Shown: positions 1-64,000 of the stretch, one piece after another
Layout of the letters: every line of letters begins with the position of its first letter
Numbering within the stretch: position 1 is the first letter of the stretch
Source: Heliocidaris erythrogramma
Lineage: Eukaryota > Echinodermata > Echinoidea > Camarodonta > Echinometridae
Length of the DNA stretch: 64,000 nt
Assembly: GCA_025617745.1 (NCBI GenBank)
Contig: CM046864.1
Coordinates: 30,297,162 to 30,361,161 of the forward strand
Reading direction: 5' to 3'
Program-made: the position numbers and the translations under genes
The notes under the pieces: model-generated
The model's input: the letters and a program-made list of their open reading frames with translations, nothing else
What the model was told of the DNA's origin: nothing
Database searches by the model: none

Positions 1-305
1 TATTTGTGCAATATAATAATCATGATAATGTTGCCGACAATGATGATAAGATGCTCATATAAGTGATGACAATGACATTATTGATAATGATGATCATGAC
101 AACATTTAGAACTGCAATCGTATCAGAACGATGTGCATGCAATGTCGTCCGTATCTTCTATTTTGTTGAGAAGTTGACAGGTGAAATATAAAGATATGCA
201 TTGTAAAACATGATATAAGATAAGATGGGAGAAAATAATGCATACTGTGAAATTAGGAGATGATAGAATCATGAAAACAAGAAACAAAGAAAAAAAAAAA
301 CATAG

Positions 306-584
306 AATGATGATGATAATGGTGATGACATTGATGATGATGGTAATTATGATGGTGGTGATGGTGATGATGGTAAAGGTGGTTGTGATGATGATGATAA
401 TGGTGACGATAATGGTAATGATGATTATGATGATAATGGTGATGATTATAATGATGATGATGATAATGATATAATGATGATGGTGATGATGATGGTGGTG
501 GTGATTATGGCGATATGATAATGGTGGTGATGATAATGGTGATGACAATGATGCTGATAATGCTGATAATGATGATGATTGATG
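306..584. repeat. Imperfect GAT/ATG trinucleotide microsatellite
   Basis: About 280 bases made almost entirely of GATGAT, GATAAT and GGTGAT steps. It keeps reading frames open on both strands (Met/Ile-rich on plus, His/Ile-rich on minus); these are composition artefacts, not proteins. Confidence 0.95.
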
Positions 585-2530
585 GGTACATAAGGGCGGT
601 CGCGCACGCTCGGAAAATCTTGAAATGCTTAAAATGTCGTGAACAGTACTCTTATTTGATTAAAAAGTGATTATGGGCATTTTCAGATTTTGACGCGCGC
701 GTATGTTTGCGTCATGATGCGCGCGCGGATTTTGTTGACATGTTATGTTGACTCTTGCACCTGAAGTTAAAGACCTGGTCCGGTGACTGAACAACTATAC
801 ATCAATGGAAAGCTTATTGGACGTAGAATACAAAAATATATGATTAAGACCAATGAGACATTTCGTAATTGCACAATAAGCAAAACAAAAAATAATTTTC
901 AGCCTCCCCGCCATTTACGGGTGAGCCGGTCCGAAATAAATCGCAAACCTATGACGTCATGTTATGAAGACCCGCTAGAACTTGAACTTAGTATTTGTAC
1001 ATAAACAACACAAGTTGAGCGGGGAGAAGTCCATTGAACGCTGAATAATAAAGTTTTTTTTACAAAAGTTTTGAGTTGTCATGGCGTCAGTTGTGATCGA
1101 AGAAGATAAGGATGATTTGCTGATGGACTGTGAATACGAGGAGGTAGAGGATGGTGAGGAGAAGATGAGGGAAACTATGAAAGTGAATCGAGTTCTGGCA
1201 GCGGCAGTAGTGACAGTGACGAGGACAATAGTGATCTGGCCGGTGATAAAGACGGGGATGCTGCCGCATGTGAAGGGGCAAGGTTAGGGGTATTAGCGTG
1301 GGAGTATAAGAGGAGGACCGGGAGAAAATGTAGGACTGAGATAGAGATTTGCAAAACCGTGACAACAGAATGCATGGAAATGTAGAAGATTGGTAAGTTT
1401 TGTGATTTCTTATTGATGATTTCAATAATGATCTGAAACTATAGCAGAATGTTTAGAATCAGCAAACTCTCTCACCATGTTCACCTAGAGCAAGACTAAA
1501 TTTGATCGACGTTCAGTACTACTAGGCCTACTATCACAAAATAAAGCAAGAAACTTTACTAAACTTGATCTGGCGGATATAAATGGCGACTGGGCTTAGC
1601 GAATTTGGCCATTTGTGATTTATATATAAAGTATTAATTTCTTCAAAATGAACCAATATTTTGAGCTTGGCTGTAAGTTTAACGCGAGGACAACTTCGAC
1701 AACTGCGGCCATAGCTATAGTATACCTACTAACCTAGCGTTCGCGGCAGCTCCCGGTAGGTAGGTTACCCGCAGCGCGGGTGGCATAGACATGCTATGAT
1801 AGCCCTGATGCAGGCCAGCCACGTATGCAGTCCATGCATCCGAAAATGCAATTTCAAGATTCCTGCAATAAATATTTTACAAAGAATCGAAGAATCTCGT
1901 CTAAATATATGGTAAGAATGATTCCTTTCGCATTTTGATGGCTATAATTTTGCTAAATCTAGACTAAACCAAATCTAAAGTTTAACAAACATGACAAAGT
2001 TAAAACCTAACACAAGCAATGCACTCATTATTGTGCGAGACATGCCTACAAACGTGAAGAGCATAATCGACTCATAACAGCCCCAAAATTAAATTGAACG
2101 ACGATTAATCCCCATTCATATCTATTCTATTCAGTTTTAATTAAAATAATCATTTTAATTAGTAAATTAAGACACAAAGTCTCATCGAGTTACGTACCAT
2201 TCCGTATTGACATCGCCTACTGTGTGCAGAAAGATCACAGGCTCGCGATCGATCGCTACATAACATGACGTCATCCGCTCGAAGGCTCTTATTCGCGATG
2301 TAACTTCAGGGTTTTGAAGCACTTGAATTCCACCGGAATTCCAGATTTCAAACCACTATTTCTCATCCGCATGGCAATTTCTGGATAAATAGTGGTGATT
2401 TTCCTCTTCTGTGTCCCCTAAGCTTCAGATTGATATATAATTCACCTATTTGATTTATCGCTTCGGACCAGGTATTTAATGTATGTCAGATACAGTTCCT
2501 AAAATTTGACCTTGATAGGCTTGGGGGGGG
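585..2530. other. Unassigned non-repetitive stretch
   Basis: No recognisable domain or element apart from the weak acidic reading frame at 1081-1387. Two perfect CRE-like octamers (TGACGTCA) occur at 952-959 and 2266-2273; whether they are used cannot be told from sequence. Confidence 0.4.
1081..1387 (+). pseudogene. Possible first-exon remnant of an acidic protein, frameshifted
   Basis: An ATG in good context (gtcATGG) opens a frame rich in Glu and Asp (begins MASVVIEEDKDD). Around 1158-1170 the acidic and Ser-rich coding character switches to another frame, which reads ESESSSGSGSSDSDEDN and then a Cys/Arg/Lys segment with WEYKRRTGRKC, ending in TAG at about 1384. A single indel would join the two. 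A GT donor-like gtaagt follows shortly after. No family is recognised. It could be a broken 5' exon, or chance coding in purine-rich DNA. Confidence 0.22.
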
Positions 2531-2666
2531 GGGGGGCGTTTCATGAAAGGACTCGTCAGATATTTCATCCGACAAATTTGCTCTCAGCCAATCAGATGCA
2601 AGGATTTCAGTAACTTATAACAGTTGTATAAAATATCCGACAGCTTCCTTTCATGAAACGCTCCCC
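2531..2666. mobile_element. Foldback MITE, about 136 bp
   Basis: The ends are inverted repeats of about 35 bp: the left arm begins GGGGGCGTTTCATGAAAGGA and the right arm is its near-perfect reverse complement ending TTTCATGAAACGCTCCCC. The interior is non-coding. The left end merges with a poly-G run. The same end type (GGGGTGTTTCAT...ATGAAATACCCC) is seen at 17682-17857, so the two may belong to one group of foldback elements. Confidence 0.75.
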
Positions 2667-5600
2667 TGATGAAATTTGGTGAAAATTGAATGAGCCCAAT
2701 TTGAGTAATCACGCTCACATGAAAGTGGGAGAAATAAATAATTATAAAGAGAGAAGGAAAGAAAGAAAATTCTGACGAAATTAAGAGGTGGTCTGTGACA
2801 GACCACCTAATAACATGCGCCATATAAGGTCAAACTGAAACCCAGTTGGCCAAGCTCTGGAAATATGGGTTTTCTTTGCCCAGCGCTAGCGCCACAATCC
2901 CCAGATACGCCACCGAGTAGTAGACTACTAGTAGTAGTAATATACATGATGGTAATGGTGATGATGATAATGATGATGATGTTGATAATACTAACAATGA
3001 TAATAATTATTGTTATCGGGATTTGCAACTGATGAATGTTTCGGATCATATTGTTGATATTCTTTGAATTTCAAAGTGATTGAGAAGTGCAAAGCGGAAG
3101 GTTGCAGTGTGGCTAGTTATATACATACGACACCCCCCCCCCCCCCCTCTTCCCCACCCATTTTTTAGATGTTTATCCATTCTTGAATAACCTACTAATC
3201 AGGGAATTATAACATAGAAAAAAAATGCAGCCAGTCCATTAGTCAGGATTTGGCAAATTAGTACGTAGAGAAATAGCTGGAGAATGGGCTCACAGTGAAC
3301 TAGGTATAAGACCTCTGCACATCATGGAAGCGTGCTTTAGCTTCAGATCTAGTGCTATAAAGAGGGCAAGCCGAAGGGGGGGGGGGCGGCTGGAGGAAAA
3401 AACACATCCGATAACTTGTCGTAAGGACACGTGTGCTAGAGCACCCATATCCCCCTTTCTCTCATCCCGGATTATTCCTGTATTAAGAGTGACGGATTCA
3501 AGCTTGACATTAAATCTTGCTATTTGTGAGAGAAGGCGCAGTGTTTTAGTTGAGAAAAGAAGGTGGGGGAAAAAGTTATATAAAAATTTACCTATGTTCA
3601 AGGACGTTTTTTGTGAAAGTGCCCTGTCCAAGGCTCCCCGCCGCAATACTCGCAATACACGCGACTACTTTCCTCCCCTTCCCTTTCAGTCACGTAAAAG
3701 AGAAAAGGAGAGGGGAACAGGGCGAAACGAAAAATAGAAGAGGGGGGCAGAGACAGAGATAGAGAGAGCGGGGGGGGGGGGGGGGGGCAGAGAGATGTAT
3801 ACGTGAAAAGGTTCAGCCTTTTATTTGATTTGTGTGAATGCAGAAAAAAAACAGCGAAGCAGACATATGGGAATTTCAAATTACCGGTACGTTCTGTGAT
3901 GTAGTGGAGGTTAACTTTCACATTCACTCTAATAAACACACAAAATGACTAAAATGTCAATTTTTAAAAATGTATAACCGAGTAGGATCTTTCCACTGAT
4001 CACGATCAGAGCATACTGATCGAAACATCGAGAACGTCGAGTTCATCAGTCAGTCCGCAGCCCGTGCGAAAAGCACTTCTTCTGTGCAACTCGTATTCAC
4101 TCCGGGGCGAGAATTATGAATATTCATGAGCAAAAGGGAACGGTAAAAAAGCTGCCAATTACTCTGTTTTTTAACGGATTTTAATGATAAACCCACCAAT
4201 TTTAAGTTCAAATTTTTAAAACTGAATGGACCATTATAGAAGTGAAAATGAACGAGGTAACCTTGAGACCTGAGGATTTAGCTTTTATAACAGTCAGGAG
4301 TTAGGCAAGTTCAAGCATGATACAGATTATTTCCCATCAAAAATGAAATCGTGCCGAATGACGCACCATGATTGGTCCGCTCACCAGCACGTCACACAAA
4401 GCGTCGTCTGCTCGATACGGCCGAACGAATTTAGTGCACATGACATGGATGTACTACGATATGTCCATCCACTCGTACACCTACACACACATAGGTATGA
4501 TCTAGTATAGCCCACTTAATTATTTATAAGCACAAGTAGTGGACTGAATTTGTTATGCGATAACTCCTTGGTGTAGCCAAGGAGTTATGTGATAACTCCT
4601 TGGTGATAACTCCTTGATGTAACAATGTACACGCAAAGTACAACACTGTGTACCCGTACCCCTGCATTGCCGATAGGTTTTGCGTGGGTTAGCGGTGATA
4701 TTTCTCCAATAGGTCATTCATGAGGGGGGGGGGGGGATATGTTTTAATACTCCATTTTCATCTTGGAAATCCAAATTTGCAGCAAAGAACTAAAGTAGCC
4801 CTAAAATCACTGGTAAGTTGGCGATTGTTATATATTGTTACATTAATTTGGGTGTACATTTTACGCTATCGCAACTAAGGAACTAACCACAGCAGCTGCT
4901 AGGACGATGCCACCCCGTTGCACTCGGGGCAGCGTACCGGAGGTTCACCCCCTCAGTGGCTTTCACCGGGTAATTCTTGTTCGCAAAACGGCTAAAATAA
5001 GGCCATATTTTCTTCAACAAATACAGTTTGCTGTAAAATTATTTTTAATTCATTGTTATAACGCCAATAATCCAACCCGACGATCATCGGCATCACTAAA
5101 ATTCTAAAATATACCAGTCAGGACTTCGGAGGAAGCAAATAGAGGCTAAAATTGCTCCCCCAAAAGTCCGAAATTTTATCATTTTTGGATGGGAAAAAAG
5201 ATATCTAAATCCGATCAAATATAGTCATGTTATGCACCAAAATAAAGAGTGAAATGTCACGAAGAAGTTCCTCTACAATAGCCGAACAATTTCTGCATTA
5301 TCGTTTGAGAGATACCTTCTTGACCCTTGCAAATATTTCGCCAAATCTCACGCTCTCTGGTTTCGCGAGACTCAAATTTTTATACCGTGGTAATATCTAA
5401 ATATAATCATGATTATGATGGTCAGCTATAAATTCATTGCAATTTCAAATAGCCACGTCCAGTTTAAAATTTCAGCTATTCCAATGATCGTATTTTCTAT
5501 TTTTATATTGTTTTCTTGTTGAAAGCTTTAAGTTTACTACACTATGGTAGATAATTAATACATAAATATTTTTCAAATATATATTTCTCTGATGGTTATT

Positions 5601-6128
5601 TCTAGATTATTTGTCATTTTGAAGAGTACCATACAGTGGTACCATCAAACTATGCATGAATTATAATGGTGACCTCTAGAATCATTGCAAACTTAAATGA
5701 GTACTCAATGACGGAAAAGTCAACAATTTAAAGACTATGCCTATATGATGATCAATTATGAATTTAGTGCACCTTCCTGTAATGACCTTTCCTATATACA
5801 TGATATATGGCCATGACCAGTGGAACTTTCCAAATTCATCCTAAGATGGTTATTTCTAATGTCCTACTAGTTTCAAGAGTACTAAAAATATACCATGAAA
5901 CACACCTAAATACCTCAAAATAAACCTATGATGAGTATTTCCAGATTCATTTCAACCTTGAAGAGTATTTACCATGGTTATTAGAAGAAGAAAAAAAACA
6001 TCAAAATTTCCTATGATATTTACTTCCTTAAAGTCTTTCAACTTTTCAGTTTCAGTTTACTTTCATTTCCAACATAACAGTGATTTTGACCCCAAAAAAT
6101 CAAATATACAGTTCAATATTAAACAATA
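2667..6128. other. Unassigned region with poly-G/C runs
   Basis: Contains a short GATGAT patch (2948-2990), poly-C near 3132-3147, poly-G near 3376, 3769 and 4725, and otherwise AT-rich sequence. Open frames at 3290-3939 are short, lack known motifs and overlap on both strands, so none is called as a gene. Confidence 0.4.
4560..4616. repeat. Short palindrome with extra half-sites
   Basis: A perfect 12-bp inverted repeat, ATAACTCCTTGG / CCAAGGAGTTAT, with a 5-bp spacer (4560-4588). It is followed by two more direct copies of the left half ending near 4616. It can form a small cruciform; a mobile-element footprint or slippage product is possible. Confidence 0.7.
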
Positions 6129-6486
6129 TACACACTTAGAAAATAAGGTTCAGGTTTGCACTCTAAATGCAACACTGGCAGCACCTTTATGGGTGCAATC
6201 TTGCACCATACATGAAAAGGGTGCAAAAATGCACCTTTTGTTCTTGTTTGCACCCTAAAAGGTGCAACTTTGCACCTTTAAGGTTCAGAAATTTTTGCAT
6301 CCAAAGGGTGCAAATTTGTACCTTTTCTAAAAGGTACAACTCTGCACCCTTTAAGGGTGCAAAATGTAGCTAACTGCACCCTTAAAGGTGCATAAAGCTT
6401 CTTAGGGTGCAACGTTGCACCCGAAAAGGTGCTGCCAGTGTTGCATTTGAAGGGTGCAAAATTGTACCTTTATTTCTATGTGTGTA
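6129..6486. mobile_element. Foldback MITE filled with GGTGCAA/TTGCACC palindromes
   Basis: About 68-bp terminal inverted repeats: the left begins TACACACTTAGAAA and the right ends TTTCTATGTGTGTA, and both contain ATGCAACACTGGCAGCACC or its complement. Between and within the arms the heptamers GGTGCAA and TTGCACC recur many times in both orientations, so the whole element can fold into a long cruciform. The TA at each end fits a Tc1/mariner-type TA target, but no transposase is present. Confidence 0.85.
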
Positions 6487-6589
6487 ATACATGTTACATT
6501 GTTTAAAGTTATAAAATAGAAAGTATACATAAACATCCAGTATAATAGTTCTTTTTTTTTCTTTTTTTTGTTAAACCTGTGGAAATGGA

Positions 6590-6629
6590 GGGATCCACTG
6601 AAAAGCAGAGCTTGTAAAATGTGGATCCC
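6590..6629 (-). other. Conserved LINE 3'-UTR hairpin, copy 1
   Basis: On the minus strand GGGATCCA and TGGATCCC close a stem around a 24-base loop containing TTACAAGC, CTGCTTTT and AG. The same stem and nearly the same loop occur at 57969-58008 beside a related CR1-group LINE. This suggests a structural element of that family's 3' end. Confidence 0.6.
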
Positions 6630-6739
6630 TCGAAGTAATGACGAACATAATTTTTGTAACCTGTAAATAATTATATTGACTAGAAAAAAAATATATATAT
6701 AGAAGATTACCAAAAAGTGTCAGAATAATACTATAATAA

Positions 6740-7000
6740 AATGGGGTTGTTTACAAGATCCCTTGCTCGACTTGTGAGAAGGTCTGTATTGGCGAGACAG
6801 GTAGGCCTGTTGGGGAACGCATGCAAGAACATCGCCTGGATGTTCGGCTTAGGCGCACCCATAGTTCTGCTGTCGCAAAGCATGCGTGGAACTCCGATCA
6901 TCGCCCTAACTGGGATGAGATCAGCTGCATTGCGCACGACAAGCATTGGTATACGCGCCGAGTTAAGGAAGCGATTCAGATCCGTTTACACCAACAATGA
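6740..7000 (+). pseudogene. Penelope-like element fragment, GIY-YIG endonuclease domain
   Basis: The frame through 6758-7000 reads YKIPCSTCEKVCIGETGRP, then RMQEH, WYTRRVKEAI and a stop. This is the C-terminal GIY-YIG nuclease of Penelope-like retroelements, with the Y...CIGETGR core, the helix Arg and the late Glu visible. The domain nicks target DNA in intact elements. No reverse transcriptase is attached here; the fragment lies between a LINE 3'-UTR-like hairpin (6590) and the LINE coding remnant on the opposite strand (from 7078). A 132-codon frame starting at 6741 is a shadow in another frame. Confidence 0.75.
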
Positions 7001-7077
7001 CATCGTGTCCGGTGATTGGCCAGCGGCACCAACCAATCACAGCGCCCGAGTAGAGACAAACAATAGCACGCACCCAG

Positions 7078-7778
7078 TTAGAGACAGCGCCGCCCCGCAC
7101 CGGCGGGGCCCAACAATGACAATTTCAATTTCCTCTTAAATGAATTAAGTGACGGGGCAAGTTGAATGTCATTTTGAAGAGAGTTCCAAAATGTGGGGGC
7201 TGTATAAATAAACGTGTTTTGAGCTAGAAAGGTTCTCAGCAGAGGTAAATGAAAGTCATTACAACGCCGGGTTGGGTATTTATGAGAGGATTTATGTTGG
7301 GTGAACATATCATTAAAGATGGAAGGAAGCGTGTCGTTATGATAAGAATACATAAACTGGCCTAACTGAAGGAGAAAAAGATTTTTAATTTTCAATATTT
7401 TATTTTCAATGAAAAGAGGATCTGCGTGGGAGGGAAAATGAGAAAAGACAAATGATACGAAGAGCTTTTTTTTTTGTAGTAATACAATTTTGTGTAACAA
7501 ACTCTGGTGTGTATTGCCCGACGCCAGTAGTCCATAATGTAGATATTGTAAGACCAGAGAGGAATAAAGCATTAAAGTAAGGAAGAATAACGGAGATGTC
7601 TTTTCAATCTATCCATGACACCAATATTAAATAGTTGTCAATATGATACTTCCAGGATAGTTTATTGTCGACTGTTACGCTCCAAAATTTAGTGTAAGAA
7701 ACACTCTCCAACGGGAAGTCGTCGAATTCAATATTGATTGGCAGTGAGTCTATATTATTACTGAACAACATATATTTA
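7078..7778 (-). pseudogene. CR1-group LINE, C-terminal part of reverse transcriptase (LINE-A, 3' part)
   Basis: Read on the minus strand, the first part (7778 down to about 7604) has KYMLFSNNIDSLPI and then VDNKLSWKYHID, the thumb region following the RT catalytic core. The second part (7572-7078) has the usual CR1/L2-group C-terminus: LQYLHYGLLASGN, LLQKKKLF, then APTFWNSLQND and FKRKLKLSLL. A frameshift or stop separates the two parts. A GC-rich hairpin (CCCCGC/GCGGGG at 7093-7108) sits at the 3' end. The upstream half of the same element resumes at 11301 after a Penelope-like insertion. Confidence 0.75.
7736..7778. repeat. Target duplication of the Penelope-like insertion, left copy
   Basis: These 43 bases are identical to 11258-11300 (begins GATTGGCAGTGAGTC, ends ACATATATTTA) and belong to LINE-A coding sequence. 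On the right the LINE frame continues (LSLNLLKTKYMLF); on the left it ends at 7778 and Penelope-like sequence begins. Confidence 0.8.
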
Positions 7779-7789
7779 TAGTATTTGAA

Positions 7790-9482
7790 GGTTTGCATGG
7801 TGAAGTTGTAATTCAGAAAAAAGGTTTGCGTGCTCTTCGCACTGACCGCTCTATTCACATTCTTTCCGCAGATAAGGGCAACGCCACGGTCGTCATGGAC
7901 CGCACTGACTACAACCATAAGATCTCTGATATTTTATCCACAGGTTCGTACACCGAGGTCAAGAGAGACCCGACACCCAACATCAAACGATGCGTCACCA
8001 CAAACTTCGTTCGCTCAATAAACTTGGCCTGTTCCCTCCACGAGTTTATCGTTTTCTTCTTCCTTCCTCCAGCTCCTGCCCAGTGTTCTTTGGTCTACCA
8101 AAAATTCACAAACCAGACATTCCTCTCCGCCCGATTGTGTCCTCACGTGGTTCCCCCACCTACAATCTTGCTAAACATCTCGCACACATCCTTCAACCCC
8201 TCACAGGTCAGTCGCAACATCATGTCCGCAATTCTCATCACTTCACCACAATCATCAATGACATCAAGCTCAACTCCACAGACATACTAGTTAGTTTTGA
8301 TGTTGACTCTTTATTTACCAGTATCCCCATTCAAGAAGTTTGCGACATCACCAGAACTAGATTACAACAAGACACTGATCTCCAGGATCTCCTGATCTCC
8401 TGCTATCTCCCCAACAGATATATGACCTTCTTCTCCTATGTCTTACCTCCACCAGCTTCCAATGGCGGGATAAGTACTTCAACCAATCAGAAGGTGCCCC
8501 CATGGGCTCTCCACTCTCCCCAGTTATAGCTAATCTCTTCATGGAACAGTTCGAAACTACTATTCTCTCCACAGCACCGCATAAACCCACACTTTGGCTC
8601 CGTTACGTTGACGACACGTTTGTCATTTGGCCGCACGGTCCGGAAAAGCTGAACAATTTCCAGGATTTTCTCAACAAACATCACCCCTCCATCAGCTTCT
8701 CGTCAGAAGCAGAAAACAATAACTCTCTTCCTTTTCTTGATGTTTTGATCACCCACAGGCCTGACGGTTCACTCTCCCATAGTGTTTACCGTAAACCTAC
8801 CCACACAGACCGCTATCTAAACTTCCGATCTTTCCACCATCCGTCCGTCAAACGTTCGGTCTCCAGTTCCCTGATCAGGAGAGCTCACAACGTTTGCGAC
8901 TCAACCAGCCTTGACAACGAGTTAAAACACATCAAAACAGCCTTAGTTAACAATGGTTTCCCTCCTCAGGAAATACGCACATCTGTCAACAAACCCCATT
9001 CTCCCCCACCAACCAGGCACATCTCGTCCTGCACTATTCCCTACACAGGTCATGTCTCTCACCGCATTCAACGAGTCCTGCAGAAGGCCAACATACGGGT
9101 TTTCTTCAGTTCTAAACACAAACTTCACAAGTCTCTCTACACACACAAAGACACAGCTTCTCCCGACAGCAAACCAGGAGTGTACCGCATACCATGTTCC
9201 TGCGGTCAGGTCTACATCGGAGAGACTGGGAGGGACATCAAATCTCGCATCAAGGAACACCGTGCCCATGGGAGACTTGGTCACTATGACCAATCTGCCA
9301 TTATCAATCATTCTGCCACTCGTGATCACCAGATTAACTGGGAAGACACCAAACTTGTAGCCCCCGCTTCCAACTGGTACACCAGAAGGGTCCGTGAAGC
9401 CATCGAGATTCACAGACATAACACAGTTACACAGGACAAGGGTTTACAGATCAGCGACATTTGGTTTTCACTCTTCCAATAA
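7790..9482 (+). pseudogene. PLE-1 reverse transcriptase with C-terminal GIY-YIG nuclease, two frameshifts
   Basis: Penelope-type RT copies the element's RNA at a nicked target; the GIY-YIG domain makes the nick. Three frames carry successive parts. The N-terminal block has ILSADKGNATVVMDR (7840-7920). The middle block has FGLPKIHKP, RPIVSSRGSPTYNLA and VSFDVDSLFTSIP (about 8090-8400). The third block starts near 8440, reads GAPMGSPLSPVIANLFME, and has the catalytic LRYVDD with the aspartates at 8610-8615, then NSLPFLDV and KPTHTDRYL. The nuclease near the end has GVYRIPC...VYIGETGR (9177-9233) and WYTRRVREAIEI. Indels near 8000-8070 and 8400-8450 break the gene; the last 326 codons remain open. 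Confidence 0.88.
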
Positions 9483-9825
9483 TAAGTAGTGTTATAATTT
9501 TTTCCACAGGTTATACATGTTTACTTCATTTTTATGTATTATTAGTATACTCATTCTGGTGTCAATATTTCACCTTTTTCCATATGTATGTTTTAACCTT
9601 AATGTCTTTCCTCAACAGGATGACTTGTTTCTCTCCACAGATTATCTCCAACAGGATTTCATGATTCTCTCCTCAATTTGTTCATTTTCATTGTTTTTTC
9701 ACCTTTCTCTCCACAGCCACACCGGTCCACTTCATTCACAACATTTATTATATTTATATTCATTATTAGTACACTCATTCTGGTGCCATATTTCACCCTT
9801 TTCCATATGTATGTTTTAACCTTAA

Positions 9826-10755
9826 AGTAGATATTCAAAGAAAATCACAAATATGGCAATTAATGTATCACTAGAAACTGGGAAGCTTACAGATGGCAAT
9901 CTTATAAGTTTTATGTCAACTGCGTAGCTGGTGATTATAAAAACAACACAAATAAAAGCTCTTCTCAGCATCTGGAATATCCGAGGATTCGCCAGAAATA
10001 TAGCGATGTTTTGATGTCGTCACACTCGGGATCGATCCTGTTTAAGCAGACGACGTCCTATAATGAATGAACGTAATTGCAATGCAATTATTTATCAAAT
10101 TATAAAGAGTTTGGTGTATTTAAACTTGACCTTATTTCACACCATAATAAAGGGAAAGTGAAACGGATTCTGATAGCTAAAACCGTTTGATTGTAAATAC
10201 ATAGAGAAGGGTCAATGATCAATGAAATAAACCCCACTTTCAAATTGAAAAGCCCTCCGAATAATAGCAGGATGGTATTCGTTCCCTCTTGAAACGCCGA
10301 ACATGCCCCGGTGCAAGCAGCTGAAAATACAATGGCGTCTTATTTTGTTTACAAGTGACTGATTCCTTTATTTTGTTAACGCTGCATTTTTCATCAAAAT
10401 AATACCATACACGAAGTTAAGAGTGAGGCAACAGACTAACATTAAGACTGACGCTAGTGAAGGAAGAGAAATAAGTGAAGAGGAGATGACAAAATAGGCT
10501 CTGAAAAATGTGTAAGATGTTATGGGACATCGTCTGCTTAGACAGGACTGGTCCAGGGTGTGTCGTCACATATCTCAGCAGCGTTCGAGGAGCTCTTCAG
10601 CTGCTATATCGGGGGCTGTATTTTACCGTTTTATAATTGATAATAATCATTACTTCAAATGTTTCCAAGCGTTGAATTTGGATAACCTTGTTTAATTTAT
10701 GCCATCTATGCAATAATAAGTATTAAGCCAATATTTAAATTATTAACGTTCTACT
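9826..10755. mobile_element. TTAA-flanked inverted-repeat transposon, copy 1 (930 bp)
   Basis: TTAA at 9822-9825 and 10756-10759 flanks the element. The ends are AGTAG...CTACT, with longer degenerate arms that include GCAGACGACGTCC near 10037-10052 and its complement GGACATCGTCTGC near 10525-10537. A second copy at 47662-48592 is about the same length and closely similar throughout. The empty site is visible inside PLE-1 itself at 9594-9608 (AACCTTAATGTCTTTCC). No transposase is seen; a short frame intact in copy 2 is interrupted by stops here. Confidence 0.85.
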
Positions 10756-11096
10756 TTAATTTCTTTCCTCAACAGGATGTCATGTTTCTCTCCACAGATT
10801 ACCTACGGTCCTAATCCCCTTTTGTTTCCAGCTTATCCAGACGGTTAATTGGTTTCTTAGTCCTATTGTTCACTTGTTTTCAATGTTTCTTTTCAACGCA
10901 GGATTCGTTTGATGTTACTTATCCTTTCAATGCAGGTATCTTGATGTTATTTACCCTTTCAATGCAGGTACTTTGATGTTACTGTTACTATTTCTTTCTA
11001 TACTAACTCCGTGATGTTATTGTTTGCCTCCATTTTAATAAGTGAATTGCTGCTTCATATATAAATTCTGCTGATTTATTCGCTCTTCTCATTCTC

Positions 11097-11150
11097 CTGA
11101 CGACGGCCAGAGCATTCTGACCGGAACGTGGAGTTATTCCAACTCACATG
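11097..11150 (+). ncRNA. Degenerate hammerhead-ribozyme-like motif at PLE-1 3' end
   Basis: CTGACGA at about 11098 matches the CUGANGA core. It is followed by a strong stem-II candidate (CGGCCAGA paired with TCTGACCG, one mismatch) and then GGAACGTGGAG in place of the canonical GAAA-stem III-UH. Hammerhead motifs are established for Penelope-like elements. The altered GAAA and missing cleavage-site base suggest a dead copy. Confidence 0.4.
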
Positions 11151-11257
11151 GTTGGACTGCAAACCTTTTTTCTGAACATATATTTAGTTTTTAGGAGATT
11201 TTTAGGAGATTCTAAGTCCAATCACTTAGACCAGTGAAAACCAGTATAACCAGTTTT

Positions 11258-11300
11258 GATTGGCAGTGAGTCTATATTATTACTGAACAACATATATTTA
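11258..11300. repeat. Target duplication of the Penelope-like insertion, right copy
   Basis: Identical to 7736-7778; see that entry. It joins directly to the continuing LINE-A frame on its right. Confidence 0.8.
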
Positions 11301-11605
11301 GTTTTTAGGAGATTAAGTGAAAGTTTGTTTGCTCTACTCCATTGTAGATTCTTCGACAGTTCATAATTAACCGTTTTCACAAGAGTGCACGGATTATTGT
11401 GAGAATAGAACACATTCGTGTCGTCAGCAAAAAATATAAACGATAAAATATGAGGTGATCTGCAGAAATCATTTATGTATGAAATGAATAAAAGTGGACC
11501 TAGGAGGCTTCCCTGTGCAACACCACAGCTGACATTACACAAATCTGATGAACAATCGTTTAAAGAGACATATTGGTTTCTATTAGAAATATCCTGGATT
11601 TAATT
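11301..11605 (-). pseudogene. LINE-A reverse transcriptase core (CR1 group)
   Basis: On the minus strand: IQDISNRNQYVSLND, then CGVAQGSLLGPLLFI (RT block with GVPQG altered to GVAQG), then FIFFADDTNVFYSH with the catalytic FADD, then WSRANKLSLNLLKTKYML. It is the direct upstream continuation of the coding remnant at 7078-7778, so the two are one gene split by PLE-1. The RT blocks upstream of NRNQYV are absent because the element orientation flips at about 11606. Confidence 0.85.
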
Positions 11606-11606
11606 A

Positions 11607-11970
11607 CCAACAATAGACAAGTAAACACAGGAGGCGGCGTAGGAATGTATGTACCAACAGACTCGAGTACTCTTCCCTAAATGATTTGGCATACATGACC
11701 AATATTTTTGAATCACTTTTTTATTGAGATAGAAATGAAGTAGAGTGGAAATGTAATAATAGGTGTCATATACCGGCCTGCCCAATTTCTGCATGACGAG
11801 TTTTTGATAGATATCAAATTACATTAAAAAGTCCAGTCATTCAAAATAAACACTGTTTTATAATGGGTGACTTCAATATCAACGTGTTGCTTTCCAATGC
11901 ACAAGGTTTTTCTCATGATTTTTCAGATTTACTTTTTACTTATTTACTTTTATTAACTCCGAACTACGAT
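11607..11970 (+). pseudogene. Inverted LINE 5' part: AP-type endonuclease domain
   Basis: On the plus strand, in shifting frames, are GGGVGMYV (about 11630), NVIIGVIYRPAQFLHDEF (about 11745-11805) and FIMGDFNINVLLSNAQ (about 11850-11900). These are consecutive blocks of the apurinic-endonuclease-like domain encoded by CR1/Jockey-group LINEs upstream of RT. GDFN is the catalytic signature. Orientation is opposite to the adjoining RT at 11301-11605, as expected from twin-priming (5' inversion) during one insertion. Several stops and indels. Confidence 0.72.
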
Positions 11971-12678
11971 ACCTACGAATTCCATTTTTGCAAGTTTGGG
12001 TAAATTGAAGAAATGAATGCTTTCACTGATGATGATATTAGGACAAAGATGATATAATAGTATACATTGTTAATTTATGCAAACATTTCAATAATATATG
12101 CCAATGATGAATGGAAAGATTATTTCCTGTCTCGTGATTCTGTTGAAATTTGCTTTAACTTTATGTTAGTATCCGTACGATAATCCCAAAGTTGTTGCCT
12201 TGACACTGCAGTTGAGTGACAAGTCATGTCCTTGATATTTCCAAACATTCGCTCAATTTTTCTGGTCGCAATAAGAAGCTCTCTTTCTAGGAAACGTTCT
12301 TCCAGAGTCTTGTGGTAGCAGGTGGAAAATTTTCTTATACGAAGGTCTGGTGTGCAATTTAAGTTGAACCACTTTACGAATGATAACCGACGATACCAAG
12401 ACCCTCTATAATACTTACATAATTAGGTAAAATACTCACTGTCCGTCATACATCAAGTACCAAAGCTTCCGAAAACGCTGTTCATCTTGGTCATATCAAA
12501 GGAAAAAATACTCGATCATGTGTGGCATTAGAGAGAGAGAGTGTTCGTTTCAGTCTTTCCAGTTACCAAAACTTGCAAGAAATGAAACTAGTACCTGTTA
12601 TCCGTATCCGTACTCTGTCATGTGTGACGTAAGTGATGCAAGTAATATATCGGTAAAGGTAAGGAGTTCATCTCTATA
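11971..12678. other. Unassigned
   Basis: AT-rich with a short GA repeat at 12532-12541. No motif recognised. Confidence 0.4.
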
Positions 12679-12680
12679 TA

Positions 12681-13018
12681 CAGTGCGTCCCAGAAAAAAG
12701 GAAAACCACGTTCTCATTGAGAAATTTGGTGAAAGAAACATAAAAAAGAACACCAAAGAATTGCTAATGATCCCTCCCTTTGGTAACCAACGTTGCTGCA
12801 TCCTTTCCAATCTTGATCACTTATTCTGTGCAACTTGATTTTGACATTCATATTTTAAACTCTCCTTGCTCATCGATGCATAAACTTTAAGTGTCATATT
12901 AGGTGTCAAAAGAAAGAGGAAGTGCTAAACTTTATGATGATGTATATTATATGACATGAATTGTTCTATTTTACAGGGAAAATAACAACTCCGATTCCCT
13001 TTTTATTGGGACGCACTG
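12681..13018. mobile_element. Mariner-type MITE with TA target duplication
   Basis: Terminal inverted repeats begin CAGTGCGTCCCAGAAAAAA on the left and end TTTTTATTGGGACGCACTG on the right. TA flanks both ends (12679-12680 and 13019-13020). At 338 bp with no transposase it is a non-autonomous Tc1/mariner-superfamily element; the end sequence resembles mariner-type termini. Confidence 0.85.
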
Positions 13019-13066
13019 TATAAGGTACATGTAAATTGGCAAAGTAAAAACCTTGGAATATTCACT

Positions 13067-13475
13067 TTCTTAAAGTGATTCGGTATTTTTGTAGAGGCTT
13101 GATAAAATCTGAGCTGCCTGGCCGTACATGTTATCAGTGTATGTAATATGGTGTAAAAATGAAGCCCAGGAAAAAAAAAATCACTTCAAAATCATCATGT
13201 GCTTCACAAAAGTAAACATATGCAAGTGACCGGAAATCCAAGACTCATTTTTTCCCATAGACTCAGTGATAGACTAAAGCGTATGGCCATACGCTTTCGT
13301 AAATGGGAGTATTCAGTCATAGATAGCTTGATAATAACATTACATTTTTGAAAATCTTTCTATGCCTGGCTATTCATTTATCCTACTGAACATCATTATA
13401 CAAGACAGATATCAAAATTCAACAATTTATTAAATGAAGCCTCCACAAAGTTACCTAATCCCTTTAATTTGGATT
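13067..13475. mobile_element. Imperfect foldback element with a perfect central palindrome
   Basis: The outer arms pair at roughly three positions in four over about 40 bp (TTAAAGTGATTCGGTA on the left; GTTACCTAATCCCTTTAA on the right, both leading to a GAGGCTT/AAGCCTC match). Almost exactly midway lies a perfect 22-bp palindrome, AAAGCGTATGG/CCATACGCTTT, at 13276-13297. No coding. A decayed MITE is the simplest reading. Confidence 0.55.
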
Positions 13476-13866
13476 ACCTATATTTTGATACACACTGTAG
13501 AGGATGGGTAGGATGTATGTATACGGTAACCTTTTCTTGGTCTATAACCAGATCGAGATTGTTGATTTCGTTTATGTACATAGTGCCTTTTGGAATAAAA
13601 CTCAAGCGAAAGTCATGATGCCAACGTTGATGTGATTTTGCAGTGAATTAAACTGTTAAAGCTCTTTAACCATAGAATAGACGCTCGGTAAAATTGCAAT
13701 TTCAGTCGACACTAAACCAACACAAACGAACCCACTCCCTTTGTGAGACTAAACTTTGGTCAAATTAGTTTTATGCCGATAATTCCCCCCCCCCCCCCCC
13801 GAAGACTTTTATATTTATCAAAATCCCATTTCCGTGAAAATGACTTTGTTCTTCTTTTTCTTTTTG

Positions 13867-13867
<1 letters not shown>

Positions 13868-13919
<52 letters not shown>
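13868..13919. repeat. (TA)n microsatellite
   Basis: About 26 uninterrupted TA units directly beyond the 3' end of PLE-2, preceded by T-rich sequence and a poly-C run near 13787. Confidence 0.97.
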
Positions 13920-13923
<4 letters not shown>

Positions 13924-13929
13924 CTCAAT

Positions 13930-14908
13930 ATGGCACGAAAAAGAGACATGATAACGAAGCTTTTGGGACTTGCACTCATCAGGTTATCACGCAGGTATGT
14001 AACAAATTACTCGAAATCAACTATATTATACTCCATGAACCCGGACGCCGTAATTTCAGAACAATCGCAAAGCTTGGACGAACTCATTTTGTCTACACAA
14101 AACGGGTTCGTGCGATTGAATGTAGGCGGCTTCCACAAAGCGTAAATTCGCTATGCTTCTGGCCCGGGACATAACTGAAAATTGATCGTCGGCATAGCTT
14201 TGTGCAAAGCTGGATTGTTCAGCGTATGGAGATCGACCGATCGCTGAATCGCATTTGGCTGTCTTTTGGTCTGTTAGCGTGCGTTTTCGATTTGCAGGCA
14301 CGGACAGGCTGCGTGTATGGTTCCAAATAGTCGAGGGGACGTGTTGTTTTAATGCAATCAGCCAACCGCCCACGTACGGCCCACGTACCTGGCATCGCAC
14401 CGGCACTGAAATTGGTAAATAACATGACTCAAGTGGGAGGTGGGTAGTACATCCTTGCTAGTTGACGGTAGCATCCTATTTGTGGAAAACACAATGCGTG
14501 TCGAAACCGCATAATAGCAACATGTCACTGCGTGTTTGATCTGACTGGCGTATTTGTCAGATACCTTACCCCTCCAAGGTAGTTTGAGATAGTCCGGGCA
14601 TTTGGCAGGTCCAAATCTGGTGTCAGATTTGGATCGTGCCTCCAGCGTCCGTGTTATGGTGCGAGATACAACATGCTCAGGGTAACCATTGTCAAGGAGA
14701 ATAGTTGTGATGTACGCGATTTTGGGAGCTAATTTGCACTCGGAGCAAATATTAAGGGCGCGGCACACTAAGTTTCTAATGAGCCTAATCTTGTATGAAG
14801 TTGCACTGTGCGAGTCCCATCTCGTGTATTGCCCAGTGAATGTGGGCTTGTTGTAGACGGAAGTGATACATCGAGAAATCGCATTGGACAGTTCAATTTC
14901 ACGGTTCT
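13930..14908 (-). pseudogene. Second Penelope-like family (PLE-2), C-terminal RT and GIY-YIG nuclease
   Basis: Minus-strand reading from 14908 downward: RFLDVS, frameshift, VYNKPTFTGQYTRWDS, LIRNLVCRALNICSECKL, LLDNGYPEHVV, ending the RT. Then come LPSTSKDVLPTSHLSHVIYQF and CRCDARYVGRT, the start of the GIY-YIG domain, and after another frameshift CDSAIG, YADDQFSVMSRARSI, FVEAAYI and CRQNEFVQALRLF. It differs clearly from PLE-1 (Tyr-Val-Gly-Arg-Thr instead of YIGETGR), so it is another family. The 5' side is cut by the minisatellite at 14909; the 3' end runs into a hammerhead-like motif and (TA)n. Overlapping plus-strand frames are shadows. Confidence 0.8.
13950..13988 (-). ncRNA. Hammerhead-like motif of PLE-2, decayed copy
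   Basis: On the minus strand GATAAC precedes CTGATGA and GTTATC closes the stem, as in the better copy at 19877-19914. Here the GAAA box has become CCCAAAA and the spacer is longer, so self-cleavage is unlikely. Confidence 0.45.
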
Positions 14909-15320
14909 AGGACAGCTACCCCCTGGACAACCACCCCCCCCCCCCCTCAGGATAACCACCCATAGGATAACCAACCTCTAGGACAACTACCCCCTAGGAC
15001 AACGACCCTCTAGGACGACTACCCCCGGGACTATTACCCTCGAGGATGATTACCCCCAACTAACTACCCCCTAGGACAACTACCCTCTAGGACAACTACC
15101 CCCCAGATAACTACCCCCCAGACAACTACCCCCTAGGAGAACCACCCTCTAGGACAACTACCCCCGGACAACCACCCCCTGGGCAACTACCCCCAGACAA
15201 CTACCCCCGAGGACAACTACACCCAGACAACTATCCCTAGGACAACTACCCCTAGGACAACCACCCTGTAGGACAACTAACCCAAGACAACTACCCCCTA
15301 GGACAACCACCCTCTAGGAA
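14909..15320. repeat. Minisatellite of about 16-17 bp (GGACAACTACCCCCTA units)
   Basis: About two dozen imperfect head-to-tail units, with variants CCACCC, GACGACTACC and GATAACC. The complementary strand has regularly spaced GGGGG/GGGTAG blocks. It abuts the truncated 5' side of PLE-2. Confidence 0.95.
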
Positions 15321-17681
15321 AAGTACTCAGATTGTAATCCAGATTGTGCTCGCTTGCTACGCTCGCTCCCAAAATTAGTTCATGTCAATAAGTTTCTCGC
15401 AATTTACTTCATCTGCACGTAGCCTGAATGTCATCAGCTTATAGCCATATAGGGCACTCGCAATGCATGCCGGTGAGGCGGAGCCAAGATGATTTAAAAT
15501 TAATTGATTATAAATATTCATATAAAATCGATTAAATGTCCTCAGTAAATTTAAAAAGCGTAAATGGTGTTTGATAGACATACTCTTTTCCAATGTGACA
15601 CCTTAGCTGCAGTTGGCTAGCCTTTTATTATTTTTAAATGATTTATTTTATCAGTGGCGCACTTCCACTGTTTCCATGTGCGAATGGGCGGAAATTTCGG
15701 CTAGCCTTCTTTCAGGCTAAATATCTTTTTTTTATCGCCGGGAAAGGGCCCAAATAAGGTACTTCATTTGGGAGATTTTTATATTTTGTCTTTTTTTCTG
15801 TGAATTTAAACAATTTCTACCAAGCGATATTCAAAGTATGTTTAGACAACCTTCGTTATAACACGTAAGTGAATGGGGCCAATAATTACTTATGTGAGCC
15901 CTGTACACGTGCGCGCACACAGATCGGTCGTGTGATCAGTCTAAACACACCGATATTTCATAATTAATTCATAAAAAGGCCGGAATTCTACACAACCAAT
16001 TACATAAGTCAAACTGAGATCGGGCAAACTTAGAATTCTTACTATTTTAAGAAACCATTTAACTGGTTAATTCCCACCATTAACTCTTCATGTGCCACAC
16101 ACATAACCCCTCTGTGCCACATTTTTTTAGGGTCGCAGTTGGTAGAGGGGTTCCTAACGGAATGTGCTGATTCAAAGGGCTATAACGTTTTACTGGGTGA
16201 TCATAATAATAAGTGTTGTGTAGCATTGTTGTAGAAAATAAAATGGGCTTTCTAATCATACCATATTTGTTTGATTTCCCTTATGACCTTTTTCAATAAA
16301 CTTAGATACATTTTGTCAGAGTATTTTATAAGTCTGATACCTCTTAATTATATATAGTGTTTCATATTTAGACTTGATTTGCAGGAAAGGTGAACTCATA
16401 AGCTTTATTTTTATACCCAGATCAAGTATACAGGAAGCAGAAAAGGTTGATGTTTTTAGAAGAGAAAAAGAGCTTTCAATAGGGAGAGACCTCTGCGTGT
16501 TTGACTAAGCCACGCTTGACAATAGCGGTAATCTCCCCATTGACTCGCGGGGAGCAGACGGTCCATGAATGGTCTGTTCTATGGAGAGACCTTTTTCAAG
16601 TACATGCAGTATCTTTTGTTGTAATGCTGCGTTTACATCATGTTCCCGGCAGCCCCGGCAGCCCCGTTTCAGACTGCCACGGACAAAACGGGGTGGACGT
16701 AAGACAACGCGGATCAACGGGATGGACAAACTTGACAAGCCGTGATTGCCCTGGATGCCGGGCCAGATTTTTTAACTGTTAAAAAATTTGCCACGGCAAT
16801 CACGGCGCAAATAGGAAACTTAGGCTTCTTACGGAAAGTTTTTACATCGGCGGGCCCTCGGCGGCGCCGATTGATTCGGCGCGCCTGCGGAGCGGCTTTG
16901 TTCTCAACACGCCGACTGAGCGATGCGGTGGAAGTTCTATTTATCTCGTTTAGCAGGTGGATCGCCGTAATAGCCCGCACTGACATTGTTGGATAGTTTT
17001 TGAGATCGCGGTTGTTGAATACCCCCCTCTACTGTTTGGTTTATGCATATGCTAGAAGCCAAATTAATACATGAAAAATACGGCGAACAGCGACGACTTT
17101 GAATGCATGTCAACTGGTATATTTATTATTTTACTTCTGTTAAATATCTAGTTCTAGTGTTTATGGTTATAGTTATGCTATCAAAAGATGCCGAAATCTT
17201 AATTGTCCAAAAGGAGGCAGTGCAACACCCATGAATAGAAAATAATATAATTATATAGTATGTCGAGTAATTCCCTGCTTTAAAAGAGTTATTTCAAATT
17301 AATTGAAATCGCTAATACAACAGCCATGAATTCTTTCTTCTTCTTAACTATTTGTTTCTTCTTTCTTTTTACCATAAAATAGTACGAACAAAAAGAGGGT
17401 GAATGTATTTTTCGTTTGGTGGTATTCCCTCGTGCTACACAAAACTAAATAAGCTATGAAGAAATAGGTACTAGAAAATCTAATTTGATTAATTACTTAT
17501 CTAAATTTATGACCAAATATTTACTATTCTGCCTTGATGCTCATATATTTTTGTAAAATATTAATGTAATCGTTGGCCATGTACAGCGCGTTCGTTTCAT
17601 TGTGTACTAATGTTTTATACTGCTCATGACGCTTTCGCATTACGGCGGAGACATTATTGTTATTGACGGCTTAATCTATGC
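15321..17681. other. Unassigned, with one strong inverted repeat
   Basis: No gene recognised. At 16739-16806 the arms GCCGTGATTGCC and GGCAATCACGGC enclose an AT core (TTTTTTAAC/GTTAAAAAA) and form a 68-bp foldback. A GC-rich patch with GGCGCGCC lies near 16850-16890. Confidence 0.5.
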
Positions 17682-17857
17682 CTGGGGTGTTTCATAATAA
17701 AAGCTGTTCGTAAAGTTACGAATGACTTTACGAACAACTGGAACATGTTCTTGGGTGCTATACTAATCAGATTCTCAATCATTTAGTACAAGAACTGACC
17801 ACCAGTCGTGCGTAAAGTCGTGCGTAACTTACGAACTGCTTTATGAAATACCCCCAG
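17682..17857. mobile_element. Foldback MITE, 176 bp
   Basis: Arms CTGGGGTGTTTCATAATAAA and its complement TTTATGAAATACCCCCAG, continuing inward as GCTGTTCGTAA...TTACGAACTGC. An inner palindrome (TCGTAAAGTTACGAATGACT) lies near 17709. Non-coding. Resembles the ends of 2531-2666. Confidence 0.85.
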
Positions 17858-18307
17858 ATGAAGTTGAATTTTACTATTTAGATATTTATCTATTCTAATT
17901 ATGAAAAATTTGCTCTAATCCAATCAAGTTTAACGTTTACAGTAGCTTATAAGAACATTTGTTTGTGTTTGATAACAAATGTTATTCGTTTCAGTGGCAT
18001 ATCTACGGGAGGAGGGGGGGGGGGGCAGGTGGCACGTGCCCCAGCCGCGCATTTTTTTGTACACAACTGTTTAGCCATATCGCGGAAAAATTCGTTCCAT
18101 TGCCTACGCAGAAATATTGAAGACAGAAATACATAAAGAGAGAGAAGAGGATAGATTAAGGGGAAACTAAAGAACTATACAATGTTTTAGGAAAGAGAAG
18201 AGTACAGAAAAAAGGAAAAACAAAGAAATGTACGAAAAGGGAGAAGGGGAAGCTTTAAAAAAGTTCCTTTCCCAGTGTTAAAAGCGCGAAAGCTCCGACG
18301 TTTTAGC
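17858..18307. other. Unassigned, AT-rich with poly-G run
   Basis: Includes CAGTGGCATATCTACGGGAG followed by poly-G (17993-18026), the terminus type shared by several elements of the window (see 50146-50330). Nothing else recognised. Confidence 0.4.
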
Positions 18308-18580
18308 AAGTTTGAGATATGCGGTTTGAGAAAATCGAAGAGACCAGCCCACTTTTACACCATTTACTTCACTCATTACTACATGAATAAACATAAATCC
18401 TTACTGATTCGAATGATTATACATTTGACATTTTACTTTGAAATGATAACGATTTGGGGTAAAAAAAACCGTTTCAAAACCTCTTGAACTCGAATCGAAA
18501 AGCGCACATAGCAACGCTCAGGCTCACTGCCGAGAACCGCCCAATCAAAATAGGCTAGTTGTGCACGCACGCTCTTCAGT
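18308..18580 (+). repeat. Dispersed repeat, copy 1
   Basis: Closely similar to 60923-61210 over about 280 bp (both contain TGAGAAAATCGAAGAGAC, GATTATACATTTGACAT and GCTCACTGCCGAGAACCG). No coding potential. No terminal inverted repeats are visible. Confidence 0.85.
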
Positions 18581-19804
18581 TAAAATGGGAAAGCATGGAT
18601 GGAGAAAAAATGCACTAGGTGAGTCCGTGCCGAGAGGTGAATGAACCATACATGATTGGCATGTCAAGCATTCAGTGAGATAAAATGTCTGAGAGTGCCA
18701 CATTTTATTATAACAAACAAGGTCTTGAATATGTATGTCCCATGTACATATACATGTATGTAATAATCAGAATATTGCACATAAAAATATTTTCATATCT
18801 CTGATAATGGAGATACAGCATTATTTGCTCTTCTAGGACAGAGAACAGTAAATATACATGTAGAAAGCTTTGTACCATTACAGTTTGTATTTTAACTTAA
18901 CAACTTTACAATATCAAGATGAGGAGGTTAACATTTCATCATGTGAGACGATATACAGAAAACAAGAAAGAGGCAAGGATGCTTGTAATGGTAGGTTGTA
19001 TCATTGTAACTTGTATTTCATTTATAACAATGGAATGCTCTGAATCTAAGAAGTCCATGCCATCGTATTCTTGCTGATTCTTTCTTTTATTTGTTTGATG
19101 GGCAAGTCCAGGGTACACTTTTGATGTCAATAATGTTCAGAACTCCCTAATTCCTGTACCATATGGGAAACTAAATGACCAAAATACACCTTATAACTGC
19201 CCTGATCTATTGCTACTTTTTAATCATTCTTCTTCATTTCATGTAAATATATGTGGAAATGGAAAGCTTCCTTCGGCTTCATTGGTGAACAAGAAGGAGG
19301 ATTTACAGCTCAATACAGTCTGCGGTGGCCTTTGTGGATACCAGGAGAACCCTGCAGTCAGTCAAGGTCCATTCTACATGGAGTAATCCTAACGTACTGC
19401 AAACAGTTAGAAGAACTGAAAAAGAAGAATCAGTTGATGAGAGACTTTAATTAATTTGTTGTCCCCTATTACTCAGCTGAAAGATTCTGGAAAAGGCAAA
19501 TCTATTCCCTGTTGATTATTAATTTTTTTAATTTTTTTTATTTTTTTTTATTTACTTTTATTTTGTGTACGTATATGTATATTAACATTTTGTCTAACAC
19601 CATCATGTTCGAAATCAGCATAGGTAATTAAAAACAGGAAGTATTGTTGTGCCTGATCTAAAGAAATACAATGCATTAGAGATTACGTTTAGTCAAAGGA
19701 ATAAAGAGCCATTACTGTTACATGTTTATGCATTGTAATTGAAGAAAGAGATCATGAATTATAAATGTATACATGTAGTACTAGCACATGATGTATTTGC
19801 ATAG
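18581..19804. other. Unassigned
   Basis: AT-rich. A 67-codon frame at 19251-19454 has mixed composition and could be an exon, but no family is recognised and no convincing splice sites define it. Confidence 0.35.
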
Positions 19805-19960
19805 GTGCTTATTATGACCCAGGCAATGTAAGACAAGCTTTGCGATTGTTGCGAGTAATTTGTTACATACTTGCGTGATAACCTGATGAGTGCAGGTCGA
19901 AAAGCTTCGTTATCTCTTGTTCGTGCCATATTGAAATTTTGTTGTACCAGGAAATTTGAT
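19805..19960 (+). mobile_element. Isolated 3' end of a PLE-2-type Penelope-like element
   Basis: The plus-strand sequence around GTAATTTGTTACATACTTGC, CTGATGAGTGCAGG and TTCGTGCCATATTGA matches the minus strand of 13921-14030, the PLE-2 3' end. No coding is attached, so this is a 5'-truncated or solo terminus. It ends in an AT-rich stretch like copy 1. Confidence 0.7.
19877..19914 (+). ncRNA. Hammerhead-ribozyme-like motif (type I, minimal stem III)
   Basis: The layout is GATAAC (stem I), CTGATGA, a nine-base stem-II region GTGCAGGTC, GAA, then AA-GC-TT as a two-pair stem III, C as the base before the cleavage site, and GTTATC pairing perfectly with the opening GATAAC. The core is canonical and the very short stem III is known from Penelope-like elements. 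Stem II pairs poorly (only its first and last bases), so activity is doubtful as a monomer. Confidence 0.55.
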
Positions 19961-20112
19961 ATAATTATATACATATATATATTGTCCCAAAAATATAGAA
20001 GTTATAGTTCATAACTTTATATGCATTAACCTTATTGAATTCACATTACAATATCTTTAAAAGGATAATTGCCCGTATTCTAGAAAGCCCCCTAAATTTA
20101 AGCCAAGCTTAA

Positions 20113-20184
20113 CCCATTGCCTACGGGAACCAGGTAGTTACTGTATTAAGCCTGTGAGAATGAGAGAATTCAGTAGTCAATGGG
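20113..20184. mobile_element. Miniature piggyBac-like element, 72 bp
   Basis: Flanked by TTAA (20109-20112 and 20185-20188), with ends CCCATTGCCTACGGGAACC and CAGTAGTCAATGGG. The same ends border the 951-bp element at 30280-31230. TTAA duplication plus CCC/GGG ends fits the piggyBac superfamily. Confidence 0.8.
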
Positions 20185-20189
20185 TTAAA

Positions 20190-21659
20190 CCCCGCCTCAG
20201 TGCGCAGATTTAGGACACTGAATTATGAAGTGTCATCAGTGGTGTAGTGGAGCGTATACGCTTGTATACGCCGTATACGTAAAAAAGAAATTGGACTTTT
20301 TCGGGTATACGCGCGTATACTTAAAAGAATTTATCAGGTTTTAAAATTAAAAAAATATAAATATAGGAAAAAAATTGTATGAAATTTATGAAAAATCGAA
20401 ATTCATACTCTGTGAGTTGTTGTCCACAGAATTAATTTGTGTTGGCGATCCATATACTCGACAAACTTTTGACAAATCAAACGTACGTATTGCAGTATGA
20501 TATATTGCGTATTATTTTTACGTACATCCGATCCATATCCGGCCGGGCCCGCGGCGCGCGTGTGATGTGCAGGTGGCGGACGCGACGGCGTGTGCCCAGC
20601 CCAAGGCCACTGGCCGGCGCGGCTAGGTAGCAAGTGCGAGGCTAGCTGCTAGGCTAGGCGCGAGCTGGCTATATTTCTAGTCCTATATGTAGAAAATATA
20701 CAATGTACAACTTCAAGGCCAAAGGAGGCGGAGCTGATTTCGTGCAGTGGCCAGGTCCCAGGACCAACTAAGGAATTTCAGCCTTTGAAGTTTGAGGAAA
20801 ATTGTGGGTGCAACATCCCTATGCATAGGCCCTATATTTTTGTTGCATAAGCACTTAGAATTGCAGAACTTTTTGAGGGATTTAGTTCAAAGAACAATTC
20901 TAAACAAATATATTGTGTTCATATGTTGTTTCTCTGCAGTTTTCCTCAGTAAAATATCCAAATACTTTTGGATGTGCGTGTATAATCAGGGCAATGTGAA
21001 CGTTGCATTGTATGAACTTTAAATCTACTCATCTTTGCACTTCTAAAACGAATTCAGGTCTCAAAAAGCACAACTCAGTTGTAGTTAATTGTTAAACAGT
21101 TCATTGTGTTCAATTACTAAAACTGCACTGTTTGCACATCAAAAAATAAGTTTTAAAAAATGTTATTAACATTGGGTATGTATCTTCATGAATATTTTGC
21201 TCAAGCTCCCAACAAAATATATGAAATGAGTAAAGATGTTGTGCACTTGTACATTGCCTCTTTAACAAACAAGACGTTTGGAAGTGATAAAAATCTGTAT
21301 TAACAATTAAATAATTACCTCATACAATGATAGCACAACCTTTACAGGTGATGAAAATTTGCAGAAACTAGAACTAGAAATTCATTATTATGACAACGGT
21401 TTGATAATATTTGGATTAGTTTGTGTATTTTAGACATATGGTTGATGCAATGATTGGTCTGAAAATACGACTCACTTACCCTCACTAATGCTTGATGCCT
21501 TTTGCAAAAACTAAGATTTAATTATATTTTGATGTGATATTTATTGTGAACAAGATGCTTTTGAAATCGTGTTTACAATCACGGCACTGTGAATGTTACA
21601 CTGTCTAAACTGCAAACTTACTACTTCAATTCACTTCTGCAACTAATGCATAAGTAATA
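20190..21659. other. Unassigned, with GTATAC palindromes
   Basis: At 20246-20320 GTATACG-type palindromes cluster, including the perfect GTATACGCGCGTATAC at 20305-20320. A GC-rich island lies at 20540-20660. The remainder is AT-rich with no gene recognised. Confidence 0.4.
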
Positions 21660-22870
21660 ACAACCACTGGCGTAGACAGGGGGCACAAGGGGACCATGCC
21701 CCCCTCCCCCCATTCAGCCACTAAAAAAAAAAGGCGAGAGCGAAAAAGCGGGAGAAGTGAGAGAGTTTTTGCGCTTCGCACGGGAAGGGGGAAATAACTC
21801 TCCTCTCCCTGCACCAACCCCTGTCACATATAGTGCAGTATTGCGTCCTAATAACTGAAAAGCAGTCATGGCGTCGAACTATAACTTTCCGCCTAAACAA
21901 ATTATTGTTTGCTACAATCCGTTTTCTTTCTCTTAAATTTGCTAAAACGTCAGAGCTTTCGCGCTTCGCGCGGGATGGGGGAAACTCCCACTCCCTGCAC
22001 CCATCCTTGTTACAGTGCAGTATTACGTCCAAAATAACAGAAAAGCAGCCAGGGCATCGAACTAACATTTCGCCTAAAAAGTGCTAAAACGTTAGAGCTT
22101 TCGCGCCTTCCTGAACCCACCCCTATTACATACCGTGCAATATTGCTCCAAATAATTGAAAAAGCAGTCGGTTCGTCGAATTATAACTTTCCGCCTTTGT
22201 TTGCTACAAGCCGTTATCTTTCTCTCAAATTTGCTAAAATATCAGAGCTTTCTTTCGCGCTTCGCGCGGGAAGGGGGAACCCCCCCCCCCCCTCCCAGCG
22301 CCCATCCCTGTTGCAGTGCAGTATTACGCCCAAATAACTGAAAAGCAGTCGGTTCGTCGAATTATAACTTTCCGCCTTTGTTTGCTACAAGCCGTTATCT
22401 TTCTCTCAAATTTGCTAAAATATCAGAGCTTTCTTTCGCGCTTCGCGCGGGAAGGGGGAACCCCCCCCCCTCCCTGCGCCCATCCCTGTTGCAGTGCAGT
22501 ATTACGCCCAAATAACTGAAAAGCAGTCCGGACGTCGAAATAACTTTCCGCCTAAAAAAGGTGCTACGAGCCGTTATCTTTCTCTCAAATTTGCTATAAA
22601 ACGTCAGAGCTTTCGCGCTCCGAGCGGGAAGGGGAAATTACCCCCTTCCTGAACCCATCCCTGTTACATACAATGCTGTATTGCGTCCAAATAACTGTAA
22701 AGCAGTCCTGACCTCGAAATACCTTTTCCCTTAAAAAAGGGGGTGCTACGAGCAGTTATCTTTCTCTCAAATTTGCTATAAAACGTCAGAGCTTTCGCGC
22801 TTCGCACGGAAGGGGGGATCTTCCCCCTCCCTGCAACCACCCCCTGGGGAGCACGCACCAATTTCGCACT
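21660..22870 (+). repeat. Satellite of about 180 bp, about six units
   Basis: Units recur at about 21827, 22012, 22129 (the preceding unit being shortened), 22311, 22490 and 22671. Each carries CAGTATTACGTCCAAATAA, GAAAAGCAGTC, CTTTCTCTCAAATTTGC and CAGAGCTTTCGCGCTTCGCG followed by GGGAAGGGGG and poly-C. The last two full units before 22500 are nearly identical, indicating recent amplification. Short frames in it are repeat artefacts. Confidence 0.92.
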
Positions 22871-23602
22871 CTTCGCGTGCTCACAACCGCCCCCTAAAAT
22901 GACATCCTGGCTGTGCGGTTGGATCCTTCACGTCTGGCCCCCCACCAGTGGGTGTCGATCCCGGGAGCGGGGGGGGGGGGGGGGGGGGCGGTAGGGGTAT
23001 AAATTTATATATCCCCTAAAATATGAGGTGGGGTAATGGCCTGTTAATGCACTAAAAATCTAGTTTTTGAAGGTTTGAAATACGAAAATTTTCGAAAGCT
23101 CGGTAGCTTTGCTCCCTCGCATAATTATTATCTTTCAGGATCTCGTAATTTCGCGCTCCCAGTAGGACTATATTGTTCTTAAATAGCTTAAAGGGTTCAA
23201 AATTTGAAAAAAATAAAGATGTAATTGCTGTGCTCGATATATCATGTATGTGTCATATGACTCCTGCTAAATATTGCGCCCCCGATGTAAGATAAATAAA
23301 GTGTATAAAACAGCATTTGCAAAGGTTCAACTTTTGAAATAAATCTCTACTTCAGGTACCCTTGCTGAATTTCTCGACTCTTTCTCAAGCCTTTCAGGGT
23401 TTTCGTTAGTTTTGCTCCCGATGGTAGAAGTGAGTGAATAGAAAACCGCTTATCAATGCATAAAATTCGAGCTTCTCTACCGCTCAATTGTAAAATTTCC
23501 TGGGTAAATGCACACGAAATTGCGTTTTTTTAGGGTTAAAAATTGAAAATTTTGCCGCTCGGTCGCTTTGCTCCCTCGCTGACATAGATTGGTTTGGGCC
23601 CT

Positions 23603-23635
<33 letters not shown>

Positions 23636-23636
23636 T
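22871..23636 (-). repeat. Dispersed repeat, inverted relative to 43217-44338
   Basis: From about 23100 to 23610 this is the reverse complement of the 564-bp unit at 43217-43780 (shared CTCACTTCTACAATCGGGAG-type and AGCGACCGAGC-type text). The adjoining text CGGTTGGATCCTTCACGT at 22917-22934 likewise matches, reversed, 43139-43156. Bounded by long poly-G runs at about 22971 and 23606. Confidence 0.8.
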
Positions 23637-23702
23637 GTGAGCGTGTATGTGAGTGTGTGTGTGTGTGGGTGTGTGTGTGACGTGGGTGTGGGTGTGCGCG
23701 TG
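23637..23702. repeat. (GT)n microsatellite
   Basis: Interrupted GTGTGT/GTGGGT run directly after the poly-G tract. A second shorter GT run lies at 23889-23920, and another poly-G at about 23936. Confidence 0.95.
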
Positions 23703-24098
23703 TTTAGCCCTATGTCCGAGGACATTTTCGGACAGAGAACAAAAAAAAACAATCATGAGAACAATGATCCTCGGAAGCCGGACAAGAGTCGTCGAACAAT
23801 GAATTTGTGCCTTATTCCGTCGACTGTCCGAGGACGGAGGAACAATAGAGGAACAATACTTGTCCTCAAAAGTAAAGCAATACAAGACTGTGTGTGCATG
23901 AGGGTGAGTGTGTGTGTGTTTTCTTGTCGGGCCACGGGGGGGGGGGGGGGGGGTATTGTGTTTGTGAATCACCACCACAGCACGGTGCATCGTCTCGTCG
24001 TAACTTGGTGCTCTGAGGATTGAGCTATCAGTATAAGGGAGTATACCCAAAAAAATATTTACCACTACAACACTGAGTGTCATGTGTCACCCTTTTGA

Positions 24099-26265
24099 TC
24101 CTATACAAATCACCATGACAAATTTGAAATCTGTAACGTTCGTACAGGTAGTTTATTCTGTGCCGACGACATAGTGTTAATTGCATATGGTGGTCGTGAA
24201 TTACAGATTATGTTAAACTTAGCTGCTGATTTTGCTAATGACTGGAAACTGTCCTCCAAGCACGCTAAATCAAATTTGTTAATTGTGGGCAAACGCATTG
24301 ACAGTAATAGGTTGTGGAACCTGGGGGATCAATCTATTACGGAGGTGAATAGTTACCCACGCCGATAAAATCGGCAGGGTTATGTAAAGGGCTCCGTATG
24401 TTTGTTTTTTTTTTGTGTGTGTGTTTGTTTGTTTGTGTGTTTGTTTGTTTGTTTGTTTGTGTACAAGATAACTAGAGAACGGGTGAACGGATTTGCACCA
24501 AATTGTCAGGGAATGTTCGGATAGTGACAGGAAAGAATCGATTAGATTTTGTTGATGATCGGTTGACCCCTGCAAATTCTGTGTGACCTTGAAGTTTTGA
24601 CCCAAACTTCAGTTCGGATAGTGACAGAAAAGAATCGATTAGATTTTGGTGATGATCGGTTATAGGAACTTCATTTCGGATATTTTTTTTTGTTTTTAAG
24701 AATATTTTACTACTTCCTTTTTAAAAATAACATTTTTCACAATAATCAAGGTAAAATACACAAACAAATATATTCACATGCAGTATCATTGTGCCAAATT
24801 ACATAATAATAACAATAAGTAACCATAATATTTTACATGCATGTATTAAATAGTAGATTATGCCAAATCTGGAAGTCTTTATTGCGATAAAAAAGAGAAA
24901 AATATAAAATATAAAATATAGTGACAGGAAAGAATCGATTAGGGAAAGAATGCGACTACTCGATCTGTAGCGGCGCTAAGGCGTTGGTCTGCCGCCTTTG
25001 ACGGCCTTTCTAGTTATAAATATATTGGTGTGACATTCAATAGAAATTTAAGCGATCATGTTCATGTTGAGGATGTTAATAAGAAAGGCAATCGGTTAAT
25101 TGGGTATATAAAATCCATCATTGATGGTCAAGATGATTTTAAACGTGTATTTTAAGGTGATGTGTTATGGAAAAGTCTGGGCCTCTCGGCAATTAATTAT
25201 GCCTCGGCCGTATGGGTTCCATGTGACAGTGAAGTTAAGAGACTGGAATGTATCCAAAACCAGATGGCCCGCAGCGGTTGATTGCTTACTTGGTAATCTT
25301 GGCTGGGAGCCTATTTCCCTTCAACAAGATAAATTACGCATTAAATATCTCAACAGGCTAAGAAGCATGTCACCAGACCGTTGGCCTAAGTTGTTGCATA
25401 ATGCTACGTCAGTGATCATTAACATTACTAATAATAAGAATCTCCGGTGGATGTCCTACATGCGTAAAGTATTTAACGATTGCGGTATGAACTTGGTGTT
25501 TGAGGATGTTTCGAGCTGTAATAACACTCATTTTCTTAATTGTATTGACTTAAGTATCAACAGTTTCCTTACCCAATGGAGTGAGAATGCAAAAACAAAA
25601 TCATCACTTTTGTATTATGCAGAACCGAAGGACCAACCATCATTAGAGAATTATCTTATAAATAACTTGGATTTTTACACTGCCTCTCTGAAGTTCAAAG
25701 CCCGTTCTAACACCCTCTCAATCAATGGCCGTTCTCACCATTAGAACAAAGGGCGGGATAGTATTTGTCCCCTTTGCAAATCAGGGATAGAAGATCCGAA
25801 TCACTTGCTTTTTATTTGTAAAAAAATGTGGACTATTATACTCAATAAGTTAAAGAAGCTAGAAACCAGTCTTTGTAACAACCAATACTTGATACTTTGT
25901 GGCACATATTTGTTTCAGGCGATGCAAATATTAAGACATGCTTGATGCTAGGGATATCAAGAGACTTGCTGTCTGAGATTGCCAGTGAGTTTGATATTAA
26001 CCTTGTCTTGGAAATTTTTGATTCCTTTTGTAAATCCTTTTTAAAGTCAGCTTGGTATTTCATTTCTAATTTCATCGAGTGATATAATACATTCCTTGCT
26101 TTATTATTACTTTCATGTATTTTTGTGTATAATTTTAGGTTTTACAATTTGTTGTTTTTAATCTTCCTGTAATTGTTTGTATTTGTCATGAACGCACCGC
26201 ATATTTGTTGCGTGTGCCACCGTTGTAATGGTGTCTGTTCAAATGAAATAATAAATAAAAAATAC
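24099..26265 (+). pseudogene. LINE-B: reverse transcriptase C-terminal half with zinc-knuckle end
   Basis: The frame from 24123 has LFCADDIVLIAYGG (catalytic ADD) and NDWKLSSKHAKSN. After an insertion (24356-25010) the frame resumes with KYIGVTFNRNLSDHV, continues through 25121-25744 (LGNLGWEPISLQQDKLRIKYLNRL), and after a stop at 25742 reads CPLCKSGIEDPNHLLFIC, a C-x2-C-x8-H-x4-C knuckle typical of LINE RT C-termini. A 3' UTR follows, ending ATGAAATAATAAATAAAAAA near 26265. Endonuclease and early RT blocks are absent (5'-truncated). Confidence 0.8.
24356..25010. mobile_element. Non-autonomous insertion inside LINE-B with 6-bp TAGTTA duplication
   Basis: TAGTTA occurs at 24350-24355 and 25011-25016, exactly where the LINE frame breaks (NSY) and resumes (KYIGV). 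The insert begins CCCACGCCGATAAAATCGGC (a small hairpin), has (TTTG)n at 24399-24460, and repeats ATAGTGACAGGAAAGAATCG three times (24521, 24615 and 24919). It ends with GCCGCCTTTGACGGCC, another GC-rich fold. No ORF. Class undetermined. Confidence 0.7.
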
Positions 26266-26740
26266 ATACATAATATGTAACTAAATGTAAATAGAATACT
26301 TGTCTTCATGAAATTGAATTCCGATGTTGATTTCATACCATATTTTTAAAATAAATGTATTAATATGGAACTTTGGGTTTACAATGGCCTTCCATGATTC
26401 AGCGGCCTAGGATAACCCAGGCTCAACTTAGCCGATTTCGAAATACGGGCCATCATGAATGAATGAGTTTATTACCAAATCACAATGATACATACATATT
26501 GGTAAAAATCATAATAACGTCTTGGTAAAGGGAGCTAACAAATAGCAGATACTAATCGAGGTTAGCCCCGTAAAATTGATTACATAAATCAATAGCAAAT
26601 TAGTTGAAAATGTACATCACATAAATCTTTTTTTTTTAATAACACATATACATTATTTACATACTCAAATTTACTCAAATCATACTCAAATTTACTCTAC
26701 CAAATTGAAATTTAATGTATGATTTACTCTTTCCTATCAG
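26266..26740. other. Unassigned; possible intron end
   Basis: AT-rich, with poly-T near 26630. The last bases (TTTACTCTTTCCTATCAG, to 26740) make a good 3' splice site for the coding segment that follows. Confidence 0.4.
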
Positions 26741-27190
26741 GTTTTCTGACGATTGGTATGCCTACAGTTGAGATGGAAACGGAACACTACTGGACTCAAA
26801 CTATGGATTCACTAATTAGCAAGTCATCTCGAAAGGAACGCTCAGATGTCGTTGCCCTCATTTTCTTAGCTCACTTTCAGGAAGAGAAGCGCTCCATATT
26901 AAGAGCAAAGATTAAAGACAAGTCCTTACCCTATCTACAAAATGGACTTATCCGGGCCCCGGGGTCCTTTTACCCGCCTCTCGAAAATCTTCAGTCTAAT
27001 TACGGGGGTACGGATACCAGAGGCAGCAGGCGCCTAAAACAGCGTGCCAATTTCGCTTTCATGTTCTTTTAAGCCGATAGTCTATCCCAGTTCTATCTCC
27101 ATATCGAGTATGACGTATTTACGGCAGCAGGGTACATAACAGCTATTATCCTGTATATTCAAGGAAAGAACTGCCATGGCATGTCTTCGA
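26741..27190 (+). pseudogene. GT54 (MGAT4-type) N-acetylglucosaminyltransferase exon remnant
   Basis: MGAT4-family Golgi enzymes add beta-1,4-GlcNAc branches to N-glycans. The frame after the acceptor site reads LTIGMPTVEMETEHYW, SLISKSSRKERSDVVAL, GLIRAPGSFYPPLENL and a basic KQRANFAFMFF, matching the order of conserved GT54 blocks (IGIPTV, the D-x-V-x-x-x-FLA block, the P-x-x-YPPL block and the KQN-DYAFL block). TAA at 27070-27072 interrupts, but the same frame continues with FYLHIEYDVFTAAGYI, where family members have an acidic LEDD-type motif, so one Asp is Tyr here. A further shift near 27155 leads to KELPWHVFE. The stop, the changed acidic motif and the frameshift argue for a pseudogene; a diverged exon of a larger gene is the alternative. 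Confidence 0.6.
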
Positions 27191-27539
27191 ATAGTCGTCA
27201 ATAAGTCTCAGCTACAATAGGCAGTTATTAAAGAGATTGTTGTTTGGATACCTCACTAGATTACCAATTCAAGTATGTGCTCATGCAGAATGTTTTATGT
27301 GGTAATAAAGGGAACACATTATTATAACTTGGCGAGTACGCAGGGAGTTTTTTTATTTGGACACATCCTTATAATTTTTTTCTTTTCTTTTTAAGTAGAG
27401 AAATATCGAACCTGAACCCGACTTTACTTTTTGATACTTCATTCCTTCATTCATAATTATATTAGTTTGATACTATCACTAACAAACAGAATCGTATAAA
27501 AAAAGCTTATTCTATTTCTTAATAAACGAGTTTCTTATA

Positions 27540-27823
27540 AATTGTAATATTCTGTCTGACACACAATTTGTGTTTAGACGGAACCACTCCATAACTAATG
27601 CTTAACTCATGTTTCTAGATAAAGTAGCTCTTGTTATTGACAATAAATCTCATAATGTTGGTACATTTCTAGACTTCTCCGAGGCCTTTGATATTATTAA
27701 GCATGATAAACTGTATTTAAAGTTATCCCTTTATGGGATCCAACGAAAGGCCTTGGAGTGCTTCAGGAATTACCTTACCGACAGTATGTTAGTATCAACG
27801 GTCATGGTTCTTATGAAAGATCA
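27540..27823 (+). pseudogene. CR1-group LINE RT fragment
   Basis: Contains VGTFLDFSEAFDIIKHDKL (RT block A with the first catalytic Asp), YGIQRKALECFRNYLTD and, after a shift, YVSINGHGSYERS. The reading is broken at 27824 by an inverted-repeat element; a GVPQ block follows on the far side (28590). Confidence 0.7.
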
Positions 27824-28573
27824 TTGCAACGATCATTCAGTACACGTAATCACGCCACGGCGCAATATCACGTTTTGAGTACATTCCAAGAAACACCTCC
27901 TCTAATCTACGAAGTGTTGGGTTACGTGACCCAACATTTTGTTAAAATACAATAAACAAACCACGAATGGTCACGTTTCTTGAAGCACACGTTACAAATT
28001 ATTGTAAATGGTCATTGAGAAGAGACTAACTTATAAACAACTGCACGCTGCCGACTCGAAGCTAGCCCGGAGTAGCGGGAGAGCTGTCATGAGCCGCAGC
28101 GTGTGTGGACACTGTGTCAGATTACCTCTCGACTATGAATGTATAACTGCAATTTCGAGAAAAGATTGTTTCAATAATTGTCCAACATGACTCTTCTACC
28201 GGCTTTTAAAATGTAGACAAATTATGATACATCACCTTGAAGTGTATAATTTACATTTCCAAATTAACTGAATGTAGGGAATTTAACCGTTTTTTCCAGC
28301 TCTACTCACCCTGTCCTTTCGAATTGAAATCTCTCGTTTTGTGCGGGTGACGTCTTTGTATAATCTTCTGCGGTCATGACTAGTCTAAATAAAAGCATTT
28401 TACAATTTTAAAAATCGTAATAAATTGTTGGGTAATGTTAATAAGACCTCACTTCACGTAGTAAAATGCTAAGTGTAAACCCAGCACTTCGTAGATTAGA
28501 GGACGTGTTTCTTCGAAAGTATTCAAAACGTGATGATTGCGTCGTGACGTGATTACGTGAGTGAACGTTGCAA
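27824..28573. mobile_element. Inverted-repeat transposon, 750 bp, about 120-bp arms
   Basis: Left arm TTGCAACGATCATTCAG...CACGTAATCACGCC...CTAATCTACGAAGTGTTGGG; the right end is its reverse complement at roughly 85 percent identity (CCCAGCACTTCGTAGATTAG...CGTTGCAA). It interrupts a LINE RT remnant. The middle has no transposase-like frame. Target duplication is unclear, so the superfamily is unassigned. Confidence 0.8.
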
Positions 28574-28650
28574 GCCATATCGTTCGGTGTTCCCCAAAGA
28601 TCTCTCATAATTATGTCCCTTGTCATTTATTCTTTATATCACATAGCATT
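28574..28650 (+). pseudogene. Continuation of the LINE RT fragment beyond the insertion
   Basis: The frame reads FGVPQRSLIIMSLVIYSLYH, equivalent to the GVPQGS-LGPLLFI-YI block that should follow the RT part at 27540-27823. It decays soon after. Confidence 0.5.
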
Positions 28651-30275
28651 TTGAGCTTTACTAGCTTGTTTAACCCGCCAAAGAAGTGAGTAAAGTCTGA
28701 TGAAACAATTTTATACAAAAACAATACGAGTAGAGATGAAAAGTAGAGGACCAACATATCCTTGTCAGTGTGTGAAATTTGGGTTATTCCAAATACACGC
28801 AAAACCCTGCTCAAGGTCAGCGTAATACTTTTGGAATTAATTTCTGTTGATGTGGAGTAGCATAAAGAGTGATATTTGGTTTATTGACTCATAAGTTGTA
28901 GAAAGACAAGCATCTTCCAGATATAATAGGTATAAAAGAGGGAGAAATAGTTTATGAAATATGATTTAAATAGCTAATCTTTTAAGCACCTTTTAACATT
29001 TGGCTATTTTATTTTTATTTTAGAAAAAAATAAACAGGGGAAGAACTACGAAGAATAGGTAGAAAATGGTGATTAGTAGTATGAAATTAGCCCCGAAATA
29101 AGAAGCAAATATGGAAATATAGACGAGAAGACCTACTAAAAATAAAATGAATCAATAAATTTATTAACGTACTTAGAATTCCAACAAATCAACCGCTGTC
29201 ATTTTAGCACATGGGTACTTTTTATAGTTGTAATACAAAATAATTCTATTAAAAAACCACTTAATTGGAATTCTCCTTAAACACATATTTCATAGACATG
29301 TAGGAGCAAAGTTGTTTTTCTTTATAACATAATCAGGCGGTCAGTAAGCTGAGAATTATTTTTTTTTCTTCAGATGGATGACGGGAATGAAGTTCAAGCG
29401 ATCCAGATAACTACACACAGAATTGAGTACATGGGACTGCAATAACCTTCTTTTGATTTTTACTTGAGCTTGCATACAAGAATTGGGAATTTCCACACTT
29501 TTTCACAAACATCCTCTTGAAAATCACTTCCACACAAGATTAGAAATAGAGTTATGTCAAAAACCTACATTTTTTATGAACATTTGGGGTATTATAAAAA
29601 AGCTGTTCTTATCCGCAATATCTCCATGATCTCCACAATACTTTATCTCACATTTCAAATCTACCTTTCCCTCAGGCCTGCAATCTGATTAGACTCCATG
29701 TGATACCTTACATATCAGGTGATTGTTTTAGAAAATGAATATGTGTATGTTAATCAAGTAAGAAATTGAAATCTGGGTCATCAACATCTAAATGCTATGA
29801 ATGAAAATATAACAATATACTGTTTCATATTTTGAGAAAACACTCAACCTTTTCTTATGTTCTAGGAAACAGATAAGAGATAGTAGAGAAGAGAGAATAA
29901 GTAGAAAGATAGGTAGAGCACCCTTTATTTGTTAACACTTTTTTAAAGTAACGGCAAAATCTCCATGAAAAGATATGGGGGAAATTGCTCTATGTTCAAC
30001 CTATTTTATATTAATGAAATAAAAAATGCCCTGCTTGTTAGAAAATAGGAAGGGGTGCATTAAAAAAGGGAGAAATTATAGTTTTGCTATTTCAAAAAAT
30101 TACTAAGGCATGTCCTCATTCTTGTGTGTAGTTATCTGGATACCATGAAAATCATCTGCCGTCATTTATTTGAAAAACACCCATTCTAACCTTTCTCTAA
30201 GCGTGTTAATGATTTTTGGAAAGGTAACTTCGTTCCTTCCATGTCTATTAAATGTATGTTTATGGAGAATTCCAG
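28651..30275. other. Unassigned AT-rich stretch
   Basis: No repeats, genes or inverted ends recognised. Confidence 0.4.
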
Positions 30276-30279
30276 TTAA

Positions 30280-31230
30280 CCCGTTGACAACGCCGGGAGC
30301 CGGGTTTATACGGTTCCCAAATTATGGTCACTTTGACCTCTTTTAACGCTTTAAGTACACCTTTTAACACGGATATTCTGTATCCATTATTAAGTTTATC
30401 AAATAAACTACATCTTCCAGTGAAGTCCTGATAATCACATACCATTTCTCACTATTTTGAAGCATTTCATAAAAAATATTGCCGTACATCAATCGACAAA
30501 ATTTGCGTATACCACTGCACATTAATGATCGTCCCTGGTTTCATAGATTTTCAGCTTCGCAGATCCTCTCGGACATGCGTTTATTGTATGTGCTTCATAA
30601 CTACTGGGAGTAGCGCAAGAATACTACTACTACTAATTATAATGATAATATTTAAAAAAAGCATTGACGTGCACCAATAACTTAGTATTTTGTGTCAGTA
30701 TTACCACATAAGCCGATATTTGTGCGTAAATACCATTCACATACCAATTTCTCACTATTTTGAAGCATTTCATAAAATATATTGCCGTACATCAATCGAC
30801 AAAATTTACGTATACCACTGCACATTAATGATCGTCCCTGGTTTCATAGATTTTCAGCTTCGCAGATCCTCTCGGACATGCGTCTGGGAGTAGCGCAAGA
30901 ATACTACTACTACTAATAATAATGATAATATCTAAAAATAAGAAAAAAGCATTAACGTGCACCAATAACTTAGTATTATGTGTCAGTATTACCACATAAG
31001 CCGATATTTGTGCGTAAATACATTAGTATTAGGCCTATATTATTAACATTAGGAATAGATTTGTTTGTGATTTACATATCGCTTACATATCTCTTACTCA
31101 CTATAGTGAGTCTGCCGAATCCAACTCTGGTACAGAAATGGGCTCTTTTGTCACCTGCTCATCTCTTCAACTAGATGTACTGAATTCATAGGCTCAATAC
31201 AGGAACCACCCGGTTCCCGTAGTCTATGGG
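30280..31230. mobile_element. piggyBac-like non-autonomous element, 951 bp
   Basis: TTAA flanks (30276-30279, 31231-31234). Ends CCCGTTGACAACGCCGGGAG and CGGTTCCCGTAGTCTATGGG are inverted and match those of the 72-bp element at 20113. No transposase frame. Confidence 0.8.
30436..31024. repeat. 302-bp direct tandem duplication inside the piggyBac-like element
   Basis: Copy 1 (30436-30737) and copy 2 (30738 to about 31024) share CACATACCA, TTTCTCACTATTTTGAAGC, CCACTGCACATTAATGATCG and CATAAGCCGATATTTGTGCG, with only scattered differences plus about 20 extra bases in copy 1 near 30580-30605. Confidence 0.9.
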
Positions 31231-31679
31231 TTAAAATGGCTCCTTTTTTTCAAATGTCGAGCTAATGAATGTTTGGAGAGCTTTTGTAATACGTTCATTC
31301 AATGCCAAATTACTACTTTACCTCCAAAGGTATTACATTGATTTTTGGAGTGAGTAATGAATAGGTCCTCTTCGAGCAGCGTGCCGAAATTCAGCCTAAT
31401 CTGATAACCCCTTCTACTGGTTGCTATGGCCATTTGAATACCCAATTTTACTCGGGCGCACACAGAGAGCGAAGGTTTAGCACTCTTTTGTTCAAGTTAA
31501 ATGGCCATTTTCTCTGAATAGGAGTTATTGATTACTTGATACATACCGATTCTAAATGTGATATCTAAAGGTGTTATCATTGAGTAAACTAGGCAAGTGA
31601 TATACCATTGGGAAGCTGAGAATCTTTACTTTCAGAAAATGTATAAAACAAACAAATAATAATTTTGGCGACTTATTGT

Positions 31680-32890
31680 AGGTTTTGAGGCGTCGGGTCA
31701 CATATTGACCATCTTTAAGCTCCTAACTAAGCTAGGCGCGAAGCTCCAAAAGCTTGCTCTGATGCGTGACAGAAAATGCTAAGCGTTGGAAGACCCACTG
31801 TATTTGGAGGTGTCAAGCATCTCAGTAATGTCACGTAATTCAGTCCCTCTATCTCTTTGAAGAGTTTCCTCCAATACTACTTCTGATTTTGCGGCAGCTC
31901 CTCATACAAATCTACTTCTGTTTGCCACAAATGCTGCATCCTAATCTCAGCTCGGACAAGGAATAGGGATGCAAATGATATGGGGTCAAACAACCTCGCA
32001 ACTTGACTCAATATGCGTCTCTTTGTCAATGGGGCGTTGAAGACAAGGCTTACTTGAAGCCAGTGACTCTAGGATTTACATTTCCTGCTTTGCTTGATAT
32101 GCATTAGCTCCCTGTAGCGTTTGTTAGACAGCCATTCTTTTCCTTTAAATCCACCCTCTGCGGGAGATTAATCTATTTCACGTGTAGCTTCTGAGCATCC
32201 GCTGTGGACTTCACTAATGTGCAAATGTGTGTGTCTCTCTTGATGACCATTGCAGCCATGGGATACATGGACTTCGTGTCATCGGCTGTTCTCTTAAACG
32301 CTACTTGGGCCATGGCGGCAGGAGGCTTGTCGCCAAACGTTACCACGGTCTTAACGAAAGTCCCTGGCTCCTTCTTTCGATTCAGCCCTCTCCACATATA
32401 TCGGTGAGTGTGTTGATCAGCTATAGGTTCAACACCCGACGATACATTTTAGAAATGTCAGCGCAGACTGCAACTAGATGCTGTCTGAACCTCATCAGCA
32501 CTCCATTGTGGTTATTCAACAGATCTGAACCTTTGAGCCAGTACTCGTTGAGACAACGTCCCCCAAACTTCGCTGACGAATTGGACACGATTTGTAGTGG
32601 AGTGCTCTTCTTGTGGGGTCGGAGTGCTGTGTGATGGCTGGTATAGTGTATCGGTCCATAATGCTGTTTTATCTCCTCGTCTGAGAGCTTGTTCTCAGTA
32701 GCTTCCAACATCCTTTCAGTCTGCGCTTTTTTGTGGGGAAGCTTGTGTGATTCGTATTTCCACTGATAAGGTACAAGCCACTGCTTGCCCATCTTCTCGC
32801 GCGAGTTCGAGATCGGCTGGAACTTAGTCTTATCGACGCTCTTGATCTTGTTGTCGATGGCATTTCCGTTTGTCTCGATCTCGATTTCAA
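31680..32890 (-). pseudogene. BEL/Pao retrotransposon pol fragment (array unit A): RT to start of RNase H
   Basis: On the minus strand from 32890 downward: PISNSREKMGKQWLVPYQW, YTSHHTALRPHKKSTPLQIV, SSAKFGGRCLNEYWLKGSDL, VAVCADISKMYRRV (RT block with the first catalytic Asp), then KTVVTFGDKPPAAMAQV. The downstream YMDD-type box has decayed (RDTHICTL). LFLVRAEIRMQHLWQTEVDL and FCHASEQAFGASRL of the connection and RNase H start appear in A, then ELKDGQYVTRRL near 31700. This block order is diagnostic of BEL/Pao elements. No gag, integrase or LTRs are seen. Plus-strand frames over it are shadows. Confidence 0.85.
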
Positions 32891-34585
32891 AGCCTAGGTC
32901 CTAAGCAAGGTGTCTTTGGCGTAGTCTTTGCTCTTGCTGCCTCGACAGTAGTATTTGGGATTATTCAGGAAGGTGGCCAAGGGGACACCGAATATACTAT
33001 TCAGCTTCATGTAAGTATAAATGGACTCGTACATGGAGGCAGTGGCCCCACCCCCCCCCCCCCCCCCCACTTCTGGAAGAAAATTATGCATTGCATGTTT
33101 TCATAATAAATCATTTTTGTGCATTCAAAAGAAAATACTTTTATCCTGTCATATAGCCTATTTGTGCAAGATATCTCTTTCAGCTGTTCCATAATTTCAG
33201 CAGTTTCATAATGTTATGTTTGGGAATGTTTTTTATTCTTGCTTTTTTGGGGGTTTTTTTCATTTGCTTTTTTTGGTTTTTTTTTGGTTTTGTTTTTGTT
33301 TTTTTGTTTTTGTTTTTTTTTTTGGAGGGGGGTGCAGTTTTAACGCCTTTTTAATAGTTTACAATCATCATTACAGTCATAGTGCAGGCCTAAATTTCAA
33401 ATCTAAATCTTCCCAAATGTCCGTTGGCAAACTTCAGTAAGAGACAACCTATTTGTTTCAAGATATCTGTTTCAGTTGTTTCATAGGTGGGGCAGTTTCT
33501 TTTGTTAAGCAGGATTTGGCATGCCCAATTTGTAGCTTGGTCAGACAAATTTTGTCAATTCTTTAAAGAAGTGACTAGTTATCACCTGTGCGAGACACTG
33601 GGGGTACCAAGATGACTTTAGTTCTACAATAGCTATTCATTATGCAACGCCATTTCCATTGTGGAGTGGTAAATCGACATGTACTACTATGACATCAGTT
33701 ATTATTTTTTTCTTCAAAATGGTAGCCCCCATTAGATAATACCTCGCAAGGAATATGCAAACGTTTGAGAGATTGTTTTCCTTGCTGGGTAATCAAATGG
33801 GAATATTTTAAAGATATTTTGAACATGCTGACAATTCCCCCCATTATTATCAGCTGTTTGTTGAGTTTCATTCTCCTTTAAGGATGCATGAAAAAGTACC
33901 ATGTGGGGAACATTTTTTTTAAATGGGTACCCGGGCCCCAAGGCCAAATGGATCAATATCCAGTTTTGCTTAGAACATGTTCATCTACCTGTGTACCAAA
34001 TTTAGTGCCTTTATCACAAAAGGCACAATTATATAAATGCATCAGTAAGTATACAAAAACAAATGAAAACAATTACAAACGCAAATGTAAAGACAACATA
34101 GCTTTTATAACTTTGCGTACTAGTTTTCTAGGTATTTATATGGTATTTTGGAGACATTCCTAATAAATGCAGTGATCTACGTCAGTTGCCGTGATCAATC
34201 TGCATCGCTTAATAGATTATGCTACATGAATATAGAGTTTTTGAATTCTAATAGATCCGTGACAAACTTTGTTTTGAAAATGCGAACCCTGCTTCTAAAA
34301 GAAAGTTCGCTCTAAGAATTTCGAGGGGGGGGGGGGGGGGGTCTGGTTTGATCCACCCTCTTCCACTCCCGTTGCCTTGACTGCATCACTACTCTCTTTA
34401 CAAAAGCCAATGTGAAATAATGAAAAATTACTCCTCAGGGATGTCAATGTCAAAGTAGAATTTTTAAAGTAATAAATGCAGAGAGAAATATCAAAGCAGA
34501 AGAAACTACATGTACAGTCAGACCGAGCACAGGTTTATACTCCGAAAACGGCGTATAGAGCAAGATGAATATAGAGCCCTCATCA

Positions 34586-35740
34586 TTGACCATCTTTAAG
34601 CTCCCAACTGAGGTAGGCGCAAGCTCCAAAAGCTCGCTCTGATGCGCGACAGAAAATGCTAAGCGTTGGAAGACCCACTGCATTTGGTGGTGTCAAGCGT
34701 CTCAGTAATTTGAAGAGTTTCCTCCAATACTACTTCTGATTTTGCGGCAGTTCCTCATCCAAATCTACTTCTGTTTGCCACAAATGCTGCATCCTAATCT
34801 TACTTCGGACAAAGAATAGGGATGCAAATCATATGGGGTCAAACAACCTCGCAACTTGACTTAATATGCGTCTCTTTGTCAATGGGGCGTTGAAGCCAAT
34901 GCTTACTTGAAGCTAGTGACTCTAGGATTTCCATTTCCTGCTTTGCTTGAGATGCATTAGCTCCCTGTAGCGTTTATTAGAAAGCCATTCTTTTCCTTTA
35001 AATCCACCCTCTGCTGGAGATTAATCTATTTCACGTGTAGCTTCTGAGCATTCGCCGTGGTCTTCATTAATGTGCAAATGTCTTCCATGTGTGTGTCTCT
35101 CTTGATGACCATTGCAGCCATGGGATACATGGACTTCGTGTCATCGGCTGTTCTCTTAAACGCTACTTGGGCCATGGCGGCAGGAGGCTTGTCGCCAAAC
35201 GTTACAACGGTCTTAACGAAAGTCCCTGGCTCCTTCTTTCGATTCAGCCCTCTCCACCTATATCGGTGAGTGTGTTGATCAGCTATAGGTTCAACACCCG
35301 ACGATACATTTTAGAAATGTCAGCGCAGACTGCAACTAGATGCTCTCTGAACCTCATCAGCACTTCATTGTGGTTATTCAACAGATCTGGACCTTTGAGC
35401 CAGTACTCGTTGAGACAATGTCCTCCAAACTTCGCTGATTTGTAGTGGAGTGCTCTTCTTGTGGGGTCGGAGTGCTGCGTGATGGCTGATATAGTGTATG
35501 GGTCCATAATGCTGTTTTATCTCCTCGTCTGAGAACTTGTTCTCAGTAGCTTCCAACATCCTTTCTGCATGCGCTTTGTTGTGGGAAAGCTTGTGTGATT
35601 CGTCTTTCCACTGATAAGGTATAAGCCACTGCTTGCCCATCTTCTCGCATGAGTTTGAGATCGGCTGGAACTGACTCTTATCGACGCTCTTGATCTTGTT
35701 GTCAATGGCATTTGTGTTTGTCTCGAAATCGATTTCCAAG
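34586..35740 (-). pseudogene. BEL/Pao pol fragment, array unit B
   Basis: Same blocks as unit A, but the reading shifts after KKSTPLQI because of the 14-base deletion and resumes in another frame with SAKFGGHCLNEYWLKGPDL and VAVCADISKMYRRV. The YMDD position reads HMEDIC (near 35090), closer to the active motif than in A. Confidence 0.85.
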
Positions 35741-37216
35741 CTCCGGTCCTAGAGGAAGGTGTCTTTGGCGTAGTCTTTGCTCTTGCTGCCTTGATAGTAG
35801 TGTTTGGGATTATTCAGGAAAGTGGCCAAGGGGACGCTGAATATACTATTCAGTTTCATGTAAGTATAAATGGACTCGTACATGGAGGCAGTGGCGGATT
35901 TAGGGGGAGGTACACATCTGCCCCCCCCCCCACCCCCTGGCGAAGAAAAGTATGCTTTTTTGGGGGGTGCAGTTTTAGCGCCATTTTAATAGTTTACAAT
36001 CATCATTACAGTCATCGTGCAGGCCTAAATTTCAAATCTAAATCTTCCCAAATTTCCGCTGGCAAACTTCAGTAGGAGACAACCTATTTGTGTCAAGATA
36101 TCTGTTTCAGCTGTTTAATAGGTGGGGCAGTTCTTTTGTTAAGCAGGATTTGGCATGCACACTTTGTTGCTTGGTCAGACAAATGTTGTCAATTCTTTAA
36201 AGAAGTGACTAGTTATCACCTGTGCGAGACACTGGGGGTACCAAGATGACTTTAGTTGTACAATAGCTATTCATTATGCAACGCCATATCCATTGTGGAG
36301 TGGTAATTGGACATGTACTACTAGGACATCAGTTATTGTTTTTTTTTGTCAAAATGGCAGCCCCCATTAGATAACACCTCGCAAGGAATATGCAAACGTT
36401 TGAGCGATTGTTTTCCTTGCTGGGTAATCAAATGGGAATATTTTAAAGATATTTTGAAAATGCTGACAATTCCCCCCATTATTATCAGCTGTTTGTTGAG
36501 TTTCATTCTCCTTTAAGGATGCATGAAAAAGTACCATGTGGGGAACATTTTTTTAAATGGGTACCCGGGCCCCAAGGCCAAATGGATCAATATCCAGTTT
36601 TGCTTAGAACATGTTCATCTACCTGTGTACCAAATTTAGTGCCTTTATCACAAAAGGCACAATTATATAAATGCATCAGTAAGTATACAAAAACAAATGA
36701 AAAAAATTACAAACGCAAATGTAAAGACAACATAGCTTTTATAACTTTGCGTACTAGTTTTCTAGGTATTTATAAGGTATTTTGAAGACATTCCTATTAA
36801 ATGCAGTGATCTACGTCAGTGGCCGTGATCAATCTGCATTGCTTAATAGATTATGCTACATGAATATAGAGTTTTTGAATTCTAATAGATCCGTGACAAA
36901 CTTTGTTTTTAAAATGCAAACCCTGCTTCTAAAAGAAAGTTCGCTCTAAGAATTTCGAGGGGGGGGGGGGGTCTGGTTTGATCCACCCTCTTCCACTCCC
37001 CGTTGCCTTGACTGCATCACTACTCTCTTTACAAAAGCCAATGTGAAATAATGAAAAATTACTCCTCAGGGATGTCAATGTCAAAGTAGAATTTTTAAAG
37101 TAATAAATGCAGAGAGAAATATCAAAGCAGAAGAAACTACATGTACAGTCAGACCGAGCACAGGTTTATACTCCGAAAACGGCGTATAGAGCAAGATGAA
37201 TATAGAGCCCTCATCA

Positions 37217-38372
37217 TTGACCATCTTTAAGCTCCCAACTGAGGTAGGCGCAAGCTCCAAAAGCTCGCTCTGATGCGCGACAGAAAATGCTAAGCGTTGG
37301 AAGACCCACTGCATTTGGTGGTGTCAAGCGTCTCAGTAATTTGAAGAGTTTCCTCCAATTACTACTTCTGATTTTGCGGCAGTTCCTCATCCAAATCTAC
37401 TTCTGTTTGCCACAAATGCTGCATCCTAATCTTACTTCGGACAAAGAATAGGGATGCAAATCATATGGGGTCAAACAACCTCGCAACTTGACTTAATATG
37501 CGTCTCTTTGTCAATGGGGCGTTGAAGCCAATGCTTACTTGAAGCTAGTGACTCTAGGATTTCCATTTCCTGCTTTGCTTGAGATGCATTAGCTCCCTGT
37601 AGCGTTTATTAGAAAGCCATTCTTTTCCTTTAAATCCACCCTCTGCTGGAGATTAATCTATTTCACGTGTAGCTTCTGAGCATTCGCCGTGGTCTTCATT
37701 AATGTGCAAATGTCTTCCATGTGTGTGTCTCTCTTGATGACCATTGCAGCCATGGGATACATGGACTTCGTGTCATCGGCTGTTCTCTTAAACGCTACTT
37801 GGGCCATGGCGGCAGGAGGCTTGTCGCCAAACGTTACAACGGTCTTAACGAAAGTCCCTGGCTCCTTCTTTCGATTCAGCCCTCTCCACCTATATCGGTG
37901 AGTGTGTTGATCAGCTATAGGTTCAACACCCGACGATACATTTTAGAAATGTCAGCGCAGACTGCAACTAGATGCTCTCTGAACCTCATCAGCACTTCAT
38001 TGTGGTTATTCAACAGATCTGGACCTTTGAGCCAGTACTCGTTGAGACAATGTCCTCCAAACTTCGCTGATTTGTAGTGGAGTGCTCTTCTTGTGGGGTC
38101 GGAGTGCTGCGTGATGGCTGATATAGTGTATGGGTCCATAATGCTGTTTTATCTCCTCGTCTGAGAACTTGTTCTCAGTAGCTTCCAACATCCTTTCTGC
38201 ATGCGCTTTGTTGTGGGAAAGCTTGTGTGATTCGTCTTTCCACTGATAAGGTATAAGCCACTGCTTGCCCATCTTCTCGCATGAGTTTGAGATCGGCTGG
38301 AACTGACTCTTATCGACGCTCTTGATCTTGTTGTCAATGGCATTTGTGTTTGTCTCGAAATCGATTTCCAAG
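37217..38372 (-). pseudogene. BEL/Pao pol fragment, array unit C
   Basis: Practically identical to unit B, including the shared deletion and the HMEDIC motif. One G is lost in the segment just beyond the coding block (AAGGGACGCTG against AAGGGGACGCTG). Confidence 0.85.
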
Positions 38373-39849
38373 CTCCGGTCCTAGAGGAAGGTGTCTTTGG
38401 CGTAGTCTTTGCTCTTGCTGCCTTGATAGTAGTGTTTGGGATTATTCAGGAAAGTGGCCAAGGGACGCTGAATATACTATTCAGTTTCATGTAAGTATAA
38501 ATGGACTCGTACATGGAGGCAGTGGCGGATTTAGGGGGAGGTACACATCTGCCCCCCCCCCACCCCCTGGCGAAGAAAAGTATGCTTTTTTGGGGGGGTG
38601 CAGTTTTAGCGCCATTTTAATAGTTTACAATCATCATTACAGTCATCGTGCAGGCCTAAATTTCAAATCTAAATCTTCCCAAATTTCCGCTGGCAAACTT
38701 CAGTAGGAGACAACCTATTTGTGTCAAGATATCTGTTTCAGCTGTTTAATAGGTGGGGCAGTTCTTTTGTTAAGCAGGATTTGGCATGCACACTTTGTTG
38801 CTTGGTCAGACAAATGTTGTCAATTCTTTAAAGAAGTGACTAGTTATCACCTGTGCGAGACACTGGGGGTACCAAGATGACTTTAGTTGTACAATAGCTA
38901 TTCATTATGCAACGCCATATCCATTGTGGAGTGGTAATTGGACATGTACTACTAGGACATCAGTTATTGTTTTTTTTTGTCAAAATGGCAGCCCCCATTA
39001 GATAACACCTCGCAAGGAATATGCAAACGTTTGAGCGATTGTTTTCCTTGCTGGGTAATCAAATGGGAATATTTTAAAGATATTTTGAAAATGCTGACAA
39101 TTCCCCCCATTATTATCAGCTGTTTGTTGAGTTTCATTCTCCTTTAAGGATGCATGAAAAAGTACCATGTGGGGAACATTTTTTTTAAATGGGTACCCGG
39201 GCCCCAAGGCCAAATGGATCAATATCCAGTTTTGCTTAGAACATGTTCATCTACCTGTGTACCAAATTTAGTGCCTTTATCACAAAAGGCACAATTATAT
39301 AAATGCATCAGTAAGTATACAAAAACAAATGAAAAAAATTACAAACGCAAATGTAAAGACAACATAGCTTTTATAACTTTGCGTACTAGTTTTCTAGGTA
39401 TTTATAAGGTATTTTGAAGACATTCCTATTAAATGCAGTGATCTACGTCAGTGGCCGTGATCAATCTGCATTGCTTAATAGATTATGCTACATGAATATA
39501 GAGTTTTTGAATTCTAATAGATCCGTGACAAACTTTGTTTTTAAAATGCAAACCCTGCTTCTAAAAGAAAGTTCGCTCTAAGAATTTCGAGGGGGGGGGG
39601 GGGGGTCTGGTTTGATCCACCCTCTTCCACTCCCGTTGCCTTGACTGCATCACTACTCTCTTTACAAAAGCCAATGTGAAATAATGAAAAATTACTCCTC
39701 AGGGATGTCAATGTCAAAGTAGAATTTTTAAAGTAATAAATGCAGAGAGAAATATCAAAGCAGAAGAAACTACATGTACAGTCAGACCGAGCACAGGTTT
39801 ATACTCCGAAAACGGCGTATAGAGCAAGATGAATATAGAGCCCTCATCA

Positions 39850-41003
39850 TTGACCATCTTTAAGCTCCCAACTGAGGTAGGCGCAAGCTCCAAAAGCTCG
39901 CTCTGATGCGCGACAGAAAATGCTAAGCGTTGGAAGACCCACTGCATTTGGTGGTGTCAAGCGTCTCAGTAATTTGAAGAGTTTCCTCCAATACTACTTC
40001 TGATTTTGCGGCAGTTCCTCATCCAAATCTACTTCTGTTTGCCACAAATGCTGCATCCTAATCTTACTTCGGACAAAGAATAGGGATGCAAATCATATGG
40101 GGTCAAACAACCTCGCAACTTGACTTAATATGCGTCTCTTTGTCAATGGGGCGTTGAAGCCAATGCTTACTTGAAGCTAGTGACTCTAGGATTTCCATTT
40201 CCTGCTTTGCTTGAGATGCATTAGCTCCCTGTAGCGTTTATTAGAAAGCCATTCTTTTCCTTTAAATCCACCCTCTGCTGGAGATTAATCTATTTCACGT
40301 GTAGCTTCTGAGCATTCGCCGTGGTCTTCATTAATGTGCAAATGTCTTCCATGTGTGTGTCTCTCTTGATGACCATTGCAGCCATGGGATACATGGACTT
40401 CGTGTCATCGGCTGTTCTCTTAAACGCTACTTGGGCCATGGCGGCAGGAGGCTTGTCGCCAAACGTTACAACGGTCTTAACGAAAGTCCCTGGCTCCTTC
40501 TTTCGATTCAGCCCTCTCCACCTATATTCGGTGAGTGTGTTGATCAGCTATAGGTTCAACACCCGACGATACATTTTAGAAATGTCAGCGCAGACTGCAA
40601 AGATGCTCTCTGAACCTCATCAGCACTTCATTGTGGTTATTCAACAGATCTGGACCTTTGAAGCAGTACTCGTTGAGACAATGTCCTCCAAACTTCGCTG
40701 ATTTGTAGTGGAGTGCTCTTCTTGTGGGGTCGGAGTGCTGCGTGATGGCTGGTATAGTGTATGGTTCCATAATGCTGTTTTATCTCCTCGTCTGAGAACT
40801 TGTTCTCAGTAGCTTCCAACATCCTTTCAGCATGCGCTTTGTTGTGGGAAAGCTTGTGTGATTCGTCTTTCCACTGATAAGGTACAAGCCACTGCTTGCC
40901 CATCTTCTCGCATGAGTTCGAGATCGGCTGGAACTGACTCTTATCGACGCTCTTGATCTTGTTGTCGATGGCATTTGTGTTTGTCTCGAAATCGATATCC
41001 AAG
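39850..41003 (-). pseudogene. BEL/Pao pol fragment, array unit D
   Basis: Same as B and C with private changes: four bases lost in the RT block near 40598, an extra T near 40528, and a truncated non-coding half that ends near 41190 shortly after CACTTCTGGAAGAAAG. Confidence 0.83.
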
Positions 41004-41190
41004 CTCCGGTCCTAGAGGAAGGTGTCTTTGGCGTAGTCTTTGCTCTTGCTGCCTTGATAGTAGTGTTTGGGATTATTCAGGAAAGTGGCCAGGGGGACAC
41101 TGTATAAATAGACTCGTACATGGAGGCAGTGGCGGATTTAGGGGGGGGGGGGGGTACACATCGGACCCACACTTCTGGAAGAAAGGTATG

Positions 41191-41880
41191 CATTTTGCTA
41201 TTGTATGCATTTTGCTATTGTAATCACTCTACTCTACTGTGTACTGTGCCAAACAATAATCCACTGTTCCATTAATTCCAAATGCCATAATCTTTCTTCC
41301 CGCTTATCATCTACCAGCAACTATCCGTCCATTGAATAGATCTCCTAACTTTAACAACGGAGATTTGAAAGACTTGTAAAATGTTTGTAACTTCTACTTG
41401 TACGATATATAAATGCATGTAACTAGCAGGTTAATCATTCCACCTGAAGAATTAAACGAAAGCGCTTGTGGAAGCAAACCTACGGATATCTACTTTGTCT
41501 TTATTCTCGGAGTGAACTTTATCTTACTTTAAATTATATGTATATATATACGTATAATAGTGTGTGTGCCCACCCCCACCCCCCCCCCCCCCCCCCCCCC
41601 CATCTGCCGGCCCATGGTATATATGGCACTGATAATGTTCCTTGTTTGAATTTCATGGGGGGGGGATGGGGAAACCGGCCCCTCCATGAGTACACAAGTG
41701 CATGAATTAGTCAATGTGCGTACACAAACATGGATGAAAAAACATTCTGACCAACTCGAAATAAATGCCAGAAATTGTGAGTCGCTATTGCTCAGTCTCA
41801 CCGGTCGCACGTTAAATGTTAGCAAACAAGTATCTTCATCCCTATTTCTCTCCCACATATTGTCAATGTTTCAGGCAACT
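41191..41880. other. Penelope-like tail candidate and low-complexity sequence
   Basis: Holds the hammerhead-like motif at 41438-41473, a TA/TG patch, poly-C at 41571-41600 and poly-G at 41659. A 77-codon frame at 41686-41919 has no recognised motif. Confidence 0.45.
41438..41473 (+). ncRNA. Hammerhead-ribozyme-like motif
   Basis: TTCCAC (stem I), CTGAAGA (CUGANGA core), ATTAAAC (stem-II region), GAA, then AG-CG-CT as a two-pair stem III, T before the cleavage point, and GTGGAA pairing perfectly with TTCCAC. The geometry is identical to 19877-19914. Stem II is weak here too. No Penelope coding is attached; probably a solo terminus of a third family. Confidence 0.5.
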
Positions 41881-42510
41881 GAATGTGTACATTCAGTAAA
41901 TCTATGTCTGATAAAGTAACTTCATCTGTTATACATTCATACATTATTTCTCATTTAGACTATGGTAATGCATTGTTGTTCAATGCTAACCGTTATCAAA
42001 TCCTTAAGTTACAGAGAGTGCAAAATGCTGCTGCCCGAATTCTCAGTAAGACTTCGAAATATACCCGATAACGCCTGTTCTTAAAGAACTTCATTGGTTG
42101 CCTGTTGTGGAGCGTATTAAATTCAAGATTTTGATGCTTACATGGAAATTGTTAATGGTTGTGCTCCTCACTATTTTGATGATCTGATTTCAGAATATGT
42201 TCCCACTAGAAATCTCAGATCTTCAGAGATTGGGCTGTTTGCACCCCGTAGAGTCAAATGTTCATTTGGTGAAAAGGCTTTTGCTACTAGTGCTCCTGTT
42301 CTGTGGAATGCACTTTCTTCAAGTGTTCGCAATGCAAATTCTGTAGAATCATTCAAGTCCGGTCTTAAAACATATTTGTTCTCATCATATTTCAAATGAC
42401 CCCCCCCCCCTTCCCTAATACATCCATCTGCGCCTCTGAATAGGAAGCTAGATAGAAGGCGTACCTTATATGCTATATATTATTATTATTATTATTATTA
42501 TTATTACTTC
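41880..42510 (+). pseudogene. CR1/L2-group LINE 3' end (LINE-C)
   Basis: The frame has YIISHLDYGNALLF, LQRVQNAAARILSKTSKYT, then (frameshifted) LKELHWLPVVERIKFKIL, and from 42142 CAPHYFDDLISEYVP, LWNALSSSVRNANSVESFK and KTYLFSSYFK before the stop. These are the standard C-terminal blocks. The 3' end has a C-run, GGCGTACCTTATATGCTATA and (ATT)n (42480-42506), like L2-group tails that prime on short repeats. RT catalytic blocks are missing. Confidence 0.88.
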
Positions 42511-43090
42511 TTCCTGGTCACTGGTGGAGTGGTGGTAGACACTATAATGACCACAATCTATAGTTAATTATTCTGTCACTTTTGCATTTTTTTTAAAATT
42601 TCGTTTGTGTACTGTCGTTTCGTTGGGTGTAGAAATAGATCCTTGTTTATTTAATTAGTAAATGAATCGGTAATAAATGAGAAATAAATAAAATGATACT
42701 TAACGCAAACTCAACAATATTTTAAAACAGTCTATGCAACATTTGAAAAGTCAGCAAATTGTAAATCTTTATTTATGTAGAAATGCCATGCTTTATAAGT
42801 GATGCACACAGTATATACATTGCCTTCCTCGTTATAGCTCTTTAACGCCTGCCTGTCTAGAGCTAAATGCCGTCATGAATTTCCATACATTTCCTCTCTT
42901 TTGAATGTCTTGTGAAAATTCTTCATTCATTGTTGCTTAGTTAATATAATATAATTAGGAAATCAGTTTTCTATGTATTCTTCAGTAGAAAGTTGTTCAT
43001 CAGTAAAAAAGTAAAACAGTGTCTACTATAAAAGCAATTATAAGTTAATTATTGCCAGGCTTAGCTTTGCAGCATGAAATTGGTATACTT
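42511..43090. other. Unassigned AT-rich sequence
   Basis: Nothing recognised. Confidence 0.4.
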
Positions 43091-43216
43091 CATATACACA
43101 GGCGTAGCCAGGATTTTTCAATGGGGGGGGGGGGCATACGTGAAGGATCCAACCGCATAGCCAGAAATTAATTTTAGGGGAGCGAAGCTAGTGCTATGGC
43201 GTATCTAGGGATTATG

Positions 43217-43242
43217 GCGCCCGGGGCAAACAATGAAGTTAG

Positions 43243-43279
<37 letters not shown>

Positions 43280-44338
43280 AGGTCCCGGATATTGTAGAAG
43301 CGAGGGGGCAAAGCGACCAAGCGGCAAATTTTCCAATTTTTAACCCTAAAAAACGCATTTTATTGCGCATTTTACTCAGGAAATTTTGCATTTGACCACC
43401 GCAGTTGAGCGGTAGAGAAGCTCGATTTTTATACATTGATAAACGGTTTTCCTATTCACTCACTTCTACAATCGGGAGCCGAACGAAAACCCTATAGGCT
43501 TGAGAAAGAGTCGAGAAATTCAGCAAGGCGACCTGAAGTTGAGATTTCTTTCCAAAGTTGAACCTCTGCAAATGCGGCTTTATACACTTTATCCTATATT
43601 GGGAGCGCAATATTTAGCAGGAGTATTATATCGTTATATAGCGAGCAAAGCAATTACATATTTATTTGTTTTCAAACTTTTTGAACCCTTTAAGCTATTA
43701 AAAAACTATATACTGGGGAGCGAAATTACGAAATCCTGAAAGAAAATAATTATGCGAGGGCGCAAAGCGACCGAGCTTTGGCGCCGGGGCAAACAATGAA
43801 GTTAGCCCCCCCCCCCCCCCCCCCCCAGGTCCCGGATATTGTAGAAGCGAGGGGGCAAAGCGACCGAGTGGCAAATTTTTCAATTTTTAACCCTAAAAAC
43901 GCATTTTATTGCGCATTTTACCCAGGAAATTTTGCATTTGACCACCGCAGTTGAGCGGTAGAGAAGCTCGATTTTTATACATTGATAAACGGTTTTCCTA
44001 TTCACTCACTTCTACAATCGGGAGCCGAACGAAAACCCTATAGGCTTGAGAAAGAGTCGAGAAATTCAGCAAGGCGACCTGAAGTTGAGATTTCTTTCAA
44101 AAGTTGAACCTCTGCAAATGCGGCTTTATACACTTTATCCTATATTGGGAGCGCAATATTTAGCAGGAGTATTATATCGTTATATAGCGAGCAAAGCAAT
44201 TACATATTTATTTGTTTTCAAACTTTTTGAACCCTTTAAGCTATTAAAAAAACTATATACTGGGGGAGCGAAATTACGAAATCCTGAAAGAAAATAATTA
44301 TGCGAGGGCGCAAAGCGACCGAGCTTTGGAAAAATGTC
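43217..44338 (+). repeat. 564-bp near-identical tandem duplication
   Basis: Both copies (43217-43780, 43781-44338) begin GGGGCAAACAATGAAGTTAG followed by poly-C, and end CAAAGCGACCGAGCTTTGG. Differences are a few substitutions and poly-C length. The same sequence lies inverted at 23100-23610. The flank at 43097 (GGCGTAGCCAGGATTTTTCA then poly-G) is another copy of the common G-run terminus. Confidence 0.92.
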
Positions 44339-45639
44339 GCATTTCAAACGATTTGTTTCCATTTTCTTCGATATTTTCGCATGGAAATAATGGCATTTCT
44401 TATTTCCTTACTTCTAATCATTAAAGAATGTGATGGTATTTCAGGATCAAATATCATGAGTTTGTAATGTACACACACACACACACACACACACGTACAC
44501 ACATATATATGGTAGGGACAAAATGTTTAAAGCTTTATCTTTTAAGCACTACACATACATGTATGCACACACATTCACAAAATCATCAAATGGCAAAATA
44601 CAATAATATGCCCTGTGTTCAACACAAAATTATTGAGTATTTCAGATAACAATTAAAATTATTAAGATACACTATTTTTTCAATCACTACGTACTCTCTC
44701 TCGTCATATTTCCATCATTTGCATGGAATGTCAGCTTCACTTACTGCAACGTAATAGCCAAACCACAGTTTGTAAAATGGTTGTAAAGTAGTATTTCAAA
44801 TAAATATGTGGAATTATTTTGAAATGAGAGACACATAAAAGATTAAGGGGAGGTACACTTTTACTACACAGAGACATTTGGAGACAAATATAATAGTCCT
44901 TATGAACTAAAATCCAATTGCTCCTTGAAAAATACCTGCAAAACAATACCTATTATAGTTTGTCATCTTTACTATTCAATGAAACATTTGGGCAGAAGAA
45001 AGCATGGGCTTATTGCTTTTGCTTTTCGTTCCCATTGTTTGGTTGGTTTCTTTCATGCCAGGTTGGCTAGCATTTATCATTGCACTACTGAACAAAAACA
45101 AATGCAAAGAAAAAATTAGTGAGTCATCTGAAACATCAACCAACACACACGATTCACTTAATAAGTTTTAAAATCCACCATTCCGCGCCATGATATGTAT
45201 CTTACTGAAAGGTAGTGATCGGCCGTCCACGCGTCCGAGACCTAGCGCCGGCCCTGGCCTAGCGCCTGGCCATGCCGACACAGTGATGCAGGTAGATGTT
45301 AGCGTATTGTAGAGCTAGACCTGCAATACACGCGGAACCGCAAATAAAGTAGCGATTTCATTTGCCGGCATCGAGTCGTACGCCTACGAAGGCCTACGTA
45401 ATGTATCCATGATGATACAATCTCCAAAAGCCAACTTTTTTACTTTTTTTAACACTAGTTCATAACGTAAGAAATATATATATATTTGGAAATTTGACGA
45501 TAGGTAACTTCGGTTTTGAATGATTTATTTTTTTTTTCATAATAAAAGTCCCAAAAGTGTGGGGGGAGGGGACATTTGATATCGTGTCCCCCACCTTCAA
45601 ATTGGTGGGGGGATGATCACCTGTGGAATGAATGATATT
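44339..45639. other. Unassigned; (CA)n at 44469-44494
   Basis: Contains a CA microsatellite, a GC-rich patch at 45215-45290 and AT-rich remainder. No gene recognised. Confidence 0.4.
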
Positions 45640-46915
45640 GTTTTGTTTTGGGTTTTGTTTTGTTTTGTTTTGGTGTTTTTTTGTTGTTGTTTTTTTTTGG
45701 GGGGGGGGTGCAGTTTTATAGCCTTTTTAATAGTTTACAGTCTTTATTACAGTCATCGTGAAGGCCTAAACCTTAAATCTAAATCTTCCCAAATTTTCTC
45801 TGGCGAACTTCAGTAAGAGAAAACGTATTTTTGTCAAGATATCTGTTTCAGCTGTTTCATAGGTGGGGCAGTTTATTTTGTTAAGCAGGATTTGGCATGC
45901 ACAATTTGTTGCTTGGTCAGACAAAGGTTTGTCAATTCTTCAAAGAAGTGACTAGCTTTCACCTGTGCGAGACACTGGGGGTACCAAGCTGACTTTAGTT
46001 GACATCAGTAACTGTTGTTGTTTTTTTTCAACGTGGCAGCCCAAATTAGATAATACCTCGCAAGGAATATGCAAACGTTGGAGAGATTGTTCTCCTTGCT
46101 GGGTAATCAAATGGGAATATTTTCAAGATATTTCGAACAGGCTGACAATGTTCCCCATTATTATCAGCTGTTGAGTTTCATTCTCCTTTAAGAATGCATG
46201 AAAAAGTACCATGTGGGGATTTTTTTTTTAAATAAGTACCCGGGCCCAAGGCCAAATATCTAGGTGGATCAATATCCAGTTTTGCTTAGAACATGTTCAT
46301 CTACCTGTGTACCAAATTTAGTGTTTTTATCACAAAAGGCACGATTAAATAAATGCATCAGTAAGTATACAAAAACAAATGAAAAAAATTACGAACGCAA
46401 ATGTAAAGACAACATAGCTTTTATAACTTTGCGTACTAGTTTTCTCGGTATTTATAAGGTATTTTGATGACATTCCTATTAAATGCAGTGATGTACGTCA
46501 ATGGCGTGATCAATCTGGTACGCTTAATAGATTATGCTACATAAATAAATATAGAGTTTTTGAATTCTAATGTATCCGTGATTAACTTTGTTTTGAAAAT
46601 GCAAACCCTGTTTCTAAAAGAAAGGTCGCTCTAAGAATTTCGAGGGGGGGGGGGGGGGGGGACTGGTCGGATCCACCCTCTTCCACTCCCCGTTGCCTTG
46701 ACTGCATCACTACTCTCATTACAAAAGCCAATGTGAAATAACGAAAAATTACTCCTCAGGGGTGTCAATGTCAAAGTAGATTTTTTAAGTAATAAAAGCA
46801 GAGAGAAACATCAAAGCTGAAGAAACTACATGTACAGTCAGACCCAACTTCGGAAAACCGAACACAGGTTTATACTCCGAAACGGCGTATAGAGCAAGAT
46901 GAATATGGAGCCTTA
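45640..46915. repeat. Detached partial unit of the 2.63-kb array (non-coding half)
   Basis: Parallels 33230-34570 of unit A: TTTTG-rich run, poly-G, GCAGTTTTATAGCC, the segment with TGCGAGACACTGGGGGTACC, poly-G again, and GTATAGAGCAAGATGAATAT. More diverged than B-D. It continues past the array's unit boundary into the foldback element at 46880-47211. Confidence 0.88.
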
Positions 46916-47211
46916 TCGTTCAGTGCGAGACAGTGTGTACAAAAGGCATGGCGAAAATCCTGCAATGTCGACCTGCTGTTGATAATATAATTTTCAAAGA
47001 TAATGCTGCGGATATATTTATTTCAAATGTTTGTCATTTGAAAGTTATTTCATGTGGCGAATCTTTCATGGATTTTGAAGGTAATTGACAAGCAGCATTA
47101 TTTTTAAGAATATCGTTGGCAGGTTGATTTTGCAAGATTTTCCCATACCTTTTGTAAACACAACCTCGCACTGAACGATGAGGGCTCTATATTCATACGC
47201 CGTTTTTTCAT
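46880..47211. mobile_element. Foldback element, about 125-bp arms
   Basis: Left GGCGTATAGAGCAAGATGAA...GTTCAGTGCGAGACAGTG...TACAAAAGGCATGG; right is the inverted counterpart (TGTAAACACAACCTCGCACT...GGGCTCTATATTCATACGCC). The array units B-D each contain only the start of its left arm, cut just before the GTTCAGTGCG part. Confidence 0.8.
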
Positions 47212-47661
47212 TTTCCATATGTCTGCACTTTGTTTGTCTTTTGTACTTCGCTCTATGAATACGTTTCATCGGAAATGGCGTTTTCGTTGATTTGGGGACC
47301 CCACTCCACTTTCAAGTTTTTATATACCAGAATGGCGAGTATGGAAGCATCAAAACGATGTATCCCATACCCGGAACCTTTCTGAGCGATACAACGAAGT
47401 TCTAATTTGGATTGGCTGAACGATAGTACGCTAAATAACTGACCCGTTGATTTAGAGTTGCCGATTCGCGGCTGGGTAGGTTGTCTCATTTTGTTGACTT
47501 ATGACCTTTCAATCAACTCCCAGTTTTTCATACACTGCAGGAAGTGAGAAAAGGTATTGGTGCTTTATTTTAGCCTTGTTTAGGGATCTAAACTGTGCCA
47601 GGGCTCATGTACCCACGGTGTTTTATTAATGTTGGTACGAGCCTCTTCATAGAGTCTTTAA

Positions 47662-48592
47662 AGTAGAACACTCAAGAAAATCACAAATATGGCAATTAAT
47701 GTATCACTAGAAATTGGGAAGCTTACAGATGGCAATCGTATAAGTTTTATGTCAACTGCGTATATGATGATTATAAAAACAACATAAATAAAAGCTCTTC
47801 TCAGCATGTGGAATATCCGAGGATTCGCCAGAAATATAGCGATGTTTTGATGTCGTCATACGAGGGATCGATCCTGCTTAAGCAGACGACGTCCTATAAT
47901 GAATGAACGTAATTGCAATGCAATTATTTATCAAATTATAAAGAGTTTGGTACATTTAAACATGACCTTATTTCACACCATTCGAAAAGGGAAAGTGAAC
48001 TGATTCTGATAACTAAAACCGTTTGATTGTAAATACACAGGAGAAGGGTCAATGATCAATGAAATAAACCCCATTTTCAAATTGAAAAGCCCTGCGAATA
48101 ATAGCTGGATGGTATTCGTTCCCTCTTGAAACGCCGAACATGCCGCGGTGCAAGCAGCTGAAAATACAATGGCGTCTTATTTTGTTTACAAGTGACTGAT
48201 TCCTTTATTTTTTTAACGCTGCATTTTTCATCAAAATAATACCATACACGAAGTTAAGAGTGAGGCAACAGACTAACATTAAGACTGACGCTAGTCAAGT
48301 AAGAGAAATAAGTGAAGAGGAGATGACAAAACAGGCGCTGAAAAATGTGTATAATGTTATGGGACATCGTCTGCTTAGACAGGACTCGCCCCTCTTGTGT
48401 CGTCACACATCTCAGCAGCGTTCAAGGAGCTTTTCAGCTGCTATATCGGGGCTGTATTTTACCGTTTTATAATTGATAATAATCATTAATTCAAATGTTT
48501 CCAAGCTTTAAATTTGGATAACCTTGTTTAATTTATGCCATCTATGCAATAATAAGTATTAAGCCAATATTTAAAATCATCAGTGTTCTACT
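47662..48592. mobile_element. TTAA-flanked inverted-repeat transposon, copy 2 (931 bp)
   Basis: TTAA at 47658-47661 and 48593-48596; ends AGTAGAACACT and AGTGTTCTACT are perfectly inverted over 11 bp. Degenerate pairing continues for about 240 bp, including GCAGACGACGTCC and its counterpart near 48362. A 70-codon frame at 48260-48472 (EISEEEMTKQALKNVYNVMG) is intact here but has stops in copy 1. Not recognised as a transposase piece. Confidence 0.87.
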
Positions 48593-48596
48593 TTAA

Positions 48597-49740
48597 AACA
48601 TCATCAGCCCAGAAAATAGCTTCGAATTCTTCCAAGTTCATCTGTATAAAGAAATGAAATTCTGTTATGTAGTGGTACGGTGGCGAAAACAGTCTTAATG
48701 AAGAAACAGTGCAGACATAAATATAAGGTTGAAGTCCAGTCTTCAATAATAATGGCTTTTGTGAAAATATATGTAGAGTTCAAGTGTGGCGTTTTACAAA
48801 TAAAATAATATCTTAGAGGCTGGGCGGCTGCAGATTAAGATTGTATTTAAAGAAGCACATCCTTCTGGCGTAGCTGACAAAACAAAAATAATGACCGAAA
48901 CCAAAGAGTTTAAATACGAAGAGTGCTCAGTGCCGAAATAAAGCATGCGTATATATTGTGGTACATGCCGATCGGCCCAGAGGGAAAGGTTATAGTCATA
49001 ATCAAGATGTTTGTATTTTTGTATTTTCTTGATTGTTTTCTTCTTTTTCTGGACAGCGCTTTTGCCTTTTGGTAAAGCCGTAACTAAAGGGCATAATCTT
49101 CATGTTGTCCCTTCAAATACAAACTTATGTCCCAAAACAGATAGGAATCAACTCTAACTGCACCAGGGAGGAGAGGGAGAGAGTTGGGACGGGGGCCTCG
49201 GACTAGATGTTTGTATTTTTATTATTTGCTATGAAATTTCTATTAATATTTATGTGATGATGGGGGAGGGGGGGGGGGGGGTCCAAACATGTTCCCTGAT
49301 ATTAAGCTCTATATGAGCAAACACTGCGATATCTGACGGGAATGTCGAGAAAAGTTATTTAAAAATAATAATGTGCTATCTTTATTTTTCTATTAAATCA
49401 GAATATTTCATTTGATATGATTTATGGAAATTATAGGGATTATAGACTTGCAATGTAATTTTATTAGCCTTATTCTTTTAAAATTGAAGACAGAAAAGGC
49501 TTTAATAAAATTAGATTGCGTGCGAGCAATTCCTTATATAAATATAAAGATTACATTAAGAGTGGCGTATCCAAGATTATATATCCAGGAATGTACGTGC
49601 CCCTATGTGCCAGCCAAAACCAAATCTTACACATCAAATGAAAGGAAATGTGTACCCCCCCCCCCCCCCCCCCCCCCGCACAGAAAGAATCTGAAAACTG
49701 TGATAATTTTTTTTTCCTTGCTTGTCCTAAAATTAAAAAA
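48597..49740. other. Unassigned
   Basis: Poly-G near 49269 and poly-C near 49656. No gene recognised; the 108-codon frame at 49424-49750 runs into the poly-C tract and has no known motif. Confidence 0.4.
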
Positions 49741-50000
49741 AAAAAAATAATAATAATAATAATAATAATATTGGATATTTATAAAGCGCTCATATCCAAG
49801 TGCTCAAGGCACTCTAGCTAGGCTACCGATTTCGGTGCTCACAGCATTCAAGGAATTAATTCCTGCCGGTACCCATTTAACCCCTGGGTGGAGAGTGGCA
49901 AATGTAGATTAATATCTTGCCAAAGAACAGTAGTGCCGCGCCGGGGTCCGAACCTTCCCATCTCCAGTCAAGTGTTTAAACCACTCGACTACGCATCTGA
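49741..50000 (-). mobile_element. tRNA-derived SINE with (ATT)n tail
   Basis: The minus strand begins CGTAGTCGAGTGGTTTAAAC (pol III box A type) and about 35 bp later has GGTTCGGACCCC (box B type). A tRNA-unrelated body follows (GGTTAAATGGGTACC, GTGCCTTGAGCACTTGG), and then AGCGCTTTATAAATATCC and (ATT)n, a tail like that of L2-group LINEs that would mobilise it. Length about 260 bp. The tRNA-like head resembles class II (Ser/Leu) heads. Confidence 0.82.
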
Positions 50001-50145
50001 TGATTTTTTTGTTCGTCAGGCGTGAGCCTCCCCCCTCTCCCTGCATTCCTGGATACGCCACCAATATAACCAACTTACGGTAAGTTATTTGTAATATTCT
50101 GCTGTAGAAATGTGAGACGACAGGCGAAGAAAACAGTATAGGGGC

Positions 50146-50330
50146 CAGGGGCGGATACAGGATTTTCAGAAAGGGGGGGGGGGGGTGCATTTAAAAAAAG
50201 GGGGCGCACACTGAGGAACCGTCCGTTTGACGAAGCCAAACGGCCATCTAGGGGGTCCGGGGCATACTTTGTCAGACAAAACGGGGGGGGGGGGGGCACG
50301 TCCCTTGCGCCCCCTCTGGATCCGCGCCTG
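50146..50330. mobile_element. hAT-like MITE, 185 bp, with internal poly-G runs
   Basis: Ends CAGGGGCGGATACAG and CTGGATCCGCGCCTG are inverted. The interior has two poly-G runs and an inner palindrome (CCGTTTGACGAAGCCAAACGG, 50221-50241, whose outer seven bases pair). CAGNGGCG ends are typical of hAT-superfamily elements. The 8-bp target duplication is not clear. Confidence 0.65.
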
Positions 50331-51350
50331 GGGGGCTTGCTCCGAAGCCATCACCAACGCAATAGGGCCTTTACCGATTGTACGAAAAGGGGGATGGCCT
50401 CCGTGTTTTCAATTGAATTAACTAGTAACCAACAATATGGCAGCTGATGATATAATGTATTTATTACCAGTCCTATTCTGTCTTTGTAGGAATATCCCAT
50501 TACTTTTGCACCAGCTCTCTTTGTCTCTCTCCCCCTCCCCCCCCCCCCCCCCTCTCATTTTTCTCATACTCTCTTTTCTCTCTTACAACCGATCTGTAAA
50601 AAATGACTCCAATAGAATTTAGGACAAAATAATGATCTCTTATTTTTTTCATTTGTGTTTTTATTAGGAAATCAACAGAAATCACAACAATTACAAGTGA
50701 TTTACATGATTAAAAACAAAATCACTGAGCCAAAAAACCCCAACAAACCCCAACAAAAACAAACAGTAGAAATAAAGCAATTGGAACAAAATTAAAAAAA
50801 AATAAAAATGATCTCTTATTGCTTACCCCCCCCCCCCCCCCCCCCCCCCCAATCTTTCAATAAAATGAGATCGACCACCAACACTATGCAATCATATTCT
50901 TCACATCCATGACAGAATAGCAGGGGCGGATCAAGAGGGGGCGAATCGGCCGCGGCCCCCTTCTTGAAACCCAAGTTGGCATATACGGGCTCTTGCCTAA
51001 ATTGTGAAAAAACCCAAGAACCAAATTTAGTTTGGAAGCCCAAGAGCCTAACAATGTCGTTCTATTAACCCTCCGAAAAAAAACTTGTAAAAAGGCCCAC
51101 CCCGCAAGACTGACGTGACCTTGATGAGCCAAGTTTTTGCCAAACTGACATAAAATTATCATCGGCAACGCCACCGGCAACGCCACCACCTCGAACGGGA
51201 TCGCAGAGGGGTAGGCCAAGCCTAGATAGTGCTAGACACCTATCATGTCCATGCACCTATTCCGCTCAGCTATTCCATGCTGCTTGCATGAACATCAGCC
51301 ATTAGGCTAGGCGTAATGCGGTGATAGAACATTAATTATACGAATTTATG
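50331..51350. other. Unassigned; low complexity and poly-C runs
   Basis: Poly-C at about 50537 and 50826; AGGGGCGGATCAAGAGGG at 50923 is another copy of the G-run terminus. No gene recognised. Confidence 0.4.
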
Positions 51351-51366
51351 AAGTTAACACATTGAA
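51351..51366. repeat. Target-site duplication of LINE-E, left copy
   Basis: AAGTTAACACATTGAA; the identical 16 bases occur at 54248-54263 after the poly-A. Confidence 0.93.
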
Positions 51367-54247
51367 CAGATTCAATGCATATACCTGGTGCAATTCTCCT
51401 CCTTGATATTCAAAAAGCTTTTGACAGTGTTTCCCATGAATTTCTTTTCCGTGTACTAAATAAATTTAACTTCAGTAATAAATTTGTTAATTGGATTAAA
51501 GTATTTTATTCGGGTAGAAAAAGCTATATCTCTAATTATGGAAATATGACTAAACCAATTGACATGGAAAGGGGTATATTTCAAGGGTGCCCCATTTCGC
51601 CATATTTGTTTTTACTGGTTATCGAAACGATGGCTCTTGCCATTAGACAAAACCCTGATATCAAAGGAATCCCAGTTGAAGGAAATGAATTGAAAATCTC
51701 ATTATTAGCAGACGACTCTACTTGTTTTATTGATGGCTCAGACATTTCTTTTAAATCTTTATTTGATACTATTGAAATATTTTCTCAATCGTCTGGTTGT
51801 AGACTTAATATATCCAAATCAGAAGCAATATGGATTGGATCCAAGAAAGGTACTCAGTTGTATCCATTTTCTGAGAAAGGTTTGAAATGGAATGAATCTA
51901 TTTTTAAAACATTAGGTATTCACTTTTCTTTGAATACAAAGCAAATATATGAACTTAATTATGTGATAAAGCTTAAATCTATTGAAAAAACCTTGAATTG
52001 CTGGCGGGCTAGAAATTTATCCCTAGTCGGGAAGATCTGTGTCTTAAAGACCCTATTGTTGCCACAGTTTCTTTATGTTTTCACTGTTTTGTGTATTAAA
52101 ACTCTACAAAAGTTTTTTCAACAATTGAATACATTACTATATAAATTTATATGGAGTGGTGGCAATGATAGGGTCAAAAGACAGATGATGTGTAATGATT
52201 ATTCTTTAGGTGGCTTGAAAATGATTGATCCGTACGCATTCTCTATGGCACAAAAAATGTCATGGGTCAAATTACTTTTGGATGATAATTATGAAAGTTT
52301 GTGGAAATCAATTGAACTATCCATTTTGAATAAGTTTAGTGATAAAAGAGATATTTTGTGGAAAGCATATGCCCCTGACAATATTTTGAACAACTTAATC
52401 TCAAGTCAATTAGCTGAATCCCTGCATACATGGTATATATTCAGAGAGAAATTTTGTGAAAATGTGTGTGATCTTGGTTTTTCTTCAGTTGGTTCTTATC
52501 AATGTATTTGGTTTAATAGGAACATCCGTTCAAAATCAAAGCAATATTTTATATACCAAGACTGGCTTGATAAAAATGTGATTTATATTAGTGATTTACT
52601 CAATCCCCCCCCACCCTGGTTATAAACTGTTTGAAGAGCTTATCCTTGATTATGGTATTAGTGCACAGGATAGGAGAAAGTACAATTTTTTGGTAAAAAA
52701 CATACCAGAGGATTGGCTGATAACTTCTGATTTAACCCCAGACATAATTTTTGGCAAGATTAGAACTCAAATTTTGAAAATTAAAAAAATCCCACAATAT
52801 GCTTATAGTATCATGCTAGGGTCTAATGTTCCAGAAAAGCAAATGTCATTTTGGGGTGAGTTCTATGGTCCTGGCGACATTGATTGGAAGAAAATTCATA
52901 TAAATAATTTTAAATGCACAATAGTTACTCGTATCCGTTCATTTTATTTTAAGCTCTTTCATAGAGCGATAAGTTTCAATGATTTTTTGCACAAAATTAA
53001 AAGAAAAGACACCCCTAACTGTTCTTTTTGTAATACTGCTCCTGAAACCTACAAGCATTTTTTCATTGAGTGTCCTGCTGTTAAAATTATTTGGGATAAG
53101 ACTGTAAAGGCCATTATTCAAAAAATCAACAAACCACTAAATGTGTCCATTTTTGAAAAAATGTTTGGGTTTGATGATGATAAATTCCTAACATATTTGT
53201 TTCTCCTACTAAAATATTATTTCTATATTTGTAAATTCCAAAACAAAACACCAAAGTTTGAAGGTTATAAGAAATACATTGCGTCCAATAAGGATATTGA
53301 ATACCGTATTGCCAAGAAAAACAACAAACTTCCACTTCACTTTCGAAAATGGAGATTTACATTTTGAGTATTGTAACAGTGGCCATGGCTTTACATACAC
53401 AAAATATTTTGTTTCTAGAGATCTGATGTAACTGCCTTCATAATTTATACTGTTGTACACTGTATGTAGTACTTATAAAGATTGGTACTCGGCCCGAGAG
53501 GTTTTTTTTCCCCTCTACTGGGCCCAAAGCGTTGGGGTGGATGTCTGTGGTTGCCCGTTGGTGTTTCCGCGTATCGACCGGGCGGATGGCTGTTTTCCCC
53601 GTTTCGTGTAATATTTTCGTTTCAGGCAGGTTTCATCTCGGCGTGTATGTTGATGTGCAATGTGTATTAAAAGTGAATACGAATTTTGCAGTGGGGACTC
53701 GGTATGGTAGGGCCTAGGGGTCATAACTGGTTCATTCGGTTCGATTTTTGGACTATTTCTTTGTTTATTTCATTTTCATGCAAAACACAGAGATGCATGA
53801 CATTCCGCTCTGATCTGGCCACCTTATACCGGGTTTCGACTGTACATGTCATGTGTTCATGATGTTAATAGTTTTTTTTTTTTCCGAGAGAGAGAGTGTG
53901 TGTGTGTGTCAACTATTAATCGATCATTCACAGTTATGGGATCTGCCTTGTATTATGTCGCTAGTATAGTGGGAGGGGTGATTAGCCGTTCGTTGCCAGG
54001 TTCGTTTCGTGGGGTCGTCTTCGGTTGGCTATGGGCATCCTCTCAGGTCCTTTGTATTGTTTTGTTAGCTGCTCTCTTTATTTTACTTTTATCTTAGCTG
54101 CTCTCTTTATTTTATTTTTATCTGTTGTTGTTGGGGGTTTTTCTTTTGTTTTTGTAATTATTATCCATATTTTATGATTATCCTGATTTTGTACCTGATT
54201 TGTTGCATTTTGTAAAATTCAATAAATACATAAAAAAAAAAAAAAAA
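51367..54247 (+). mobile_element. LINE-E: 5'-truncated Tx1/L1-like LINE, complete 3' end
   Basis: A 2.88-kb insertion bounded by a perfect 16-bp duplication. It holds RT coding (51375-53367), a roughly 860-base T-rich 3' UTR, AATAAATACA near 54220 and a poly-A tail of about 18. The long open frames, perfect duplication and clean tail mark it as the youngest insertion in the window. 5' truncation lies just before RT block A, so no endonuclease is present. Confidence 0.93.
51375..53367 (+). pseudogene. LINE-E reverse transcriptase and zinc-knuckle, one frameshift
   Basis: First frame (51375-52625, 416 codons): LLLDIQKAFDSVSHEFL at residues 8-24 (catalytic Asp 11), RGIFQGCPISPYLF at 66-79, SLLADDSTCF at 109-118 (catalytic ADD), CRLNISKSEAIWIGS, then thumb LKTLGIHF. 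The second frame (52591-53367) continues with the C-terminal domain and a C-x2-C-x8-H-x4-C knuckle (C144, C147, H156, C161 of that frame). The switch lies in a C-run at about 52604-52614, so slippage or a base-call error could be the only lesion. The block order and QGCPISP favour the Tx1/L1 side rather than CR1. Confidence 0.9.
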
Positions 54248-54263
54248 AAGTTAACACATTGAA
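54248..54263. repeat. Target-site duplication of LINE-E, right copy
   Basis: Identical to 51351-51366; directly follows the poly-A. Confidence 0.93.
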
Positions 54264-54450
54264 TTTTGCCTCTGGTACATTATAAATTTAATAGTGAACT
54301 GGAATTTAGTTAGATTTTCTTCTAACCGGCTAGGCTGGGTTTGCTTTCGGGCGGACCTACGTCTGCTACATGGTCGTCTGCTAGTGCACGATCTCATTGG
54401 ATGTTTTTTCTTTTTTCTACTGTCGCGGGGCGGACAGAGAAGAATAGTCT

Positions 54451-54456
54451 GGAGCC

Positions 54457-54488
<32 letters not shown>

Positions 54489-54514
54489 ATAGATGTGTTG
54501 CCGAAGCGATGTCG
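54451..54514 (-). pseudogene. Truncated U6 snRNA copy (5' about 63 nt)
   Basis: The minus strand reads TCGCTTCGGCAACACAT, TTAAAATTGGAACGATAC, then AGAGAAGATTAGCATGGC, matching the 5' stem, the ACAGAGA box and the AGC region of U6, the catalytic spliceosomal RNA. The match ends after the GGC-CC at about 54451; the 3' part is replaced by unrelated sequence. No pol III promoter elements or T-terminator are evident. A retrotransposed or template-switched copy is likely; it lies 190 bp beyond the end of LINE-E. Confidence 0.85.
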
Positions 54515-54599
54515 TCACTCATGTGATCGGTACACGCCCACATTAGGTCATCGATAACAAATATTGGAATGCACGCGTAGTATGGCAAATTATTTTTTT

Positions 54600-56125
54600 T
54601 GGTCGAAAGCGTGCATATTCCCGGGGATTTATGGGGGGTTTATTGGACTCATCGAGCCTCAATTATACCCTTTCAGAGCTTTAAATTTCATGTAAATCAC
54701 ATTTTTCATAATTTCAAATAAATACTAGGGGAATTAAAATCATTTCAAAACACCTGTTTTCATGTGTTAACCAATGGGAGCTGGAAGGCCAAAAGCATGC
54801 ATATTCCCGGGATTTATGGGGGGTTTATTGGACTCATCGAGCCTCAATTATACCCTTCCAGAGCTTTAAATTTCATCTAAATCACATTTTTCCTAATTTC
54901 AAATAAATACTAGGGGAATTAAAATCATTTAAAAACCCCTGTTTTCATGTGTTAACCAATGGGAGCTGGAAGGCCAAAAGCATGCATATTCCCGGGGATT
55001 TATGGGGGGTTTATTGGACTCATCGAGCCTCAATTATACCCTTTCAGAGCTTTAAATTTCATGTAAATCACATTTTTCATAATTTCAAATAAATACTAGG
55101 GGAATTAAAATCATTTCAAAACACCTGTTTTCATGTGTTAACCTATGGGAGCCTGGAAGGCCAAAAGCATGCATATTCCCCGGGATTTATGGGGGGTTTA
55201 CTGGACTCATCAAGCCTTAATTATACCCTTCCAGAGCTTTAAATTTCATCTAAATCACATTTTTCCTAATTTCAAATAAATACTACGGGAATTAAAATCA
55301 TTTAAAAACCCCTGTTTTCATGTGTTAACCAATGGGAGCTGGAAGGCCAAAAGCATGCATATTCCCGGGGATTTATGGGGGGTTTATTGGACTCATCGAG
55401 CCTCAATTATACCCTTTCAGAGCTTTAAATTTCATGTAAATCACATTTTTCATAATTTCAAATAAATACTAGGGGAATTAAAATCATTTCAAAACACCTG
55501 TTTTCATGTGCTAACCTATGGGAGCCTGGAAGGCCAAAAGCATGCATATTCCCCGGGATTTATGGGGGGTTTACTGGACTCATCAAGCCTTAATTATACC
55601 TTTTCAGAGCTTTAAATTTTATGTAAATCACGTTTTTTATATTTTCAAATAAAAATTATGGGAATTATAATCATCCAAAAATCCCTTGTTTTCGCGTGTA
55701 AACCTATGACAGGAGAAACTTTTTAGGGGTAAAAAGCATGCATATTCCCGGGGATTTATGCGGGGTCTATTCAACTAGTTGAGTCTTAATTTAAATTTTA
55801 TTCAAGGCACCTTTTTCAAAATTTTGATTTAATTCTGCGGCAATTATAATCATTCAAAAATTCCCGTTTTTGCGTGTTAACCTATGGGAGATTGGAGGCA
55901 AAAAGCATGCATATTCCCGGGGATTTATGCGGGGTCCCTTGCACCTTTTGAACCTTCATTAAGCCTTTTCAGAGTCTCAAATTACATGTAAGCCGCATTT
56001 GCACTAAATTCAAAGTAATACTAGAGGAACTATAATCATTTTTAAAATCCATGTTTTCACGTGTTAACCCTATGGCAGATGACTCTGTCAAAAAGCAGGC
56101 ATGATCCAAGGGATTCATTCATATC
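54600..56125 (+). repeat. 186-bp satellite, 8-9 units, with dimeric higher order
   Basis: Units start (TGCATATTCCC) at about 54612, 54798, 54983, 55170, 55356, 55543, 55739 and 55908, with a decayed one near 56092. Two variants alternate in units 1-5: type a has CATGTAAATCAC, TTCATAATTTC and CAAAACACC; type b has CATCTAAATCAC, TTCCTAATTTC and AAAAACCCC. The array edge units (from 55739) are strongly diverged. The 142-codon frame at 56061-56489 begins in this decaying edge and is not called a gene. Confidence 0.95.
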
Positions 56126-57769
56126 GGCATTTATTGACAAACAAGTTTCAAGAAATGTTTTTTTAACTATCCATCCTTTTTCTCGTGCAAAAATCGGACT
56201 TGAAAAAGATAGAGTAAGATATGAAATATCAAGAAAAAGTGAGACATATTTTCACGTGTTATACCTATGGAGAACGTATTTTTCCGAGTCTGTTTTTAAC
56301 ACAGCAAAGTATGCCTCCAAAATGTACTACAGAAGTAGGTCAGAGCAATCTGTCTTGATACTATCTAAAGTCTTTGCCGAAACCACCGTGGGCAAACCCA
56401 ACTTATACTACACCCGAACCTCGCCTTTCCTTGCGACTTCCCAATTACCAAATAATACCCCGAACACATCCCCTGTTAAATATAAATAACCAATTGGAGA
56501 GTACCTAACTAAAATACCCCAAAAAGCATGTGCCGATAGAGCAGAAAGTAGGCGGAGCCTACGCCCCCGAGAGAATGTGACTCTCCGGAAAGAGCATCTT
56601 TTGTCCCAAAATAGTACGCGCGTGCCAGCAGAGGGATGAACATCTACAACACCTGTGATTAACTGTAATTGATTATCTGAAACATTTATAACATTTGAAA
56701 AAGCTCAAGCGAGATAAATTTGCGTCCCACTACAGTTATAAAGAATGAAATGAAATGATAATTTCTATAAATATTGTTGGATAATTGTTATTGTTATTAA
56801 TATTAATAATATTATTATTATTGTTACAACATTATTTCCTACGTTAGGGGGAATCCTAACAATGTGGTTTATTCCGTCACAATAAAAAATTCGACGTTAC
56901 GGGGAAAGAAACCGTGCGTTAAGGGGAATGCTAACAATAGGCTGAGATAAAAGGATCCCCCCTAACGCTGGAAAAAGCGTTATTATTATCATTATTATCA
57001 TCATACTCATTATCATAATGAAATTGATATGGATCTTACATCTATGATGATAGGCTTCCATGCGTAGGTATGGAGATTTTTGACGTGGACGGAATATGAT
57101 TGAAAATAAAACGACCAAAGTTCAACGTTGCAGAACTTATTAACCTGCACAGTTCAAAATGTGAGAAAAAGCCAAGATTTAGAATATCACTTGGTTAAAA
57201 TCCTAAGTAATCAGATCCAGTTCGTCAAGCGGGTATTGGTGGGAACAGTTGTTTTAAAGAGCAAAGAGATATTTCCCCCTATTTTCTCCTATTTTCTCCT
57301 AATTTTTTCTAGTTTCTCACACACAGGGCTTCTTTCCTGATATTTAATTAATGATATGGTGGTAAATGATACATTTTTCCAACAATTTCTTAATGAAAAC
57401 TATTTTTCCATATTTCCTACAAAATAGTAAGAAAATAAAGCATTTTCGACCTCTTTATTCTAATTCTACTTTCTTTCTTCTATTTTTTCTTTATTTCCTA
57501 GAAAAGAGGAAAGAAACTTAGTTTTTTCTTCGTATTCTTAAACTTCTTTCTTCACTTCTGTTTCTAGTTCTTCGAAAGGGGGAAGTATTTTCTTCCTATT
57601 TTCCCACCTTTTCTTTTGAGAAAAAGTATATTTGCGAAATAACGTGATAAACTGACCATTTTTCAATATTCAAGCTCACGTAATAATCAAGAGTACGGTA
57701 ATTCAGTCCCATCCTAATAAAAATTTAATAGCCTAAAACAAGGGGGAAAAAATGTGAAATACAAATTCA
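56126..57769. other. Unassigned, with ATT repeats and T/C-rich low complexity
   Basis: AT microsatellite near 56775-56825, the MITE at 56838-56972, and TTTTCTCC/TTTCTTC low complexity at 57270-57620. No gene recognised. Confidence 0.4.
56838..56972. mobile_element. Foldback MITE, 135 bp
   Basis: CCTACGTTAGGGGGAATCCT at the left and AGGATCCCCCCTAACGCTGG at the right are inverted repeats; inner CTAACAAT copies are also present. Confidence 0.75.
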
Positions 57770-57968
57770 AAATTCAAATTCAAATTCTTATTTATTTCAT
57801 TTCCAACAGAAAGAAAAGAAATGGCATTACAGATATTGTTACCAAAAAAATGAAAAAAATGTATGTACAAATTCATTTTCATTGATAAGTGGAGAAGTAC
57901 ACTGTACATATAAATAAATTATTATAATGAATTATTAATAGAAATTCTTAGTTTCTGAGGAAATGTGG

Positions 57969-58008
57969 AGGATCCACTAAAAAGCAGTGCTTGTAATTTA
58001 TGGATCCC
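57969..58008 (-). other. Conserved LINE 3'-UTR hairpin, copy 2
   Basis: Stem GGATCCA/TGGATCC with loop text TTACAAGCACTGCTTTTTAG on the minus strand, matching copy 1 at 6590-6629. It lies in the 3' UTR of LINE-D, about 190 bp from its end. Confidence 0.7.
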
Positions 58009-58348
58009 CCAGGGAAAATAAAATTGTTTCATAATGTGCCTACGAAGACTTGGAAAACACAAAAAAGTGTTACAGAACAACACGAAACGACACGAAACGA
58101 CAAGGAAGAGGAAAACAGATTTTAAAAAAGTTGCAGGAAAAGGGGGGAAAGGGAATAAAAGTAGTCTATCTAATAGAATTATAGAGTTTGTTGGGTATTA
58201 CTCCAAGCTAGTATCCCATAATTCAGATAAGGTAAAATTCAAGATGAATAAATCATCAATAGGGATGATGTCGGAAATGAAATTTAAGTTTGTTTATTAT
58301 GCCAATATTCCGTGAAATAATCTTACACGTATCTATCTATCTATCTAT

Positions 58349-59297
58349 CAGCTTGAGCAAAGCTCGCTCTTCAATGACCACTCTACGGAGTGATTCTATG
58401 ACGTCATAACACGACGAGGGTCGCACATAATACACAACCCTTTGTTTTTATCCTTATATTCTTTGTGTTTATCCTTATGTTATTCTTTGTTTTTATCCTT
58501 ATATCTTCTTCTCTTTCTATCTTTCCTTATGTTATCCTTTGTTTTTCCTTCTATCTTTCGCTTTTTCTATCTTTCCTTATGTTATGCTTTGTCTATACTT
58601 ATCATTTCGTCTTTCTATCTTTCCTTATGCTATTCTTTGTTTTTATCCTTCTATCTTCTTCTCTATCTATCTTTCCTTATGTTATTCTTTGTTTTCATCC
58701 TTCTTATGCTATGCTTTGTTGTTTTCCTTCTATCATTCTCTCTTTCTATCTTTCCTTATGTTATTCTTTGTTTATCCTTATCATTTCGTCTTTCTATCTC
58801 TCTTATATCATTCTTTGTTTTTATCCTTATCATTTCGTCTTTCTGTCTATTTTTATTATTTGTTTTTCCTTCTATCTCTCTTGCTTTCCTTATGTTATTC
58901 TTTGTTTTCATCTTATGTTTTGTTTTATCCCCGTCATTTTGTCTTTCTATCTTCCTTACATTTATTCTTTGTTTTTTTTTCCTTCTATCTTTTCATCTTT
59001 CTATATTTCCCTATGTTATTCTTTATTTTTATCCTATAATTTTCATTTTCTGCCTTCCTTACGTTATTCTTTGTTTTTCGTTCTATCTTCTCCTCTTTAT
59101 ATCTTTCCTTATGTTATTCTTTGTTTTATCTTTCTATCTTTTTTGTCTTTCTTTCTTTTCTTGTGATTTTTGGGAGTTATGAAATAACGACTGCGTTGAG
59201 CCTAGCAGTTACATCGACCTTGAGAGAAGTCACTGTGGGTTTGCTTCCTCGACAACTAGGTGGAGTGATCATTGAAGAGCGAGGCTTGCTCAAGCTG
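58349..59297. mobile_element. Inverted-repeat element, 949 bp, carrying a minisatellite
   Basis: Ends CAGCTTGAGCAAAGCTCGCT and GAGCGAGGCTTGCTCAAGCTG-type are inverted for about 40 bp (both include CTTCAATGA and CACTC). TCTAT flanks both sides (58344-58348, 59298-59302), although the left copy sits in a (CTAT)n run. It lies in LINE-D coding sequence. The interior is mostly the pyrimidine-rich minisatellite, with no transposase. Confidence 0.78.
58441..59160 (+). repeat. T/C-rich minisatellite of about 55-60 bp units
   Basis: Units of the type CTATCTTTCCTTATGTTATT + CTTTGTTTTTATCCTT recur about 12-14 times with variants. Extreme strand bias (almost no G). All three plus frames are open over much of it, giving long Phe/Leu/Ser-rich pseudo-membrane proteins; these are artefacts. 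Confidence 0.93.
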
Positions 59298-60170
59298 TCT
59301 ATATGGTATTTCCATGAAAGTTTATTTTCAACAGTTATGCCTAGAAATGTAATAAATGAGACAACTTCTAAAGGGGTATCGCCAAACACAATATCCATGG
59401 GCAGTGTGTATATAGAATTACCAAATAACATATATTTGGTTTTTGGGAGGTTGAGGGATAGTTTATTGGCTCTTATCCATTGGGTGACTTTTTCAAGCAC
59501 AGAATTTACAACATTGGCTAAAGTATTTGGATTCTTGTGGGAATAAAATAGATTAGAATCGTCTGCAAAAAGTATAAACGAAAGGATATCGGATGATTTA
59601 CAAAAGTCAATTATATAAATAATAAACAGTAGAGGACCCAACAAACTGCCCTGGGGGACCCCACAATTTATGTTTTGCATATTGGATGTATGATCATTCA
59701 AAATACGTACTGTCGTCCATTGGATAAGTAGCCCATAATGAGAAAATTTGAATAATAGATGTCGTGATTGATGGCGTCGAAGGCCTTGGAGAAGTCCTGG
59801 AAAATACTAACCAGATGAGAACATTTGTTTAAAGCATGCGCTACTTTGTCAACACAATTCAAAAAGGCATTATGTTTTTATCTAAATCAAAATTGAAGGT
59901 ATATAATAAATATATATAATAAAATAATATATAATAAAAAAATAACATGAGTGTTTAAAAAGTTAACGGTTGTACAATAAATAGCTTTTTCTAGAATCGT
60001 CGACAAGGAGGATAATACAGAAATAGGTCTATAATTACTAACATTCAACGTATCACTTTTTTTTGTACAGGATGACCTTTGCAATTTTCATGTTATCTGG
60101 GACTTGTCCATTAAGTAACGATAGATTAAAAACATGTACTAAGGGATTACAATTGAAGAAATTACACCTT

Positions 60171-60868
60171 ATAAAATGAAAATATTAATATCATCATAGC
60201 CCCATATTTCTAATACACGACATTCACACACAGGTAGACTACGCCAATTCAAACGCGATGCCTATGGCTATGCCGAACGGGTTGAAGAATGTCCCCCAAA
60301 ATGTGTTTTATCGAAATTAAAAAAAATCAAAAAAATCTGAGATAAGTTACTCGAAGACAATATATAGTCAATAAAAATATATTTTGTCAGAAAAATATGA
60401 ACACAACGACAAATTTATCTGATCAAAACGGAGTAGATAGCACACAACATCCAAAGTATGGCATGGGTCTGGAACTGACTTGCATTGATTAATATATGTC
60501 TCCTCTTTGGATGAATACCAATTTTAAAGGGAGTGGCAAGTCGTAATCCATGGGCCTGACCAGTTGGCCTGACTCGGTGAAATTCGGATACAATCAGGTC
60601 CAATCGTGCGCTACCGAAGGAATGTTATTGCCGAATTCCTTGCGTGATCGTTAACTCGAATCCCGACATACGTAACCGACCAATGAGATTCAAATACTGG
60701 AATAAAGAACGCGCGATCTTGTTTACTCAAATTTGGGTCAATGTGCGAACTTTTATTAGCTGCGTGCGATAAATTGAAGTCGCTTTGAACTTTGATCCAG
60801 AGAAAGGAGCAGCCAACTGTAAAACCGCCCATAGATTGCGACTTGTCGCTCCCTTTAACCAGTTGAAG
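60171..60868. other. Unassigned
   Basis: No recognised element. Confidence 0.4.
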
Positions 60869-60938
60869 ACTGAGCCCGCATATATGCGGGCTCAGTTTTC
60901 CCCGCTCGTGGACTGAGCCCGCATATATGCGGTCTGAG
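60869..60938. repeat. Perfect 28-bp palindrome with a second, partial copy
   Basis: ACTGAGCCCGCATA/TATGCGGGCTCAGT at 60869-60896, repeated imperfectly at 60912-60938. It borders the dispersed repeat at 60923-61210, whose first copy (18308) lacks the palindrome. Confidence 0.85.
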
Positions 60939-61210
60939 AAAATCGAAGAGACGAGCTCACTTTTACACCAATTATTTCACTTATTACTACATGAATAAAC
61001 ATGAATCCTTACTTATTCGAATGATTATACATTTGACATACTGGTTTGCTTTGTTTTACTTTGAAATGATAACGATTTGGGGTAGAAAACACAGTTTCAA
61101 AACCTTATTTCCTCTTGAACTCTTGAACTCGAACTCGCATAGCAACGCTCTGGCTCACTGCCGAGAACCGACCAATCAAAATAGGCTTGTGCGCACACGC
61201 TCTATTCATT
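60923..61210 (+). repeat. Dispersed repeat, copy 2
   Basis: Matches 18308-18580; contains about 25 extra bases (CTGGTTTGCTTTGTTT near 61040) and a short CTCTTGAA duplication relative to copy 1. Confidence 0.85.
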
Positions 61211-63051
61211 TCCATATGAATTACGTTTACCCTCGATCTCTGCCTTATTTGCATAGTTTATGCAAATTAAATTGATCGACCACTTCGCCTCGCGTGCCGA
61301 GTTCTTTTTCTCCAGCTTTGCATGCCACCGGATTGATTTTCATATAGAAACTTTTTTTCATATTTGAATATATTTTCCACGGAAGTTTATTTTATCATTG
61401 ATCGGATTTTTGTTACACTTTCCTCATCAATTGTTCTGTCTTCATTTCTGACCTTCTTTATTACCGTCTCTTGTTCTCCATTATAAACACTCTATTTTAT
61501 ATTTCTCTCACCCTCTTCAACAACAATTTCGTCTTCTGTGCTCGTCTATTCGTTTAGAACAGAGCAGAAAAAAGAAACACCAAGAGGAAAGGTGAACACA
61601 AAGATTACGATCAAAACTCATGAGGCAAAAAAAAAAAAATTAAATGTCAAATGCATAATGAAATAAAAGCAAAAGGTTAGAAATAAATACATGACAATCT
61701 TTTGGGGACATTTCTTCTACTTTTTGTTTTACATTCATAGGTTTATTATGGAGTTCACGATTTCTCATCATCATGCAACATCATACTTTCATTATTGCTT
61801 CCTCTGCTGAATTGTTTTATGTATAAAGGAGTAGCGTTATTCACATTTTATTGAACTACATACAGTATATTCAGTTAGTCGTCGTAGTTTACAAACAATA
61901 AACCGAGTCCAGCTTGGGTTCTAACGGTTTCAAAAGCATGAATGGATTTCCTGTCTTTTCATCGCAGATGAGAACAAAGGAAATACGAACGAAGGTTGCC
62001 AAGGCCACGCCAGATAATCCCCCATTTTGTCAATGGAGCTCCAATCCAGGGGGCGAGAGGATCTAACATAATAAAACACTCATCGATTACTTTCTTTTCC
62101 AAAGGCGGATCAAAGTTGGTGGCTGTAGAAAAGAATAATACCGAATATATATATGTATTTAAACTTGTACCAGTGTACCACTTATAACAGAGGAATTATT
62201 ATTGAACATTTCCCCTACTTAGACTTTAGAAGTTAGCGAAAGTCGAACCGATTTATAAGGTTTAAACTCTGTGAATTCATTAGTCTTCCGACCACTTCAT
62301 GAGAGCTTATAATAAATCTGCGGCAAAAAACCACCCAAAACGCGAGAATAGATAACACAGAATCCACACGAAATGATTCTGTAAAGATGATTATAATAAG
62401 AGAAAAATCGTTTTGTTTTGTTTTTATTTTGTGTTTTTTGCAAAAAAAGAAAAACAAATTAGCACTGTGAAAATTTTTCTTACTACGAAGCTGCTAAAGT
62501 TATCAATATTAATTTCTTATAATATAATCATCATTTTACATATACATCAACAAATTGAATAACTTGAAAAGGCGACAAAATGGGAAAATACAGAAGGATT
62601 CGGAGAAGCGTATAGTCTCGCTAAAATAATAAATTCCTATAACAGCAACCCATCATGATGGTATAATAATGACTACTAATGAAATCAATGTTTGAAAGGA
62701 AATATGAAGAATAAGACTGGAAAATAAGAATGAAAGTAAATGACTTTATTCATTCATTGTTAAATCAGTTTGAATAAGCATAAGACCAATTATTTAAATA
62801 CATATAAAGCAATAAATAGAAAATATAATATGCAAACACGTTTATGAGTTATTGTCGCAATAATGTCTTATGAAAATAAATGAATAATATATTAAAAAAA
62901 CAGAATTGTGAGGATAATATGTATGGCCGGCGGAACCGGGGGCCCCCAATATTTTTGCATCGGACATATAAAATGTGTTACAAAAATTTGGACCCCTCCC
63001 CCCCCCCCCCCGACATCGACTATCGGCGATGTCCTTTGAACCATTTTTTTT

Positions 63052-63084
<33 letters not shown>

Positions 63085-64000
63085 CTTGCCGGAAATGTCG
63101 ACAACGGCGACGATATTGGACTTTTTTAGGGTTGTCAACAAATTTTTTGTCGGGAATGTCGACGACGGCGGTGACTGGGCCCATTTTTGTAGCACAATAG
63201 TAACATTCCCTGCATGGTTCCCATATTTGGGCCCCACCAATCTCAAAAACGTTCGGCTGGCCCTGATAGAATGTGGTAGACGAAGAAAGAAGGAAACAAA
63301 TCAAGGGAGACAAAAAACAGAAGGATAAGATAAAGGAATAGCTATAATTATGATAAATGAATAAAAATGTGGGAAAATAAAAGAATAGCCCAAGGATAAA
63401 CGACGAAAAAAGAAGAACAAAATAAAATTTACGGAAAAAAGCAGACATGAATCATGTGAATAAGTGAGATATAGGAAGCTACAACGAGAATTCAGAATTG
63501 ACAAAAAAACAAAAACAAAATAGTGGGTCAAAGGGAAGGGGGATGGGGAAGACAAGAAATACAATCAATAAATTAAAAAAGACGAATGGAAGTAAAAGTA
63601 TTTACTCTCGGAAAAAGAATACAGGCAGAAAATTAGGATGAAACAGATGAATTTCATGGAGATGGAGGAAACAAAATGGGGTGGAAATGATATGTCGTAT
63701 AAATTCACCAACCACGTATCCCTCTTTCTAAAGAGAGAGAGAGAGGGGGGGGGGGGGGGGGGGGGGGGGGTAAAATACAACCGGCGCAAAAAACATTCGC
63801 GTTGACAGCGGAACCTCATAAATTATTTATTACTTCCGTCGGCACTAGCCAATTAGGAAACAAGAAAATGAATAATGCATGAGGTATCGCGCAGTTTCGT
63901 GCACCGAACACTATGAATATTCAGTAAGCCAGCGGCAAAAGCGATCAAGGCGCTGATTGGCTATGAACGCAGTAGACCACACCCCCTCCTTGACAACCAC
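61211..64000. other. Unassigned; AT-rich with a few G/C runs
   Basis: Poly-C near 63000 and poly-G near 63073 lie inside a weakly inverted GGCCGGCGGAAC / GTTCGGCTGGCC pair (62930-63260) that may be a decayed MITE. (GA)n plus poly-G at 63732-63770. No gene recognised. Confidence 0.4.

Follow-up and report, generated by a model that had tools for sequence, protein, structure and literature searches.

The closest described systems are PAc, the PLE protein of Anolis (PMC11167929), and Pen2a of Adineta vaga (PMC3846280, in the sections available), both of which combine an RT with a GIY-YIG endonuclease. In each case, with Pen2a described as far as those sections go, the pLTR includes the ORF start, element ends fall inside the ORF, inverted ends occur, and targets are AT rich. 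An inverted extension of the ORF start at the 5′ end is known in PLEs as a "tail" (PMC11167929 and the available sections of PMC3846280). PAc cuts and extends both target strands; its synthesis begins at two neighboring RNA sites, which delimit the tail, and the steps following first initiation were left open by the 2024 biochemistry (PMC11167929).

The window analyzed here is a 64,000-nt stretch of the Heliocidaris erythrogramma genome (GCA_025617745.1, contig CM046864.1, positions 30,297,162-30,361,161, forward strand). Within positions 7078..11970, a LINE on the minus strand (LINE-A) is interrupted by a PLE on the plus strand, which is in turn interrupted by a 930-bp TTAA transposon (Table 1). 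The nested insertion is genuine, and the order LINE, PLE, TTAA transposon given in the original prediction was borne out, but the right boundary of the PLE is 11174 and not 11257. Nested transposable elements are ordinary as such, and the interest of the locus lies in the pairing rule of the PLE ends.

Table 1. Coordinates of features at the nested locus (window positions)
Feature	Coordinates	Strand	Remark
LINE-A, 3′ (C-terminal) part	7117..7778	-	Left edge approximate
59-bp LINE duplication, first copy, part 1	7734..7778	.	Parts 1 and 2 together match 11256-11314 (59/59)
PLE target-site duplication, left copy	7767..7778	.	AACATATATTTA; 10 bp with the shared AA assigned to the PLE
Short inverted arm of PLE	7779..7829	-	Reverse complement of ORF nt 12-62; long end type
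PLE tail	7779..7811	-	Outer 33 bp of inverted arm
Motif GCAAACCTT, second copy	7788..7796	-	ORF nt 45-53
TGC common to both arms, inner join	7827..7829	.	
PLE sense arm, part 1	7830..9825	+	RT to GIY-YIG coding, then part of pLTR
GIY-YIG endonuclease domain	9174..9293	+	PF01541, E 1.8e-5
pLTR tandem repeat, first copy	9520..9647	+	Holds empty TTAA site
TTAA target duplication, left	9822..9825	.	
TTAA transposon, 930 bp	9826..10755	.	Without long ORF
TTAA target duplication, right	10756..10759	.	
PLE sense arm, part 2	10760..11174	+	Rest of pLTR and first 27-29 nt of ORF; short end type
Hammerhead-like hairpin (presumed)	11095..11135	+	Letters the same in most relatives listed
PLE ORF start at 3′ end	11148..11176	+	Codes MVGLQTFFL
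Motif GCAAACCTT, first copy	11159..11167	+	ORF nt 12-20
PLE target-site duplication, right copy	11175..11186	.	Abuts 3′ arm; 12/12 identical
59-bp LINE duplication, first copy, part 2	11187..11200	.	
Filler, 55 bp	11201..11255	.	Between copies of 59-bp duplication
59-bp LINE duplication, second copy	11256..11314	.	Unbroken
LINE-A, RT part	11256..11600	-	PF00078, E 4.6e-10

The PLE encodes an RT (PF00078, E 6.2e-9) and a C-terminal GIY-YIG domain (PF01541, E 1.8e-5) in a single frame, and its relatives include open frames of more than 800 aa. Consistent with a PLE carrying an endonuclease, its pLTR takes in the ORF start, one end bears a tail, and insertion in the family is accompanied by short duplications in AT-rich DNA, as indicated by 39 pairs with duplications of 7-16 bp and by base counts. 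The sense arm differs in length from that of relative L012 at 7999 and 8388-8398. Comparison with PDB returned distant RTs only, with telomerase chains ranking after other RTs at an E value of 0.09, and no relatives were confirmed in IMG/VR and GTDB contigs. A hairpin that we take to be hammerhead-like gave fold z-scores of -1.2 and -1.7, and searches with Rfam hammerhead models returned no match in the whole window at the gathering score or in 6500-12000 and 11050-11260 at relaxed thresholds.

The PLE spans 7779-11174. In the original prediction, a PLE of 7779-11257 was bounded by an identical 43-bp target duplication, such that the last 83 bp would be either PLE sequence or insertion filler. 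The flanking repeat exists, with an identical run of 45 bp (7734-7778 and 11256-11300), and removal of everything between restores the LINE frame, as that model requires. LINE sequence, however, is already back at 11175 for 26 bp and then again from 11256, rather than resuming at 11301 as predicted, and because 11175-11200 is LINE, the target duplication of the PLE is 12 bp and not 43 bp. Moreover, the 12-bp repeat abuts both PLE arms exactly, its length falls inside the 7-16 bp found in the 39 relatives with a duplication, and the sequence past the PLE end follows none of the 71 other anchors listed, as judged by eye. A 43-bp target duplication was rejected on these grounds and is extremely improbable. 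The corrected boundary indicates that a long flanking repeat may pass wrongly for a target duplication.

When the PLE is removed, the 43 bp belong within a 59-bp LINE duplication with 59/59 positions identical. In the filler between its copies, 11 nt are a repeat of LINE flank sequence, and another 30 nt (11215-11244) recur in locus L018. LINE-A is cut after 7778, as predicted; its RT is of the non-LTR kind (PF00078, E 4.6e-10), and its protein is 67.6% identical to that of LINE-D over 102 aa. The proposed check on the join succeeded: with insert, filler, and one repeat copy removed, 373 nt aligned to LINE-D (59293-59665), with 270 columns matching, 94 mismatching, and 18 gapped; the join itself was free of gaps, and the rejoined LINE-A frame is stop-free. 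Tandem duplications attributed to the repair of staggered breaks in the available sections of PMC5730883 likewise combine a short duplication with inserted sequence, whereas at LINE-A we infer break repair from structure alone. The duplication could also be part of a single event, in which the PLE inserted with its 12-bp duplication and repair on the right side switched to a sister or homologue lacking the insertion, with the filler and the second 59-bp copy as the result. The copies are identical (59/59 and 12/12) and within 60 bp of one another, as one event might leave them, and because all copies are identical, sequence cannot separate the duplication and the PLE in age. A single event is nonetheless rather unlikely, as it requires a template switch to the empty allele, and two separate events in a LINE of more than 1 kb would not be improbable. 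We conclude that the locus has four layers, the 59-bp LINE duplication with its filler being the extra one and probably older than the PLE.

The boundaries of the TTAA transposon were exactly as predicted. The predicted empty site is also present in the repeat of the PLE itself (AACCTTAATGTCTTTCC), at 9595-9611 instead of 9594-9608. In silico removal of the element gave a joined repeat that aligned with 114 matches, 13 mismatches, and 1 gap, and the paralogous empty site contains one TTAA, indicating that the TTAA was duplicated upon insertion. A second copy lies in the window at 47658-48596 (94.06% over 942 columns), with TTAA on both sides and AGTAGAACACT as an inverted repeat at its two termini. 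TTAA-specific DNA transposons with TTAA target duplication include piggyBac, Kolobok, and Sola3. The element resembles these in its duplication but differs from them in having no transposase, and for that reason its superfamily was left unassigned; the window ORF list contains no ORF of at least 120 aa inside it.

Both ends of the PLE fall within the start of its ORF, the 3′ end at nt 27-29 and the 5′ end as an inverted copy that extends to nt 62. Comparison of the terminal 60 nt on each side of 7779-11174 gave a longest exact inverted match of 16 nt, or 18 nt if the shared AA is included, and the same statistic did not exceed 9 nt in 500 samples from a first-order Markov model. The 62-nt ORF start assembled from the two ends is open and recurs in relatives with few differences. 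The 18-nt inverted repeat was also considered as coding and rejected, as the ORF of relatives differs upstream of the join and only TGC is common. The inverted ORF start was absent from the original prediction.

The PLE end has 1704 matches in the genome of the window, and pairing was counted in retrieved loci only, all from a single PLE family. Other PLE families are represented in the window by PLE-2 (6749-6994) and by a minus-strand sequence at 14361-14906. We define ends that stop near ORF nt 29 as short and ends that stop near nt 62 as long. Among 125 distinct ends not continuing into the ORF, including the short end of the window copy, 62 were short, 58 long, and 5 other. Fifty outward-facing pairs were examined and 5 were removed as duplicates. 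Target duplications of 7-16 bp were found in 39 distinct two-armed insertions, 38 of which paired a short with a long end (19 short-long and 19 long-short); one paired an unclear end with a short end (L098), and none paired ends alike. When flanks of different insertions were combined as a control, a duplication appeared in 7 of 1406 cases. The six pairs without duplication were short/short (L082), mixed (L024, L086, and L092), ORF/long (L014), and unclear/long (L083), the last of which an ungapped classifier called short/long with duplication. Very short inverted arms sought at unpaired ends yielded 6 candidates in 42 rows, all 6 of the opposite type, and both L099 and the window copy likewise fit opposite-type arms. 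Candidate duplications were found at 7 of 27 unpaired ends checked and were lacking at 20; the 7 comprised 5 plain 5′-truncated joins (short in L004, L030, L033, and L096 and long in L097), a mixed case (L099), and a weak one (L048). Two arms are not universal, and single-armed insertions also occur.

Target sites appear by eye to share the pattern aac[10-12 bp]gtt (38 sites), and the window target, ctgaac[AACATATATTTA]gttttt, matches it. Of 30 inner joins measured, 14 were direct, with a mean overlap of 2.86 nt versus 0.66 nt in random joins, and 16 were not direct, 3 of these due to split alignments. The rule of one short and one long end was not found in the main text of PMC11167929 or in the available sections of PMC3846280, PMC8969392, and PMC12910113; it may already be in print elsewhere. 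The locus is of value in that the two cDNA start sites of a PLE would be visible in one insertion, with a strict rule for their use evident among relatives from the same genome. What the sequence itself shows are the element boundaries and duplications, the two end types, the inner join, and, in relatives, the pairing rule.

The likely explanation of the pairing is that each cut target strand primes its own cDNA, the two starting at separate but neighboring sites on the RNA. The PLE endonuclease would cut both strands of an AT-rich target roughly 12 bp apart, and one 3′ end would prime cDNA near ORF nt 29 (short) and the other near nt 62 (long), each start lying slightly beyond one of two GCAAACCTT motifs spaced 33 nt. 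The second cDNA, of 51 nt, would join the first at the common TGC, leaving a head-to-head insertion in which neither target junction is an RNA 5′ end. A role for the motif is tentative: it was spotted after the fact, 93 of 5000 random sequences produced a 10-nt repeat (3 of them in a separate count at spacing 33 per 5000), and the repeat in relatives is 9 nt only. Because long ends scatter, with nt 64 most frequent (15 of 58) and nt 62 found in 5, their distance from the motif is 9-11 nt and not a constant 9. Inverted arms could instead arise by self-priming, or fold-back, as proposed for A. vaga Penelope elements, in which head-to-head arrangements with a palindrome where the inverted parts meet have been described (available sections of PMC3846280). 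Fold-back is very unlikely here: in 38 of 39 two-armed insertions, the two target junctions occupy one start site each, which is not expected from fold-back of a single cDNA, and in vitro extension by PAc proceeds on both target strands (PMC11167929).

Returning to priming from two strands, we give even chances to PLEs integrating by a coordinated reaction, in which one RNP, probably composed of a protein dimer and a single RNA, would assign to each nicked strand one of two start sites separated by about 33 nt and adjoining one GCAAACCTT motif each; every two-armed insertion would then carry a short and a long end. Counting against strand-specific use, PAc in vitro showed no strand difference in start site (PMC11167929). 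If the coordinated reading is true, the "optional" tail would be a mark left by the second start site, with the second cDNA appearing as the inverted pLTRs. If the pairing rule is general in PLEs, tails, inverted pLTRs, and two start sites would unite in one testable integration scheme. For the locus as a whole, we consider it likely that LINE-A inserted first, that repair of a staggered break in LINE-A left the 59-bp duplication with 55 bp of filler, that the PLE entered the first copy of the duplicate by two-strand priming with a 12-bp target duplication, and that the 930-bp TTAA transposon then entered one repeat unit of the PLE pLTR.

Twin priming of L1 also produces two cDNAs from both target strands, head to head, with the second starting at a variable internal site. 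The window PLE family differs in that both arms start at two preferred ORF-start sites. The tail measures 33 bp in the window PLE, 31 bp in Pen2a, and 30-40 bp generally, and the target duplication is 12 bp in the window PLE and 9 bp in Pen2a (available sections of PMC3846280 for Pen2a). Set against PAc and Pen2a, the window PLE has a hammerhead-like hairpin without an Rfam match. For those elements, the tail is described as optional on one inverted pLTR (available sections of PMC3846280) or as present in a fraction of copies (PMC11167929), whereas in the window family exactly one end is tailed in 38 of the 39 two-armed insertions with a target duplication.

LINE-A, whose minus-strand reverse transcriptase (RT; PF00078, E 4.6e-10) shares 67.6% protein identity over 102 residues with LINE-D, a related LINE in the window, is interrupted by a plus-strand Penelope-like element (PLE-1) that encodes, within a single frame, an RT (E 6.2e-9) and a GIY-YIG domain (E 1.8e-5). 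The PLE-1 coding region is broken, with length differences at 7999 and 8388-8398 relative to L012, a related locus in the same genome. As originally predicted, the LINE frame is split by the insert: once all sequence between two 45-bp repeats was removed together with one of the repeats, 373 nt of LINE-A could be aligned with an equal length of LINE-D. Of the aligned positions 270 matched and 94 did not, none of the 18 gap columns fell at the join, and one frame was open along the whole 373 nt. LINE-A itself may be a 5′-inverted (twin-primed) copy. PLE-1 is in turn interrupted by a 930-bp transposon between two TTAA sequences, the predicted boundaries of which were exact. When the transposon and one TTAA were removed, unit 2 of the PLE pLTR repeat aligned to unit 1 across the site, with 114 positions matching, 13 mismatched and a single gap.

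Features of the window and their positions
Position	Strand	Feature	Observation
6749-6994	plus	PLE-2 fragment (other PLE family), GIY-YIG	Beside left edge of LINE-A; 47.6% identity to PLE-1 over 82 residues
7767-7778		AACATATATTTA	Ends left flank of PLE-1
7779-11174	plus	PLE-1	ATG of new ORF start at 11148
7779-7829		PLE-1 5′ end	Reverse complement of nt 12-62 of that ORF start
9826-10755		TTAA transposon
11175-11200		Directly right of PLE-1	Identical to 11289-11314 (26/26); also matches LINE-D
11215-11244		30 nt of filler	Also in distant locus L018
11600-12010	plus	Broken frames resembling LINE endonuclease (GGGVGMYV, MGDFNIN)	Adjoin LINE-A RT part on opposite strand; Pfam Exo_endo_phos E 0.073 only, below its cut-off
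14361-14906	minus	Third, more distant PLE fragment	25.8% identity over 163 columns
~32218-41011		Direct repeat, at least 3 units	Overlapping ORFs on both strands
47658-48596		Second copy of TTAA transposon	94.06% identity over 942 columns; TTAA at both ends; ends better preserved, AGTAGAACACT inverted repeat
51366-53367	plus	Long LINE RT frame of a different kind	PF00078 E 2.8e-21, one shift
59.7-59.4 kb		LINE-D

The nested insertion was observed as claimed, except at one boundary: the element is adjoined by a 12-bp repeat, and the 43-bp duplicate proposed to bound PLE-1 lies 81 bp farther right. The bases directly right of PLE-1 are LINE sequence. Their first 12 bases, AACATATATTTA, also end the left flank, and thus the 12-bp repeat abuts both PLE ends. 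With PLE-1 removed, 7734-7778 joined to 11187-11200 was identical to 11256-11314 (59/59), and the two 59-bp LINE copies are separated by 55 bp of filler, 11 nt of which repeat LINE flank. The simplest reading is that a small duplication with filler arose in LINE-A first and that PLE-1 entered its first copy afterwards, because the second copy is uninterrupted; PLE insertion with a simultaneous switch to an uninserted sister would leave an identical arrangement.

The 3′ end of PLE-1 stops at nt 27-29 of the new ORF start, and the two end pieces overlap by 18 nt and combine into one open frame of 62 nt. The extra 33 bp at the 5′ end is the "tail" of the PLE literature, which is 30-40 bp long (PMC11167929) and measures 31 bp in Adineta (PMC3846280). 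At 7829/7830 the inverted arm meets the RT region; relatives have normal sequence at this point, and TGC alone is common to the two arms. The motif GCAAACCTT occurs in the window copy at nt 12-20 and 45-53, spaced 33 nt and shortly ahead of each start site. A 10-nt repeat appeared in 93 of 5000 random sequences (3 of 5000 with this spacing), only 9 nt are common in relatives, and the repeat could be due to chance.

The window is animal-like DNA on contig C12 of the assembly (1.06 Gb, 26 contigs). Across this assembly the RT/EN protein had at least 114 scored matches, and a 30-nt pattern from the start of the ORF had 1704 (reversed control, 0). Ends and pairs were counted in related loci L001-L100, which gave, as distinct ends, 62 short ends (near nt 29, the window's own included), 58 long ends (reaching about nt 62, with tail), 4 continuing into the ORF and 5 others. 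Short ends lay most often at nt 29 (n=20) and nt 30 (n=17) and long ends at nt 64 (n=15); nt 62 accounted for 5 long ends, and the remainder lay at nt 58-77. Lengths are overstated wherever the flank happens to match the ORF. The PLE ends of L060, L061 and L062, all on C21 near 34.4 and 48.0 Mb, share an identical flank, which would be due either to inverted duplication of a large segment or to the assembly. In L092 and L098 one and the same foreign sequence, AAGCTGTAGAATTTCTACC, is attached at an identical point of the pLTR, perhaps a spreading non-autonomous derivative.

Fifty outward-facing pairs were found, of which 5 were removed as duplicated loci. A target duplication of 7-16 bp, commonest 11 or 12, was present in 39 pairs; mismatched flanks gave one in 7 of 1406 combinations. 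Mixed ends occurred in 38 of the 39, the left end being short in 19 and long in 19, and the other pair was unclear plus short (L098). Short and long ends are about equally common, so that like ends would be expected in about half of the pairs under independent choice; two like ends were found in 0 of the 39 pairs with duplication in L001-L100. The 6 pairs lacking duplication were L014 (ORF/long), L024, L086 and L092 (mixed), L082 (short/short, left flank PLE coding sequence) and L083 (unclear/long; short/long with duplication in another classification). L086 has two tandem copies of the tail, as might result from slippage between neighbouring GCAAACC motifs during copying. Moreover, a very short inverted arm, sought in 42 rows of unpaired ends, was found in 6 (L003, L006, L020, L023, L031 and L050), all of opposite type; the other 36 gave none, 13 of them having at most 202 nt upstream to search. 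We conclude that the pairing rule, tested in one PLE family, is the part of the finding worth a second look.

At the left boundary of unpaired ends, candidate duplications were found in 7 of 27 rows and none in 20. Five were plain truncated joins (L004, L030, L033 and L096, short; L097, long), L099 had an inverted tail starting at nt 56, and L048 was weak. The plain joins with candidate duplication indicate that single-armed insertions exist, and therefore the pairing rule is limited to two-armed ones. Among 30 two-armed (head-to-head) insertions, the short-site arm was longer in 14. Of the inner joins, 14 were direct, and the overlap shared by the arms averaged 2.86 nt versus 0.66 at random joins; the other 16 were gapped, 3 due to split alignments. 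Four arms (L005, L027, L074 and L080) stop at one point 104 nt upstream of the ATG, which may be a favoured stop site or an RNA 5′ end. Target sites (n=38) were AT-rich with a T-rich stretch just beyond each end of the duplication and, by eye, many read aac...gtt.

From the target junction onward, each arm reads as sense RNA in reverse complement, and thus both junctions resemble sites where target-primed synthesis began. We read the pairing rule, a pattern in sequence, as evidence that the two target strands of one insertion would use different start sites, and we infer that one RNA molecule bound by a dimer could account for it. In vitro, PAc cuts and extends both strands, and two adjacent start sites bound the tail (PMC11167929). 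In bulk, PAc shows no difference between the two strands (PMC11167929).
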